A stretch of 64,000 nucleotides of DNA from Chrysophaeum taylorii. Lineage: Eukaryota; Sar; Pelagophyceae; Pelagomonadales; Pelagomonadaceae. Location of the stretch: NCBI GenBank assembly GCA_029834535.1, contig JAQMWT010000416.1:1-64000 (forward strand), read 5' to 3'. The first letter of the stretch is position 1, and every line of letters begins with the position of its first letter. Below the pieces are notes generated by a model that was given only the letters and a program-made list of their open reading frames with translations, did not search any database and was not told the origin of the DNA. The translations under genes were made by a program, and so were the position numbers. Positions 1-64,000 of the stretch are shown here, piece by piece.

Positions 1-523
1 AAGCCTGTCGCTCTCACCTCCGCCCATCCAGTTTGCTTTGATCCTGGGCGCCGCCGCACCTTTGTGTCTACCCTAAAACCTCAGCAAGTTCACTTGGTCT
101 CGCAAGTTCAGCCTGGGTCACGTCCACCTGCAGTCCCAATCTCAAACCCTGTGTCTCACTGGTCCTGGAGTTCACTCTATCAGGTGCGTAGATCGCTGGA
201 GGCTTATCGGTATTGCAGCTGGCTTGCAAATGTGGTCGTCGACCTGCAGCCACTGACCTCTCGGGTTGTTATCTACGCAGGTTACCGTGCAGAGTTGACG
301 TGGCAGAAGACGGTACGGCAGGCTCATCGCCAGTCTCTGTACCTGCTTCGCGTTGGCCCGTTTGATAATATCGCACCTTATATAATGAGGAGTTCGTATA
401 ATGACACGATTGATCATATCCAGTACCATTGCAGTAGTCGTGCGACGGGTCGAGGTTGCAAGACTGCTCGCGATTAAATGCATGCCGTTGGCTGTCAGGA
501 GTTGAAAACTCGACTGTAAAGAG

Positions 524-578
524 CGAGGCGTCGTCTTCCGACCCAACCTAGTCGGCCGAAAAGAACTCCGACGCCTCG
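524..578 (+). other. Conserved hairpin in the 5' region of R elements
   Basis: A perfect 10-bp stem (CGAGGCGTCG at 524-533, CGACGCCTCG at 569-578) encloses a 35-nt loop that holds a second inverted pair (TTCCGAC / GTCGG). The same structure is present in R2 (5,470-5,524), R3 and, inverted, R4 (around 36,460-36,520). It lies upstream of the coding part and could be a structured 5' RNA; a ribozyme role is only a speculation. Confidence 0.5.
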
Positions 579-784
579 TCTCCGGGAAAAAACGGCCGCG
601 GTCACGCGCGCGTTGTCAGCATCGACAACATCGTTTCGACTTGGCGTGAGAATGGCGCGCTGGCTAAAAGAGCCGCCGCGGGTCGTGGAAATAGTCTGCG
701 AGGTCGCTGTAGACGGCTTGGAGGATCACTGTCTGGCTCTCGTGCCTACCTGATCCTTACTCTCGCGCCTACCTGATCCTTACC

Positions 785-1194
785 CTAAATCGAGGGACAA
801 ACTCTCCCACATTGGCTCCCGCACGCGATCCACTGGCACCCGCAACACCCCTACCACCCCTCCCGCTGGCAACCGCCGCACCACTGCGTCTGGCAACCGC
901 ACTGCGAATGCCACAGCCAGCCGCCACACCCCTGCCGCTGGCACCCGGACCACCCCCACTACTAGCACCTCCTCCACCCCCGCCGCTGCCGCCGGCAACC
1001 GCCGCGCCCCTGCCCCTGCCACCAGCCACCGCAACACCCCTGTCACGGCTGCAGCCCCCACGAGCGCGTCTCCTGGCATTTCTCCCATTGGGCCTCGGTC
1101 ACATTCGGCGCCACCGTCTGTTGCCCCCGCCCACCCTACGTCATCCGGGCCAGCCCCCTCCCTCCCGACACGCCGTCCACGTGACCTGAGCGAT
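785..1194 (+). other. GC-rich Pro/Ala repetitive segment of R1
   Basis: This stretch between the conserved 5' region and the RT ORF is made of degenerate ccaccgccg/gcaacccc repeats. It reads in several frames as Pro/Ala-rich low-complexity protein. It could hold a small ORF1 or the disordered N-terminus of the RT protein, but nothing fixes a frame or a start. It is absent from the deletion derivatives R2 and R3. Confidence 0.4.
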
Positions 1195-3513
1195 TTGCGC
1201 TCTGCGATCGACGAGGTCTCCATCAAAGACCTCATTATATCGCCGTGCTCTTGCATTCGCACCATTCCCGCCCAATTCCGCGAGGCATGGGCGAGCGCAA
1301 TGGCCGAGGTGTGTTCATGGTTTGAAGACGCCACTTCCGATAACGCTCGTGACCGTGCCCTCCTTTGGTACATGAGCCTTCACAGCCTACTTCTTCGGCG
1401 AGCACCACGAGGCGGCGCCCGTCGGCCCGACGTGCTCACTGACCGCTTTACAGCCTTCGCCGCAGGGCGTTACGACCTCCTCATTGACGGCTACCTCCAC
1501 GACGTGACTCGCGTGCGCTCCCATGTACGCTCACGGGCGGCCCCCGACGATGACGCGGACGCACTTCGTGCATTGCGACTCGCTGAATCTGGCGACCTCA
1601 CTCGGGCGTGCCGTATTCTCACCAGCCTGGGCATCGCCGACCCATGCCACCCAGACGTCATGCGCCAACTCGTGTCCAAACATCCTGCTCGCAAGGAGGA
1701 CCTTCACACTTTCCCCAACCACCCGCAAGGGCTCGCCACACTCTCGGTCGCCCTGCGTGAAACTTACCGCACGCTCCGGCCGAAGGCTGGTGTGGGCCCC
1801 GACCAGTGCCGCAATGAATTCCTCTCCGTTTTCGCCCAGCCCTTCCCGAGCAACGTCAAGGCACGCTCGGCGATGGACAAAATCGACAACCTTGAGACCT
1901 TGTTCGTTCGTGGAGCTCTTCCTGACTGGTATTACTTCATCACCACCACGGTAACCCTCATTCCGTTGGTAAAACGACGCGCCGCTGACGCTAACCAAGC
2001 ACCTGACGTTCGACCTATCCACGTTCGACCTATCGGCATTGGCACCGTCCGCCGCCGTGCCACTGGACGGTGCCTTGTGCGTAGCCTCCACTCCGAGCTC
2101 TCTGAGGCACTGTACCCGATCAACGTTGCCGTCGGGGTCAAGGGCGGCCCCTCGCGCCTCGTCTTTGGCGTCCGCACCCACGCGGAGCAGTACCCCGACC
2201 AGGTCATCATCAAGCTGGACAAACGCAACGCCTTCAACGAGCTCAAGCGCCGAACCGTCGTGGACAAACTCGCAAACCACGCCAACGCTAAGCTGCGTGC
2301 CTTTGGCCACTTTATGTTCAAGCAATTGCGGCCGGCATCCTGGGTGGCCCTCCACGGCCCCACCGGCCTCGATCGTGCCCCCTTCGACTCTCAAGAAGGC
2401 GGCCAGCAAGGCGACCCCACCTATCCACCGGCGTACTGTCTGGCAACGCATGACGCCGCTCAGGCCCTTGACACCCGCTTACGTTCATGTGCCGGCTACG
2501 CCCGATTTGGCATGGACGACGGCGTCATCTCTGGTTCCCCTCGTGAGGTTGTCGACGCCCTCCTGCAGTACGCCCGCGACATCCAAGCTAGCGGCGAGGA
2601 GCTCCGCCTCGACAAGTGCGAGGCGTTCTGTCCGGCACTTGGCATGGGGCTTCTCGACCACCCCGATGTCCACGACCACGTCCAAGTTGCGCCTGACGGC
2701 ACGCGCACTCTTGCTGGTATCCCCGTTGTCGCCGACGGCCTCGTAATCTACGGTGTGCCCATCGGCTCCCCCGGCCACGCCGGAGATGCCTATGTCGAAG
2801 CTACCTTGCAACGCGAGGTTGACGCTCAGGTGAGCTACATGAGCCGTATTCGCACCAAGCTCCAGAACGTCTCCCTCCACTGCATGTACTCGTTGGGCCG
2901 CTACTGCATCGCCCCGCGCATGGACTACATCGCGCAACACTGCTACCCCACCAATGCCTTGAGCGCGCTCCGCCGCTTCGACGTTGCCGCCCTCAGCTTC
3001 GTCGCCACAGCACTTGGCGCAGATCCGCGTCAGGTTTTTGACTCCAACGGCATCGTCCTCCAACGCCTCCGTCTTCCTGCTCGAAGTGGGGGTGGCGGCA
3101 TTCGCTCCTGCGCCGACCTCAGCCCCGCCGCCTTTGTTGGCACGGCGGCCCAGGCCCTCCCACACCTCGTCGACCTTCGCGATCCTACGGGTGCCTTGGA
3201 GGTCCCTGGCTACCTCCCCGCCTCGCCTCGGTCCTGGGTGCCACTTCTTTTCGCACAGGTAACGATTTGCACCGTTGGCACCACCTCCTCGCATCCGGTT
3301 GCCGCCTGGGGCGGGCACTCGAGACTGCGTGGGACGGACTTCGGGCTGATCTCCGTACCACGCTGGCTTCCCACGGCGGCGCTGGTTCCGGCGACCCCGC
3401 CAACGTTCATCTCGTCGACGGTCCTCTCTCCCACGAATTCGTCTCCATGGGCGTCCTCGTCGACCCCACCATCTCGACACCCGTGCTCATACCCCAACTC
3501 CAGCGTGCTCTAA
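1195..3513 (+). CDS. Reverse transcriptase ORF of R1
   Basis: This ORF encodes the reverse transcriptase that would copy the element's RNA. The first about 190 residues form an extension I do not recognise. The RT core follows: an RPIGIG motif, the motif A aspartate in KLDKRNAFN (about residue 340), motif B as EGGQQGDP (about residue 400) and the catalytic pair in FGMDDG (about residue 440). The thumb-like region (YMSRIRTKL...) and a His/Cys-containing segment follow. The GMDDG form differs from the common YADD box. The frame that matches the rest of the protein leaves this ORF near position 3,250, so the last about 85 codons here are out-of-frame readthrough. The start is uncertain because the ORF is open from a TTG with no upstream ATG in frame. 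Confidence 0.8.
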   Translation: MRSAIDEVSIKDLIISPCSCIRTIPAQFREAWASAMAEVCSWFEDATSDNARDRALLWYMSLHSLLLRRAPRGGARRPDVLTDRFTAFAAGRYDLLIDGYLHDVTRVRSHVRSRAAPDDDADALRALRLAESGDLTRACRILTSLGIADPCHPDVMRQLVSKHPARKEDLHTFPNHPQGLATLSVALRETYRTLRPKAGVGPDQCRNEFLSVFAQPFPSNVKARSAMDKIDNLETLFVRGALPDWYYFITTTVTLIPLVKRRAADANQAPDVRPIHVRPIGIGTVRRRATGRCLVRSLHSELSEALYPINVAVGVKGGPSRLVFGVRTHAEQYPDQVIIKLDKRNAFNELKRRTVVDKLANHANAKLRAFGHFMFKQLRPASWVALHGPTGLDRAPFDSQEGGQQGDPTYPPAYCLATHDAAQALDTRLRSCAGYARFGMDDGVISGSPREVVDALLQYARDIQASGEELRLDKCEAFCPALGMGLLDHPDVHDHVQVAPDGTRTLAGIPVVADGLVIYGVPIGSPGHAGDAYVEATLQREVDAQVSYMSRIRTKLQNVSLHCMYSLGRYCIAPRMDYIAQHCYPTNALSALRRFDVAALSFVATALGADPRQVFDSNGIVLQRLRLPARSGGGGIRSCADLSPAAFVGTAAQALPHLVDLRDPTGALEVPGYLPASPRSWVPLLFAQVTICTVGTTSSHPVAAWGGHSRLRGTDFGLISVPRWLPTAALVPATPPTFISSTVLSPTNSSPWASSSTPPSRHPCSYPNSSVL

Positions 3514-4619
3514 CCTCCCAGCGCGAGACAGCTCGGGCCACTGCACTCCAGCGCCTTGCGGCCACCCTTCCCATCACCGAAGCACTTCGAGTAGCGGCGT
3601 CCTCATGGGATCGCTTCTCGACCACGTTCATCAGCTCGTGGCCCAGCTCTGGCCTTCAAATCCCCAACCGCTGCTGGGCTGAGATGTGTGCCCAGTACTT
3701 TGGCTACCCCTCTCCAGCTTGTTTGGGCCTCGTGGGCACTCGCATTCTGGGCACTGACGTCGTTCTCGACGCTCACGGCAAGGTGCTTCTCACGCAGGCC
3801 AACCTTGTCAACCGCGGAGGAGCGCGGACCACCTGGCATGACGGCCAGCTCGACTGCGTCCACGGCAGCGTCAAAGAGGCCGGCATCCCAGCCCTGTCCG
3901 AGGTTTTCGGCATCTTTGCTGACGTCGTCGCCCCTACCATTCGCACGCGCCTCTACGGCCGGTACCGAGGCAATCTCGCCCGACGTCAAGTCGTCCCAGA
4001 CATCCTCACCACGCTCGACAACAAGGAGCAACTCTACGACATCAAAACCCTCGCTTGGGGTTCGTTGTACACCGCCCACGCCCTCCATCCCTCCCACCCG
4101 TCGCCTGTCGATCGGCGCGCAGCGCAAGTCCACTCCGAATACCTCGCTCACGCCCGCGGCATCGACGCCATCATCCCCCAGCCGGGTACAGCACCACCGC
4201 CTGGCTTCTTGGGCCCTGTCGAACAGCGGCTACGTAGCTACGGCACCGTCGCCGGCCTCGTCTTTGGTGCCTTCGGTGAGGCCAGCGCGGCGTGCCACGC
4301 TCTCGCCCAAACATGCGCAGAGCGCATCGCTGCGCGAACCTGGGTGACAAGCGGCTGCGCCAACTTCACAGAGGCAAAGGCGGCCCAAACTCGCCGCATC
4401 TACCGTGAGTGGGGGATCGCCAACGCATTAGGCCGGGCTCGCTGTGCCCTCACCGCCCTCACCCATGTCGCCGCCTCGGGGAACCCCGCCCAGGCCGCCC
4501 GATCCCAGCAGGACGTCACCCTTCGTCGCACATACGTCCGGCGGCAGCATGCGTACGACCTACGGGCGGGGCCCGTCCTCTCTTCGCCTGCCCCACGCCT
4601 CGGCGATGACCCCGACTAG
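3267..4619 (+). CDS. C-terminal PD-(D/E)XK nuclease part of the R1 polyprotein
   Basis: This is the continuation of the RT protein in another frame; codons upstream of 3,267 are also open back to about 3,230. The sequence VPDILTT followed 12 residues later by YDIKTL (PD at 3,996-4,001, DIK at 4,038-4,046) fits a PD-(D/E)XK nuclease active site, the type used by restriction-like endonuclease LINEs to nick target DNA. A conserved tail follows, with RRAAQVHSEY and GLVFGAFGEAS. The same tail is retained in R3 (26,488-26,779) and R4 (32,300-31,920). The frameshift near 3,250 is most simply a mutation; a programmed shift cannot be excluded because no other copy covers that site. Confidence 0.7.
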   Translation: MHRWHHLLASGCRLGRALETAWDGLRADLRTTLASHGGAGSGDPANVHLVDGPLSHEFVSMGVLVDPTISTPVLIPQLQRALTSQRETARATALQRLAATLPITEALRVAASSWDRFSTTFISSWPSSGLQIPNRCWAEMCAQYFGYPSPACLGLVGTRILGTDVVLDAHGKVLLTQANLVNRGGARTTWHDGQLDCVHGSVKEAGIPALSEVFGIFADVVAPTIRTRLYGRYRGNLARRQVVPDILTTLDNKEQLYDIKTLAWGSLYTAHALHPSHPSPVDRRAAQVHSEYLAHARGIDAIIPQPGTAPPPGFLGPVEQRLRSYGTVAGLVFGAFGEASAACHALAQTCAERIAARTWVTSGCANFTEAKAAQTRRIYREWGIANALGRARCALTALTHVAASGNPAQAARSQQDVTLRRTYVRRQHAYDLRAGPVLSSPAPRLGDDPD

Positions 4620-4788
4620 GTCCCGCGTACTTATCTCCGCCCGTCAAGCACATCCTTCATACCCCACAAACCCACCCACATCCTTCATGCTCCCCACACA
4701 CACCCCCCCCTCTTAGCAGTCGACATTTAAAGACAAACAAACAGACAAACAAACAAACAGACAAACATCTGTCGATTAGTAGTTAGGA
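4620..4788 (+). other. 3' UTR and repeat tail of R1
   Basis: The stop codon is followed by a C-rich UTR ('cacacaccccccc'), then gacaaac repeats and the terminal block 'tctgtcgattagtagttagga'. The same end closes R2, R3 and R4, which makes it the 3' terminus of the family. Confidence 0.7.
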
Positions 4789-5786
4789 CAAGTGCAGGCC
4801 AGTAAGTTCGCCAGTAAGTTCACCTGGTCCCAATCTCTAACCCCAGTAAGTTCGGTGTAAGCCCACTCGTGCTCACATCCACTCACCCCACTCTCCTTCG
4901 AGCTCGTCGCTCTCACCTCCGCCAATCTAAGCTGCTTTGATCCGTACACGCCGCTCGCCTTTGCGTTCTCTCTAAAAACCCCTGTAAGTTCACTTGGTCT
5001 CAGTAAGTTCACCTGGTCACTAAGTTCACCTAGTCCCAATCTCAAACCCCAGTAAGTTCACCTGGTCCCAGTAAGTTCACCTACCGTGCGCGTGTAGACG
5101 CCGGGAGGGGGCTTATCGGTATTGCGCAGCACGTGTGGGGTAGGGTGGAGTCGTCGACTCAGAAGAGGATATCCTCGGGGTTGCCGATCGACAGAGAGCC
5201 ACGTAGAGCTGGACGTGGCAGAAGACGGGCTTGGGCAAGAGGACGCCGACCTTGCGGGGCGTCTGCCTCTGGCTCTTGTTGATCGTTTGGCGTCGGTGGG
5301 GCTTGAGGGATACAGGTTGGAGGAGCCTCGGTGACACGACACTATCGATGATGTATCTGGTACCGTTGCAGTCGCCGTGCGACGGGTCGAGGTTGCGAAG
5401 ACTTTAAGCTCGCGATCAAAGTCAGCATGCCGTTGGTTGTCAGGGAGTTGAAAACTCGACTGTAAAGAGCGAGGCGTCGGCTTCCGACCCAACCTAGTCG
5501 GCCGAAAAGAACTCCGACGCCTCGTCTCCGGGAAAAAAAGGCCGCGGTCATGCGCGCGTTGTCAGCATCGACAACATCGTTTCGACGGGGCGTGGGAATG
5601 GCGCGCTGAAAGAGCCGCCGCGGGTCGTGGAAATAGTCTGCGAGGTCGCCGTAGACGGCTTGGAGGATCACTGTCTGGCTCTCGCGCCTACCTGATCCTT
5701 ATTCTCGCGCCTATCTGATCCTTACCCTAAATCGAGGGACAAACAAACAAACAGACAGACAAACATCTGTCGATTAGTAGTTAAGA
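4789..5786 (+). mobile_element. R2: non-autonomous R-family derivative
   Basis: It starts with 'caagtgcaggccagtaagttc', the same start as R3 and R4, and contains the 5' tandem array, the conserved 5' region with its hairpin (5,470-5,524) and then directly the gacaaac tail and terminal block. The whole coding part is missing. The joint lies in 'gagggacaaac', a short sequence present at both ends of the missing segment in R1, so the deletion probably arose by recombination or template switching at this microhomology. Both termini are retained, unlike ordinary 5'-truncated LINE copies. Confidence 0.7.
4800..5090 (+). repeat. Degenerate tandem array with unit 'cagtaagttcacctggtc'
   Basis: About ten copies of a 17-35 bp unit (ccagtaagttcacctggtcccaatctctaacc) are spread over this stretch. 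The same array opens R3 (25,467-25,850) and, inverted, R4 (36,905-37,288). It belongs to the 5' end of the R family; such arrays often act as promoters in retroelements, but that role here is inference. Confidence 0.7.
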
Positions 5787-5878
5787 CCTGAGACAATCCA
5801 CTTTTGAATGAGGGTTTCTCGTTTGGTGTTCGAAATGTAGGCTAGGGCCTAGTTTTGAGCTTTCTTATCCGACCCTAG
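5787..5878. other. Unassigned spacer between R2 and G1
   Basis: About 90 bp with no ORF and no match to the other repeats in the window. The left end of the G1-homologous sequence begins at 'taacggtcgagtg' (5,879), so G1 has lost its 5' LTR and primer binding site here. Confidence 0.5.
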
Positions 5879-6271
5879 TAACGGTCGAGTGAGTGCGAAG
5901 CCGACGCATTTGTGGGTGAAGATCCAGGGGATCACGGGAACCGCCGCGGGGTTCATTTTACGTGATTCGGATCGAACGGGGAGCGGAGTCACTACGACTC
6001 ATTTAGGCAAACATCGTAAGACCTAACGAGGCAACGAAAGAGTAAGCCCTAACCTAGCTCGCGCGAGGCAGACCACCTCCCTGACGGCGAGCGACAGCAC
6101 CGGGAAGGCCGTCCATAGTCTTCGCGCGCAAGGCAAAAACTTCCGTAAGTCCAGCGCACCGGTACAGCGCGCAGTCAGACGGCTACCGGCAATTGTCGTC
6201 TGACGAAAATGAATACAACAAGCGAGTTGTGAGCGTTCGGATTAATCCTATTTTCCGGGCAAAGCGCGGTC

Positions 6272-7246
6272 ATGGCAGAGAGGCCAATGACAGAACGAGC
6301 GCAGTGGTTTCGGGACGCACAGGAGCGTCTGCAACGATTCAGTGCAGCGACTCCGTTCTCGTCTATTGGAAGAACACCGTTGAGTACGCCCTTTCCACGG
6401 CCGGAAGCCGAGGAAAGCGGCATCAGAAGAGAGGCAAGGTCATCGGACAGCCTCGACAACCCCCCAAGCGTGATCATCCTTCCGGATCCACGCGCTGGCG
6501 AAGGGGGAGCTACGGTTGCGCCAGACGCAACTTCAAGACCGGGTGAGCCGACGTTCCCGTACGCACGACCCTACGAACGTGCGATGAATACTACGGAGCC
6601 ATATCGAGCAGAACCCGGACCGTTTACGGCGATGCGTGGACCAGAGGAGGGTGCACCTCCTAGGCCACCATCCGCGAATACGAGAGCGACAGATTTTCGC
6701 GTGGATGCAGACCCCGAGATTCTGCAGACCATCAACGGACGATTCGAGATGTACCAGTCGCAGATCGAGCAAGTCATACGTGAACTTGAGCGCACCAGCC
6801 GCGACGCGCAACAACAACGATCAGAAGTGGAGCGGCAGCGGATCGACAACGATCGACTTCGACGAATGGTGGAGGATTCCACGCGGGCGCATGCTCGAGA
6901 GGCACGGCCAACCTCTCCGGATGCTACGCGTGTTACGCCCGAAGAAGATGACGCTGTATCGGCACTGACCGACGATCAGCCACCGCGAAGTCGACCGGAG
7001 CCTACCCCGCAGCATCATACTGACCCCGATTCAGCACATCCTCGTAATGAAGAAGATATGCTTCGGGTCAAGAAGGGAGCTGCTGGTATGACTCGTATCA
7101 CGTTTTCGAATCTTAGTGGGCAAATTACGAAGGACCGAGAGGTGGTGAATGCGTGGTGGATGCAATTGCGGCGTATGATGGAAGGCAGGATTGACAAACC
7201 CTCAATAGCGCATGGATGCTTGTCCTCAAGCCCGAGCCACCTTTGA
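6272..7246 (+). CDS. Gag N-terminal half of G1 (truncated)
   Basis: This ORF encodes the N-terminal half of the capsid precursor that packages the element's RNA. It starts MAERPMTERAQWFRD at the ATG shared with G2 (MVERPMTERSQWFRD at 29,809). The sequence is acidic and Pro/Arg-rich with a predicted helical, coiled-coil-like stretch (MYQSQIEQVIRELERTSRDA, then RSEVERQRIDNDRLRRMVE). It continues to QLRRMMEGRIDKPSIA, where G2 runs on into the Gag core. Here a deletion follows and the last about 14 codons are out of context. No capsid core or zinc knuckle remains, so it cannot be a complete Gag. Confidence 0.75.
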   Translation: MAERPMTERAQWFRDAQERLQRFSAATPFSSIGRTPLSTPFPRPEAEESGIRREARSSDSLDNPPSVIILPDPRAGEGGATVAPDATSRPGEPTFPYARPYERAMNTTEPYRAEPGPFTAMRGPEEGAPPRPPSANTRATDFRVDADPEILQTINGRFEMYQSQIEQVIRELERTSRDAQQQRSEVERQRIDNDRLRRMVEDSTRAHAREARPTSPDATRVTPEEDDAVSALTDDQPPRSRPEPTPQHHTDPDSAHPRNEEDMLRVKKGAAGMTRITFSNLSGQITKDREVVNAWWMQLRRMMEGRIDKPSIAHGCLSSSPSHL

Positions 7247-8292
7247 GCTCAATTTTCCGAAGATTCCCTATTTTTGCATGAGTTAGGGAAATCTCATCGT
7301 CGTACATACGACTTGGTGTTGTCGTATTTACATTCAGATTTTTGGAAGCACTCTTATATTCACGCAAGTCCGCCGTGTATCTATGGGTCGACTGCCAATT
7401 TGCACTACAGGGACGCACGCAAGGGCGCTACTATTACTTCTTGGGTCCTGCGTCATTTCCGCAACGCACCTTATGTAATTGGACGGTGGACGCTCGAGCA
7501 GGAACCATAAGTGATCCCTTTTGTGCATCACCAATTTTATGTGCCGCGTATTGTCGATTTCTAAGTATCACACCAGAATTGCTGTGCTCGCGCACGCGCC
7601 TACTTGCTTGCAATGTTCGCTTGGAACTGCCGTTATTATCGCGTGTACCACCGAATTTACGGGACCGTTTTGGGCCAGCGTTGGGATTTACAGGTGGTCA
7701 CCCGCTCATTATAGTGAACAGTTTCTCATCTACGCGCCCGGATATCGGCCCTGCCTTCACAGTGACGCGCAATAAGCTCCACCTAGGACCTCATTTCTCG
7801 AACACCCGTCCACTCACGTTGCAGATGCACCAGGAAATTATGACCGTTCCTGCTACGTGGCAATGGGGTGAGAAAGTTTCAGAGACAGCAGCTATAAAGA
7901 TGCTTGGCAGTATGGTGCCACCCGCGACTATGACGCGGATCGCGCTAGAAGTGCACAATTCGTTTGACCCTTCACTTCGAAATGTGGGTAAGTTGCGGAA
8001 TATTGCGACGGCCACGATAACCCAACCCGATCACCATATTCTACTGTTTTCACCTTTTGCTGTAGAGTCGCGCATTCCAACGCTCGACCCTGCCACTCGA
8101 AGTGTGTCATGGATTTCGCCCGATGAACTCTATTCTCCTGCGAGTCCTGCACCATCAGCTGCTGCCCCCACCACCCCGCCACCACCTTCGGTTACATCGC
8201 CTGGGACGGCTCCATCTTTTGCAGGGGGCACCGTCGCCACTGCTGTTATGCAGAGCAACCAAGCCGACAACCAGCCCTCCGCAGCTGCTTAA
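7211..8292 (+). pseudogene. C5 cytosine methyltransferase remnant of G1
   Basis: This is the same domain as in G2, without motif I. It keeps motif IV (SPPC, with the catalytic cysteine) at about 7,369-7,380, the motif VI-like LEQEP, motif VIII (SRTRLL, about 7,590), motif IX (RPLTLQMHQEI, about 7,808) and motif X (LGSMVPPATM, about 7,905). It ends with a Pro/Ser-rich linker towards RT. It is broken by a TAA in place of serine at about 7,508, a one-base loss near 7,562 and a TAA at about 8,290. The T run near 7,525 still has the length that G2 has lost, so the two copies are broken at different sites. The enzyme would methylate cytosine at C5 using S-adenosylmethionine; this copy cannot. Confidence 0.8.
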
Positions 8293-8387
8293 GAAGAAGG
8301 CACCGCGAAAGAACGACCAGCGTATTCAATACGTACGACGTTCCGTGGGCGGACGCGCCTCACGACGAACGTGGTCAACCTTTACCG

Positions 8388-10712
8388 GTGATGCCTCCTC
8401 ATTTAGCGGATCAAGAGAGCATGCAGGTCATCCCTCCGACCGTCGCGCAGGTCGAAGAGGTGATGACTGAATTGGGTATTACCGAGCATCCTGCTTTAGA
8501 TGATGACGAGAAGCTGAGGATGAAGCATTTAATCTCGTATTCGTGGGCATTTTTCGATGATGTGATGAGACCTGTTGATTCACCTGAAGTGACGCTCCGG
8601 TTCAAAGAAGAGAACCCAACTCCCGTCAAACTCTCGCCATATCGGTTGTCGAAAGAAAAGATTGAATGTTTGCGGATGCAGATTGAAGCATGGACCCGAG
8701 ACGGAGTTATTCGTCCTGCGAATTCTCCATGGGTTTTCCCTATTTTGATGTTGCCTAAGAAAGGTGCCGAGCCTGGCACTTCCAATGCTTACAGAGCAGC
8801 TGTCGACCTACGGCGCCTCAATGCATTGCTCAAGGATGATAGCTGGCCGAGTGTGAGCATGGCTGACGCGTTGATGTTTCTCATTGACAAGTTTTGTCGT
8901 TCCAGTTTAGTTATTCGTTGGGGCTATCACAATTTACGATTGTCGCTAGATGCACAAGATGTGGTCACCTTCACTAGTCCTCTGGGAGCGTACAGCTTCA
9001 TGCGTCTACCTTTGGGAGTCAAACCAGCCGGAAGTTTGTTTTGCAAGCAGCTGAACACTGACTTGTCGAAATGGCTATATCGTGATCTCGTGGCATATAT
9101 CGACGATATTCTCGCCGGTCACGCAGATACAAAGAATCACTTGCAGTGCCTTGTGCAAGTTAAGCCCCATCTCGCCTTGAAAGGGTACAGCGCCAAGATC
9201 AAGAAGATTCATTTTATGCAAGAAGTCATTGAGTTTTCGGGTCATTTATCTACCCCGAACGGACTGCTTCCATCACCAAGGTCTTTAGAAGCCATCAGAC
9301 ACATGCCAATTCCTGGCACTTTGTCGGATGCTGACCCTAAGAAGCAAGTGCGATCTTTCCTTGGAATGGGGAGTTTTTGCCGGCGTTATGTAAGGAATTT
9401 TGCGAAAGTTGCAGAGCCATTAAGACAACTGACGTTGCCGGACATGAAACTCAAGTGGACGAACGAGTGTCAGGAAGCTTGGGATGCCATCATCGAGGCT
9501 ATTGTCACTTCGAAGGGCGTCTATCATCCTGATTACTCGTTACCTTTTTACATTCGAACTGATGCTTCCGCGCATGGGTTGGGTGCTTACCTATTTCAAA
9601 AAGTACCAGTCGTTGACGACGATGGAAGAGAAAGAATCGAAGAGAGAGTTATCGAGTACTGGAGTCGAACCGTGCCTAAGTCGATGAGGAAGTACGATCC
9701 TCGGCGCTTGGAACTCCTCGCAGTACTCTCTGCTCTCGAAAATTCCCGATTTTATATCGAAGGTCATCAGACGAAGTTAGAGACGGATCATCGTAATTTA
9801 ACGTTTCTGCGGGATTCGAATCATACGTCTGGACAGTTAGCACGATGGGCTATGCGGCTTGCTGCGTTCGACCGGGAGCTCGGATACAAACCTGGAAGCT
9901 CCCCTGGCATGCGTATTCCGGATTGTCTGTCGCGCAACCCTATCGACAAATTGATCGAGAAAGATGAAGACGGGGAACCGATCAATGAAGCTTTTTTGAT
10001 TTTCCAAGAAATCCCCACCGATGTCCCTGGCACAGCTTGCTTCACCTTCTCTTCGGTGACGATGCCTATGCCGACGGACAGCGGACCCACCGCAGCTATG
10101 GTAGCAGTTAGTACGCGACAGAACGTACAACCGCCTCAATTCTCGTACGAATCTGAGCCAGTTGACTCCGTCGAACGTATCCCTTTTGCGGATCAAGCGG
10201 AGGATGAGATCATTCTCGATGAGATAGCGAAAGAACAAGCCGAGGATGAAACAGGCAAGCGCATCAGACGAAATCTCGACCGTGAACAGAAAGATCAAGA
10301 CGAGCAGTCATCCGTACCATATGAGATTGATGACAACGTGTTGTATAAGGTCGATGATTCAGATTCTCAACGTCATATTGTGGTCCCTCAGTCTATGCAG
10401 AAGCGTGTAATCGCCATGCATCACCGAGGATTGTTCGGAGGCCATGTAGGACGAGACTCCACAGCGAATCAAATCTTAGAACGGTACTGGTGGCCAAACG
10501 TCTCATTGTCAGTTAATGAGCTCGTCAATGCCTGCGTTATTTGCCAGAAGATTCGATCCACCATGCCTAGGCGTCATGGCTTGCTCTGTCAACCGAATCG
10601 CGTCGGAGATTGCTATGTCCTAGGTATGGATTTGATTGGACCTCTGCGAGGCGCTGATCTGTACACGTACATACTCGCAATGTACGGTGCAGCGTCGCAT
10701 TTCTTGAAATAA
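8388..10712 (+). CDS. G1 Pol: RT, RNase H and integrase N-terminus
   Basis: This 774-codon open frame has a Ty3/gypsy RT from about residue 65 (VKLSPYRLSKEKIECLR, DGVIRPANSPW, AVDLRRLN). The catalytic box is YIDDI (about 9,097-9,111), preceded by RLPLGVKPAG. RNase H follows (RTDASAHGLGAYL at about 9,556, ETDHRNLTFL, then the usual gypsy LSRNP). The integrase zinc finger is HHRGLFGGH followed by CVICQK. The first integrase aspartate lies in MDLIGP. The frame stops at about 10,710, where TTA of G2 is TAA (LKLALI broken after LK). The ORF start is arbitrary: in the parent it is the inside of a polyprotein. Confidence 0.9.
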   Translation: MMPPHLADQESMQVIPPTVAQVEEVMTELGITEHPALDDDEKLRMKHLISYSWAFFDDVMRPVDSPEVTLRFKEENPTPVKLSPYRLSKEKIECLRMQIEAWTRDGVIRPANSPWVFPILMLPKKGAEPGTSNAYRAAVDLRRLNALLKDDSWPSVSMADALMFLIDKFCRSSLVIRWGYHNLRLSLDAQDVVTFTSPLGAYSFMRLPLGVKPAGSLFCKQLNTDLSKWLYRDLVAYIDDILAGHADTKNHLQCLVQVKPHLALKGYSAKIKKIHFMQEVIEFSGHLSTPNGLLPSPRSLEAIRHMPIPGTLSDADPKKQVRSFLGMGSFCRRYVRNFAKVAEPLRQLTLPDMKLKWTNECQEAWDAIIEAIVTSKGVYHPDYSLPFYIRTDASAHGLGAYLFQKVPVVDDDGRERIEERVIEYWSRTVPKSMRKYDPRRLELLAVLSALENSRFYIEGHQTKLETDHRNLTFLRDSNHTSGQLARWAMRLAAFDRELGYKPGSSPGMRIPDCLSRNPIDKLIEKDEDGEPINEAFLIFQEIPTDVPGTACFTFSSVTMPMPTDSGPTAAMVAVSTRQNVQPPQFSYESEPVDSVERIPFADQAEDEIILDEIAKEQAEDETGKRIRRNLDREQKDQDEQSSVPYEIDDNVLYKVDDSDSQRHIVVPQSMQKRVIAMHHRGLFGGHVGRDSTANQILERYWWPNVSLSVNELVNACVICQKIRSTMPRRHGLLCQPNRVGDCYVLGMDLIGPLRGADLYTYILAMYGAASHFLK

Positions 10713-10745
10713 GCTCTGATCAACACAAAACATGACTATTCGATT

Positions 10746-11282
10746 TTGAACGCGTTTGTAAACAAGATTTTACTTGAGGGATGTCTCCCACGGTGCATAG
10801 TCACGGATAATGGAAATGAGTTCGCGATCAGGTTATTTCGCACGTTTGTTCGTCAATTCAACGTACGTTATCGTACTACCCTTCCGTATCACCCTCAGAG
10901 TAATCATACTGAGCGTGTCAATCGATTCATCAAAGCCTTCTTGCGAGCTGCGATCGATGAACAGCGTCAGCCAGATTGGTCGAATTTCCTCCTATATGTG
11001 GCATTCATGTACAATAGGATGTACATTCCGGGAACGAAGATTTCACCTTTCATGATGCGTACTGGCAAGCAACCCCTGTTACCACCCGATTACAATCTTT
11101 TGAATGAACAGCGTGATCTACCGCAATCACGTCATCCGATTTTGGTGGACTTTAAGAACAAGTTTGAATTTTATAGTCGACTCGTTACACGAGCTCACCA
11201 GAAAGCACAGAAGAGTCAAAAACTCAACTATGATGCCCACCAAATTGACATCCAGTTTTCCCCAGGTGATTATGTTCTGCGT
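10746..11282 (+). pseudogene. G1 integrase catalytic core, C-terminal part
   Basis: It continues the integrase after the nonsense codon at about 10,710. The second catalytic aspartate is in VTDNGNEF (about 10,801) and the catalytic glutamate in TERVNRFIK. The segment MYIPGTKISPFMMRTGKQPLLPP follows, as in G2. It runs up to FSPGDYVLR, where the SINE interrupts it at 11,283; the sequence resumes at 11,681 with a 14-bp duplication. With the SINE taken out, the reading continues into the GPY/F region. Confidence 0.85.
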
Positions 11283-11680
11283 CCTAACCCTGAGATCGCT
11301 AACCGTTGGTTGCGATGGAGGACGGCGCCTAACACGCTTGCTCCCTGCGGCGGCCCCGGCCGTCCCGGAGTGAGACGGTGCCTGCTCGCCTCCCGGGCTG
11401 GCCGGTTAGCACCCGTAAAGTCCGCGCTGGGATGGGGTTCGCTCGGTTGGGCAGAACGCGACGGACAGGTCGATTGTTCGTGGACCAACACGTCTGCGGC
11501 CTGCGACGCTTTTGCACGACCTCGCACAAGACCGCGCGCAGTGGCGGTCCACCATCAACAAGCCCGTCCTCGTCCGTCGCCCTGCCCCAACTGCGTGATT
11601 TTCCTCTGTGATTCCGTACCGGCTACTGCCGGTCCGGCCTGGCTCCCATGCTCGGGAGAGGTCTGAAGTTAGTTAGTTAG
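11283..11680 (+). mobile_element. SINE-like element, subfamily A, inserted in G1
   Basis: A 398-bp insertion starts 'cctaaccctgagatcgctaa' and ends in GTTA repeats. It is flanked by a perfect 14-bp target site duplication, attatgttctgcgt (11,269-11,282 and 11,681-11,694). G2 carries the uninterrupted site at about 43,588, so insertion and target duplication are directly visible. Related copies lie at 22,437-22,848 and 34,802-35,202. There is no coding capacity. A 3' tail repeat plus a target duplication of this size points to mobilisation by a non-LTR element's reverse transcriptase. No convincing tRNA-type A and B boxes were found. Confidence 0.85.
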
Positions 11681-12169
11681 ATTATGTTCTGCGTTTCGTG
11701 CCTAAGACGCGCCACAAGCTACGGCCCATTTGGCGCGGACCTTACATAGTTACCAGAAAGATCTCTCCCGTCGTTTACGAAATTCAAGACGTCAACGACG
11801 ATGATGCTGATTCGGTGGAAGAAGCGTATATATGTTGCCGAAGTCTACGAAGAATATGACCACGACAATGATACAGTTGAGCTTCACTACTATACCGATT
11901 TGGGACCGCGCGACGATCCTCGTGTTTTTGATCCTACTCAGCCTCTGGCTGATCGACTATTAAGACCCGAATACAAAGACCCGGACGGAGGTAGCTTCAC
12001 ACGCTTACGACCAAACATGGATGGCTGTGAACCCTGTGTGACTGATTTTCGCCCGGATGAAATCGATGTCCTCGTCACTAACTTCGGCCTCCACAGCAAC
12101 AAAGTTCCTGCTGATGTAGCTGACCGAGCTTATCGTACCATTCGTGAGCGTGACCTTCGTCACCCTTGA
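11681..12169 (+). pseudogene. G1 integrase C-terminus (GPY/F) and terminal domain
   Basis: Integrase resumes with RFVPKTRHKLRPIWRGPY, the GPY/F module of Ty3/gypsy integrases. A deletion of about 130 bp near 11,815 then removes the Pro/Ser linker seen in G2. A conserved C-terminal domain follows: YVAEVYEEYDHDNDTVELHYYTDLGP, then LRPEYKDPDG, then CVTDFRPDEIDVLV, ending at RDLRHP. A related domain closes G3 in another family. Its function is unknown; the position suggests a targeting or chromatin-binding role, as chromodomains have in other gypsy elements, but it has no chromodomain signature I can recognise. Confidence 0.7.
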
Positions 12170-12204
12170 AGTCGAGGACGACTTCATCTCAAGTAGGGGG
12201 CTCC

Positions 12205-12538
12205 TGTGGCAGTAACGCCCATCCCCCCACTTGCCTGCCTGCCACCTGACTTACCCTGATTGTTGCTCTGGTACTGACCTTGCAATTATGGGGGGGGAGT
12301 GTCATCTTGACACCCTCACCTGCGCTTCCACTGAACCCAATGTACCAGGCATTTGTATTGCTTTCTTGCTGTCTTCTTGCTATTACCCTCATTTGATTGT
12401 CCGATTTCGTGATGGCGTGAGGTATTACGCTGAGATCGGGCGTGTGGTGGTTTCACCCGCGGTTCGGGTTGGGAAAAAGGGTTGTTGAGGCCCCTGGTCC
12501 GGCCAAGAGGGGCGGGTGTCTGAGAGAAAACCACTACA
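12205..12538 (+). repeat. 3' LTR of G1, with polypurine tract just upstream
   Basis: The 334-bp LTR begins TGTGGCAG and ends CTACA. It is preceded at 12,191-12,204 by the purine-rich aagtagggggctcc, which would prime plus-strand synthesis. It aligns along its length with the G2 LTRs but differs from them more than they differ from each other. No flanking duplication can be tested because the 5' LTR is missing. Confidence 0.85.
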
Positions 12539-12624
12539 GAGGTCGGGACGTCGAAATAGCGATTGTCTCCGAGTAACGCGAGATTAAAGAACTCCGCGAC
12601 TGTGAAAACGGCCCAAACCTGGAG

Positions 12625-12825
12625 ACAGAAAATTTGATGTCACCTGGGCGGAGTCATTGTCGCAGTGGTAGGAGTGCTTGTCCTCTGTGCGCCCTGTCTC
12701 CTTCGACGAAGGGACAGCACTTGACAGTATCAGGTGACGGGCTTCTTGAGCGTGTACGTAGTGTGTTAGCGATATAGAGAGGGGGGGGGGGGGTCTTGGC
12801 GAAAATGAAATTTTCTACCTCTACC
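12625..12825 (+). repeat. Repeat shared with 61.93-62.10 kb (inverted)
   Basis: The segment from 'agacagaaaatttgatgtcacc' to a run of 13 G at about 12,781 matches the reverse complement of 61,930-62,095, where it forms the leader of a small E-like ORF. It ends in 'gaaattttctacctc', roughly an inverted copy of its own start. The first 85 bp after the G1 LTR and the stretch 12,826-13,045 show nothing I recognise. Confidence 0.5.
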
Positions 12826-13045
12826 TTGACACCTGTCTGCTGATGAACCTGTTGTGCCACTTTATGTGGCCTCTGAAGTGCACTTCTTGTTTATCTTGAT
12901 CTCGTCCTCCATCACATTCCTCAAGAGATGTCATGTTCCTCTGCCACAAGACATCTCGACAGGGTGCAGAGAAATCTGCTAACTCCTACCCTTATTCCGT
13001 CCGTTGAGAACGCGATCTCTTCCTTACCCTTCTTCTTCCCTTTTA

Positions 13046-13117
13046 CACAATCAATTAGTCCTCTGATTTGTGCTCGAGCTCATCATCATGGTCTAGCGCG
13101 CCCCGCAGGTACGTAGT
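13046..13117 (+). repeat. 70-bp repeat also found at 53,628-53,700
   Basis: The block 'acacaatcaattagtcctctgatttg...ggtctagcgcg' occurs in the same orientation directly after the end of E2. Its nature is unknown and it has no coding capacity. Confidence 0.5.
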
Positions 13118-13284
13118 AATTACATGTTTAGAGAACAGTGAAAATCACTGTGCCTCTGGTAGAGAATGGTGGCAGTGGTAGTGCTGCCTTTCGTCCTGTC
13201 CTCTAACGACACAAAGAGCTGCACGGTGTTCGACACCGCGATTTGGGGTTGTTTAGTGTGAGTGTGAGGTAAGGGGGTCCTAAC

Positions 13285-13618
13285 TGTGGCGTAAGGAGAA
13301 TCTAGGCCTACCTGGCGTGCCTTCGAATCCCGGCTCGCCGCTCGCGTCCGCGCCCTTGATGGAGTCACTGGACGAGGATGGCCGTTCTCTCGCCACACAA
13401 CCACAAACACCTTCCGTGCCTGGTCCTCATAACTTGAGGATCGGCTGTTGCTTTATGATTAAGATATTATCGAAACACTGAAAACAAGGTGACACATGTC
13501 GCGGAAAAGGAAGATGATGTCATAAAGAAAACTGACATCATCATGACGGAGTAGGGTGCCCCTGATAAGGGGACCCTAGAAGAGGGGTAAGCCTTAGGAG
13601 GCGGGAGTTGCCGCCACA
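13285..13618 (-). repeat. Solo LTR of the G3 family inserted in E1
   Basis: The 334-bp sequence has TGTGGCG/CGCCACA inverted ends and a perfect 5-bp target duplication, ctaac (13,280-13,284 and 13,619-13,623). Its reverse complement starts TGTGGCGGCAACTCC and continues like the LTR that begins at 61,350 after G3. It is therefore a minus-oriented solo LTR left after LTR-LTR recombination. It divides the distal flanking repeat of E1, so it arrived after E1. Confidence 0.85.
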
Positions 13619-14148
13619 CTAACCCTAAATGGAATTTTCTATCTGTACGCCCTCGCAGATTGAACTCGGTGATGAGCGAAATCTGGGACAAACAAAAGAA
13701 ATGTCTGGCCAAAGACAAATAGATGTTGAGTTGTGAGGAGGCGTGGAAGGAAAGTGTGCGAAGTGCATGAAAGAGATAGAGGAGAGGGTGAGAGCAGGTG
13801 AGTGTGAGTGAGAAAGGAGAAAGAGCGCGAAGTTGAGTGTCGAATAGGTTGAGAGGGGAAGCAAAAGGAAGCGGATATAGCAAGAAGAGGTGGATGGATG
13901 ATCAAGGAAAAGAAAAAGCATCGATCGTAAGGAAGAAGAAAAGTGGAGGAAGATGCTAAGAGGATACGTGGAGGAAAATGCTAGGTAGGCTAATGATGAA
14001 GTATGGCGAATACTGTTCGAGAGCTCAGATTATCATCTTGTTCAGTGACTGATGAGATAGGGGACGGTGCGTGCCGGTGGATAAATCCCAAGTGGCTGGG
14101 GGATCATCGAAGTAGACCGGGTGGTCTAACGAATAACAACTGGAGGGA

Positions 14149-14982
14149 TCATGGGTCAGGCAGTCGGGAATTGTGCAGCAGACCAATGGTTGATCGAAAG
14201 GCGAATAGTAAGAGTGGCCGTAGGGATGAGGTTCTGTTGTGACTAAAGTTTTGCGAGTAAAAGTTTGACGATGTGACGGAGCGCCAGCGTGATCCCATGA
14301 AGAGATATGACCATTTAACCAAATCGGTTTCGACATGGTAAGGTAATCCTCGTAATGAGCGAGTAAGGCGGAGCTGTTCCTGGAAGATGAGAGAACCAGA
14401 ATTGCCTGTCACATACGTGTCGAAGCTGTCGTCCTGAGTGTAGCGTGGGACAGCTGAAGCTAGGCTACGAGCGTGTAAAGTAATATGCGGATAATCGTAG
14501 TGCGATGACGATCTCGTGACGAAGTTGTCTGGGGTTGGCCATAAATTTGAAAACTCTAAATTTGTTGTAGACTTGGGTTCGTAGTCTCGTGTAAGTCGCC
14601 AGTGGCTATCATCGAAAGATGATTGGGCGGAGACTGAGGTTTGCGAGTGTATCGCGTATGATGGTGGATACAGGCGTTTGTCCTGTGCTGACGAGTCGGT
14701 GCCCTGTGCAGAAAATGCAGAAGAGTTGGGCAACAGAAGAAAATGCCTGAAGGCGGTGGACTGCTTGAAGATAGTGTCCGTGCCAGGGGGAGAGTTGACT
14801 TCGAAGGTATGGTCAAAGTCGCATCTTTCGTGTTCTGTTCGATAAAGTAATCCTGAACTGTGACAATCGACGGACCTATTCATTTCATGTCCGGAGTCGT
14901 TTTCATCAGAATCAAACGAATAGTTTTCACCAGAATCAAACTTCCCTTGACGTACAAACGCGAGAGAGCGTGGTGCATCCAT
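14149..14982 (-). CDS. Hypothetical protein, distal ORF of E1
   Basis: An open frame of 277 codons downstream of the giant E1 ORF on the same strand. The product is rich in Ser, Asp, His and Tyr, resembling the giant ORF in composition, and may be its continuation after one or more frameshifts (stop of the giant ORF at 15,269; other-frame ORF at 15,227-14,880). No domain, signal peptide or clear membrane segment is visible. Nothing in E2 corresponds to it, because E2 ends earlier. The start codon is not supported by anything except frame opening. Confidence 0.35.
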   Translation of the reverse strand: MDAPRSLAFVRQGKFDSGENYSFDSDENDSGHEMNRSVDCHSSGLLYRTEHERCDFDHTFEVNSPPGTDTIFKQSTAFRHFLLLPNSSAFSAQGTDSSAQDKRLYPPSYAIHSQTSVSAQSSFDDSHWRLTRDYEPKSTTNLEFSNLWPTPDNFVTRSSSHYDYPHITLHARSLASAVPRYTQDDSFDTYVTGNSGSLIFQEQLRLTRSLRGLPYHVETDLVKWSYLFMGSRWRSVTSSNFYSQNFSHNRTSSLRPLLLFAFRSTIGLLHNSRLPDP

Positions 14983-15268
14983 GGTGAATCGTGCTGTGAC
15001 TGAAAGGTGAGCATTCGACAGGAGGCTGTTGTCGATATGTGAGAGCCGTACAGTATACCACGTGTAGGGAGCGTATGTTTCAAAAGAGGATTAGTCTGTG
15101 GACGGGGGAAGTCCGAAGAATTAACATGATGTGAGGTCCTGTCCACAATGCGAGAACTGTCCGATAATGAGTCATGCGATACTGTGACTAGCAGCGAGTG
15201 TGTGGGAATGAAGAAGTAGATAGGCATGGCAGTTAACTTCCCTTGATTCGTAACACAACTGGGTGGGG

Positions 15269-18200
15269 CTAGCGGTGTGCGGCAGTGAGATTCGGTGGAA
15301 TGCTGAGAGCAGAGCGCGTGTCCAACCTGTGGAGATTAGGGGTTATCCTCGCGAGTGCTACGGAAAGCGTCGACTGGGTGCGAACCGCAATGGCAGCTGT
15401 TGGGCTCCGAGTTCTGCAAGATGGAACCTGCAGTGCGAACGGAGAGGAGCGAACCGAGTGCGTCATAAGAGCGTAATACGCTCGTGCAATCTGAGCTATG
15501 TCCGAAGCATGATTCTGATAGCAATGTCGACAGATGCGAGATATGATCAGAACTGGACGAGGATTTCGCGTGAAGTTGTGTTGTAACCGAACCATAGTGG
15601 TGCAGAGCTTCAACGTCAAGCATGGTGCTGGGAGGGACGCGAGAAGGGGTGAGCAAAGGACTCCGCGTGCGGCTATCATTTGGTGGCGGGCATTTATTGC
15701 GCGAGACTGGCGATAACTGCGACGTGTGGCTGTCGCGTGACAGAACTTCGTTTGCATATGACACCATGCAGGATAAAATCGAGTGAGCTGAAACGTGATA
15801 GGTGTGACCTGCAAGAGACTGACGGATGAGTGTGGGAGGCTCTGAATTGCATTGACGACGGAGCTTAGTGTCATCACAAATCGTCGGGGATTTGGTCGTC
15901 GGGAGTCGCGTTGAAGCGGGAGGAACGACGAATGCTCATCAGGTCTTGGCGTGTGACAGAGGTCCTTAGAAAGAGGGACTTCGGTACGTGCCTTGAATTG
16001 AGTTCCGATGTAGCCAGAGTAGCCATAGGAGGCATGACTGTTACGAATCGAAATGAATCTTGTCGTCGGTGGAATACTAATACGCCCTCGTAATTCGAGC
16101 TGGGTGAAATCTTCGAATTGCCGGTGAGACGGAGAGACCATGATTGCGAAACGAGCGCAGAGCCGGGTGGCGGTCGGAGGAGGCGCTTCAGCGGTGGCTG
16201 AGACGACAGTGTTCTGCGTATCATGAATCGAAAGGTGTTTGGGCATCGTACTGTGCGACAAGCGAGCGTGCGTCTCAGTTGACTGTGAGTGTACCATGGG
16301 TATGGCGCAATGTTTGTAGTCTAAACCGAGAGGGGCGGTGAGCGTGCCGTCGCGACTGCATTGTAGCCTGTGCGGTGTCTGGGCTTTAATCGGAATATGA
16401 CATATGACGTCATACAAAGCGATGGGAGCTGAATCAGATGTGGTGGGACTGGCTAGTAGTGCCGGGAGCAGCATGTCGGGGGTGGCGCTCAGAGATGAGG
16501 GTGGAACGCAGTCCATTTCTATCTTGGTTGCCGTGTGTCGCGGTACTATGGGCGTAAACGAATCACATGAAGTAAATGCTTGTGTCCCAAACGAGAATGC
16601 GGTTATAGTCGCATGGGAAGGTTGCATTTTGTCTCTACTGCAGCAAAAAGCTTTGGAGGAAACCAATGGAGAAACCACGAGCACATGGGTGGCGTCTGGT
16701 GGCCAAAGTTCCTGTGGGAGTGGTTGAGGTGACTCCAAAGTAGGATTCCTTCTTGGGTATGACTCAAGCGTTGCGATGAGTTCATGCTCGAGATCATAGT
16801 CGTCCAATAGATGACTTGAGGTGATCGCGAATGAGCGATGCGTCGACCTGGTGTCAGGGGAGACCGAGGTGGTGCAGTGACCTGACTGGCTGAGGTAGCC
16901 GCGCTGGTAAGAATTCAGCGGGTGCGCATAACTCTGCAGAGTGCTGACAATGGCTTGTGCATGATCTGCTGTGTCCTGTGGTGGTGCTTCTGCGAGCGGG
17001 ACATATCTTAAGGATTGGTCCATCGGATGGGGTGCATCAGCTATGAATGGGACAGGAGCCAGTAGCAGTGCAAGGTCAGGTGACAGAACGTGTGCGTGGT
17101 CGAGTAATTGAGCGTTGGACCTGAGCATCGTCTGCATAGTCTGGAACCGTGCTGTGCAGTTGGTTTGCTTTGTCTCGTCTGCTACATCAATGAGCTGGCT
17201 GGTGTAGCTGGCCGTTGTGGTCTTATCTTTCGTCTTGTCGTCCAATAGAGACTGCGAGATAGTACTCGTTGCTATGTGCGAGACTATAAGTAGCTGTTGA
17301 GCAGCTGTTGAGAGCCGAGTGCGCTCTTGTCTGGCAGTTTCTGTGGCTTTGAAGTTCCAGAGACATGAATGCGCAGCTTCAGACGTCTTGGCATTGGGGA
17401 TTGCCATAAAGTAACTCGTAAGTTCAAAGTCGGACGTCGGAAAATGCATCGAAAGACCTGTGAGGTCACCAATTGAAATGCGCCCTCGTAAGGCGTGCGC
17501 GACGTGGTGCGGGCGCGAGCGACTTATGTTGGTGATCTGAAGGTCGTGAGATACGTTGCGGCGCGGAGTGTCGGTGGAAATGACGAGTGTCGTGGTGTTA
17601 GAGGCGGTGACGCGGAGAGCATCGAAAAGCGTGTCATGCTCCAAGAGCGAAAGCGCGTGATGCGGGTGGTCCGAAGTCAGTGCAGAAAGGGGTGTGGCTC
17701 GCGGCTGACCTGTCTGCAAGGTAGGGCAGATGGGCGCGTGAGCTGAGATCCCGTGGTGGAGAGTATCCTGCCTGGAATGCTTGGGGTCCAGTGCGGGAAT
17801 TCGAAAAGAGGGATCGCCGAAGGAGAGTGCACGAGAGCCTAGGGCGATGTAAGGGTCAGTCCTGCTGGGTGCATCCTCAATAGCGGAGATGCTGGGACCA
17901 GAGCAGTGAGTGCCGTAGTGACCAGGGTTGCCCTTAGGCGTGTAGAGCATTCGAAGGTGCGGGCATGTGACATGCGTCCTCAAATGAGGAGTGACGTGCT
18001 GAGCGATAAGACGCTTTTGAGGGAGGCAACGTACGTGACTTGGGTGCATGTTTGTGGTGGAGCCGGCAGCTGACTTGGAACGTTTGTCGTACTTTCCAGT
18101 GATGCGAAAATGCTTACAGAAGTGGTTCAGTTGGAGCGAGTCTGTGCATAGTGCGCGGAGAATGTTTCCTGAGAGCGCAACGTCGATTTTCCAGAGGCAG

Positions 18201-20371
18201 CGCAAGCGTGTGGCGTCCAGAAGAGAGCTATGCAAGGGGACATACAGGACCGAAGTTGTCGCAATGGAATCGTGCATAGTTTGCGGCTGATCGGGTCGTT
18301 CAGAACGCTCGAAATCTGTGTCTGTTACTGCAGCCATGGGGAAAGCTTTCCAGGGGCTTGGTCGCGGTGAGACATAAGGATCGGCAGTCAAAAGGAGTGC
18401 ATCCTCCGACCGAAAGTTAGGGAGCGGGTGATCAGGTGCTGCGACTGGTGCTCGTGCGAAGACATCCATCGAATCGTGACATGGTGGTCGCAGATGGGTC
18501 CATGCAACCTGCTGAGCAGTGTCATCCAGTGCATCCGGCCGAGAAGGTGGATGGTGGGTGCAGCAGCGAGCGTCGGTGAGCGGCAGTGCGCGCCTGTCTT
18601 CGGGGGAGAAGGCGGCGAGGTGGAACGAGCTTCGAAGTGATCGGGAGCTGCTGATCGAGAGATGTCGAACAAGGCGGGAGTGCCTGGTGAATCTGGGCTG
18701 ATACCTGCAGGTGCGGTGAGTGCGTGCCTGCGAGTATGGTGACCGTGGGACCGTTGACAGCGCGTCTTGTCCATGTGGATACGGCATTGCGGGATCATTG
18801 ATGGTGCTTGGATTAGGCGGCTGATCTGGAATGGTCGAGGAGACCATCTTCGAGACTAGTGAAGTGGGTCTTGCTTCTTCGCTGTACGCATCACACCAGG
18901 GGGCTGAATCCGAGGGGATGTTGTCAGTGGCCTGCGACTCTTGTGCCTGGGGCATAGAATACGGCGGAGCCTTAGGTTCTTGGGTGTGATTGCCATAGTC
19001 GATGTAGGCATAATACTCGGGAACATCTCGAGGTGTCTTGTTCTTTGACTTGTCGAAAGTGGGAACGAGGTGGCTTGGTGTTCCTTCGACAAGGCCGCTT
19101 CCTGGGCCGTTGTGCCCGAAAAGAGAAGACGCCCTTATGCATGTTTTGGCAGCATGATGGTGAGCATGACCATCAGGCAAAGAGCTGTCTTTTGATAGTT
19201 CGGAACTTGTCGACTCTTGATGTTGGTGGTCTTGTTTCTTGGTGGGTCTTTGCACGTGGTGATCGTCGCTGGTGGTAGGGATACGGTCGCCGGTGTTGGA
19301 TGTTCGCCCTCGCAACTCGGACGCGGGTATGTGGTCGAGTTGGAATGAACCAGGTGGCTGATAAGGCGAGCGGGTGCAAAGGGGTTCAGGGGGTGCCAGA
19401 GAGGCGAAGAGTGATTTGGCTGAGGAGGAGGGGCCAGAGATGGCGGGGAGTTGAGAACAGAGAGACGGAGTGGGTGTTGAACCAGGAGAACCAGGTCCGG
19501 GGCATCCGTGGAGGTGGTGATGATACTCGGGGAGAATCGGGGGAGAGGCATTGGAGGTTGTTTCGGAAGGGGATGAGGGTTGGTTGTGGATGGGGAAAGG
19601 AGGTAAAAGATGCGATGCAGCATCTTGGGTGGGGTGGGTGGCATCCAAGGAGGTAAGAATGGTGTGGAGGACGGCGTTGGTTTCAAAGTGGGAGTTGCGG
19701 ATGTCAGCGTGGGCAGTTTCGAGTGCCTTGAACTGGGTGTGGGTGAGATGGAGTTCAGCGTGGGTGGAGACCAGTTCGTCGGCTTGGATGGCGAGCTGGG
19801 CAGTGGCGAAAGCCAGGGCGACGTCGGTGATGGTGAGTTTGTTCGCTGTGGAGGACAAAGCATTGTCCTTGCGAATGAGCGTGGCCTTGGTTGCGGCCAA
19901 GTCAGCGGTTTGGGAGCGTAATGCAGCCTTAGTGGTGGCCAACTCGCGTTGGAGCGCAGACGGAGGTGCATTGGAACTTTGAGAAAGGAGGTGGGTGTTT
20001 GCTTGGGTGGAGACGGAGGAATGGTCGTAGTCGTGGAATGCGTAGTCACGCGGGTGGAGGTGCAAATCGGGGGAACAGCGACTTTCGAAAGGTGATGAAG
20101 GTCTGTCAGGAGGGTCCGACGGTTGGGCGGCAGGAGCTTGAGCCGCGGAAGGAGCTGGGGTAGGAATGGAAGTGCCGGGGCCGTCGTGGCCGTAGGTGGC
20201 ATGGTCTTTTGGATGGAGAGGAAAGTCCTGAGGAGACACTACTTGCGGAAGATGATGGATATCGGACAAGAGAATCCGACAGTGGGGCGGCAGGAGCTTG
20301 AGCCGCGGTGGGGGCTTGGTCAGGGATGAAGGTGCCAGGGCCGTCATGGCCGTAGGTGGCATGATCATCAA
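15269..20371 (-). CDS. 1,700-residue low-complexity protein of E1, unknown function
   Basis: An uninterrupted frame of 1,700 codons. The N-terminal part is Pro/Ser/Thr/His-rich with YGHDGPG motifs. A heptad-like helical segment follows at about residues 130-240 (ATTKAALRSQTADLAATKA, then ELVSTHAELHLTHTQFKALE), probably a coiled coil. Long His/Ser/Thr/Pro-rich stretches come next, with recurring LRGR[IT]S motifs. No enzyme motif or zinc knuckle is seen. E2 carries about half of it in broken form with very similar sequence. The openness over 5.1 kb argues that it was coding recently. A Gag-like or structural role is possible but unproven. Confidence 0.5.
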   Translation of the reverse strand: MMIMPPTAMTALAPSSLTKPPPRLKLLPPHCRILLSDIHHLPQVVSPQDFPLHPKDHATYGHDGPGTSIPTPAPSAAQAPAAQPSDPPDRPSSPFESRCSPDLHLHPRDYAFHDYDHSSVSTQANTHLLSQSSNAPPSALQRELATTKAALRSQTADLAATKATLIRKDNALSSTANKLTITDVALAFATAQLAIQADELVSTHAELHLTHTQFKALETAHADIRNSHFETNAVLHTILTSLDATHPTQDAASHLLPPFPIHNQPSSPSETTSNASPPILPEYHHHLHGCPGPGSPGSTPTPSLCSQLPAISGPSSSAKSLFASLAPPEPLCTRSPYQPPGSFQLDHIPASELRGRTSNTGDRIPTTSDDHHVQRPTKKQDHQHQESTSSELSKDSSLPDGHAHHHAAKTCIRASSLFGHNGPGSGLVEGTPSHLVPTFDKSKNKTPRDVPEYYAYIDYGNHTQEPKAPPYSMPQAQESQATDNIPSDSAPWCDAYSEEARPTSLVSKMVSSTIPDQPPNPSTINDPAMPYPHGQDALSTVPRSPYSQARTHRTCRYQPRFTRHSRLVRHLSISSSRSLRSSFHLAAFSPEDRRALPLTDARCCTHHPPSRPDALDDTAQQVAWTHLRPPCHDSMDVFARAPVAAPDHPLPNFRSEDALLLTADPYVSPRPSPWKAFPMAAVTDTDFERSERPDQPQTMHDSIATTSVLYVPLHSSLLDATRLRCLWKIDVALSGNILRALCTDSLQLNHFCKHFRITGKYDKRSKSAAGSTTNMHPSHVRCLPQKRLIAQHVTPHLRTHVTCPHLRMLYTPKGNPGHYGTHCSGPSISAIEDAPSRTDPYIALGSRALSFGDPSFRIPALDPKHSRQDTLHHGISAHAPICPTLQTGQPRATPLSALTSDHPHHALSLLEHDTLFDALRVTASNTTTLVISTDTPRRNVSHDLQITNISRSRPHHVAHALRGRISIGDLTGLSMHFPTSDFELTSYFMAIPNAKTSEAAHSCLWNFKATETARQERTRLSTAAQQLLIVSHIATSTISQSLLDDKTKDKTTTASYTSQLIDVADETKQTNCTARFQTMQTMLRSNAQLLDHAHVLSPDLALLLAPVPFIADAPHPMDQSLRYVPLAEAPPQDTADHAQAIVSTLQSYAHPLNSYQRGYLSQSGHCTTSVSPDTRSTHRSFAITSSHLLDDYDLEHELIATLESYPRRNPTLESPQPLPQELWPPDATHVLVVSPLVSSKAFCCSRDKMQPSHATITAFSFGTQAFTSCDSFTPIVPRHTATKIEMDCVPPSSLSATPDMLLPALLASPTTSDSAPIALYDVICHIPIKAQTPHRLQCSRDGTLTAPLGLDYKHCAIPMVHSQSTETHARLSHSTMPKHLSIHDTQNTVVSATAEAPPPTATRLCARFAIMVSPSHRQFEDFTQLELRGRISIPPTTRFISIRNSHASYGYSGYIGTQFKARTEVPLSKDLCHTPRPDEHSSFLPLQRDSRRPNPRRFVMTLSSVVNAIQSLPHSSVSLLQVTPITFQLTRFYPAWCHMQTKFCHATATRRSYRQSRAINARHQMIAARGVLCSPLLASLPAPCLTLKLCTTMVRLQHNFTRNPRPVLIISRICRHCYQNHASDIAQIARAYYALMTHSVRSSPFALQVPSCRTRSPTAAIAVRTQSTLSVALARITPNLHRLDTRSALSIPPNLTAAHR

Positions 20372-21075
20372 GGAGATGAGTGGTGCGGCGAGGGGGTTGA
20401 CGAGGATGTTGGGGAACTTGAATAGATGGTGTAGCGGGAGTCGCCGATAGCGGGGAGTTAGGCTCCAGTGAAGGAGGTGGAGGCTCCGGTGGGGTTGGTG
20501 GAGTGAAGGGAGTAATGTTTAGTGGCGGTGGTGGTCGAGTGTTCAACATTGCTGGTGCGATATTCGAACAAGGTGGAGTGCCCTCGTGAATGTGGGGTGT
20601 GCCAGGATGTGGAGTAACCTTGACTATGCCTGGGTCCGGAGGGAAGGCAGTGGGGTCTGAAACTTTACCGTGGGGTGTTTGATATCCGGTGGGGTTGTCG
20701 GCATGAGGGGGAGTGACCATCGAGATGATCGGGTCTTGGGTCGCGACTTCGTGAGAAGTTCGCTTTTGCTTGAGGGGAGTTGCCGTATGAACAGCTGGTT
20801 GGGGAGCTTGTTCAAGTTGCTCGTCTTGATCGAGTTGCACGTCTTGATCAAGTTGCTCGTCTCGAGCTTCGATTGCGGCAATAATTTTTGCTAATTTTTG
20901 CTCTTAGAACAGCGTACTCAGCGGCGATTTCAGCGGCGATTTTGACTTTGATAATAGCTTGATCAGCGGCGACTTGATCAAAGAAATTAGCTTTGAGCTG
21001 TTGCATGAGAGCTTGTTGTGCAGTGAATTGCGTCGCTACTTCCAGACTCGGGACTTGCGGGTCGTGAGTCACCAC
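20106..21075 (-). pseudogene. N-terminal part of the E1 protein, frameshifted
   Basis: Two open pieces. The first (21,075-20,848) begins MVTHDPQVPSLEVATQ and holds an Ala/Gln-rich helical stretch (ALMQQLKANFFDQ, IAAEIAAEYAVLRAKI). The second (20,840-20,106) has QLDQDEQLEQAPQPAV repeats, a long Pro-rich region and DDHATYGHDGPGTF. The giant ORF takes over in another frame near 20,300. E2 shows the same order (from 50,026), where the first piece continues in frame into the EARDEQLDQD stretch, so the breaks in E1 look like mutations. Confidence 0.45.
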
Positions 21076-21963
21076 AATCGTTTTCGGGGTTGCGTTTTGC
21101 GCGTTGTTGCTTGCCTTTCACACTTTGTTCACACTTGTTCGCCAGTAGCAAGCGACGAGACTTGACTACGGTCTTAATTAAAACTTTCAGGAACCTCGGG
21201 AGATTGCTCTAGCCTGGAAATCCTGAGTCTTCGTCCGAGACGTCGATCGAGATCGATGTCTCTAGGAGGACGTTTCTCTACCAGTACCGGACTGGGTCCA
21301 AACCTAGAGAACAGTAAAAATACAGTAAAAATCACTGTGCCTCTGGTAGAGAATGGTGGCAGTGGTAGTGCTGCCTTTCGTCCTGTCCTCTAACGACACA
21401 AAGAGCAGCACGGTGTTCGACACCGCGATTTGGGGTTGTTTCGTGTGAGTGTGAGGTAGGGGGGGGGGGTCCTAACCCGAAATGGAATTTTCTATCTCTA
21501 ATGTTACACTGACGTGTTGCTATGTGTCGTCTGTCGTGTGCCGAGGCTAGGGGGGCCCTGCCTTTTAGTTCCCTGAAACCTACTTATCCTTGCCAGACTC
21601 ACGCGGTGAGACGGGATGGTGTCTCCGTGATCTAACCACTGCCTAGCGGAATTCTCAGCAAGCGGAAATAAAAGTCGAAGTAAGCCACATGACCTACTTT
21701 CGAGAAATCGACCAAAAGCCGCCGACATAACAACGGAACAGAGAGTAAGATGGCGCGCCGACAACGTGAGCGCGTCTTCGACAGCATTGGCCCCAAAAAC
21801 CATCCGCCTCTCCGGCTCATGCGGTTCTCTCGCGTCGCCCGCGAGTACAAACTCGTCTACCGCTCCGAGGCGAGGTTTTAATAGGTACTCGAGGTTTTGA
21901 ATTAGCGCGTCAGTCATGACGGGCTAGGCTAGGCGCATCTTCTTGCGTTTGGAGCTATAGGGT

Positions 21964-22322
21964 AACTAACTAGCTAACTTCAGACCTCTCCCGAGCATGG
22001 GAGCCAGGCCGGACCGACAGGAGCCAGTCCGGAATTACGGGCCTGTAGACGAGGAGCGCCGAAAGGTCGGTCGGCGGAGAGTGACCATCGAGTTTGTCGC
22101 CATGCGACGAGGAGACCGCGATGTGACTGACAACCAACTCGTCGATAACCTTCCGTCTTCGCCCCCCGGCCATACCCCGTCCCACTGCGAACGTTCCGGC
22201 TGCCAACCGGCCCGCCCGGGAGGCGAATAGGTGCCAACCTACGCCGGGAGGGCGGATGCCCTCGCAAGGCTCAGGATTCATGAGGCACCGTCCTCCATCG
22301 CAACCGCAGTCGGCGATCAGGG
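21964..22322 (-). mobile_element. SINE-like element, subfamily B
   Basis: It reads from the GTTA-type tail at 21,964 to the head at 22,322 on the minus strand. It shares the last about 75 bp (ggctcccatgctcgggagag, then gtctgaagttag) and part of the head (ggttgcgatggaggacgg) with subfamily A but differs between. Related copies are at 31,412-31,711 and 53,901-54,264. It is flanked by a direct repeat of about 105 bp (21,859-21,963 and 22,325-22,430). Confidence 0.75.
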
Positions 22323-22436
22323 TAACCGCTCCGAGGCGAGGTTTTAATAGGTACTCGAGGTTTTGAATTAGCGCGTCAGTCATGACGGGCTAGGCTAGGC
22401 GCATCTTCTTTCGTTTGGAGCTATAGGGTATAGCAT

Positions 22437-22848
22437 CCTAACCCTGCGGTCGCTAACCGTTGGTTACGATGGAGGACGGCACCTAACACGCTTGCTCCCT
22501 GCGGCGGCCCCGACCGTCCCGGAGTGAGAGGGTGTCTGCTCGCTTCCCGGGCTGGCCGGTTAGCACCCGGAAAGTCCGCGCTGGGATGGGGTTCGCTCGG
22601 TTGGGCAGAACGCGACGGACAGGTCGATTGTTCGTGGACCAACACGTCCGCGGCCTGCGACGCTTTTGCACGACCTCGCACAAGACCGCGCGCAGTGGCG
22701 GTCCACCATCAACAAGTCCGTCCTCGTCCCTCGTCTCTGCCCCAACTGCGTGATTATCCTCTGTGATTCCGTACCGGCTGCTGCCGGTCCGGCCTGGCTC
22801 CCATGCTCGGGAGAGGTCTGAAGTTAGTTAGTTAGTTAGTCAGTTAGT
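22437..22848 (+). mobile_element. SINE-like element, subfamily A
   Basis: A full-length copy starting cctaaccctgcgg and ending in an imperfect GTTA tail. It is followed by accgctccgag, the same 11-mer that precedes the insertion block at 21,859. Sequence is about as in the G1 copy at 11,283. Confidence 0.75.
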
Positions 22849-23010
22849 TACCGCTCCGAGGACGTGGGCACCGCCGAGTTCGAACACGCCGAAATCGAAC
22901 GACAAAGAGAGGCTGCGCGTCTCGAGCGCAAACACTCATCCCATCGCGCGATCGACGCGTCAATTCTATCCACGTTGACTCAGGAGGAGGATAACGTCGC
23001 TGCCTAGCTA

Positions 23011-23380
23011 TATGCATGACTCTGATGATGACCTCGGCACACGAAAAGCGTGGCGAGAGGACAAGGAACTGTCCCCTCGCGTATCGGAGCCGCTCTACGG
23101 ACCGACTTGAGTCGCTTCCGATCGCTAGCGGCACATAGGGCGCCAAAATTGGACTCGTAAAACGGTCGCCAACTCCAGGCATAGTGTATATAAGTCAGAC
23201 GGGCTCGCCCGGAGTCACTTGTACCTTAACGGACAGCCCGAGAGGACCTCCTCGGAGGCCCGAACGAAACTCCGGTCCAAATATACCGATTTCCCCCTCA
23301 AAAAAACCGCAGACCCGGTTGGGTTTATGGTCGAATAAGCTTGTAAAGTATAAGCTTGAGTGGTTGATGTTGGTTTAAAG
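23011..23380 (+). repeat. Flanking segment repeated (inverted) at 33.08-33.47 kb
   Basis: After the stop of the small gene remnant, about 370 bp match the reverse complement of 33,080-33,470 ('ctcggcacacgaaaagcgtggcgag', 'gggctcgcccggagtcac', 'cccgaacgaaact'). It contains a TATA-like gtgtatataag at about 23,186, which is degraded in the other copy. The repeated unit therefore covers both gene remnant and flank, about 700 bp without SINEs. Confidence 0.5.
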
Positions 23381-23546
23381 CCTTCAACGGTGGATGGTGG
23401 TTGTCCGGTTTGGATAGTGTTAACGATAGCCTCTAATACTTGACGTCTGTGGTATTGCGGAGCGGAGCTGAGCTGAGCTCGGTTTGGGTGGCCTGCAGCC
23501 TGGCTTGAGAGCTCCGAGAAGCCGCTACGATAACAGCCAGGTCGTC

Positions 23547-23659
23547 GCGCATTTGCTGATGCGCATTTGCTGATGCGCATTTGCTGGTGCGCATTTGCTG
23601 ATGCGCATTTGCTGGTGCGCATTTGCTGATGCGCATTTGCTGGTGCGCATTTGCTGATG
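23547..23659. repeat. 14-bp minisatellite, unit TGRTGCGCATTTGC
   Basis: Eight tandem copies alternate between TGATGC and TGGTGC forms. On the minus strand it reads as repeats of ANAHQQMRISKC, which I take as a by-product and not a gene. Confidence 0.85.
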
Positions 23660-25466
23660 CCCTTCAATCGAGTGACTAGTTTCTGCAGCATCTTCTTGGT
23701 GCTACGAGTTGATCTTCGGTGACTGCGACATGTTTGCAACGGAATCTTGAGCTCGGGGGTTTACCGGTATCAAGAGTCTGAGGCGCTTGATGGACCAGGT
23801 CGTTTTAAGCCGTCAAACTTGTAGAAAGGTCATCGGGACGCAAGGGTGACTTTGCCGTTACTGTTCCTGCGCTCAATCCTGGAGACAGTCAACATTAACA
23901 ACTCTAAACAAAGACTGCATCGGTCCCTTCTACAGTGGCAGTAGGCTGTCTGGTGTTCGACTTGTGTCCAACAACAACGAGAAAGCGACAACTGTAATAG
24001 TCTGTATGTCAACCGTCGTGATTACCACGCCGGGGTGGGAGCGCCAGGTCTCGGGCGGGAGCGCAAACGCTGTAGTTAAGTGCCGACGCCTCGGGCGGGA
24101 CATAGTCGCAGGGAAAGAGCATCTCGAACGGTCTTCAGAATGGCCACGCCCCCAGCGGAAGCAGTCAGCAGAGTAGCACAGGGCAGGCTGGAAACCAACT
24201 AACGCTTCTAGAGAACTGCTCCTGTCACTGAGTCTCAATCTGAAATAGCTGAGTAGAAGTAGTGAAGCACTTGGTCACCTGAGGCATACATCCATGTGAG
24301 CCTGGCCAGCTTGCCAGTACGAACAAGCATTCCGTAGTCGTGGCAGCTGTAGCTGGCGTACTCCTAAACCAAACGAGACTCTCATGTGTGTTGGCTTGAA
24401 ACCTGCACATAGTTCACCTCGGGTTATAACGAAAGCCAAGAGGGGTCCAAGTCCACCATCATTCGTGGACCTTCCATGCGAAGTTCATCCACACCACTTA
24501 CAAGATCCCCAAATCCCTTCCTGGTGCGTCTTATTTCATACCTGGTTCTCACAAAAAGCTTGCAACATGCAAAAATACTTAACTCGGTATTTCCGGTCAA
24601 GGTAAGCTCGAGCTCGCCTTAATCGCCTGTAGAGTCTGTACAATGCCGACCGGCACTAGTTCGAGCAAAGTGATGCCAGCGAACACGAGAGGGGTATTCA
24701 ATTTGCCAGTGGACGTAATTCAGTCTGATAGTTTTCAATTCGGAACGATGATCACAACTTGCATATACTTGTTAAGCTCTCCCCGAAGTCCATCACGCGC
24801 GAGCCGATCCAGGCTTCGAGCTAAAGGATGGAAGCGACATTGTCCGATTATGAGAATCAATAAGCTTCGCTACGTGCGTCGCGAAAAGGTCACAGCGAAT
24901 GGGCATTTCAAGCTCATAAAATGGATTTTTGAGAACATAGTCTGCAAACAACTCGTATATTTGCATAAGCACAATATCCAGCATTGGTTTGACTTGACTT
25001 GATGCAGCTGTCACCACGAACGTAAAACCTGTCAGTGTCTTTAAGCACTGAAGCTTAATCGATTCAGTTTCGAGTTGTTTGATGCCTGCCGAGGCATCAG
25101 GTGCTACTTGCGCCAAAATTGCGTTCAACCTGCACTCGACCTCTCCATGTAAGCAATCACATGCGATGGTTACGAGTGAAACGTCGAGCCAATGCGCCTG
25201 TGGTCGTAGGTTTCGACCCTATGTATCGCTACACCTACAGCCAATCGTTGCTGCTGAGATACGGCGCAGATCGTGACAAGTTCTGGTTGTAGATGAGCCC
25301 GCCGGACCTACAGAAAATATTAACCAGGTGCTGCATTGAGTTCTCACTTGTTGATTATGAGAAGTTGCAGAAATGCCATTACGGGTTCATTAAATTTTGT
25401 AGTCTCAAAACCTCTTGGGGCAACCAGCCTATTTGGGGACTTTTACTAAATGAATTATTCGGTTAT
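23660..25466. other. Unassigned region
   Basis: About 1.8 kb with only short open frames on both strands (none above about 120 codons), no recognisable domain and no match to other repeats in the window. It ends exactly where R3 begins (acaagtgcagg at 25,467). Confidence 0.4.
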
Positions 25467-26487
25467 ACAAGTGCAGGACAGTAAGTTCACCTAGTCCCAA
25501 TCTCTAACCCCAGCAAGTTCACCTGTTTCTGTTAAGTTCACCTAGTCCCAATCTCTAACCCCAGCAAATTCGGTGTAAACCCAATCTCTAACCCCAGTAA
25601 GTTCGGCGTAAACCCACAGTGGGCCACACCCACTCTCCTTTGAGCTCGTCGCTCTCACCCCCGCCGATCTAAGCTGCTTTGATCCGCACACGCCGCTAAG
25701 CTTTGAGTTTACTCTAAAAGCCCCAGTAAGTTCACACTTGGTCTCAGTAAGTTCACCTGGTCACTAAGTTCACTTAGTCCCAACCTCTAACCCCAGTAAG
25801 TTCCCTGGTTCCAGTAAGTTCACCTGGTCCCAGTAAGCTAACCTATAGTGCGCGTGTAGACGCCGGGAGGGGGCTTATCGGTATTGCGCAGCACGTGTGG
25901 GGTAGGGTGGAGTCGTCGACCCAGAAGAGGATATCCTCGGGGTTGCCGATCGACAGAGAGCCACGTAGAGCTGGACGTAGCGGAAGACGGGCTTCGTCAA
26001 GAGGACGCCGACCTCGCGGGGCGTCTGGCCCTGGATCTTGGTGATCGTTTGGCGTCGGCGGGCCTTAAGGGATACAGGTTGGAGGAGCCTCGGTGACAAC
26101 GACACGATCGATCATGTATCTGGTACCGTTGCAGTGGCCGTGCGACGGGTCGAGGTTGCGAAGACTTTAAGCTCGCGATCAAAGTCAGCATGCCGTTGGT
26201 TGTCAGGGAGTTCAAAACTCGACTCTTGAGAGCGAGGCGTCGTCTTCCGACCCAACCTAGTCGGCCGAAAAGAACTCCGACGCCTCGTCTCCGGGAAAAA
26301 AAGGCCGCGGTCATGCGCGCGTTGTCAGCATCGACAACATCGTTTCGACGGGGCGTGAGAATGGCGCGCTGAAAGAGCCGCCGCGGGTCGTGGAAACAGT
26401 CTGCGAGGTCGCCGTAGACGGCTTGGAGGATCAATGCCTGCCTGGCTCGCGGGCCTACCTGATCCTTACCCTAAATCGAGGGACAAA

Positions 26488-26779
26488 CATCGCTGCGCGA
26501 ACCTGGGTGGCAAGCGGCTGCGCCAACTTCACAGAGGCAAAGGCGGCCCAAACTCGCCGCATCTACCGTGAGTGGGGGATCGCCAACGCATTAGGCCGGG
26601 CTCGCTGTGCCCTCACCGCCCTCACCCATGTCGCCGCCTCGGGGAACCCCGCCCAGGCCGCCCGATCCCAGCAGGACGTCACCCTTCGTCTCACATACGT
26701 CCGGCTGCAGCATGCGTACGACCTACGGGCGGGGCCCGTCCTCTCGCCTGCCCCACGCCTCGGCGATGACCCCGACTAG
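26488..26779 (+). pseudogene. 3' end of the R-family nuclease ORF in R3
   Basis: It encodes AARTWVASGCANFTEAKAAQ to the stop after DDPD, nearly identical to the C-terminus of the R1 protein (4,327-4,619). The upstream nuclease motifs are missing. The frame reads in from the 5' region without a start of its own, so no function is expected. Confidence 0.75.
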
Positions 26780-26900
26780 GTCCCGCGTACTTATCTCCGC
26801 CCGTCAGGCACATCCCTCATACCCCACAAACTCACCCACATCCTTCATGCTCCCCACACACACCCCCCTCTTAGCGGTCGACATTTAAGGACAAACAGAT

Positions 26901-27302
<402 letters not shown>

Positions 27303-27371
27303 TGTCGATTAGTAGTTAGGATGTACCGTAGGCCGTTTGGCGAATAGTAATTCTGGTTCCGCAGTACCCTA

Positions 27372-27685
27372 CGTGTCCGTTGGGTAAGTACATAGTCGGT
27401 TTGCGGGAGTCGATACCCTTACGTGCGCTTTCGTTGGCGAACTATTTTGTTGTTTTGCGGGCGTCAGTACTTCAGGTGCGTGTCCGTTGGCGAAGTATAT
27501 AGTCGGTTGGCGGGAGTCGATACCCTTATGTGCGTGTTCGTTGGCGAAGTATATAGTCGGTTTGCGGGCGTCAGTACTTTAGGTGCGTGCCCGTTGGCGA
27601 AGTATATAGTTGTTTTGTGGGAGCCAGCACTTTAGGTGCGTGTTCGTCGGCGAAGTATATAGTTCTTTTGTGGGAGTTACGTAAT
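27372..27685. repeat. Minisatellite of about 54 bp unit
   Basis: Six or so degenerate units read 'ggtgcgtgttcgttggcga', 'agtatatagtcggtttgcgg' and 'gcgtcagtacttta'. Each has a TATATAG core. It immediately follows R3. Confidence 0.8.
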
Positions 27686-28883
27686 AGTTTATCGGGGGTG
27701 GTGCTGTAATAGTTACTTTTTCGAAAGTCGTAATAGTTGATCGGGAGTCAAATAGATTTGTCGGAGAGAACAAATCGGATGCTGTCCGTTAAGCTGACGC
27801 AGCCGTCCGTTAACGGATCAACTAGGTTTAAGCGTCGGAGTACAGGCCACTCGACACCACGTCAATTTTTCTTTACGTCAACTTGCATCGAACGGCCCGA
27901 AAGCCACGATGACGTGTGAGGAAGAGTGCAGAGTGCGAGCGGGCCAGCTGGCAGGGCGGTGATGAGGCCCGGCAACATGGCGCTGATGGTGATGCTGAGA
28001 TTGTTACGTCTTGGTGCGTGCGCCGCGACACAGTCCATTTTCTTGTTTTTCGGCGCCAGTTGGTTTTAGCACTTGGTCACGGTGGAAAATGTTGGGAAGA
28101 TGTTCTGCAAGCGTAAGGCAGACGTCGAGACGGGCGCCGGAAGCGTGAGGTAGATGTCGAGACGGGCGACCCGGAGCCATACGCTCTGGAGGCGAATTTG
28201 GTGGCTTCGCCGGTTGCGAGGCAGCGGGTGAGACGAGGTCTACGGCCAGAAGACTTAAAACCTTTCTCGAAAGAAGCCCGCATGGCCCTCCGAAACAGCA
28301 CACCCCACGGCGCCCCCTCACCACTGAGCTCCAACCGAGCGCGTCCACGACCAAGATGAGAATGCCAATTGCGCCGACTGGGACTCCAACATCCCCAACG
28401 CCAACATCCCTGACTCCACCTCCGATAACTCCGGCTTCGCGATCTGACCCGAATGCGGAGGGCCCTGTTGCTCTTCGGCACATTGCCGCGAACGTGCTGC
28501 CTTCGGCCGACCACCCCGCGACACCCCGCGCTGTTTCCCGTAGCGGCAAACTTTTGTGCCGTAAAGTAAGCTAGCTCGAGGTTATTCACGCCGGTGACTG
28601 TGGATGCTTCCGAATGTGCGAACCGCGATGATCATCACCCGTTCAAGATTTTTTACCCTGCCGCGAGGGCGAGGGCGGCGGCTGCTAATAAAACATATGG
28701 GTTTCCGTTGGTGGGCTCGGGGCTGTAGCCTTTTATTTGATTCGAAGCCCAATTCATAAAGTCAGGAGACCGGATGGGGCAGTGAGCCCTCGCGTGTTGT
28801 TCTCACCTGGATGGCTTGGTCCGTTGGTCCGCTAGCCGCGGGGAGCACGGTGGTTTGAGCGTCGTGTCGCCCCGAACAATGGG
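27686..28883. other. Unassigned region before G2
   Basis: Short ORFs on both strands, some GC-rich and overlapping (28,004-28,589), with no domain that I recognise and no internal repeat. It is contiguous, across the 4-bp target site, with 44,593 onwards in the chromosome before G2 inserted. Confidence 0.4.
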
Positions 28884-28887
28884 ACGT

Positions 28888-29218
28888 TGTGGCAGTAACG
28901 CCCATTTCCCCAACTTGCCTGCCTGCCACCTGACTTACCCTGATTGTTGCCCTGGTATTGACCTTGCATTTATGGGGGGGGTGTCATCTCGACACCTTCA
29001 CCTGCGCTTCCACTGGACCCAATGAACCGGGCATTTGTATTGCTTTCTTGCTGTCTTCTTGATATTGCCCTCATTTGATTGTCCGATTTCGTGATGGCGT
29101 GAGGTATTACGCTGAGATCGGGCGTGTGGTGGTTTCACCCGCGGTTCGGGTTGGGAGGAAGGGTTGTTGAGGCCCCTGGTCTGGCCAGGAGGGGCGGGTA
29201 TCTGAGAAAACCACTACA
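28888..29218 (+). repeat. 5' LTR of G2
   Basis: 331 bp, from TGTGGCAG to CTACA, preceded by target duplication acgt. It should contain promoter and polyadenylation signals, but I see no clear TATA box. It has a run of eight G at about 28,974. Confidence 0.92.
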
Positions 29219-29219
29219 G

Positions 29220-29240
29220 TGGTCTCAGAAACGGGAATCG
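29220..29240 (+). promoter_or_regulatory. Primer binding site of G2
   Basis: One base after the LTR comes TGGTCTCAGAAACGGGAATCG. Its complement reads as a tRNA 3' end: loop TCGATT, T-stem CCCGT, acceptor TTCTGAG, discriminator A, CCA. The complementarity therefore fits the T-arm/acceptor layout over about 20 nt. The tRNA species cannot be named. Confidence 0.7.
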
Positions 29241-29265
29241 ATAGTCCAACTCCCGCACTATCGAT
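29237..29265 (+). other. Perfect hairpin overlapping the primer binding site
   Basis: ATCGATAGT (29,237-29,245) and ACTATCGAT (29,257-29,265) form a 9-bp stem with an 11-nt loop, directly at the 3' edge of the primer binding site. It may shape the leader RNA for priming or packaging; this is inference. Confidence 0.5.
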
Positions 29266-29397
29266 CTCCTGTTTTTCGGCGGCGAGTCGGTTCGTAACGG
29301 TCGAGTGAGTGCGAAGCCGACGCATTTGTGGGTGAAGATCCAGAGGATCACGGGTACCGCCGCGGGGTTCATTTTACGTGATTCGGATCGAACGGGG

Positions 29398-29640
29398 AGC
29401 GGAGTCACTACGACTCATTTAGGCAAACATCGTAAGACCTACGAGGCAAGAAAGAGTAAGCCCTAACCTAGCTCGCGCGAGGCAGACCACCTCCCTGACG
29501 GCGAGCGACAGCACCGGCGGAGTCACTACGACTCATTCAGGCAAAGCATCGTAAGACCTAACCAGGCAAAGACAGAGTAAGTCCTAACCTAGCTCGCGCG
29601 AGGCAGACCACCTCCCTAACGGCGAGCGACAACACCGGGA
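29398..29640 (+). repeat. Tandem duplication in the G2 leader
   Basis: A segment of about 118 bp (cggagtcactacgactcatt ... ggcgagcgacagcaccgg) occurs twice with about a dozen differences. G1 has a single copy at 5,985-6,105. Confidence 0.75.
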
Positions 29641-29808
29641 AGGCCATCCATAGTCTTCACGCGCAAGGCAAGTGCTTCCGTAAGACCAGCGCACCGGTAC
29701 AGCGCGCAGTAGTCAGACGGCTGCCGGCAATTGTCGTCTGACGAAAAGAATACAACAAGTGAGTTGTGAACGTCCGGAACAAACCTATTATCCGGGCAAA
29801 TCGCGATC

Positions 29809-31411
29809 ATGGTAGAGAGGCCAATGACAGAACGATCGCAGTGGTTTCGGGACGCACAGGAGCGTCTGCAACGACTCAGTGCAGGGACTCCATTTGCGTC
29901 TATTGGAAGAACACCGTTCAGTACGCCCTTTCAACGGCCGGAAGCCGAGGAAAGTGGCATCGGAAGAGAGGCAAGATCATCTGATAGCCTCGACAGTCCC
30001 CCAAGCGTGGTCATCCTTCCGGATCCACGCGGCGGCGAAGGGGGAGCTACGGTTGCGCCAGACGCAACTTCAAGACAAGGTGAGCCGACGTTCCCGTACG
30101 CACGACCCTACGAACGTGCGATGAATGCTACGGAGTCATCTCGAGCGGAACCCGGACCGTTTACGGCGATGCGTGGACCAGAGGAGAGTGCACCTCCTAG
30201 GCCACCATCTGCGAATACGAGAGCGACAGATTTTCGCGTGGATGTCGACCCCGAGGTTCTGCAGACCATCAACGAACGATTCGAGATGTACCAGTCGCAG
30301 ATGGAGCAAGTCATACGTGAACTTGAGAACACCCGCCGCGACGCTCAAAAACAACGCTCAGAAGTGGAGCGACCGCGAATCGACAACGATCGACTTCGGC
30401 GAATGATGGAGGAATCCATGCGGGCGCATGCTCGAGAGGCACGACCAACCTCTCCGAATGCTACGCGTGTTAAGCCCGACGACGATGATGACGCTGTATC
30501 GGCATTGACCGACGATCAGCCACCGCGAAGTCGACCGGAGCCTACCCCGCACCATCATACTGACCCCGGTTCGGCGCGTCCTCTTGACGAAGAAGAGATA
30601 CTTCGTGTCAAGCAGGGAGCTGCTGGAATGACACGTATCACATTTTCGAATCTCACGGGGTAAATTACCAAGGACCGTGATGAGGTGGACGCGTAGTGGA
30701 TGCAATTGCGGCGTATGATGGAAGGCAAGATTGATAAACCCTCAATAGCGATGAATGTGATTGGAGGCGAGTATCAACTCGCCCCTATGGAAGCTTATCG
30801 CAAGTGGGAAGTTGAACGGCCGCAGATGTGGAAACAATACAAGGATGGGACCATCACAATGAAAGAGTTGCGCCAGCATGATGAGGACTGTCTGGATGCT
30901 ATGCAAGAGGCGACGAAGCTTCCTTGTCCACCTCGGGCTACGGTTGCGGAGCTAGAACGTGAATGGTTCAATTTACGGCAGGGGAATTTGTCATTGAATA
31001 AGTATATCGCGCGATGGGTGCAGAAATTCGGCCAGTGGAGAGCAATGTCAGGTCGCGATACTGATCTGGCTGCGTTCCGTTCGCACTTCATTGCTGGTCT
31101 CAATTCTGAGCGCTTGCGGACGAGCGTCGAACTTGCTCAGGCCTCACCGCATATGAAAGCATCTACTCTCACCCTCAACGATGTCATTCAATTGACCATC
31201 CAAATTTCCAAGATTCTGGAAGCCAACCCTACTGCCAACATCGAAGAGGCGATTAAGAAGGAGAAAGGAAAGGAGCACGCACCACGGATGAGGAGAGAGC
31301 AGCAGCAGCAGAGGCAGCAGTTGCAGCCAGTCCAACGGGTTGGTTATGTTACTGACTCGGGAGTTGGAACCTGGCTAACACAGGGGATAGATAACCATAC
31401 GCGTCAAGCAA
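29809..31411 (+). pseudogene. Gag of G2, N-terminal and core part
   Basis: This is the capsid precursor. The N-terminal half, as in G1, has a coiled-coil-like stretch (MYQSQMEQVIRELENT). It is followed by a retrotransposon Gag core (LEREWFNLRQGNLSLNKYIA, KFGQWRAMSGRD, FIAGLNSERLRTSV) at about 30,945-31,125, then a basic Gln-rich linker. In-frame stops at 30,661 (TAA; G1 has CAA) and 30,694 (TAG; G1 has TGG) break it. At 31,411 a SINE enters; the frame resumes at 31,725 with ITTCLSCG, the first half of the CCHC zinc knuckle. The start ATG is shared with G1. Confidence 0.85.
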
Positions 31412-31711
31412 GAGGGCATCCGCCCTCCCGGCGTAGGTTGGCACCTATTCGCCTCCCGGGCGGGCCGGTTGGCAGCCGGAACGTTCGCAGTGGGACGGGG
31501 TATGGCCGGGGGGCGCAGACGGAAGGTTATCGACGAGTTGGTTGTCAGTCACATCGCGGTCTCCTCGTCGCATGGCGACAAGCTTGATGGTCACTCTCCG
31601 CCGACCGACCTTTCGGCGCTCCTTGTCTACAGGCCCGTGATTCCGGACTGGCTCCTGTCGGTCCGGCCTGGCTCCCATGCTCGGGAGAGGTCTGAAGTTA
31701 GTTAGTTAGTT
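31412..31711 (+). mobile_element. SINE-like element, subfamily B, 5'-truncated, in G2 gag
   Basis: About 300 bp starting gagggcatccgcc, lacking the head of the longer copies, and ending in GTTA repeats. The target duplication is acgcgtcaagcaa (31,399-31,411 and 31,712-31,724). 5' truncation with a target duplication is the hallmark of target-primed reverse transcription. Confidence 0.88.
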
Positions 31712-31777
31712 ACGCGTCAAGCAATTACGACGTGCCTCAGTTGCGGCCGGCATCCTTACTACTAATCGACAGATGTT

Positions 31778-31810
<33 letters not shown>

Positions 31811-31919
31811 TTAAATGTCGACTGCTAAGAGGGGGGTGTGTGTGGGGAGCATGAAGGATGTGGGTGGGTTTGTGGGGTATGAGGGATGTGCCTGACGGGC
31901 GGAGATAAGTACGCGGGAC

Positions 31920-32300
31920 CTAGTCGGGGTCATCGCCGAGGCGTGGGGCAGGCGAAGAGAGGACGGGCCCCGCCCGTAGGTCGTACGCATGCTGCCGCCG
32001 GACGTATGTGCGACGAAGGGTGACGTCCTGCTGGGATCGGGCGGCCTGGGTGGGGTTCCCCGAGGCGGCGACATGGGTGAGGGCGGTGAGGGCACAGCGA
32101 GCCCGGCCTAATGCGTTGGCGATCCCCCACTCACGGTAGATGCGGCGAGTTTGGGCCGCCTTTGCCTCTGTGAAGTTGGCGCAGCCGCTTGCCACCCAGG
32201 TTCGCGCAGCGATGCGCTCTGCGCATGTTTGGGCGAGAGCGTGGCACGCCGCGCTGGCCTCACCGAAGGCACCAAAGACGAGGCCGGCGACGGTGCCGTA
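31920..32300 (-). pseudogene. 3' end of the R-family nuclease ORF in R4
   Basis: It encodes SYGTVAGLVFGAFGEASAAC to DDPD, nearly identical to residues before the stop of the R1 protein at 4,619. At 32,300 it is joined to GC-rich minisatellite that reads in frame as Gly/Arg repeats. The PD-(D/E)XK motif is absent. Confidence 0.75.
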
Positions 32301-32304
32301 CGAC

Positions 32305-33045
32305 ATCCCTGTCCTCGCACCTTCCCCTTCCCCGCGATCTCCCCGTCCTCGCACTCTCCTCGTCCCCGCATCTTCCCCAACCTCGCACCTTCCTCTTCCC
32401 CGCGATATCCCCGCCCCCCGCACATTCCTCTTCCTCGCGACCTCCCCGTCCTCGCACTCTCCTCGTCCCCGCACCTGCCCCATCCCCGCACCTTCCTCTT
32501 ACTCCGCGGCTTCCCCGCTTTCCGAGGATCCTCTTTCCTCGCGAAGCCACACCCTCTCTCAGGGTGGTTTACGAGTAACCCCGGGGGGGGGGGGGGTCCG
32601 CGGGAGTTCCTCTCGCCCAAGGACTCCTTAACCCGGCACCACCGCGTACTCTGATCCCCCCTACCCCCCCAAGCTTTCTCTCTCGTGCGCCCCGCCGGTT
32701 CAGTCCTGTAAACGTGCAGCTCTAAAAGGACAAGTACCTTAAGAGGCATAAGGGGAACGGGGAAAGTCGCGGGGACGGGGAAGAGAAGGTGCGGGGAGCG
32801 AGGAAGGTGCGGGGAAGGGAAGGTGCGGGGACGGGGAAGGTGCGGGGACGGGGAAGGCGCGGGGAGCGGGGAAGGTGCGGGGAGGGAAGGCGCGGGGACG
32901 GGGAAAGTGCGGGGACGGGGAAGGTGCGGGGACGGGGAAAGTGCGGGGACGGGGAAAGTACGGGGACGGGGATGTGGCGGGGAGCGGGGAAGGTGCGGAG
33001 ACGGGGAAGGTGCGGGGACGGGGTGGTCGCGGGCAAAAAGGAAGG
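32305..33045. repeat. 17-bp GC minisatellite in two orientations, with C/G runs
   Basis: 32,305-32,520 has C-rich units (ctcgcaccttcctc, cccgcgatctccc); 32,760-33,045 has the complementary G-rich form (ggggacggggaaggtgc). Between them are a 15-G run at about 32,583 and unassigned sequence. All long open frames here are Gly/Arg or Pro repeats without start context. Confidence 0.85.
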
Positions 33046-33074
33046 TGTAGCGGATACCCGTTTCTCCCGCCCCT

Positions 33075-33470
33075 CTACTAGTAGTAGAGCCTCTAGGCCG
33101 GACCGGCTGTCACAACGCGGCCTTTCAAATAAACCTGCGGTTTTTCGAAGGGGTAAATCGGTCGATGAGTTTCGATGAGTTTCGTTCGGGTCTCTGAGGG
33201 GGTCCTCTAGGGCTGTGCTTAAAAGTACACGTGACTCCGGGGGAGCCCGTATGGCTTATGCACACTATGCCTGAAGTTGGCGACAGTGTATCGAGTCCAA
33301 CTTCGGCGCCCTACGTCCCGCCAGCGGTCGGAAGCGACTCAAGTCGGACCGCATAGCGGCCCCGAAACGCGAGGGGACTGTTCCTTTTCCTCTCGCCACG
33401 CTTTTCGTATGCCGAGGTCACCACCAGGGTCATACATATAGCTAGCCAGCGACGTTATCTTGCAGAGTCA
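33075..33470 (-). repeat. Flank of the small gene remnant (copy of 23.01-23.38 kb)
   Basis: Inverted relative to the copy at 23 kb and adjoining the same gene end, which shows that gene remnant and flank moved or were duplicated together. Confidence 0.5.
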
Positions 33471-34615
33471 CCGTGGATAGAACTGGCACGTCGATCGCGC
33501 GATGGGAGGAGTGTTTGCGCTTGAGACGCGCGGCCTCTCTTTGTCGCTCGATTTTGGCGTGTTCGAACTGGGCGGTGCCACCGTCCTCGGAGCGGCACAC
33601 GAGTTTATACTCGCGGGCGACGCGAGCGCCGCACGAGCCGGAAGAGGCGGAAGGTTTTCGGGGAAAATGATGTCGAAGACGCGCCCACGTTGTCGCCGCG
33701 CCATCTCACTTTCTGTTCCGGTGTTATGTTGGCGGTAGTGCTGCTTTGACTGGCCCCAGCCGTACTCAACGCCAACTCCGGCGAGCTCTTGGTGGCATTC
33801 GGTGACGAGAGTAGGATGTGGCAAGGGTCAAGGGCGAGCTGCTAATACGACAGCCGCTTCTAGGGAATCAAACCAACCGCGCTCGAAGATCGCTTTGTGA
33901 ATTCCTTCGCTTTGCCGACGTAGGCCTCGGGCTTCCAGTCGGGGTGGGTGGGTCACCCGGCTGGAAGTTCATGTGCTGGTCTTGGCCAGGCTCGAGCTTG
34001 ACGTTCCACTAATCGACCACCTTCTGCCGCTCGCCCTTTGCGCTGCGCTCCGACCTTGAGTTCGAAGATGGCCGAATGAGCTTCGATGCAGCCCGCATCG
34101 AGTTTCGTCGAGGTTTGGAGGAGGTGCTGCGTCTTGGCGCCAACGCCGGCGGACATGTTGTCGACGTTGAAGCTGTCGGGTTTGAACTTGTCGTGTTCCG
34201 ACGGTCAACCTCAATTAGGATCTGGTGATGAGGGAACCAAATCTCCATGACATCGAGGACGTCCTCGACCTGAAAACGAAAATTGTCCGAGTCCCAGAAG
34301 CCTTGGTGCTGAATGCCAATCTTGATCGTCTGGAAAGCCGGAGACTGGAACCACTTGAAGCCGTCGCCGCTATCAAAGAGGAAGACCTTTTCAAAGGGAT
34401 GCTTGAGTGTCGGATCGATCGTGAGGTCGACATCGTTTTCGCCGTCGTCGTCGTATTCGTCGTAAACCCTCTTGCACGTTGGTCGCTACTTGGCGAAGCT
34501 TGTCACCTGAGTTGTAAAACCCGTGGAGCCACGCGTTTCGTTCGTGGAGGCCATCAACAGTTGCAGGAGCGTCCAGCACCACTTCCAGTACATACGCTGC
34601 CGGCCTAGTATCGCG
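33470..34615 (-). pseudogene. Decayed gene of unknown function
   Basis: The minus strand can be read through as YVLEVVLDAPATVDGLHERN, VYDEYDDDGENDVDLTIDPT, HPFEKVFLFDSGDGFKWFQS, IKIGIQHQGFWDSDNFRFQV, EDVLDVMEIWFPHH, then NMSAGVGAKTQHLLQTSTKL and QELAGVGVEYGWGQSKQHY. It ends with MARRQRERVFDIIFPEN and the C-terminus shared with 21.6-23.0 kb. At least four frameshifts and one stop (near 34,490) break it. The product is a mixed alpha/beta-looking, acidic protein that I do not recognise. It lies inside R4 but is not part of the R family. Confidence 0.5.
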
Positions 34616-34679
34616 CTCTTCGGCTGGTCAGCAGCAGCACGCAAAAGACACACATGAAGCACCACAAACCCTTACCCAT

Positions 34680-34800
34680 CGATTATACTCCCTAACCCTG
34701 TGGCTTTCTCCCTTACCACCTTTGCTTTCTCCCTTACCACCTTTCTTTTTACCTTACCACCTTAATTTCCCCCTTACCCTTAAATTACACTTCATACCAC
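34680..34800. repeat. Short pyrimidine-rich tandem repeat
   Basis: Degenerate copies of 'tttctcccttaccaccttt' directly before the SINE at 34,802. Confidence 0.6.
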
Positions 34801-34801
34801 T

Positions 34802-35202
34802 CCTAAACCCTACGATCGCTAACCGTATGGTTGCGATGGAGGACGGCGCCTAACACGCTTGCTCCCTGCGGCGGCCCCGGCCGTCCCGGAGTGAGACGGT
34901 GCCTGCTTACTTCCCGGGCTGGCCGGTTAGCACCCGGAAAGTCCGCGCTGGGATGGGGTTTGCTCGGTTGGGCAGAACGCGACGGACAGGTCGATTGTTC
35001 GTGGATCAACACGTCCGCGGCCTGCGACGCTTTTGCAAGACCTCGCACAAGACCGCGCGCAGTGGCGGTCCGCCATCAACGCCTTTTCATCCCTCGCCTC
35101 TACCCCAACTGTGTGATTTTGCTCTGTGATCCTGGACCGGCTCCTGCCGGCCCAGCCTGGCTCCCATGCCCGGGAGAGGTCCGAAGTTAGTTAGTTAGTT
35201 AG
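34802..35202 (+). mobile_element. SINE-like element, subfamily A
   Basis: A full-length copy from cctaaaccctacgatcgc to the GTTA tail. No clean target duplication was found (ttcat on both sides at most). Confidence 0.75.
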
Positions 35203-35800
35203 TTCATGAACGCCCTGCGTGCTCACCAACTCACCCTAGATCTTGGCACATTTTTGGGAGGTTTTGGGGTTCAAATTGATACTGGATCGAGGGCGCGTCG
35301 ATCGGCGTCCAAGCCTGCGGCAGTAGCGACACTGAGCAGATTTTACAGATGGAAGTAGTTATTAGTCCCAGTCTAGATGCGTGCTATCGACGCATGCAGC
35401 TAAGGCTGAGTCGCCGATCGAAGCGACTTAAACCCTCCTGGATGTCCGAACAACGAACTTGACACAAAACCCTAAAAAAATGCGCTGTATGTGCTGTTTA
35501 TGGTCGAATGAGCTTGTGCGAGAAGTAGATAGATTGCTAGATCCGGTACATCTAGGAAGGACAGCGTCGACTTGGGGTATTAACCAACACCCAGCTGAGC
35601 CGACAACAGCTGCCTCGGTTTCTCGTTTTCGAAACGCGTTCGCTCGCGCCGCGAGCGGGTTCGAATTAATAGCTGACTCACCCCGAACCAGGCCCCGCGC
35701 CACGCACTCTCCCCCCCTGCGTCGCGTCGCGAGCCAGGGCGAGCCATGTACGTGTTTGAAAGGGATGTACGTAAGACAGTCTCATAAACATTGGTGATGC
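35203..35800. other. Unassigned region inside R4
   Basis: About 600 bp without a supportable gene. A short stretch at about 35,496 (tttatggtcgaatgagcttg) also occurs at about 23,325, linking it to the flank repeat. Confidence 0.4.
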
Positions 35801-35804
35801 TGTC

Positions 35805-36312
35805 TCTGCGATGTCCTCGTCCCCGCGCCTTCCTCGCTCCCCGCACCTTCCCCGCCCCCGCGCCTTCCCCGTCCCCGCACCTTCCCCGTCCCCGCACCTT
35901 CCTCGTCCCCGCACCTTCCTCGTCCCCGCACCTTCCCCGTCCCCGCGCCTTCCTCGCTCCCCGCACCTTCCCCGCTCCCCGCCATATCCCCGCTCCCCGC
36001 CATATCCCCGTCCCCGCACCTTCCCCGTCCCCGCACCTTCCTCGTCCCCGCACCTTCCCCGTCCCCGCACCTTCCCTCCCCGCACCTTCCCCGCTCCCCG
36101 CGCCTTCCCCGTCCCCGCACCTTCCCCGTCCCCGCACCTTCCCCGCCCCCGCACCTTCCTCGTCCCCGCACCTTCCTCGTCCCCGCACCTTCCCCGTCCC
36201 CGCACCTTCCCTCCCCGCACCTTCCCCGTCCCCGCACCTTCCCCGTCCCCGCACCTTCCCTTCCCCGCACCTTCTCTTCCCCGTCCCCGCGACTTTCCCC
36301 GTTCCCCTTGAG
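35805..36312. repeat. 17-bp GC minisatellite at the second R4 joint
   Basis: About 28 C-rich units (cccgtccccgcaccttc) run up to 'ccttgagacacacggcctcc', where the R-family 5' region begins. Same unit as at 32.3-33.0 kb. Confidence 0.9.
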
Positions 36313-37288
36313 ACACACGGCCTCCAAGCCGTCTACGGCGACCTCGCAGATTGTTTCCACGACCCGCGGCGGCTCTTTCAGCGCGCCATTCTCACGCCCC
36401 GTCGAAACGATGTTGTCGATGCTGACAACGCGCGCATGACCGCGGCCTTTTTTTCCCGAAGACGAGGCGTCGGAGTTCTTTTCGGCCGACTAGGTTGGGT
36501 CGGAAGCCGACGCCTCGCTCTTTACAGTCGAGTTTTCAACTCCCTGACAACCAACGGCATGCTGACTTTGATCGCGAGCTTAAAGTCTTCGCAACCTCGA
36601 CCCGTCGCACGGCCACTGCAACGGTACCAGACACATGATCGATCATGTCGTGTCACCGAGGCTCCTCCAACCTGTATCCCTCAAGCCCCACCGACGCCAA
36701 ACGACCAACAAGAGCCAGAGGCAGACGCCCCGCAAGGTCGGCGTCCTCTTGCCCAAGCCCGTCTTCTGCCACGTCCAGCTCTACGTGGCTCTCTGTCGAT
36801 CGGCAACCCCGAGGATATGCTCTTCTGAGTCGACGACTCCACCCTACCCCACACGTGCTGCGCAATACCTATAAGCCCCCTCCCGGCGTCTACACGCGCA
36901 CTGTAGGTGAGCTTACTGGGCCAGGTGAACTTACGGGGGTTTGAGATTGGGACTAGGTGAACTGAGTGACCAGGTGAACTTACTGGGACCAGGTGAACTT
37001 ACTGGGGGTTTTAGAGTAAACTCAAAGGTTAGCGGCGTGTGCGGATCGAAGCACCTTAGATTGGCGGAGGCGAGAGCGACGAGCTCGAAGGAGTTGGTGT
37101 GAGCTAGGTGAACTTACTGACCAGGTGAACTTATATGAAGCTTACTGGACCAGGTGAACTTACTGGGGTTAGAGATTTGGACTAGGTGAACTTACTGACC
37201 AGGTGAACTTATATGAAACTTACTGGGATTAGGTGAACTTACTGGGGTTAGAGATTGGGACTAGGTGAACTTACTGGCCTGCACTTGT

Positions 37289-38083
37289 GGTAGTTTTAAC
37301 CACGAAAACGGTGTGTGTCCTGTGCCGGATAATCCCTCGAGGAAGAGGCGTGCTGCTCAGACGTTGACGACTGCGGGTTTTCCAGCAACGCCAGAGGGAC
37401 AGGAGCAATACCGACGGACGCTTTTAGCTGCAGCAGGACAGGCTTCAATGACTCAGCTGGCGCCGCGCGTTGTGCAACAGCCGCAGGTGGTTTACACAGC
37501 AGCACAGGTGCCAGGTGCAGGTCAACAGCAGCTGGTTGCAGGCACTCAGCAGCGTTTGGTTGCAGGCTCTCAACAACCGGTGGTCCGAAGGCAGCCCGCA
37601 GTGCAGCGGACCGCTCAGACCTCGGTGCGCCTGGAGGATCTGACTACGGCTCTCAACACGATGAACTTGATTCGTCAGGCACAGCAGACGGCTCCGCCGG
37701 ATAGAGGGCGACAATCTCAGAGAGCGAACCCTAGCCAGCACAATGATGGTGTCGCCGCTCAGTGGCTTGAAGTGCTTGGCGAAGATCAGGATGACACTAA
37801 GCGAGCGGACTACTGCACTGTGCAGTATTCTGAGCTCATGGAGGGCAACGTGTATGACGATGATGAGGTTGGGGGCGATGATGATAGCTTCTCTGCAGAA
37901 GGCTATTCCCCTGGTGACCCCATGGAACCTCCTTACTTTTTGGTCGTCACTGAAGATGCATGGGTGGAGGAGCAGGAGCAAAGTACCGAAGTGACTGGAG
38001 TTGCATCTAGAGTTCTCTCGGAAGACGAAGATAATCGTGACGAATTGGGGTATACGATTGTTCGTGTGGGACAAGATACCTAG
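37289..38083 (+). pseudogene. Gag C-terminus of G2: second half of CCHC knuckle and tail
   Basis: The first codons give SFNHENGVC, which with CLSCG at 31,732-31,746 makes a CX2CX4HX4C zinc knuckle for RNA binding. A Gln/Ala/Val-rich stretch follows (QQPQVVYTAAQVPGAGQQQL) and then an acidic tail (NVYDDDEVGGDDDSF). The TAG at 38,081 may be the natural Gag stop or a mutation: MDIVPPRDDCAERY continues in the same frame just behind it. The ACTC codons directly upstream belong to the R4 end, not to gag. Confidence 0.8.
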
Positions 38084-38117
38084 GTTGCCATGGATATAGT
38101 GCCACCGAGGGACGACT

Positions 38118-39105
38118 GTGCCGAGCGTTATGTTGCTCACCCTTCCATCTCTTCGGATTTCGATAATTTCTGCCCAGACTGCGTTGAATATCACTCAGGA
38201 TCCCGACCACCGTGAAAATAAAGCCGTAAGGTACGATGGCACGAGATCCGCCTCTTTGACGTATGTGCCTGTGGCTATCTCTTCGCAAGATGGTTCGAAA
38301 TATTCCATCATCGCTGCCGGTTTGGATGGCACGGCTGATTCCCCCTACATCGATCACCGCTTGTATCGCAAACTTGATCGTGACGGCAAAATCATCTATC
38401 GTCAGCCACTCCCTACTATTCGTACTCTAAACGGATCAGGAGGTTCGGGAGCTGCTATTCGAGAATGGGTCATTCTCTGGATCTCCTTGGTGCCGACGAC
38501 ATCCATGCTGCTCATGTTCTTCGTTGGTCAAACGAATGGGCAGTTACTATTAGGAGCACGAGAATTACGACTCTTGGGTACGATTTTGGATTATGCGACT
38601 GAGAGAGCTATTTTTCGGCGATCTGAAGTGACCATTGGAGTTCTCAAGAATCGGACTTCCGCCTCGCCACAAGACCAGCATGGAATTGTCCTTTACAATG
38701 ATGCATTCGATGCGATCCCGCAGGTAGTGCAGATGTTCCCGACAGCTAAGCTTGCTGTGCAATACAGAAATATCCAAACTTGGACGCCAATTGGCAAACC
38801 GTGGAGTTATGACAGTCTATTGCGGTCTATTCGTATCAGAGCGAGTCACCATCACGTTTCTCCCGGCGATCAGACTACTGAAACAGCGGAAGACCAACTT
38901 GAATGCCCTGCAGGCGAGGAAGATATCACCCCTCATTTCGCGTACGTGACGAGTACTCGATTTCTTCTTCCAAGCCAACCGTACTTCTTGGAGATGGAGT
39001 GCGATGTGCCGCTGGAAAGGGTCACGTATTCCGACCTTATCGATCACTCCTCCAAGATCTCCGCCTTGTACCTGGCTCCTATTCATCGTATTGCGCTGAT
39101 GAGCC
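38118..39105 (+). pseudogene. Aspartic protease region of G2
   Basis: This segment matures the polyprotein in related elements. From about 38,225 it reads KAVRYDGTRSASLTYVPVAI, then a retropepsin-like active site region SIIAAGLDGTADSPYIDHRL (about 38,307-38,366), and the C-terminal signature LLLGARELRLLGTILDY. The active-site triplet is D-G-T where the family has D-T-G/D-S-G. After the protease comes an acidic linker (LECPAGEEDITPH). A frameshift at about 39,100 moves the reading into the frame of the methyltransferase (NEVHVAVEHIGDEPIGIDPE). An upstream frameshift near 38,215 separates it from the gag frame. Confidence 0.65.
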
Positions 39106-39940
39106 CAACGAAGTTCATGTGGCTGTGGAGCACATTGGTGACGAACCCATTGGTATCGACCCCGAAGTCCCGGTGGTCGAAGGCGAGATCATGCCGCATG
39201 AAGGATGTGTCAACATGGAGCTAGAAGCCACTGATGACGTGTGTCATGCCACTCTTACGGCTGCTGTTGACGACGACGAAGTCGAGGAGGATGTCTTGAG
39301 TGACAGACCTCCTCCTCAGCCACCTCCAGATGAAGAAGTGAAAAAAACACCGGAAATGGAGATGAAGGCGACTGCTAAGGAGCTGCTATCTAAGCTCGCC
39401 TCCTTGGTTTGGATACCCATCACCTACACCTTTGTCGTCGTCTACTTTGCTGGCGCTGGAGGATCAACGTTGGGTATCCGGCGATGCAACGAGCTATATG
39501 GCAGTTCACTTCGCATTGTCCTGGCTTTGGATGCTCGTCCTCGAGCCCGAGCCACCTTTGAAATCATTTTTCCGAAGATTCCCTGTGTTTTGCATGAGTT
39601 GGGGAAATCTCATCGTCGTACATACGACCTGGTGTTGTCGTATTTACACTCAGATTTTTGGAAGCATTCTTATTTTCACACCAGTCCGCCGTGTATCTAT
39701 GGATCGACTGCCAATTTGCACTACAGGGACGCACGCAAAGGCGCTACTATTACTTCTTGGGTCCTGCGTCACTTCCGCAACGCACCTTATGTGATTGGAC
39801 GATGGACGCTCGAGCAGGAACCATCAGTGATCCCTTTGTGCATCACCAATTTTATGTGCCGCGTATTGTTGATTTCTATAGTATCACGCCAGAGTTGCTG
39901 TGCTCGCGCACACGCCTACTTGCGTGCAATGTTCGCTTGA
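38903..39940 (+). CDS. G2 methyltransferase, N-terminal part (motifs I-VI)
   Basis: A C5 cytosine DNA methyltransferase catalytic domain. The real reading in this frame starts near 39,100. Motif I, the S-adenosylmethionine-binding FAGAGGSTLG, is at 39,446-39,475. Motif II/III follows as RIVLALDARPRA. Motif IV, SPPC, has its catalytic cysteine codon at 39,692. Then come ITSWVLRHF and a motif VI-like LEQEPS (39,809-39,826), with Gln where the family has Asn. At about 39,830 a lost T (G1 still has it) shifts the frame, and the rest of this ORF is out of frame. The domain lies inside pol, between protease and RT, as in G1 and G3. It would methylate DNA at C5, presumably the element's own cDNA or its target. 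Confidence 0.88.
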   Translation: MPCRRGRYHPSFRVRDEYSISSSKPTVLLGDGVRCAAGKGHVFRPYRSLLQDLRLVPGSYSSYCADEPNEVHVAVEHIGDEPIGIDPEVPVVEGEIMPHEGCVNMELEATDDVCHATLTAAVDDDEVEEDVLSDRPPPQPPPDEEVKKTPEMEMKATAKELLSKLASLVWIPITYTFVVVYFAGAGGSTLGIRRCNELYGSSLRIVLALDARPRARATFEIIFPKIPCVLHELGKSHRRTYDLVLSYLHSDFWKHSYFHTSPPCIYGSTANLHYRDARKGATITSWVLRHFRNAPYVIGRWTLEQEPSVIPLCITNFMCRVLLISIVSRQSCCARAHAYLRAMFA

Positions 39941-42096
39941 ACCTGCCTTTATTATCGCGTGTACCACCGAATTTAAGGGACCGTTTTAGGCCAGCGTTGG
40001 GATTTACAGGTGGTCACCCGCTCATTATGGTGAACAGTTTCTCCTCTACGCGCCCGGCTATCGGCCCTGCCTTCACAGTGACGCGCAATAAGCTCCACCT
40101 AGGACCTCATTTCTCGAACACCCGTCCACTCACGTTGCAGATGCACCAGGAAATTATGACCGTTCCTGCTACGTGGCAATGGGGTGCGACAGTTTCAGAG
40201 ACAGCAGCTATGAAGATGCTTGGCAGTATAGTGCCACCCGCGACTATGACGCGGATTGCGCTAGCAGTGCACAATTCGTTTGACCCTTCACCTCGAAATT
40301 TGGGTAAGTTGCGGAATATTGCGACGACTACGCTAGCCCAACCTGATCACTATATTCTACGGTTTTCACCTTTTGCTGTAGAGTCGCGCATTCCAACGCT
40401 CGACCCTGCCACTCGAAGTGTATCATGGATTGCGCCCGATGAACTCTATTCTCCTGCGCGTCCTGCACCATCAGCTGCTGCCCCCACCACCCCGCCACCA
40501 CCTTCAGTTACATCGCCTGGGACGGCTTCATCTTTTGCAGGGGGCACCGTCGCCACTGCTGTTATGCAGAGCAACCAAGTTGATAACCAGCCCTCCGCGA
40601 CTGATGAAGAAGAAGGCACCGCGAAAGAGCGACCAGCGTATTTCAATACGTACGACGTTCCGTGGGCGGACGCGCCTCACGACGAACATGGTCAACCTTC
40701 ACCGGTGATGCCTCCTCATTTAGCGGATCAGGAGAGCATGCAGGTCATCCCTCCGACCGCCGCGCAGGTCGAAGAGGTGATGACTGAATTGGGTATTACC
40801 GAGCATCCTGCTTTAGATGATGACGAGAAAATGATGATGAAGCATTTAATCTCGTATTCGTGGGCATTTTTCGATGATGTGATGAGACCTGTTGATTCAC
40901 CTGAAGTGAAGATCCGGTTCAAAGAAGAGAACCCAACTCCCGTCAAACTCTCGCCATATCGGTTGTCGAAAGAAAAGATTGAATGTTTGCGGATGCAGAT
41001 TGAAGCATGGACCCGAGACGGAGTTATTCGTCCTGCGAATTCTCCATGGGTTTTCCCTATTTTGATGTTGCATAAGAAAGGTGCCGAGCCTGGCACTTCC
41101 AATGCTTACAGAGCAGCTGTCGACCTACGGCGCCTCAATGCATTGCTCAAGGATGATAGCTGGCCGAGTGTGAGCATGGCTGACGCGTTGATGTTTCTCA
41201 TTGACAAGTTTTGTCGTTCCAGTTTAGTTATTCGTTGGGGCTATCACAATTTACGATTGTCGCTAGATGCACAAGATGTGGTCACCTTCACTAGTCCTCT
41301 GGGAGCGTACAGCTACATGCGTCTACCTTTGGGAGCCAAACCAGCCGGAAGTTTGTTTTGCAAGCAGCTGAACACTGACTTGTCGCAATGGCTATATCGT
41401 GATCTCGTGGCATATATCGACGATATTCTCGCCGGTCGCGCAGATACAAAGAATCACTTGCAGTGCCTTGTGCAAGTTATTCCCCATCTCGCCTTGAGGG
41501 GGTACAGCGCCAAGATCAAGAAGATTCATTTTATGCAAGAAGTCATTGAGTTTTTGGGTCATTTATCTACTCCGAACGGACTTATTCCATCACCAAGATC
41601 TTTAGAAGCCATCAGACACATGCCAATCCCTGGCACTTTGTCGGATGCTGACCCTAAGAAGCAAGTGCGATCTTTCCTTGGAATGGGGAGTTTTTGCCGG
41701 CGTTATGTAAGGAATTTTGCGAAAGTTGCAGAGCCATTAAGACAACTGACATTGCCGGACGTGAAATTCAAGTGGACGAAAGAGTGTCAGGGAGCTTGGG
41801 AAGCCATCATCGAGGCTATTGTCACTTCGAAGGGCGTCTATCATCCTGATTGCTCGTTACCTTTTTACATTCGAACTGATGCTTCCGCGCATGGGCTGGG
41901 TGCTTACCTATTTCAAAAGTACCAGTCGTTGACGACGATGGAAGAGAAAGAATCGAAGAGAGAGTTATCGAGTACTGGAGTCGAACCGTGCCTAAGTCGA
42001 TGGGGAAGTACGATCCTCGGCGCTTGGAACTCCTCGCAGTACTCTCTGCTCTCGAAAATTTCCGATTTTATATCGAAGGTCATCAGACGAAGTTAG
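39658..42096 (+). CDS. G2 methyltransferase C-terminal part, linker, RT and RNase H start
   Basis: From about 39,830 this frame carries motif VIII (CSRTRLL, 39,901-39,921), a short target-recognition region, motif IX (RPLTLQMHQEIMTVP, about 40,123) and motif X (LGSIVPPATM, about 40,219). A Pro/Ser-rich linker follows (APTTPPPPSVTSPG). Then come conserved YDVPWADAP, the gypsy RT (VKLSPYRLSKEKIECLR, AVDLRRLN, RLPLGAKPAG, catalytic YIDDI at about 41,416) and the start of RNase H (RTDASAHGLGAYLFQ). A missing A at about 41,925 (G1 has AAAAA) shifts the frame, so the last about 50 codons are wrong. The first about 57 codons are the out-of-frame shadow of motif IV-VI. Confidence 0.9.
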   Translation: MEAFLFSHQSAVYLWIDCQFALQGRTQRRYYYFLGPASLPQRTLCDWTMDARAGTISDPFVHHQFYVPRIVDFYSITPELLCSRTRLLACNVRLNLPLLSRVPPNLRDRFRPALGFTGGHPLIMVNSFSSTRPAIGPAFTVTRNKLHLGPHFSNTRPLTLQMHQEIMTVPATWQWGATVSETAAMKMLGSIVPPATMTRIALAVHNSFDPSPRNLGKLRNIATTTLAQPDHYILRFSPFAVESRIPTLDPATRSVSWIAPDELYSPARPAPSAAAPTTPPPPSVTSPGTASSFAGGTVATAVMQSNQVDNQPSATDEEEGTAKERPAYFNTYDVPWADAPHDEHGQPSPVMPPHLADQESMQVIPPTAAQVEEVMTELGITEHPALDDDEKMMMKHLISYSWAFFDDVMRPVDSPEVKIRFKEENPTPVKLSPYRLSKEKIECLRMQIEAWTRDGVIRPANSPWVFPILMLHKKGAEPGTSNAYRAAVDLRRLNALLKDDSWPSVSMADALMFLIDKFCRSSLVIRWGYHNLRLSLDAQDVVTFTSPLGAYSYMRLPLGAKPAGSLFCKQLNTDLSQWLYRDLVAYIDDILAGRADTKNHLQCLVQVIPHLALRGYSAKIKKIHFMQEVIEFLGHLSTPNGLIPSPRSLEAIRHMPIPGTLSDADPKKQVRSFLGMGSFCRRYVRNFAKVAEPLRQLTLPDVKFKWTKECQGAWEAIIEAIVTSKGVYHPDCSLPFYIRTDASAHGLGAYLFQKYQSLTTMEEKESKRELSSTGVEPCLSRWGSTILGAWNSSQYSLLSKISDFISKVIRRS

Positions 42097-42610
42097 AGAC
42101 GGATCATCGTAATTTAACGTTTCTGCGGGATTCGAATCATACGTCTGGACAGTTAGCACGATGGGCTATGCGGCTTGCTGCGTTCGACCGGGAGCTCGGA
42201 TACAAACCTGGAAGCTCCCCTGGCATGCGTATTCCGGATTGTCTGTCGCGCAACCCTATCGACAAATTGATCGAGAAAGATACGAAGACGGGGAACCGAT
42301 CAATGAAGCTTTTTTGATTTTCCAAGAAATCCCCACCGATGTCCCTAGCACAGCTTGCTTCACCTTCTCTTCGGTGACGATGCCTATGCTGACGGACAGC
42401 GGACCCACCGCAGCTATGGTCGCAGTTAGTACGCGACAGAACGTACAACCGCCTCAATTCTCGTACGAATCTGAGCCAGTTGACTCCGTCGAACGTCTCC
42501 CTCTTGCGGATCAAGCGGAAGATGAGATCACTCTCGATGAGATAGCGAAAGAACAAGCTGAGGATGAAACATGCAAGCGCATCAGACGAAAGCTCGACTC
42601 TGAATAGAAA
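41925..42610 (+). pseudogene. G2 RNase H C-terminus and linker to integrase
   Basis: It continues with RRLELLAVLSALENFRFYIE, LETDHRNLTFL and the tail PDCLSRNP typical of gypsy RNase H, in the frame of 41,988-42,317. Two extra bases near 42,280 move the reading to the next frame (EDGEPINEAFLIFQEIPTDV and an acidic linker LDEIAKEQAEDETCKRI). A TAG at 42,605 (G1 has CAG) ends it. All three lesions are absent from G1. Confidence 0.85.
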
Positions 42611-42655
42611 GATCAAGACGAGCAGTCATCCGTACCATATGAGATTGATGACAAC

Positions 42656-43693
42656 GTGTTGTATAAGGTCGATGATTCAGCTTCTCAACGTCTTATTGTG
42701 GTCCCTCAGTCTATGCAGAAGCGTGTGATCGCCATGCATCACCGAGGCTTGTTCGGAGGCCATATAGGACGAGATTCCACAGCGAATCAAATCTTAGAAC
42801 GGTATTGGTGGCCAAACGTCTCATCATCCGTTAATGAGTTTGTCAATGCCTGCATTATTTGCCAGAAGATTCGATCCACCATGCCTAGGCGCCATGGCTT
42901 GCTCTGTCAACCGAATCGCGTCGGAGACTGCTATGTCCTAGGTATGGATTTGATTGGACCTCTGCGAAGCGCTGACCTGTACACGTGTATACTCGCAATG
43001 TACGATGCAGCATCACATTTCTTGAAATTAGCTCTGATCAACACGAAGCATGATTATTCGATTTTGAACGCGTTTGTGGACAAGATTTTACTTGAGGGAT
43101 GTCTCCCACGGTGCATAGTCACGGATAATGGAACTGAGTTCGCGAACAGGTTATTTCGCACGTTTGTTCGTCAATTCAACGTACGTCATCGTACTACCCT
43201 TCCGTATCACCCTCAGAGTAATCATACTGAGCGTGTCAATCAATTCATCAAAGCCTTCTTGCGAGCTGCGATCGATGAACAGCGTCAGCCAGAGTGGTCG
43301 AATTTCCTCCCATATGTGTCGTTCATGTACAATAGGATGTACATTCCGGGAACGAAGATTTCACCTTTCATGATGCGTACTGGCAAGCAGCCCCTGTTAC
43401 CACCCGATTACAATCTTTTGAATGAACAGCGTGATCTACCGCAATCACGTCATCAGATTTTGGTGGACTTTAAGAACAAGTTTGAATTTTATAGTCGACT
43501 CGTTACACGAGCTCACCAGAAAGCACAGGAGAGTCAAAAACTCAACTGTGATGCCCACCAAATTGACATCCAGTTTTCCCCAGGTGATTATGTTCTGCGT
43601 TTCGTGCCTAAGACACGCCACAAGCTACGGCCCATTTGGCGCGGACCTTACATGGTTACTAGAAAGATCTCTCCCGTCGTTTATGAAATTTAA
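42656..43693 (+). CDS. G2 integrase
   Basis: It inserts the cDNA into chromosomal DNA. The zinc finger is HHRGLFGGH with CIICQK. The catalytic DDE triad is MDLIGP, VTDNGTEF and TERVNQFIK, all intact. A region MYIPGTKISPFM follows, then the GPY/F module LRPIWRGPYMVTRKISPV. A TAA at about 43,690 (G1 has CAA) cuts it from the terminal domain. The ORF start is not a biological start; in the parent it is part of the polyprotein. Confidence 0.92.
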   Translation: MLYKVDDSASQRLIVVPQSMQKRVIAMHHRGLFGGHIGRDSTANQILERYWWPNVSSSVNEFVNACIICQKIRSTMPRRHGLLCQPNRVGDCYVLGMDLIGPLRSADLYTCILAMYDAASHFLKLALINTKHDYSILNAFVDKILLEGCLPRCIVTDNGTEFANRLFRTFVRQFNVRHRTTLPYHPQSNHTERVNQFIKAFLRAAIDEQRQPEWSNFLPYVSFMYNRMYIPGTKISPFMMRTGKQPLLPPDYNLLNEQRDLPQSRHQILVDFKNKFEFYSRLVTRAHQKAQESQKLNCDAHQIDIQFSPGDYVLRFVPKTRHKLRPIWRGPYMVTRKISPVVYEI

Positions 43694-43747
43694 GACGTTA
43701 ACGACGATGATGCTGAATCGGTTGTAGTATCTGTACAACAACAGATT

Positions 43748-44221
43748 GTGCCTTTGAAAGTGCCAACCATCGACACTTCTTCAGCCCCTGTGCATTTACC
43801 CTCGGACCGTGACCGGTTCAAACATGGTAAGTTCGTGATTTTCAGGGTGAAAGGACGATCCAACGTGTGGAAGAAGCGTATGTATGTTGCCGAAGTCTAC
43901 GAAGAATATGACCACGACAATGATACAGTTGCGCTTCACTACTATACCGATTTGGGACCACGCGATGATCCTCGCGCCTTTGATCCTACTAAGCCTCTGG
44001 CTGAGCGACGCTTAAGACCAGAATACAAAGATCCTGACGGAGGTAGCTTCACACGCCTACGACCAAACATGGAGGGCTGTGAACCCTGTGTGACTGATTT
44101 TCGCCCGGATGAAATCGATGTCCTCGTCACTAACTTCGATCTCCACAGCAACAAAGTTCCTGCTGATGTAGCTGAACGAGCTTGTCGTACCATTCGTGAG
44201 CGTGACCTTCGTCACCCTTGA
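43748..44221 (+). CDS. G2 conserved C-terminal domain after integrase
   Basis: 157 codons, from a Pro/Ser linker to FKHGKFVIFRVKGRSNVWKK, YVAEVYEEYDHDNDTVALHY, RRLRPEYKDPDG and CVTDFRPDEIDVLV, ending at RDLRHP. The domain is conserved in G1 and, with about half the residues changed, in G3 (IYVAEVYESYDFVNDRVALH). Conservation across two families suggests function. The pattern of a short beta-rich module (YVAEVYE, VALHYYTDLGP) recalls chromatin-reader folds, but I cannot assign a family. Confidence 0.75.
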   Translation: MPLKVPTIDTSSAPVHLPSDRDRFKHGKFVIFRVKGRSNVWKKRMYVAEVYEEYDHDNDTVALHYYTDLGPRDDPRAFDPTKPLAERRLRPEYKDPDGGSFTRLRPNMEGCEPCVTDFRPDEIDVLVTNFDLHSNKVPADVAERACRTIRERDLRHP

Positions 44222-44256
44222 AGTCGAGGACGACTTCATCTCAAGTAGGGGGCTCC

Positions 44257-44588
44257 GGTGGCAGTAACGCCCATTTCCCCCACTTGCCTGCCTGCCACCT
44301 GACTTACCCTGATTGTTGCCCTGGTATTGACCTTGCATTTATTGGGGGGGGTGTCATCTCGACACCTTCACCTGCGCTTCCACTGGACCCAATGTACCGG
44401 GCATTTGTATTGCTTTCTTGCTGTCTTCTTGATATTACCCTCATTTGATTGTCCGATTTCGTGATGGCGTGAGGTATTACGCTGAGATCGGGCGTGTGGT
44501 GGTTTCACCCGCGGTTCGGGTTGGGAGGAAGGGTTGTTGAGGCCCCTGGTCTGGCCAGGAGGGGCGGGTATCTGAGAAAACCACTACA
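44257..44588 (+). repeat. 3' LTR of G2
   Basis: 332 bp; starts GGTGGCAG (first T mutated) after the polypurine tract aagtagggggctcc, ends CTACA, followed by target duplication acgt. It differs from the 5' LTR at four bases and one indel by my reading. Confidence 0.92.
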
Positions 44589-44599
44589 ACGTAAGGCTC

Positions 44600-45660
44600 C
44601 GTGGTGGCAGCAGGGGGTCTGATGCGCCTGGACTTTCCGGTTGGCTGGCCGCCATGCGAAGCACATCTATAAAGGGGCACGATGTTGGACAGGAGGTACG
44701 GATCGGGGCGGGTTTGGGGAATGATGATGTCCATCGCGATGGTGGTCCCTCGAAGTCAATGGTTTTGCAGTGGGTGGGTCCACAGCAAACTCTGGTATAT
44801 TCCAGCTGCACGGCACCGCATTCGAGGCAGACGAAAAAGCCCTCGTCATCGCGGGCAATGTTGGGGATGCAGGTGTCACAGTCGACGCAGTTGGGTCTTC
44901 ATAGGGGTCTTGGGCTCGTCGGCATTGCCGTTCGACGGGAGCCTTGGTGCGAGCGTCGGCAGCGCGGGGGTGGGTGGACATTGCGTGTTGGTGATAATTC
45001 GGAGGGCACTGTCGCATTCTGCGAGAAGGGGCTTTTGGCCATCGACCTTCTTGTTGTTCTTAGCCTTGGGACATGCGCCGGTGCGGGAGACGGTGATGCC
45101 CTTGAGGTACGTGACGGGAAGCTTGGAAGGTGTGCCTGCTGCAGCAAGATTGGTTTCCAACTCCTCGACCGTCCGGCGCCAGTTGCTCAGAACGCGGCTT
45201 TGCACGCCTCCTCATTGGTGAGCTTGTCGTTCTTCTACCGCCCCTCGGCCTCGAATTGATTGACGTACTCGTGGGTGCCCACGACGGATTGCACGTTCCG
45301 GTATCGCGACGGGCACCTCGTTGGCACGTTCAACAACTCCAGTGACCGCCTCTTTGGCTCCTTCTTTTCCGTCGGCGCCGCCGCAGACGCCGCCGCCTTC
45401 TGCTGCAACTCCGCGCGCCGCGCCGTCACCAACAACTTTTTCGTCGTTTCCGCCGCCTGTTCCGCCGAAACCAAAGAAGCCTCTGACAGTCGAAGGTGCT
45501 ACGAGTCGCCTGCTTCCTCCTCCGCCTTCCGCTTGCGAATCATTGCGTCCACCTCTTCTGCATTTTCGCGCATCGTGAGATGCCCGTTTTCTTGTGGCAT
45601 TGGCACACTCTAGTGGTAATGATATTGATGAAATCGCCAAACTTCAACAAGCCACAGGAG
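44600..45660 (-). pseudogene. Decayed gene with a zinc-ribbon-like C-terminus
   Basis: The minus strand reads MPQENGHLTMRENAEEVDAM and IRKRKAEEEAGD, then AEQAAETTKKLLVTARRAEL (Ala/Lys-rich helical) to VGTHEYVNQFEAEGR, then NWRRTVEELETNLAAAGTPS and VTYLKGITVSRTGACP. At about 44,890-44,770 it gives CVDCDTCIPNIARDDEGFF and VCLECGAVQLEYTRVCCGPT. The C-x2-C ... C-x2-C spacing with an acidic loop resembles a zinc ribbon, such as the N-terminal ribbon of TFIIB-like factors, but the match is weak. Several frameshifts are needed. It lies just outside the G2 target site and is divergent from the plus-strand gene remnant next to it. Confidence 0.4.
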
Positions 45661-48600
45661 GTGCCACGTAGGCCCGACGTGATGGACGACGCGGCGCATT
45701 TGGCGCAAGTAGCGCGCCGCTTCGGGTTAAGCTTAGAAGCTTTTCTCGGCGCGATCGAAAGTGCGCGTCGCGGCAGTCAAGCGCCTGATGATGTCCGTGA
45801 CGTCGCCGAGAGAGAGTCTGAAACGCTCTCAGAGGGAGACGAAGATTCGATTCGCGCAGCACACGCCTGATGCCCGCCGCGAAGACGATTTCCGGAGGGA
45901 GTCGGCCGATTTTCAGAGGGAGTCGGCCGTTCCTCGTCGTGGTGACGCGAGTCGCGAAACCAGTCGGGTCGCGGGTCGGTATTGGAATCTTGGATCCGAC
46001 AACTTGCGAGGTCGGGAGGGAGTGGCCAACGGGGGGGCGAGCACTTTTCCTCGCGGCCGAGGCGGTCCGAGACGTCGAGGCACACGCCGGTACCAAGACC
46101 GGGAACCCAGCTGGCACGACTCAAGCAGCATCGCGTTGAACGCGGTTTTGTGCATCCGTCCGCTCCTAGAAGACGCCGGGTGGTCTGTACGGGACCTTTA
46201 CCGACAAGCTCGAGGACAAACGGGGAGCCGAGTGCTACTAGCCTGCATGGCGATCTTCCTATTATGGAACAGACGCTCACCCGAACCGAATTTTCGCTCG
46301 TTTTAGGTCGTGAGGGGAATCCTATTGCAGTCTGAGTTCTTTGGCGTACAGAGCGCCCCCGACGACTTGTTCACCCTTCGAGGACTTGATGCGGATGGGA
46401 GGTTCGCGAACGGAATCCTGCACCGCCGCCACACAAACCCGCTCGTCAACCTGTTTGTCGAGGTTCGCTCTCGTCCCGGCGAACTTGTCCGCGACAGCCA
46501 CGCACATCTACTTCCTGAGGTGCGCGTCGATTCTTTCCAAGGGCGCCTAAAGGCTGCGTTAAGCTCAAAATCTTCAAATTCGGACCCGGTATATGTTGCC
46601 GACTCACGTCATTGCCCAGGGTTGAATGCGAGCCTCGTGTCCCAGTTGGGGCATCGAACGACCAACCCACGCCCGAAAATCGTATTGCTACTCTATCCGG
46701 AAATTATGCCGGCCGTCATGAGGGCCATCATGCGCCCGAGAGATATGGACGAGGAGGTCGACGACGACGACGACGACGACGACGAGGGCCGCCAGCCCAT
46801 TTATCGCCGAACACGTCGGGCTCGTGAACCTGGCTTGCACGACCTCGGGCAATCACGGGGCCAGCATGCCAACCGTCCCTTTCAAGGGCCGGTCGCTGCT
46901 GAGGCCAAAAGCGAGCACCCCCCACCAACCGCGCATGGCAGCACGGATGGGCGCGAAGCTTGCCCGATCGAGGTCGACGAGTCTGACCTCGGCTCTGCAG
47001 TCGTCGACGACGTCGACGAGGATGACAGGGATAGCGCGGCGCAGGAGAAGGAGGTCCAACAAAATGTGTCTCCACCAACGGCGTCCCCTACAAAGCGCGA
47101 TGCTCCGAACCAATCCCCTAGTCGCAGCGACACTGGTATCACCGGCCCCTCGCTCGAGGTACGCCACAGTACACTCCCTTTGCCGCCATTGACCTTCCCT
47201 TGCAGCTGCCTGCGCACCAACCTCAACGACCGCACGTCGACGAGGTCGAGGAAACGTCCGGCCTGGAGAAAACAGTCTTCGACATCGTGCAGCAGCCTGG
47301 AAAGGGCGTCTACAAGTTGCGCGATTCCACCTCGATCCTCCGCCGCGGCATCGTCTTCGAAGGCAAGCTTGTCACGGTCATAGATTTTTCGAGATCAACG
47401 ACGGGCTGCGGTCATTGCTTCCAGAGGACCGGCTCGCCGAGGCCCTCGGAGTCCTCGGGGGCATGACGACCCTCAGTGTCCGCGTCATCACTCCAAATGG
47501 AGGGAACTTCCAGTCCCCCGCGCTGGGAGTCTCCTGCCACAATAGCGAGATGCACATCACAGCGGATCCCCCAAACCTGCTGTTCGAGTTGGGGCTCCGC
47601 CTCGAGCCCCTCGTGTCGTGCACGGTCCGGACGACGCTGGCGGTGAATGCTCCCAGGGGGCTCCCGCGTTGTTTGCCGATTGCGGCGAACTTTGATACGA
47701 GTGTGCAGGTCCGTGCAACTTCCCTATGGGTGATTTCGAGTCAAGTTTATGAGCATACAGGTTGACTGTGCCCCGTCCACCACAGTCGCCTTGTCTCGCC
47801 GCGCCGTTGCCGACATCTTCAACCAGAAGTTCTACGACGTCTACGCGCCAACTCTCCGTCAAAGCAACGAAGATTGGCTCGTCGCGAAGCTCACCTACGA
47901 GGTCAAGAACCCCGAGGGCATCGCGTACCAAGCGCTTCTAATTTCCGGGGGGTGCGTGCAGAACGGCGAGGTCATCGTGTACATCACCTTCCTCACTCTG
48001 CTCTGCCTCTTCTTCACCGGCCAGATCGGAATCAACAGCGCACAAACTTCCGCGATTAATGCAGGTAAAGGCCCAGGCAAGATGGCGACGCTCGTCTCAA
48101 TTGCGCACCTCGCGCTTGAGCAGACTGAGAGCTTGGTGTGTACCGCGCGTCTATCAAGGTGCCACTTGACGCTACCCGGCGTGCTGAACAGGTGCTCCAG
48201 CCTCCGTTCGATCATGGTGGTCTCCGCCTTGTGTAGGAGTTCAGGGAGCCTGCAGAAGAAGGCATGACCCAGAGTCCGAGTTTCTGCCTTGGTTCCTCTC
48301 ACATGTTCGTTATCTGCTTTTAGGGTGTGTCTGTGTGCTAGAATCCGCTCGCATTCTCACACGAAATCTCGACCTCAGGCCTCCTCGCTCGCGACCGTGA
48401 AATAGGCGAAATGGACGGTAAGTGCGTGGCGGCTCTGCTGCTTTTGGAAGCCGTCGCTTCTGCCTGCGTGGAAGGCGCCGGTGCCAATGAAGGGGTTGAA
48501 CCCGAATCGGCTGGCACGGGGACTTTGTTCTCCAAAAGCTTCGCGGATCGCTTGATGTTCGGCGGTTCGGACAGCTCGGCTGATGCCCCAAAAGGCATCA

Positions 48601-49275
48601 TGCTGCGTGCAGCCACCGATTTCCTGTCCAAGGTTCGAGAGTTGTCGCTCCCAGGGTGACACAGCTGCATCGTCGAGGCCCTGGAGAATGTCAAAAACCA
48701 AGGTGGCCTGAACTGCGACTACAGAGCAGCCGCCGTCGTTTTTTCGGTGCTCGCGACGACGCTCTTTAGCGACAAGTACCGGAGGGAGCTGCTCCTCGCT
48801 ATTTGTACCCCGGCATTAAAGCCTATGAACATCGTCGCCGAGTGCAATTTCTCCGCATGCCCACGGTCGTGGCACCGCGACATCTTCGACGCCGGTTCCT
48901 TCGGGAGATTCATTCACGAAGTGCTATGTTTGCTCGACAACTACCGCGATCACCCCGAAATTTTCGCTCCCCATCCCGACGATGGGCACGAAGCCCTAGA
49001 GGCATGTTCGCCGGTCCTTCCGCCTCTCCGGGCGCTGATATTATACTCGACCGGGACGCTCTCGCCACCCGACAAGCACAAGCCGTCGGTTCTAAAGTGG
49101 CGCCTCGTTGATGGTCACGGCAAGCCTTGGAAGGAGCAGCACAAGCCGATCTGGGCCGCAACGTGCAGTTTCGAGATCTTTATCTCCACGGGGTTCAAGG
49201 ACCATGCCGAGGTGGCAAAGTTCCTCTTCGACATGTTAAAGAAATTCGATGGCAGTGATCTGTATGACACTTGAG
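45620..49275 (+). pseudogene. Decayed or multi-exon gene of unknown function
   Basis: Plausible coding pieces occur in succession on the plus strand: MDDAAHLAQVARRFGLSLEA (45,682), a basic Arg-rich stretch, VNLFVEVRSRPGELVRDSHA (46,310-47,200, ending in an Asp/Glu-rich tract), EETSGLEKTVFDIVQQPGKG (47,230), RLAEALGVLGGMTTLSVRVI (to 47,765), MSIQVDCAPSTTVALSRRAV (47,749-48,000), MDGKCVAALLLLEAV (48,411) and RRELLLAICTPALKPMNIV to GSDLYDT (48,747-49,274). Frames change between pieces; possible splice donors (caggtaaag at about 48,063) leave open whether these are exons or frameshifts. No domain is recognised, and no retroelement motif is present. Confidence 0.4.
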
Positions 49276-50025
49276 TCTATGGCAGCGTCATACCCCTCTC
49301 GCGCCCCGGGCGCACGCCCTCAAGTTCGCGACACCCTTCTGAAACCCGCGCTATCCTCGGCTCCCCACAAGACCTTCGACGTGCCTTGCCTTTTCCCTTT
49401 AAGGCTTTCCTCGATCATGTCGCCCGCGTGGAAACCCCAGCTACAACTCTACGTCTCCAGATCGATATGGTCACGAGTTCCCCCCTCGTAAAAGATATGA
49501 GCACTTCGTTAGGCGGGACGGGCAGGCCTAGCTCGAAGGTGCGCGGTCTGTAGAGATAGAAAATTCCATTTAGGGTAAGGACCCCCCACCCTTACCTCAC
49601 ACTCACACTAAACAACCAAAAATCGCTGTGTCGAACACCGTGCTGCTCTTTGTGTCGTTAGAGGAGAGGACGAAAGGCAGCACTACCACTGCCACCATTC
49701 TCTACCAGAGGCACAGTGATTTTTACTGTTCTCTAGGTTTGGACCCAGTCCGGTACTGGTAGAGAAATGTCCTCCGAAAGACATCGATCTCGATCGACGT
49801 CTCGGACAAAGACTCAGGATTTCCAGACAAGAGCTATCTCCTGAAGTTCCTGAAAGTTTTAAGACCTATTCAAGTCTCATCGCTTGCTACTGGTGAACAA
49901 GTGTGAGCAAAGTGTGAAAGGCAAACAACAACGCGCAAAACGCAACCCCGAAAACGATAGCGACTCACGACCCACAAGTCCCGAGTCTGGAAGTAGCGAC
50001 GCAACTCGCTACACAACAAGCTCTC

Positions 50026-50480
50026 ATGCAACAGTTCAAAGCTAATTTCTTTGATCAACTCGCCGCTGATCAAGCTATTCTCAAAGCCAAAATCGCCGCT
50101 GAAATCGCCGCTGAGTACGCTGTTCTAAGAGCCAAAATCACTGCCGCAATCGAAGCTCGAGACGAGCAACTTGATCAAGACGTGCAACTCGATCGAGACG
50201 AGCAACTTGAACAAGCTCCCCAACCAGCTGTTCATACGGCACCCCCCTCAAGCAGAAGCGAGCTTCTCGCGAAGTCGCGACCCAAGACCCGATCATCTCG
50301 ATGGTCACCCCCCCTCATGCCGACAGCCCCACCGGATATCAAACACCCCACGGCAAAGTTTCAGACCCCACTGCCTTCCCTCCGGACCCAGGCATAGTCA
50401 AGGTTACTCCACAACCTGGCACACCCCACATTCACGAGGACACTCCACCTTGTTCGAATATCGCACCAGCAATGTAGAAC
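50026..50480 (+). pseudogene. N-terminal part of the E2 protein
   Basis: It encodes MQQFKANFFDQLAADQAILK, an Ala-rich helical stretch and EARDEQLDQDVQLDRDEQL in one frame, which E1 has in two. A change of frame in the Pro-rich region follows at about 50,240, and a TAG near 50,478 ends the next piece (APAM in E1). Confidence 0.45.
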
Positions 50481-50649
50481 ACTCCACCACCACCACCACT
50501 AAACATTACTCCCTTCACTCCACCAACCCCACCGGAGCCTCCACCTCCTTCACTGGAGCCTAACTCCCCACTATCGGCGACTCCCGCTACACCATCTATT
50601 CAAGTTCCCCAACATCCTCGTCAACCCCCTCGCCGCACCACTCATCTCC

Positions 50650-52635
50650 TTGATGATCATGCCACCTACGGCCTTGACGGCCCCGGCACCTTCATCCCTG
50701 ACCAAGCCCCCACCGCGGCTCAGGCTCCTGCCGCCCCACTGTCGGATTCTCTTGTCCGATATCCATCATCTTCCGCAAGTCACTCTCCTCAGGACTTTCC
50801 TCTCCATCCAAAATACCATGCCACCTACGGCCACGACGGCCCCGGCACTTCCATTCCTACCCCAGCTCCTTCCGCGGCTCAAGCTCCTGGCGCCCAACCA
50901 TCGTACCCTCCTGACAGACCTTCATCACCTTTCGAACTTTCGACGCTGTTCCCCCGATTTGCACCTCCACCCGCGTGACTACGCATTCCACGACTACGAC
51001 CATTCCACCGTCTCCACCCAAGCAAACACCCACCTCCTTTCTCAAAGTTCCAATGCACCTCCGTCTGCGCTCCAACGCGAGTTGGCCACCACTAAGGCTG
51101 CATTACGCTCCCAAACCGCTGACTTGGCCGCAACCAAGGCCACGCTCATTCGCAAGGACAGTGCTTTGTCCTCCACAGCCAACAAACTCACCATCATCGA
51201 CGCCGCCCTGGCTTTCGCCCCTGCCCAGCTCGCCATCCAAGCCGACGAACTGGTCCCCACCCACGCTGAACTCCATCTCACCCACACCCAGTTCAAGGCA
51301 CTCGAAACTGCCCACGCTGACATCCGCAACTCCCACTTTGAAACCAACGCCGTCCTCCACACCATTCTTACCTCCTTGGATGCCACCCACCCCACCCAGG
51401 ATGCTGCATCGCATCTTTCACCTCCTTTCCCCATCCACAACCAACCCTCATCCCCTTCCGAACCAACCTCCAATGCCTCTCCCCCGATTCTCCCCGAGTA
51501 TCATCACCACCTCCACGGATGCCCTGGACCCGGTTCTCCTGGTTCACCACCCACTCCGCCTATCTGTTCTCAACCCCCCGCCATCTCTGGCCCCTCCTCC
51601 TCCTCTGCCAAATCACTCTTCGCCTCTCTGGCACCCCCTGAACCCCCTTGCACCCGCTCGCCTTATCAGCCACCTGGTTCATTCCAACTCGACCACATCC
51701 CCGCGTCCGAGTTGCGAGGGCGTACATCCAACACCAGCGACCGTACCCCTACCACCAGCGACGATCACCTCGTGCAAAGTCCCACCAAGAAACAAGACCA
51801 CCAACATCAAGAGTCGACGAGTTCCGAACTATCGAAAGACAGCTCTTTGCCTGATGGTCATGCTCACCATCATGATGCCAAAACATGCATAAGGGCGTCT
51901 TCTCTCTTCGGGCACAACGGCCCAGGAAGCAGTCTTGTCGAAGGAACACCAAGCCACCTCTTTCCCACGTTCGACAAGTCAAAGAACAAGACACCTCGAG
52001 ATGTTCCCGAGTATTATGCCTACATCGACTATGGCAATCACACCCAAGAACCTAAGGCTCCGCCGTATTCTATGCCCCAGGCACAAGAGCCGCAGGCCAC
52101 TGACAACATCCCCTCGGATTCAGCCCCCTGGTATGATGCATACAGCGAAGAAGCAAGACCCACTTCACTAGTCTCGAAGATGGTCTCCTCGACCATTCCA
52201 GATCAGCCGCCTGATCCAAGCACCATCAATGATCCCGCAATGCCGTATCCACAAGGACAAGACACGCGGTCAACGGTCCCACGGTCACCATACTCGCAGG
52301 CACTCACCGCACCTGCCGGTGTCAGCTCAGATTCACCAGGCACTCCCGCGTTGTTCGACATCTCTCGATCAGCAGCTCCCGATCACTTCGAAGCTGGTTT
52401 CACCTCGCCGCCTTCTCCCCCGAAGACAGGCGCGCACTGCCGCTCACCGACGCTCGCTGCTGCACCCACCATCCACCTTCTCGGCCGGATGCACTGGATG
52501 ACACTGCTCAGCAGGTTGCATGGACCCATCTGCGACCACCATGTCACGATTCGATGGATGTCTTCGCACGAGCACCAGTCGCAGCACCTGATCACCCGCT
52601 CCCTAACTTTCGGTCGGAGGATGCACTCCTTTTGA
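50650..52635 (+). CDS. E2 protein, middle part (661 codons)
   Basis: It matches the N-terminal about 600 residues of the 1,700-residue E1 protein: Pro/Ser-rich stretch, coiled-coil-like segment (ATTKAALRSQTADLAATKA), ELRGRTSNTSDRTPTTSDDH, LFGHNGPGSSLVEG and PEYYAYIDYGNHTQEP. A frameshift near 52,290 moves the homology to another frame, so the last about 110 codons are out of register. Two YGHDGPG motifs at the start are partly displaced by small indels. Function unknown. Confidence 0.5.
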   Translation: MMIMPPTALTAPAPSSLTKPPPRLRLLPPHCRILLSDIHHLPQVTLLRTFLSIQNTMPPTATTAPALPFLPQLLPRLKLLAPNHRTLLTDLHHLSNFRRCSPDLHLHPRDYAFHDYDHSTVSTQANTHLLSQSSNAPPSALQRELATTKAALRSQTADLAATKATLIRKDSALSSTANKLTIIDAALAFAPAQLAIQADELVPTHAELHLTHTQFKALETAHADIRNSHFETNAVLHTILTSLDATHPTQDAASHLSPPFPIHNQPSSPSEPTSNASPPILPEYHHHLHGCPGPGSPGSPPTPPICSQPPAISGPSSSSAKSLFASLAPPEPPCTRSPYQPPGSFQLDHIPASELRGRTSNTSDRTPTTSDDHLVQSPTKKQDHQHQESTSSELSKDSSLPDGHAHHHDAKTCIRASSLFGHNGPGSSLVEGTPSHLFPTFDKSKNKTPRDVPEYYAYIDYGNHTQEPKAPPYSMPQAQEPQATDNIPSDSAPWYDAYSEEARPTSLVSKMVSSTIPDQPPDPSTINDPAMPYPQGQDTRSTVPRSPYSQALTAPAGVSSDSPGTPALFDISRSAAPDHFEAGFTSPPSPPKTGAHCRSPTLAAAPTIHLLGRMHWMTLLSRLHGPICDHHVTIRWMSSHEHQSQHLITRSLTFGRRMHSF

Positions 52636-53639
52636 CTGCCGATCCTTATGTCTCACCGCGACCAAGCCCCTGGAAAGCTTTCCCCATGGCTGCAGTAACA
52701 GACACAGATTTCGAGCGTTCTGAACGACCCGATCAGCCGCAAACTATGCACGATTCCATTGCGACAACTTCGGTCCTGTATGTCCCCTTGCATAGCTCTC
52801 TTCTGGACGCCACACGCTTGCGCTGCCTCCGGAAAATCGACGTTGCGCTCTCAGGAAACATTCTCCGCGCACTATGCACAGACTCGCTCCAACTGAACCA
52901 CTTCTGTAAGCATTTTCGCATCACTGGAAAGTACGACAAACGTTCCACGTCAGCTGCCGGCTCCACCACAAACATGCACCCAAGTCACGTACGTTGCCTC
53001 CCTCAAAAGCGTCTTATCGCTCAGCACGTCACTCCTCATTTGAGGACGCATGTCACATGCCCGCACCTTCGAATGCACTACACGCCTAAGGGCAACCCTG
53101 GTCACTACGGCACTCACTGCTCTGGTCCCAGCATCTCCGCTATCGAGGATGCACCCAGCAGGACTGACCCTTACATCGCCCTTGGCTCTCCTGCACTCTC
53201 CTTCGGCGATCCCTCTTTTCGAATTCCCGCACTGGACCCCAAGCATTCCAGGCAGGATACTCTCCACCACGGGATCTCAGCTCACGCGCCCATCTGCCCT
53301 ACCTTGCAGACAGGTCAGCCGCGAGCCACACCCCTTTTCGCACTGACTTCGGACCACCCGCATCACGCGCTTTTGCTCTTGGGGCATGACACGCTTTTCG
53401 ATGCTCTCCGCGTCACCGCCTCCAACACCATGACACTCGTCATTTCCACCGACACTCCGCGCCGCAACGTATCTCACGACCTTCAGATCACCAACATAAG
53501 TCGCTCGCGCCCGTACCACGTCGCGCACGCCTTACGAGGGCGTATTTCAATTGGTGACCTCACAGGTCTTTCGATGCATTTTCCGACGTCCGACTTTGAA
53601 CTTACGAGTTACTTTATGGCAATCTACACAATCAAATAG
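52554..53639 (+). CDS. E2 protein, distal part (361 codons)
   Basis: It matches E1 residues from MDVFARAPVAAPDHPLPNFR through ALRGRISIGDLTGLSMHFPT to the point where E2 ends (YFMAI). The last four codons (YTIK) come from the flanking sequence. It is open throughout and almost the same as E1. No domain is recognised. Confidence 0.5.
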   Translation: MDVFARAPVAAPDHPLPNFRSEDALLLTADPYVSPRPSPWKAFPMAAVTDTDFERSERPDQPQTMHDSIATTSVLYVPLHSSLLDATRLRCLRKIDVALSGNILRALCTDSLQLNHFCKHFRITGKYDKRSTSAAGSTTNMHPSHVRCLPQKRLIAQHVTPHLRTHVTCPHLRMHYTPKGNPGHYGTHCSGPSISAIEDAPSRTDPYIALGSPALSFGDPSFRIPALDPKHSRQDTLHHGISAHAPICPTLQTGQPRATPLFALTSDHPHHALLLLGHDTLFDALRVTASNTMTLVISTDTPRRNVSHDLQITNISRSRPYHVAHALRGRISIGDLTGLSMHFPTSDFELTSYFMAIYTIK

Positions 53640-53900
53640 TCCTCTGATTTGTGCTTAAGCTCATCATCATGGTCTAGCGCGTCCCGAGGTATGTAGCACT
53701 ATACACTTTACCTTTCTCGTGTAGTTCTAGATGCCGCCTGTCGTGTTCTGAGGATATAGGGAACATACCATTTCATTCCCCGAATTAAATACTTCCAGAC
53801 GTTCATGATGAGACGGGATGGTTTCCCAGGTGACTTACCACTGCTTGCTAAAGGCTCTGCAGGTTGTGGGCCCAGGCGGGTCCCTGCGAAACCATGAGTT
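53633..53900. other. Unassigned segment with weak repeats
   Basis: It starts with the 70-bp repeat also found at 13,046. Then 53,740-53,860 resembles 21,520-21,650 with many differences (gtgagacgggatggt, ccactgc). No gene. Confidence 0.4.
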
Positions 53901-54264
53901 AAACTAACTACCTAACTAACCTCAGACCTCTCCCGAGCATGGGAGCCAGGCCGGACCGACAGGTGCCAGTCCGGAATCACGGGCCTGTAGACGAGGAGCG
54001 CCGAAAGGTCGGTCGGCGGAGAGTGACCATCAAGCTTGTCGCTATGCGACGAGGAGACCGCGATGTGACTGACAACCAACTCGTCGATAACCTTCCGTCT
54101 TCGCCCCCGGCCATACCCCGTCCCACTGCGAACGTTCCGGCTGCCAACCGGCCCGCCCGGGAGGCGAATAGGTGCCAACCTACGCCGGGAGGGCGGATGC
54201 CCTCGCAAGGCTCAGGATTCATGAGGCACCGTCCTCCATCGCAACCGCAGTCGGCGATCAGGGT
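53901..54264 (-). mobile_element. SINE-like element, subfamily B
   Basis: A full-length minus-strand copy with its GTTA tail at 53,901 and head at 54,264, lacking only a few bases relative to the copy at 21,964. No clean target duplication seen. Confidence 0.75.
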
Positions 54265-54309
54265 AAGGGTAAGTTTCAGTTTACCATGAGTTATAACGTG
54301 CACGTAACC

Positions 54310-55679
54310 TGTTACGACTGGAATGAGGCGTTAGACTAGCGATAAGAGAAAGACGTAGGGATACTGGATACGTGGTGATACGTGGTGCAGGGGTAAGTGT
54401 CATAGCTTCTTCACACAGGTGCTGGAAAAGAAAGAAAAGGAAAAAGGGGTAAGTGAGGTCCTCACACAGGTGCTGGAAAAAGAAAAAGGAAGAAGAGGGG
54501 GAAAAAAAAGGGGTAAGTGAGACGCTCACCGATGAGAAGCTTTGAGGAAGACGTCAATAGAGGCATTGTGGCAAGAAAGAAACAACAGAGATCAGGGCGA
54601 AGATCACGAAGTGAGGTAAAGAGCACGAAGCCGGAGGAAGGAAGGAGCTTCCGTACTGCGGGTGAAAATGTCGCTAAGATTGTGAAGGCGGGGTATGAGT
54701 TTGAGATCAGTGATGTGGTTGCGATGATATTCGGCGGTACTGTAAAAGCGAATGTCAATATGGCGGGTGCGCCGTGTGAGACATTGGAGACGGACTTGGG
54801 TGACGGTGGTGCTATTAACGACATACATTGGGACTGTGTGACGAGGGAGATCAAAGTCATCAAAAAGTTTGAGAAGCCAAGAGAGCTCAGCAGTAGCAGC
54901 GTAAAGAGCGAGCAATTCAGCTTCAAAAGAAAAAAAAAAAGCGAGCAAGTAAGTACTGCGAGCGGGAGCAGTAGGCTATCATAGAGCCAGAAAGGAGAAA
55001 ACAAAAACCAGTTGTGGAGTGGCGGTCATCAGGGTCGTCGGCCCAGCTGGAGTCGGAATAACCACAGAGACGAAGGGTAGAATCGCGACCAAGAATAAGG
55101 GCAAGATCCTGAGAACCGTCGAGATAACGCAGAGTGTGGGATAAAGCGTGCCAGTGGGGTGTACCAGGATTGTGGGAAAAACGCGCACACTGATTGACGG
55201 ACCAAGTGATATCAGGGCGAGTCATGATGGAAATGAAGAGGACACAGCCAACAATACGGCGAAAAGGGATGCGCGCCATGAAGATGTGATCTGGAGAACC
55301 AGGAGCAGGACAATCTGCCGCAGAAAGATGAAGGCCTTTGGGAGCTGGAGTTTGTTCAGGTTTACTGTTGATGAAGCGATTTTCGGTAAGGATTTCACGG
55401 ATAGCATGAGATTGGTCAAGAGTGAGGGTTTTCTGAGAGCGATCACGCGTAATGCGAAGACCAACGTAAGAGGTGAGATCAAGCTCATTGACGTCAGTGA
55501 AGGTTCGGAAACGGAGGAAAAAGGCTTGGTAATGGCCAATGCAATGACGAGGGTGCGCCACAAGAAGATCATCAACGACAAGAACGAGACGTAGGACAAC
55601 GGTAGAATTGAGCACGAGCTTGTAATGGCAAGTGTCACCAGATCCGCGAACGAAGCCACAATCATTGAGAAGGAAGCGC
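54310..55679 (-). mobile_element. C1: 5'-truncated Ty1/copia element
   Basis: It carries the C-terminal part of copia RT and RNase H and a 3' region beginning (on the plus strand) at tgttacgactgg, as in C2. Pieces: 55,681-54,923 (VLVVDDLLVAHP, SYVGLRITRDRSQ, RPDITWSVNQCARF) and 54,948-54,604 (RNase H end, EAELLALYAATAELSWLL). An A-run expansion at about 54,930 shifts the frame. It ends abruptly at 55,679, where G3 sequence starts. Confidence 0.85.
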
Positions 55680-55681
55680 AA
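54604..55681 (-). pseudogene. C1 copia RT and RNase H fragment
   Basis: This is the C-terminal part of copia Pol. RT is present from LLNDCGFVRGSGDTCHYKLV, with the catalytic box VVDD (family usually YVDD). RNase H carries GYSDSSWADDPDDRHSTTG (first Asp), the Glu in AELLALYAATAEL, and the region HIDIRFYSTAEY. The DNST motif of C2 (VDNSTTV) reads VNSTTV here, so a catalytic Asp is changed to Asn. Broken by an A-run indel near 54,930. Confidence 0.85.
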
Positions 55682-55931
55682 CCCCGTGGTAGTTCAGGTT
55701 TATGGGCAACAGCACCATGCGATGCAAAAGAGCCTGAGCACAGTTGAGAACCGCGTTTACGCTCGCTTGTGCAAGATTGAAGACCTCCAGCGTTCACCGC
55801 CGAAACGAGCGGGAGCTTCTACGACTTGGGGAGTCCCTACAGTTACGCCTTCTCAAAGTTCGAACAGCGATGCCTATGAAGTGATAGCCTATGCTGCGCG
55901 CACGATGAAGGTCGAGCCTGGGCGCACTTAA

Positions 55932-56492
55932 TGCGTGCCAGTCGCTCTTTCAGACCCCATGGAAACCGGGCAAGTTTTCGTTGCTACGTCTTCTGGATAC
56001 GAGCAACCTGGGGTAGTCGATGGAATGTGTTCTTCTCCCCCCTGTGAGGATCACGACAAGTTCGCAGCTCGAGTGGCGATCTCCTCTACCCAGGATGTGC
56101 CGACCGTGATTACTCAAGGTGAAGTTCTCGCTTTGGGCGATATAGATCGCTTTGATGACGAGCTGAATGTTGAAACGGTCGACGATTTAACGAAGGATGG
56201 TGAAGCCAAATCAGACAAGGCTAACCTATCGTTCACTGTTTCGGTCGCAAGCCATCTGACTCGAGGCGATGCGGCTCCCGAACCGATGCTTTTGAGCTCG
56301 GTGCAGAAGGCGTCTCCTTCTGCCGATAAGAAGAAGTATTCTCGTCAAGAATCGCTCGGTAACGACGATTCGACCGACGAACCGACGAGGAGGAAAAGAA
56401 ATGCCGAGAAGTTACAGAAGGCGAGAATCGCCGAAGGCTTGAAAAGTCCACTGGGTGCCGATCACGTATCGCAAGGTTGTGATGCTCTTTAG
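55932..56492 (+). CDS. G3 acidic linker upstream of the methyltransferase
   Basis: 185 open codons, rich in Asp, Glu, Ser and Val (LGDIDRFDDELNVETVDDLT), ending with a basic stretch (RRKRNAEKLQKARIAEGL). It corresponds to the acidic linker between protease and methyltransferase in G2 (ELEATDDVC, DDDEVEEDVL). A frameshift near 56,450 separates it from the methyltransferase frame. No domain of its own. Confidence 0.55.
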   Translation, partial: CVPVALSDPMETGQVFVATSSGYEQPGVVDGMCSSPPCEDHDKFAARVAISSTQDVPTVITQGEVLALGDIDRFDDELNVETVDDLTKDGEAKSDKANLSFTVSVASHLTRGDAAPEPMLLSSVQKASPSADKKKYSRQESLGNDDSTDEPTRRKRNAEKLQKARIAEGLKSPLGADHVSQGCDAL

Positions 56493-57048
56493 CGGCGCCG
56501 GAGGAAGTACTTTAGGACTGCAACGAGCGAATGAGTTGTGCGGGACGTCGTTTCGAGTCGTCCTTGCTCTTGACTCTTCAACAGCTGCCAACAAGATTAA
56601 CCAGAAGAATTTTCTGAAGATACCTGTGGTTCAGCACACTCTCTGCGGACGATATGACTCGACCCTCCGATTGATCAAGGCTTATTTGCCTGAAGCGGAA
56701 TGGTCATCGTCGATGTGTATGGCGTCTCCACCCTGCGTTCATTCAGCACTCTGCGACTTGACTTCCAGAGATGTTGGCAGGGGAGTTACGGCCACTAGTT
56801 GGACGATGAAGCTGTGCAAAATGGCTGGCTTCATGATGTGGCTGATTGAACAGGAGGCGTCCATTATTTCTTATATAGCGCGTTTACACCCTTACGTGTA
56901 CGTCGTCAATTTTCATGATATCACGCCCACTTTGATGAGCTCTCGCGTGCGATTGTTGGTTTTCAGTCACCCACTGCACTTGCAAGAGGCTCCGAAGACA
57001 TGTGCGAATATGCAACAAGTTTGCTGCAGCTTTAGGTTACGCTCATGA
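56455..57048 (+). CDS. G3 C5 cytosine methyltransferase, motifs I-VIII
   Basis: Motif I is VVMLFSGAGGSTLGL (56,476-56,520), followed by FRVVLALDSS (motif II). Motif IV is MASPPC, with its cysteine codon at 56,734. Then come a helical segment (TSWTMKLCKMAGFMMW), motif VI-like LIEQEAS, VYVVNFHDITPT and motif VIII SSRVRLLVF. G2 aligns along the whole length (FAGAGGSTLG, TSPPC, LEQEPS, CSRTRLL). The same Gln replaces the motif VI Asn. The frame is lost near 57,010, and motifs IX-X follow in the next ORF. Catalytic cysteine and cofactor loop are intact in this copy. Confidence 0.88.
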   Translation: MPITYRKVVMLFSGAGGSTLGLQRANELCGTSFRVVLALDSSTAANKINQKNFLKIPVVQHTLCGRYDSTLRLIKAYLPEAEWSSSMCMASPPCVHSALCDLTSRDVGRGVTATSWTMKLCKMAGFMMWLIEQEASIISYIARLHPYVYVVNFHDITPTLMSSRVRLLVFSHPLHLQEAPKTCANMQQVCCSFRLRS

Positions 57049-57382
57049 ACGCCACCTGCTCCAGCTGAATAATCTCGGCTCGTCCCAAGAAGCAACAGAT
57101 ACGGCTTACACCGTTACGCGAGTTCCTCTTCGTTTGGGACCGCATCGCTCGGACACTCAGCTTTTGACTCTCGAGATGACGGCCGAGTTGCTCACGATGC
57201 CGCTGGGCCATGATTGGGCTAGCTTGTCTAAGACAGATTCGTTCAAACATTTAGCGTCTGTCGTCCCTCCAGACACTCTTGCGATTTTAGCAGTCGATCT
57301 GCACAACTCCGTGACCAGACGTTCCCGCCAAAATGGCGAAGTCATGCCGACCGCGTTGAGCCCGACAGATCGATCCTTTTAG
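57002..57382 (+). CDS. G3 methyltransferase, motifs IX-X
   Basis: The reading starts in register at about 57,012 (AAALGYAHERHL). It gives TVTRVPLRLGPHRSDTQLLT, motif IX (LLTLEMTAELLTMPLG, about 57,158) and motif X (LASVVPPDTLAILA, 57,250-57,291), matching RPLTLQMHQE and LGSIVPPATM of G2. The ORF then runs into the linker and stops at 57,380 (TAG), where G2 continues. Confidence 0.82.
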   Translation: MRICNKFAAALGYAHERHLLQLNNLGSSQEATDTAYTVTRVPLRLGPHRSDTQLLTLEMTAELLTMPLGHDWASLSKTDSFKHLASVVPPDTLAILAVDLHNSVTRRSRQNGEVMPTALSPTDRSF

Positions 57383-57447
57383 TAGTATTTGCGAATTTCC
57401 GACACCACCCTTCGTCACGTACAGACTCCAGTTAAATACGCGTACTC

Positions 57448-57879
57448 GTGTCGTTAAGTGGGTGTCAAAAGATGATCTCCAGGATCCCACTAAATGGGAA
57501 CCGCCAGATGTCCCTATGCTTCCGCTTCCAACAGATGCGCCGGGGACGGCTCATGCTTTTTCTGCTGCCCCCCCCCCGACAATCGAGAGTGGACGTTCCG
57601 CCGGATCCTGAACCCGAACAGGAGCCGAACGTAAGGAGCGAGCCGAATGTGCGCGTCAAATGTGAAAAGATCAATAAGAGCCACCCTGAGGTGAGGTTCA
57701 AATACGAAGAAAAGTTCGATGTGCCATGGAAGGATGCGCCGCGCGACGCGGACAGTGTACCGTTACCACAGACTCCGGAGCACGTCAAGGACAATGATGC
57801 GATGAAAGTCATAACTTCGACGAAGGAAGAAGTCGAAAAGGTTGTTCGAGAACTGGGACGACAACCCGCATCTGGATGA
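57448..57879 (+). CDS. G3 linker between methyltransferase and RT
   Basis: From about 57,640 it reads VKCEKINKSHPEVRFKYEEK, FDVPWKDAPRDADSVPLPQT and EEVEKVVRELG, matching YDVPWADAP and EEVMTELG of G2. The early part is out of frame relative to G2. Frames change again at about 57,860 into RT. Confidence 0.6.
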   Translation: MSLSGCQKMISRIPLNGNRQMSLCFRFQQMRRGRLMLFLLPPPRQSRVDVPPDPEPEQEPNVRSEPNVRVKCEKINKSHPEVRFKYEEKFDVPWKDAPRDADSVPLPQTPEHVKDNDAMKVITSTKEEVEKVVRELGRQPASG

Positions 57880-58465
57880 GGATGCGAAGATGATGTTGAG
57901 CCACTGCGTGCAATACGCGTGGGCCTTTTTTGATCCGATTATGAGACCCGTGGACTCGCCACCGGTTTCTCTACGATTTAAAGACACAACCCCACGACCG
58001 ATCAAGATGACGCCTTATAGGTTGACGCCAGCAAAGCTCGAGTGTCTCAGAAAGCAGATCACTGAGTGGTGTCGCGATGGAGTCATCCGACCGGCGAACT
58101 TTCCGTGGGGATTCCCTGTACTGATACTGCCTAAGAAGGGAGCAGAGGCTGGGACGTCGAATGCTTTTCGTGCTGCTGTTGACTTGCGTCGGCTCAATGA
58201 TCAGCTGGTCAACGACAGTTGGCCGAATATTCGTCAAGGTGATGCTTTGGCTTTTCTTGCCATGCGCCGTTGGCGGACGTGCATTGATATTCGAAGGGGT
58301 TATCATAACCTACGTTTGGACGCCGCCGCTCAGGACGCCGTTACGATGGTTAGTCCACTTGGAGCCCATAGTTTCTTGCGCTTGCCTCTGGGAGTAAAAA
58401 CAGCAGGAGCTCTCTTCTGTAAGCACATGGCTAGCGATTTGTCCTTATTGTCGACGATATTATGA
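57842..58465 (+). CDS. G3 reverse transcriptase, N-terminal part
   Basis: It has AWAFFDPIMRPVDSP, IKMTPYRLTPAKLECLRKQI, DGVIRPANFPWGFPVLILPK, AVDLRRLN, DIRRGYHNLRLD and RLPLGVKTAG, all standard for Ty3/gypsy RT. A deletion of about 10 codons plus a frameshift at about 58,440 removes the sequence just before the catalytic box, which appears in the next frame as LIVDDIMMG. Confidence 0.85.
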   Translation: MFENWDDNPHLDEDAKMMLSHCVQYAWAFFDPIMRPVDSPPVSLRFKDTTPRPIKMTPYRLTPAKLECLRKQITEWCRDGVIRPANFPWGFPVLILPKKGAEAGTSNAFRAAVDLRRLNDQLVNDSWPNIRQGDALAFLAMRRWRTCIDIRRGYHNLRLDAAAQDAVTMVSPLGAHSFLRLPLGVKTAGALFCKHMASDLSLLSTIL

Positions 58466-59256
58466 TGGGATCGGATGAACTCCACCGACATTTACAAGTC
58501 TTGATGGAAGTGCTGTGCCATTTAGCGCAGCGAGGATATAGTGGACGAACTTCGAAGTTCCACCTCCTCAAGGATGAAATCGAGTTTTTGGGACACATTT
58601 CGACTCCGGAAGGCTTGAAGCCGAGTCCCAAGACGTTAGAAGCGTTGCAGCAGAAGCCGATTCCCGGTACGTTGCCGAACACGTCCCCGAAGACCCAGAT
58701 TCGATCTTTCATCGGTATGAGCAGCTATTGCCGCCGATATGTGAAGAGTTATTCGAAGATTGAGGAGCCGCTGAGGCGATTGTGTCTTGAAGGCGTTAAG
58801 TTTGAGTGCACGCCTGAGTGCCAAAAGCCGTGGGACACGATCATCGAAGCTTTGGTGGACTCTCGCGGAGTTTATCATCCTGACTACGATCTTCTTTTTC
58901 AGATCCGCTCGGATGCTTCCAAGGATGGTCTGGGCGCGTATCTTTTTCAGCTCGTGGAAGTCAATGACGAAACCGGCAAGGTGACACGAGAGGAACGAGT
59001 AGTTGAGTATTGGAGCCGAGCTGTGCCGAAAGAGATGCGGAACTATGAGCCTCGCCGGCTAGAGCTACTGGCGGTTATTCTTTCTCTTGAGCATTTCCGC
59101 TCTTATATCGAAGGTCACAAGACGATCCTTGAATCGGATCTTCTCAACTGGACGTCTTTACGAAGCACTCGTCTGCGCAGTTGGCTCGATGGGCGATGCG
59201 GCTCGCCAATTTTGATCCTGAATTGGGTTACAAACCAGGGAAGTCGCCGGAAATGA
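58443..59256 (+). CDS. G3 RT catalytic box, thumb and RNase H start
   Basis: It begins in register with LIVDDIMMGSDELHRHLQ, followed by KFHLLKDEIEFLGHISTPEG, QIRSFIGMSSYCRRYVKSYS (connection domain) and RNase H (QIRSDASKDGLGAYLFQ, VEYWSRAVPKEMRNYEPRRL, ETILESD region). After about 59,145 the frame is wrong; the RNase H end continues in the next ORF. Confidence 0.85.
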
Positions 59257-59888
59257 GTATCCCTGACTGTCTCTCTCGCAATCCTATAGATCATGTCATC
59301 GAGACGGATGAGTATGGTGAACCCTTGAACCACGCGTATCTAGTGTGCCAAGAACTTCCTCGCCCTGTCTATGATGAAGGAGTACCCTTACCTGGGTGCC
59401 ATGTCATGCTGTCATTTGTTACGACTGAGTTACCTGTGGAGGAAGAAGAAGAGGATCTCGATGATCCGATGCAATTGGTCACGTCTCATGCTACGAGACA
59501 ACGTCAGATGCAACGTCTGCAGACCCAACCTAGTATTTTCCGTGATGCCGATGATTACCAAGAGTACATCGACAAGATTCCGGATAATTTGACTTTGGAA
59601 GAGATAGTCAAAGAGCAGATCACTGATGCTATTTGCGAGGACATTCGTTATCGCATGGCTCAGGGCCATTCTCTTCGTCGGTACGGAGCCAATTATCGCT
59701 ATCAAGTGGTGAAAGGAGTTTTCTACCGTGCCGCACCTGACTTGCACCCGATGATAGTCGCACCCCGAACTTTACGGACGCGCATCATCCGATTATACCA
59801 TGACACACCTCTCAATGGTGGTCATATGGGTCGTCAAAGTACAGTGCAGTCGATACTTGAACTTTTTTTGGTGGCCCCACATGTCTAA
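59181..59888 (+). CDS. G3 RNase H end, linker and integrase zinc finger
   Basis: It reads ARWAMRLANFDPELGYKPGK and PDCLSRNPID (RNase H end), an acidic linker, then the integrase N-terminus (TLRTRIIRLYHDTPLNGGHM). The run of T at about 59,862 shifts the frame inside the zinc finger (FWWPHMS is in the next ORF). Confidence 0.8.
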   Translation: MARWAMRLANFDPELGYKPGKSPEMSIPDCLSRNPIDHVIETDEYGEPLNHAYLVCQELPRPVYDEGVPLPGCHVMLSFVTTELPVEEEEEDLDDPMQLVTSHATRQRQMQRLQTQPSIFRDADDYQEYIDKIPDNLTLEEIVKEQITDAICEDIRYRMAQGHSLRRYGANYRYQVVKGVFYRAAPDLHPMIVAPRTLRTRIIRLYHDTPLNGGHMGRQSTVQSILELFLVAPHV

Positions 59889-60126
59889 TGAGGTGGGTGC
59901 TTATATTGCTGGTTGCATAGTGTGCAAGAAAGCTCGTACGCCTGAACCAAAGAGAGCAGGTCTTCTTCAGCAACCGGTGTATGAAGGTGATTGCGCCGTC
60001 CTTTGTATGGGTTTGTTCGGACCTTTGCCCAGTGCTGGTCCCGAGACATATCTGATCATCTTTTTTGATCCATTTTCTCATTTCTTGATTCTTGACGTAC
60101 TACACCACATATATATTGACTGCTGA
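59800..60126 (+). pseudogene. G3 integrase, first catalytic segment
   Basis: It carries CIVCKK of the HHCC finger and the region VLCMGLFGPL. The position of the first catalytic Asp (MDLIGP in G1/G2) is Gly (GGT for GAT), so the active site is destroyed even without the frameshift at about 60,105. Confidence 0.82.
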
Positions 60127-60143
60127 GTCTATCCTCGAGTCTT

Positions 60144-61100
60144 TTGTCGTCTTCTGTCGCGATTATATTATTCAAAGGTTATCTACCTCAGAGGATTCGT
60201 ACCGACAATGGGAAAGAGTTCGTCAACAAGTTGATGGAAGAGTTTTGTCATCTCTTCAATGTTCGGTGTAGTACCACGATTCCGCATCATGCCCAGGCTA
60301 ATCCTGCGGAAAGGGTCAAGCGCTTTATCAAGGCTTTCCTCCGTGCGTGTCTTCAAAACCGCAAGATCACGGACTGGCCCGAATTCGCGGAGTACATTGC
60401 TTTTTGCTACAATCGCAAGTTTATTCCGGGAACTCAGATTCCACCTTTCATGCTTCGTCTCAACCGGCAGCCTCTATTGCCAATTCGTCTCAACCGGCAG
60501 CCTCTATTGCCAACAGATTATACGACCATGGATCTTGATGTCCGCCGCCTGCCGAAAACTCGCTCCGATGTTGTGGCAGAGACTCGCGAGAGGCTGAAAT
60601 TCTATACCGCTACGGTGAACGAAGCTCGCGAGAAGGCTCTTCGTAAACAACGTCTCGCTTACAATGCGGACCATGTCGATGTGGAGTATGAAGAAGGTTC
60701 ACATGTTCTGCTCTACATCCCTTTCCTTCAGAACAAGCTTCGACCGGAATGGCGCGGTCCATTCGTTATTTTGGAGCGCTTGTCTCCGGTCACTTACAGG
60801 ATTGAGCCTCTTGATTCTCCTCCTGAACGCCCCTGTGATGGTTTCTCCAGTGGTCGATCGAGCTATGCCCAAACCCAAGGAGACCTTTCGGGCGGTAAGT
60901 TCGTTGTCTTTCGGATTCCAGATAACAAACGGTCCGATTGGCGAAAGAAGATTTACGTTGCTGAAGTTTATGAGTCCTATGATTTTGTGAATGATCGAGT
61001 CGCTCTGCATTTTTATGCTGATCTTGGTCCCCATGACAAGGTTTCTTATTACAAGCCTAGCTCACATCTCTCTACTCGCAAGCTTAAGCCGGAATATTAG
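60144..61100 (+). CDS. G3 integrase core end, GPY/F and start of the terminal domain
   Basis: The second Asp is in RTDNGKEF and the Glu in PAERVKRFIK. A 30-bp tandem duplication (60,453-60,512) repeats RLNRQPLLP. The GPY/F module is RPEWRGPFVILERLSPVTY. The terminal domain begins KFVVFRIPDNKRSDWRKKIY and YVAEVYESYDFVNDRVALHF, and is cut by TAG at 61,098, where G2 has a Lys codon (RPEYKDP). Confidence 0.85.
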   Translation: MSSSVAIILFKGYLPQRIRTDNGKEFVNKLMEEFCHLFNVRCSTTIPHHAQANPAERVKRFIKAFLRACLQNRKITDWPEFAEYIAFCYNRKFIPGTQIPPFMLRLNRQPLLPIRLNRQPLLPTDYTTMDLDVRRLPKTRSDVVAETRERLKFYTATVNEAREKALRKQRLAYNADHVDVEYEEGSHVLLYIPFLQNKLRPEWRGPFVILERLSPVTYRIEPLDSPPERPCDGFSSGRSSYAQTQGDLSGGKFVVFRIPDNKRSDWRKKIYVAEVYESYDFVNDRVALHFYADLGPHDKVSYYKPSSHLSTRKLKPEY

Positions 61101-61103
61101 GAC

Positions 61104-61319
61104 GTGGACGGTGCCAGTTTCACCGACAAGTCCAAGGTCAACAACAGTACCACTCCTTGTGTCACCGACTTCGCCCTGCATGAGATCGATGTGTTGATTC
61201 CTAAGTTCACTTTGCATAGTGGACGCGTTCCCGAGCCTGTTGTTGAACGTGTCTACAAGAAGATTCGTTCCCGAGATGCTCATTCAGCCAAGGCCCGTGA
61301 TTCTCGCCGGACTCGCTGA
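61104..61319 (+). pseudogene. G3 terminal domain, last part
   Basis: It continues directly after the TAG with DGASFTDKSKVNNSTTPCVT, DFALHEIDVLIPKF and a basic end (RDAHSAKARDSRRTR). It matches CVTDFRPDEIDVLV of G2, so the domain is conserved to its C-terminus. Confidence 0.7.
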
Positions 61320-61349
61320 GGGCAGCTCGTATTCTCACCAGGGGAGTCC

Positions 61350-61603
61350 TGTGGCGGCAACTCCTGACCGCTAAGGCTTACCCTCCCTTCTCGAGGCTTG
61401 ATACCCGTTCAACGGGACGCCTTTTCCTACTTTCCTAGTGACATCATACCTCTCCCTCATGAGAAGCGTATCTTGCAGCATTCTTGTAGCATTTTTGCTA
61501 TCATATACCATCTCTCCATCTTGTTGAGAGGCTTGGTGAGCGTGAGCAAGGTGTGTGGCGAGCATGTCCGACCCCGAGTCCGTGTTTTCCTCGTCCAGTG
61601 AGG
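61350..61603 (+). repeat. Partial 3' LTR of G3
   Basis: It starts TGTGGCGGCAACTCC after the purine-rich accaggggagtcc. It is homologous to the solo LTR at 13,285-13,618 until 'cctcgtccagtga'; the last about 85 bp are missing where the E-like fragment begins. Confidence 0.8.
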
Positions 61604-61604
61604 T

Positions 61605-62095
61605 CTAGGACGAGTCGGTGAGTACCCCCTTTGTCACCCGGGGGTCGGGAGAGGTTTCTTTCTGTGCCGCCATAGGTGTCGTGAGGATCGCGAAGGAGGC
61701 TTCTTGGGCGGAAAGATGAGATTTTGCTTGGGCGAGGTCAGATTTGGTTTCGTCGTGAGCGCGGGCTTCAGCGTCAAGGCGGGCGTTGGCGCGGGCGAGT
61801 GCGGTTTGGGTTGCGATCACGGCGTCGTATAGAACTTCGGGGTTCATAGAGGAGGGAGGAAGGGTGGTGTTGTCGGAGAAGTTGCCAGGGCCGTCACAAC
61901 CATACGTGGCGTAGTTGCGCGGTGACCCCCCCCACCACACCCCCCCCCCTCTCTATATCGCTAACACGCCCAAGAAGCCCGTCACCTGACACTGTCAAGT
62001 GCTGTCCATGCGTCGAAGGAGACAGGACGCACAGAGGACAAGCACTTCTACCACTGCGACAAGGATTCCGCCCAGGTGACATCAAATTTTCTGTC
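61605..62095 (-). other. E-like fragment with YGCDGPG motif and coiled coil
   Basis: On the minus strand, a leader (62,095-61,930) matching 12,625-12,795 is followed by an open frame reading RNYATYGCDGPGNFSDN, then VIATQTALARANARLDAEAR and AQAKSHLSAQEAS (heptad-like, probably coiled coil), ending at 61,605. The motif YGxDGPG followed by a helical segment is the same arrangement as at the start of the E1 and E2 proteins. The nucleotide sequence differs, so it would be a distant relative. Confidence 0.45.
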
Positions 62096-62310
62096 TCTAG
62101 TCTGGCCGGCCTCGAGAAAGTGGCCGATTTTCTTGAACCACGTCGCAAAGTCGACGCGTGTCGACGGGTTGAGGTGGGCCGGCTCGCTCTTGGGATTATG
62201 ATTTACGTACCCAGGGATTAAAAATCATGTTGATGGAATCGACAGCTACGAATCGAAGATCCGACGACCGTCCGACGACCGTCCGACCACTATATAATAT
62301 ATTAAATAGT
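62096..62310. other. Unassigned spacer before C2
   Basis: It contains a short tandem 'cgaccgtccga' and AT-rich 'tatataatatatta', adjoining the C2 terminus at 62,311. No gene. Confidence 0.4.
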
Positions 62311-64000
62311 TGTTACGACTGGAATGAGGCGTTAGACTAGCGATAAGAGAATGACGTAGGGATACTGGATACGTGGTGCAGGGGTAAGTGTCATAGCTTC
62401 CTCACACAGGTGCTGGAAAAGAAAGAAAAGGAAAAAGGGGTAAGTGAGGTCCTCACACAGGTGCTGGAAAAAGAAAAAGGAAGAAAAGGAAAAAGGGGTA
62501 AGTGAGACGCTCACAGAGGAGAAGCTTTGAGGTAGACGTCAATAGAGGCATTGTGGCAAGAAAGAAACAACAGAGATCAGGGGGGAAGATCACGAAGTGA
62601 GGTAAAGAGCACGAAGCCGGAGGAAGGAAGGAGCTTCCGTACTGCGGGTGAAATTATCGCTAAGATTGTGAAGGCGGGGAATGTGTTGGAGATCAATGAT
62701 GTGGTTGCGATGATATTCGGCGGTACTGTAAAAGCGAATGTCAATATGGCGGGTGCGCCGTGTGAGACATTGGAGACGGACTTGAGTAACGGTGGTGCTA
62801 TTATCGACATACATTGGGACCGTGTGACGAGGGAGATCAAAGTCATCAAAAAGTTTGAGAAGCCAAGAGAGCTCAGCAGTAGCAGCGTAAAGAGCGAGCA
62901 ATTCAGCTTCAAAAGAAGAGCGAGCAAGTAAGTACTGCGAGCGGGAGCAGTAGGCTATCATAGAGCCAGCAAGGAGAAAACAAAAACCAGTTGTAGAGTG
63001 GCGGTCATCAGGGTCGTCGGCCCAGCTGGAGTCGGAATAACCACAGAGACGAAGGGTAGAATCGCGACCAAGAATAAGGGCAAGATCCGGAGAACCGTTG
63101 AGATAACGCAGAGTGTGGGATAAAGCGTGCCGGTGGGGTTTACCAGGATTGTGGGGAAAACGCGCACACTGATTGACGGACCAAGTGATATCAGGGCGAG
63201 TCATGATGGAGATGAAGAGGACACAGCCAACAATACGGCGAAAAGGGATGCGCGCCATGAAGATGTGATCTGGAGAACCAGGAGCAGGACAATCTGCCGC
63301 AGAAAGATGAAGACCTTTGGGAGCGGGAGTCAGTTCAGGTTTACTGTTGATGAAGCGATGTTCGGTAAGGATTTCACGGATAGCATGGGATTGGTCAAGA
63401 GTGAGGGTTCTGCGAGGGCGATCACGCGTAATGCGAAGACCAACGTAAGAGGTGAGATCAAGCTCATTGACGTCAGTGAAAGTGCGGAAACGGAGGAAAA
63501 AGTCTTGGTAATGGACAATGCAATGACGAGGGTGCGCCACAAGAAGATCATCAACGACAAGAACGAGACGTAGGACAACGGTAGAATTGAGCACGAGCTT
63601 GTAATGGCAAGTGTCACCAGATCCGCGGACGAAGCCACAATCAGTGAGAAGGAAGCGTTCCAAATAAAGCCACCAATTGCGACAAGCTTGTTTGCAACCA
63701 TACCAAGAGCGACGGTGCTTGTAAACGATTTTGGAACCATCGGTGGGTTGGCGAGGAGCATAGCCTTCGGGTGGCCAGACATAGATGTCTTCGTCAATGG
63801 GAGCTTGGATAAAAGCGGAGCTGACATCCAACTTGTGCAAATCCCAGTCATGAACAGCGACAAAGGTTAGAAAGAAACGGATCGTGACGATGTTGGCAAC
63901 CGGTGAGTAGGTGTCATGATAATCAATGCCGTGAACCTGGGTGTAACCGCGGACGACGAGGCGAACCTTGTATGATTTGAAGCGGCCAGAGTCATACTTC
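62311..64000 (-). mobile_element. C2: Ty1/copia element, right part outside the window
   Basis: Its 3' end (minus strand) is ccagtcgtaaca at 62,311, shared with C1. A candidate 3' LTR covers about 62,311-62,569 (TGTTG...TAACA) and contains two copies of a 'cacctgtgtgag' repeat. The coding region extends past 64,000. Confidence 0.85.
62590..64000 (-). CDS. C2 copia Pol: RT and RNase H (partial)
   Basis: The frame is open from the window edge, beginning KYDSGRFKSYKVRLVVRGYT and YHDTYSPVAN, to the stop at 62,590, about 470 codons. RT has KLDVSSAFIQAPIDEDIYVW (motif A), YGCKQA and the catalytic box VVDD in RLVLVVDDLLVA, where copia elements normally have YVDD. RNase H has GYSDSSWADD, SSFEAELLALY, VDNSTTV and RHIDIRFY. 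No stop or frameshift is seen, so this is the least damaged polyprotein in the window. The integrase lies beyond the edge. The 3' LTR follows directly. Confidence 0.92.
   Translation of the reverse strand, partial: KYDSGRFKSYKVRLVVRGYTQVHGIDYHDTYSPVANIVTIRFFLTFVAVHDWDLHKLDVSSAFIQAPIDEDIYVWPPEGYAPRQPTDGSKIVYKHRRSWYGCKQACRNWWLYLERFLLTDCGFVRGSGDTCHYKLVLNSTVVLRLVLVVDDLLVAHPRHCIVHYQDFFLRFRTFTDVNELDLTSYVGLRITRDRPRRTLTLDQSHAIREILTEHRFINSKPELTPAPKGLHLSAADCPAPGSPDHIFMARIPFRRIVGCVLFISIMTRPDITWSVNQCARFPHNPGKPHRHALSHTLRYLNGSPDLALILGRDSTLRLCGYSDSSWADDPDDRHSTTGFCFLLAGSMIAYCSRSQYLLARSSFEAELLALYAATAELSWLLKLFDDFDLPRHTVPMYVDNSTTVTQVRLQCLTRRTRHIDIRFYSTAEYHRNHIIDLQHIPRLHNLSDNFTRSTEAPSFLRLRALYLTS

What the first reader, a model, noticed from the sequence alone, without database searches (positions are those of the whole stretch)
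39410..40260. Ty3/gypsy retrotransposon with a C5 cytosine DNA methyltransferase inside pol, between protease and RT
Seen: FAGAGGSTLG (motif I), SPPC (motif IV with catalytic Cys), SRTRLL (VIII), RPLTLQMHQE (IX) and LGSIVPP (X), in canonical order, between a retropepsin-like region and a gypsy RT in an element with LTRs, primer binding site and target duplication. Known: C5 methyltransferases were, as I recall, reported in retrotransposons of dinoflagellates and charophytes. Inferred: the enzyme marks the element's own cDNA or target to control silencing or integration. The position inside the polyprotein and the lineage may be new.
Basis: partly seen in the sequence, partly recalled or inferred. 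Interest (0 to 1): 0.95.

Follow-up and report, generated by a model that had tools for sequence, protein, structure and literature searches.

The report
Retrotransposons carrying a DNA-methylating enzyme
In the genome of a photosynthetic alga, abundant retrotransposons (jumping genes that copy themselves through RNA) carry their own cytosine-methylating enzyme, and two different kinds of retrotransposon there seem to have captured such an enzyme separately, which suggests that marking DNA with methyl groups helps these elements to persist.

Summary
Window 39404-40281 encodes a C5-cytosine methyltransferase (MTase) domain upstream of reverse transcriptase (RT) in a Ty3/gypsy element with 330-bp LTRs. 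The window copy is broken: motifs I-VI and VIII-X lie in different frames. Other copies in the same genome keep the domain open (L002: PF00145 37.5 bits, cut-off 22). An RT-only search found 83 places of this family; 70 have MTase sequence upstream. Of the other 13, two were read, and both carry the same clean loss of the MTase segment, so a sister form without the enzyme also multiplies. Between subfamilies the MTase evolves at dN/dS 0.06-0.09 (RT 0.03, linker between them 0.35-0.37): it is under selection. A second Ty3 lineage, also in this window, carries a homologous MTase (about 43% identity). A Ty1/copia family carries an MTase not detectably similar to the first. Host C5-MTases found: DNMT2 and DNMT5 only. 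Retrotransposon DNMTs are known (dinoflagellates; KnitGypsy-Dnmt3 in a charophyte), also inside a gypsy Pol, so this is a new variant of a known kind. Most likely it methylates the element's own cDNA or fresh insertion, a mark DNMT5 could maintain. That is inferred, not shown; an RNA target is not excluded.

The parts
28889..29218 (+). 5' LTR of the family A element
   Evidence: 330 bp, 98.8% identical to 44258-44588 by blastn; 3 substitutions and 1 indel
29220..29236 (+). putative primer-binding site TGGTCTCAGAAACGGGA, one base after the LTR end
   Evidence: read; not matched to a tRNA of this genome
29770..31584 (+). gag pieces, then split from pol by nested repeats (about 31.6-37.26 kb)
   Evidence: Retrotrans_gag 17.6 bits, below its cut-off of 24.1; 30883-31410 matches L066 residues 1-167 at 39%; repeats
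37265..38083 (+). end of gag with a Cys/His stretch
   Evidence: CTCGSFNHENGVC at 37280-37318; no Pfam hit over cut-off
38316..38579 (+). protease-like stretch (LDGTADS ... LLLGARELRLLG), atypical active-site motif
   Evidence: motif and position only; Pfam negative even at E 10
39404..39832 (+). MTase part 1: motifs I, II, IV, VI
   Evidence: motif coordinates; PF00145 12.2 bits alone; homologous to L002 and L066
39796..40281 (+). MTase part 2: motifs VIII, TRD-like stretch, IX, X, in the RT frame
   Evidence: PF00145 profile 260-321, 16.6 bits alone; motif coordinates
41074..41562 (+). reverse transcriptase, YIDD at 41413-41436
   Evidence: PF00078 42.7 bits
41773..42185 (+). RNase H, in two frames in this copy
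   Evidence: PF17919 43.4 bits in one frame, PF17917 69.4 bits in the other
42701..43213 (+). integrase zinc-binding domain and core
   Evidence: PF17921 64.7 bits, PF00665 36.2 bits
44243..44258 (+). polypurine-tract-like stretch before the 3' LTR
   Evidence: read
44258..44588 (+). 3' LTR of the family A element
5878..12544 (+). second, decayed copy of the same family (MTase remains within 7212-8325, LTR-like end 12205-12544)
   Evidence: blastn, tblastn, motifs
56452..57343 (+). MTase of a second Ty3 lineage (family C): motifs I-VIII in one frame, IX-X in another
   Evidence: 45% and 36% identity to the L066 MTase; motifs
57860..61097 (+). RT, RNase H and integrase pieces of the family C element
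   Evidence: 65% identity to L066 RT; Pfam, RNase H over cut-off, RT and integrase pieces below it

Best explanation
The element is a Ty3/gypsy LTR retrotransposon whose Gag-Pol includes a C5-cytosine MTase between the protease-like region and RT. SHOWN: the domain has every main C5-MTase motif in order, is present in most copies, is open in many, and evolves under purifying selection close to that of RT. INFERRED: it is made as part of Pol, packaged with RT, and methylates the element's own cDNA or its fresh insertion. In a host whose only nuclear DNA MTase found is DNMT5, a maintenance enzyme where it is well studied (Cryptococcus), a new insertion would otherwise stay unmethylated. The element brings its own initiating enzyme, and DNMT5 then copies the mark. 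The likely gain is that the new copy looks like resident, packaged DNA and is tolerated, at the price of being quieter. The same pressure would explain why Ty3 and Ty1 elements of this genome each hold an MTase after a protease-like region. The enzyme is not strictly needed in cis, since an MTase-minus sister form has multiplied; it may be served in trans by complete relatives.
For: PF00145 above cut-off in uninterrupted copies: L002 37.5 bits, L066 38.7, L071 26.6, L072 27.0. GAGG of motif I, SPP of IV, EQE of VI, RxR of VIII, the IX glutamate and VPP of X are invariant in a six-row alignment of two lineages 42% identical; the catalytic Cys is kept in 5 of 6 rows. dN/dS against L066: MTase 0.06 and 0.08, RT 0.03 and 0.03, linker 0.35-0.37; MTase of L066 or L067 against six other copies 0.06-0.09. 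MTase upstream of RT in 70 of 83 family A places found with an RT-only query. Family C: 810 first-look candidates, 138 of 150 scored rows stop-free in the part searched. Ty1/copia family B: RVT_2 119.1 bits and PF00145 32.1 bits in one 1901-aa open frame; its MTase is not detectably similar to A. Host DNMT5: 482 bits to PDB 7r76, SNF2 in the same 2086-aa open frame. DNMT2. Of 57 PF00145 places, 52 are family B by direct match or overlap, 2 are host genes, 3 unassigned. Precedent: SymbioDIRS-Dnmt3 domains methylate CG de novo in yeast (PMC5890265, parts 1-4 of 7 read).
Against: No activity or methylome data. Two copies, C335 and C394, share one clean loss of the MTase segment (L066 positions 2588-3695), and C394 reads through it in one frame; 11 more RT places of 83 showed no MTase and were not read. 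So mobility without the enzyme in cis is possible. Motif VI is EQE, not ENV. The CpG-decay test shows no CpG-specific signal: pairwise C-to-T differences are 3.6% at CpG, 5.6% at CpT, 2.3-2.5% at CpA and CpC. KnitGypsy-Dnmt3 showed no activity in yeast, which its authors call inconclusive (PMC5890265). An intron-split DNMT gene could be missed, so DNMT5-only is provisional. DNMT5 as maintenance-only is known from Cryptococcus (passages of PMC10538959), not from this alga. dN/dS is higher within subfamilies (0.18-0.31 in five listed pairs, 0.33 for L066-L067). The structure prediction failed (pLDDT 36).
Confidence: 0.43

Rival explanations
1. Self-restraint: the element methylates and so silences itself and its relatives after integration, which limits damage to the host; the gain is long-term persistence and not tolerance of the single copy. 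MTase-minus forms are then escapees.
For: An MTase-minus form sharing one loss junction occurs in at least two copies 97.8% alike, as expected if losing the enzyme is a short-term gain. The idea is raised in PMC5890265 (part 4). LTR CpG o/e is 0.57 against 1.04 in the window pol.
Against: LTR GpC o/e is also low (0.82 and 0.78), so composition may explain part of it. Many family C places share the same score, which suggests recent bursts of MTase-plus elements.
Confidence: 0.24
2. The enzyme methylates RNA, such as the element's genomic RNA or the tRNA primer, as DNMT2-type enzymes do, helping RNA stability, packaging or reverse transcription.
For: SPPC in motif IV is recalled as DNMT2-like; a tRNA (cytosine-38) methyltransferase (9hgm) is among the three weak PDB matches of the A+C profile (E 1.8). 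The authors of PMC5890265 raise RNA as a target for SymbioLINE-Dnmt.
Against: The best PDB match, also not significant, is a chain named cytosine-specific methyltransferase, 8yf3 (E 0.35, 0.12). All these matches are too weak to assign a class.
Confidence: 0.2
3. The domain has lost catalysis and is kept as a nucleic-acid-binding or structural part of Pol.
For: Motif VI has changed (EQE for ENV), and three of the copies listed lack the catalytic Cys (L016, L026, L030).
Against: Catalytic and AdoMet motif residues are among the invariant positions between A and C, and the Cys is present in both lineages.
Confidence: 0.08
4. The match is an artefact: a chance motif series, or a host gene caught between element pieces.
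For: The window pieces alone are below the Pfam cut-off.
Against: Presence in 70 of 83 RT places, one uninterrupted frame with RT in L002 and L066, and selection.
Confidence: 0.02

Closest known systems
KnitGypsy-Dnmt3 of the charophyte Klebsormidium nitens (PMC5890265)
   Same: C5 DNMT inside the Pol polyprotein of an LTR gypsy element; multi-copy; purifying selection reported
   Different: That enzyme is Dnmt3-class and its repeat arrangement is DIRS-like; here conventional LTRs, an enzyme that my searches could not assign to Dnmt3 or any class, another host lineage, and a Ty1/copia family with an MTase in the same genome
SymbioDIRS-Dnmt3 of Symbiodinium (PMC5890265)
   Same: DNMT in the Pol frame with RT; forms with and without DNMT coexist; host with DNMT5
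   Different: DIRS element with tyrosine recombinase; Dnmt3 class
SymbioLINE-Dnmt of Symbiodinium (PMC5890265)
   Same: Orphan, lineage-specific DNMT in a retrotransposon at high copy
   Different: LINE, DNMT in a separate upstream ORF, CG-depleted; here LTR elements, fused, CpG o/e 1.01-1.29 in the coding stretches tried
ParB-like plus N4-cytosine/N6-adenine methyltransferase protein of Sola1-1_Ec32, Ectocarpus (passages of PMC12477816)
   Same: Transposon-borne DNA methyltransferase in a stramenopile
   Different: DNA transposon, separate gene on the opposite strand, not a C5 enzyme

Membership tests
C5-cytosine methyltransferase (PF00145) | Profile match over the curated cut-off | tested here: met
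   L002 37.5 bits against 22; L066 38.7, L071 26.6, L072 27.0. The window pieces alone do not reach it
C5-cytosine methyltransferase (PF00145) | Motifs I, IV (catalytic Cys), VI, VIII, IX, X in order | tested here: met
   motif VI is EQE instead of ENV (motif names recalled)
C5-cytosine methyltransferase (PF00145) | Transfers methyl to cytosine C5 | not testable with these tools
   needs expression and bisulfite, EM-seq or mass spectrometry
Ty3/gypsy LTR retrotransposon | Domain order RT - RNase H - integrase with RVT_1-type RT, two LTRs | tested here: met
Ty3/gypsy LTR retrotransposon | Retropepsin upstream of RT | tested here: inconclusive
   D-G-T-A and LLG motifs at 38316-38579; Pfam negative
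Dnmt3 class (as in KnitGypsy-Dnmt3) | Detectable similarity to Dnmt3 sequences, or a place in the Dnmt3 clade | tested here: inconclusive
   no Dnmt3 chain among PDB matches, but no other class matched significantly either; no tree was made
Ty1/copia element (family B) | RVT_2-type RT downstream of integrase in one frame | tested here: met
   L070: rve at 1016-1110 (17.3 bits, below cut-off 32.6), RVT_2 at 1686-1890 (119.1 bits)
DNMT5 (host gene L032) | DNMT5-type MTase and SNF2 in one protein | tested here: met
   482 bits to 7r76 (recalled as Cryptococcus Dnmt5); SNF2 at C621:19899-20237, same 2086-aa open frame

The most novel reading that the evidence does not exclude
In this alga, retrotransposons are the only source of de novo cytosine methylation: host DNMT5 only maintains, and MTases captured separately by Ty3 and Ty1 elements initiate methylation on new insertions, including, in trans, those of MTase-minus sisters. 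The host methylome would then depend on its parasites.
Probability: 0.14. Interest if true: 0.93.

Novelty: new variant of a known kind. Interest (0 to 1): 0.73.

Why it matters
It adds what seems to be a third host lineage to the two reported in 2018, with enzymes that could not be assigned to a known class, and shows an MTase in two LTR superfamilies of one genome at a similar place in the polyprotein. Repetition of this kind argues for a shared advantage. A host with DNMT5 alone would be a clean place to ask how methylation starts on new DNA where only a maintenance enzyme is known. The MTase-minus sister form is a natural knock-out beside its MTase-plus parent in the same nucleus, so the enzyme's effect on methylation could be read directly from long-read data.

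Tried and rejected
Protein database searches with the A domain (region search), the A profile and the B profile gave no hit; viral contigs none for A, B or A+C; prokaryote genomes none for A+C. The origin of either MTase is therefore open. No phylogeny was made: similarity beyond the motifs is low, and no reference set was at hand.

A structure prediction from two window pieces alone (alignment A4) failed at pLDDT 36 and was not searched.

CpG decay: inconclusive. A fourth MTase family was suspected at window 15980-16942 and 52827-53264 from weak tblastn hits and rejected: the frames are rich in H, T and P, and Pfam finds nothing.

Programmed frameshifting at the frame change inside the window MTase: considered and rejected, since 23 of the 27 aligned copies do not have it (3 of 30 loci were left out of that alignment for length).

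My first count, MTase in all 54 scored copies, was dropped as a test: that query itself holds MTase residues and favours copies that have it. The RT-only search replaced it and showed the MTase-minus form.

Host identity: 18S was never obtained, because the search machine did not answer in nine tries. A light-harvesting protein (one of 84 matches) is closest to fucoxanthin proteins in the PDB, and no silicon transporter was found, so a non-diatom ochrophyte such as a pelagophyte is my inference only.
Full report
1. What was claimed and whether it is there. The claimed motifs are all present and in order. The domain runs from about 39404 to 40281, a little wider than the claim. It is split: motifs I, II, IV and VI are in one frame (39404-39832), motifs VIII, IX and X in the frame that continues into RT (ORF 39598-42096). 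On their own the two window pieces stay under the PF00145 cut-off (12.2 and 16.6 bits against 22), but they sit at the expected ends of the profile. The window lies in G000, contig C416, a 70.8 Mb assembly, and other copies there settle the identity: the uninterrupted domain of L002 gives 37.5 bits, E 2.4e-9. NCBIfam finds only its C5-MTase superfamily, dcm, at 18.7-35.3 bits, under that model's cut-off of 100.65; the best PHROGs matches are named DNA methyltransferase.

2. The element. LTRs 28889-29218 and 44258-44588 differ by 3 substitutions and 1 indel; a TGG... site follows the 5' LTR; a purine-rich tract precedes the 3' LTR; flanks agree at 4 of 5 bases. Gag (29770-31584) is separated from pol by nested repeats, parts of which occur elsewhere in the window. 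RT, RNase H (in two frames) and integrase are over their Pfam cut-offs. The protease is only inferred: an atypical D-G-T-A stretch and LLG motif in the right place, negative in Pfam.

3. How many copies carry it. One search, whose query includes MTase residues, is biased towards copies that have it, so I searched with an RT-side query alone (window 40600-41922; 95 of 1317 first-look candidates scored). 83 places are family A-like (73% identity or more); 12 others are family C at 59-60%. Of the 83, 66 have MTase sequence within 2.5 kb upstream or in the same row, and 4 more (C530, C416:8316, C440, C367:112400): 70 of 83. Of the 13 left I read two. C335 and C394 keep the region upstream of the MTase and the linker downstream at 95.6-99.0% DNA identity to L066, and both lack L066 positions 2588-3695, which hold the MTase (2627-3505). 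The two are 97.8% alike over the shared stretch, and C394 reads through the junction in one frame. So an MTase-minus form exists in more than one copy; since its flanks match L066 closely and the more distant family C has the MTase in the same place, loss is likelier than original absence. The other 11 (C510:65408, C322:108061, C6, C209, C248, C361, C51, C311:80412, C268, C79, C494) were not read; some matches start inside the query, and C510 has MTase 3.8 kb upstream. In one search (142 rows, 135 of 906 candidates scored) 36 family A rows cover the whole domain without a stop. Counts are lower bounds by the tool's notice, and may also be inflated by uncollapsed haplotypes: places on C25 and C521, and on C10 and C297, look alike.

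4. Two more lineages. (i) Family C, a second Ty3 lineage, has an element in this same window (MTase 56452-57343; 45% and 36% identity to L066 in two frames; RT 65%). The part of its MTase that I searched has 810 first-look candidates; 150 were scored, all at 83% identity or more, 138 without a stop. Its RT part has 935 candidates, 150 scored. These are the best-scoring rows, not a random sample. (ii) Family B is Ty1/copia: L070 holds a protease-like DGGAS stretch (Pfam negative), MTase (PF00145 32.1 bits), integrase (17.3 bits, below cut-off) and RVT_2 (119.1 bits) in one 1901-aa open frame. Its MTase has 648 candidates, 121 scored, 131 rows. Profile comparison finds no similarity between A or A+C and B (hhalign probability 0.1). 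These alignments are shallow, so this supports, but does not prove, separate captures.

5. Selection. Against L066 (subfamily A') the MTase has dN/dS 0.06 and 0.08, RT 0.03 and 0.03, and the linker between them 0.35-0.37. The RT-RNase H stretch gives 0.18 in one pair; L066 seems to hold a local frame change there. In one search, L066 or L067 against six other copies gives 0.06-0.09; L066-L067 0.33; five within-A pairs listed 0.18-0.31; C (L071-L072) 0.06; B 0.09-0.37 over 21 pairs; A against C is saturated. Only stop-free copies were compared. In a six-row alignment of A and C (42% identity) GAGG of motif I, SPP of IV, EQE of VI, RxR of VIII, the glutamate of IX and VPP of X are invariant, and the catalytic Cys is kept in 5 of 6 rows.

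6. The host. It has 84 light-harvesting matches; the one tested is closest to fucoxanthin proteins in the PDB; no silicon transporter was found. A non-diatom ochrophyte is my inference. Of 57 PF00145 places (123 of 474 candidates scored), one is DNMT2 and one DNMT5: 482 bits to 7r76, with SNF2 in the same open frame. All 28 other fetched places are family B. Of the remaining 27, 24 overlap family B places, and 3 (C23, C216, C683:59821) are unassigned. Six-frame search can miss intron-split genes. Passages of PMC9998398 report DNMT5 with heavy linker methylation in a pelagophyte, and DNMT6 in Pelagophyceae; I assigned no place to DNMT6. Passages of PMC10538959 describe DNMT5 as a maintenance enzyme and Cryptococcus as lacking de novo activity.

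7. How it works. The best-supported reading is self-methylation of cDNA or new insertions with maintenance by DNMT5. Shown: domain, frame, presence in most copies, selection. Inferred: DNA as target, de novo activity, timing, benefit. The MTase-minus form shows that the enzyme is not needed in cis for copying; action in trans, or self-restraint that such forms escape, are both open. The CpG test is neutral: coding CpG o/e is 1.01-1.29 in the element stretches tried against 1.07-1.46 in six host gene loci, LTRs 0.57, and C-to-T differences among 25 copies are highest at CpT, not CpG.

8. What is known. PMC5890265 (parts 1-4 of 7 and passages read) reports SymbioLINE-Dnmt, SymbioDIRS-Dnmt3 and KnitGypsy-Dnmt3, the last inside a gypsy Pol, and DNMT-less relatives beside DNMT-bearing ones. 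So position in Pol is not new. A 2025 survey (passages of PMC12344493) repeats those cases; the word stramenopile does not occur in its main text. The Ectocarpus transposon paper (passages of PMC12477816) reports a different methyltransferase in a DNA transposon. Nine paper searches listed no report of C5-MTase retrotransposons in stramenopiles that I recognised; apart from the five papers named in this report I saw search listings only. The library lacks most subscription journals and preprints, and the 2025 survey does use the word Copia for one earlier case.

9. Verdict. Real, under selection, and an interesting new variant of a known kind. Identity as a C5-MTase domain in a Ty3 pol is close to certain (about 0.95); the mechanism is a little under even.

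Noticed in passing
window 31412-37288: Nested repeats (parts also at 403-724, 4239-5666, 11282-11680, 21962-23312, 25467-26919, 53905-54204) split gag from pol; an insert like 34.8-35.2 kb lies inside the MTase of copy L008.
   Followed up: partly
window 32260-33056 and 35786-36276: Minisatellite-like arrays with a 17-base step, alike in the two places, in both orientations.
   Followed up: no
window 15272-20518 (-) and 50503-53636 (+): Long open frames rich in His, Thr and Pro without any Pfam match; a 1749-aa frame in the first.
   Followed up: partly
window 62593-63999 (-): Ty1/copia reverse transcriptase (RVT_2 110.5 bits), cut by the window end.
   Followed up: no
G000 contigs C88, C539, C518, C390: Light-harvesting genes in close groups with equal or near-equal scores, such as five on C539 and five on C88.
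   Followed up: no
G000 contigs C25/C521 and C10/C297: Matches at near-equal positions and scores on contig pairs suggest uncollapsed haplotypes, so copy counts may be inflated.
   Followed up: no
G000:C330:461269-464029: Twelve ubiquitin repeats in two open frames.
   Followed up: no
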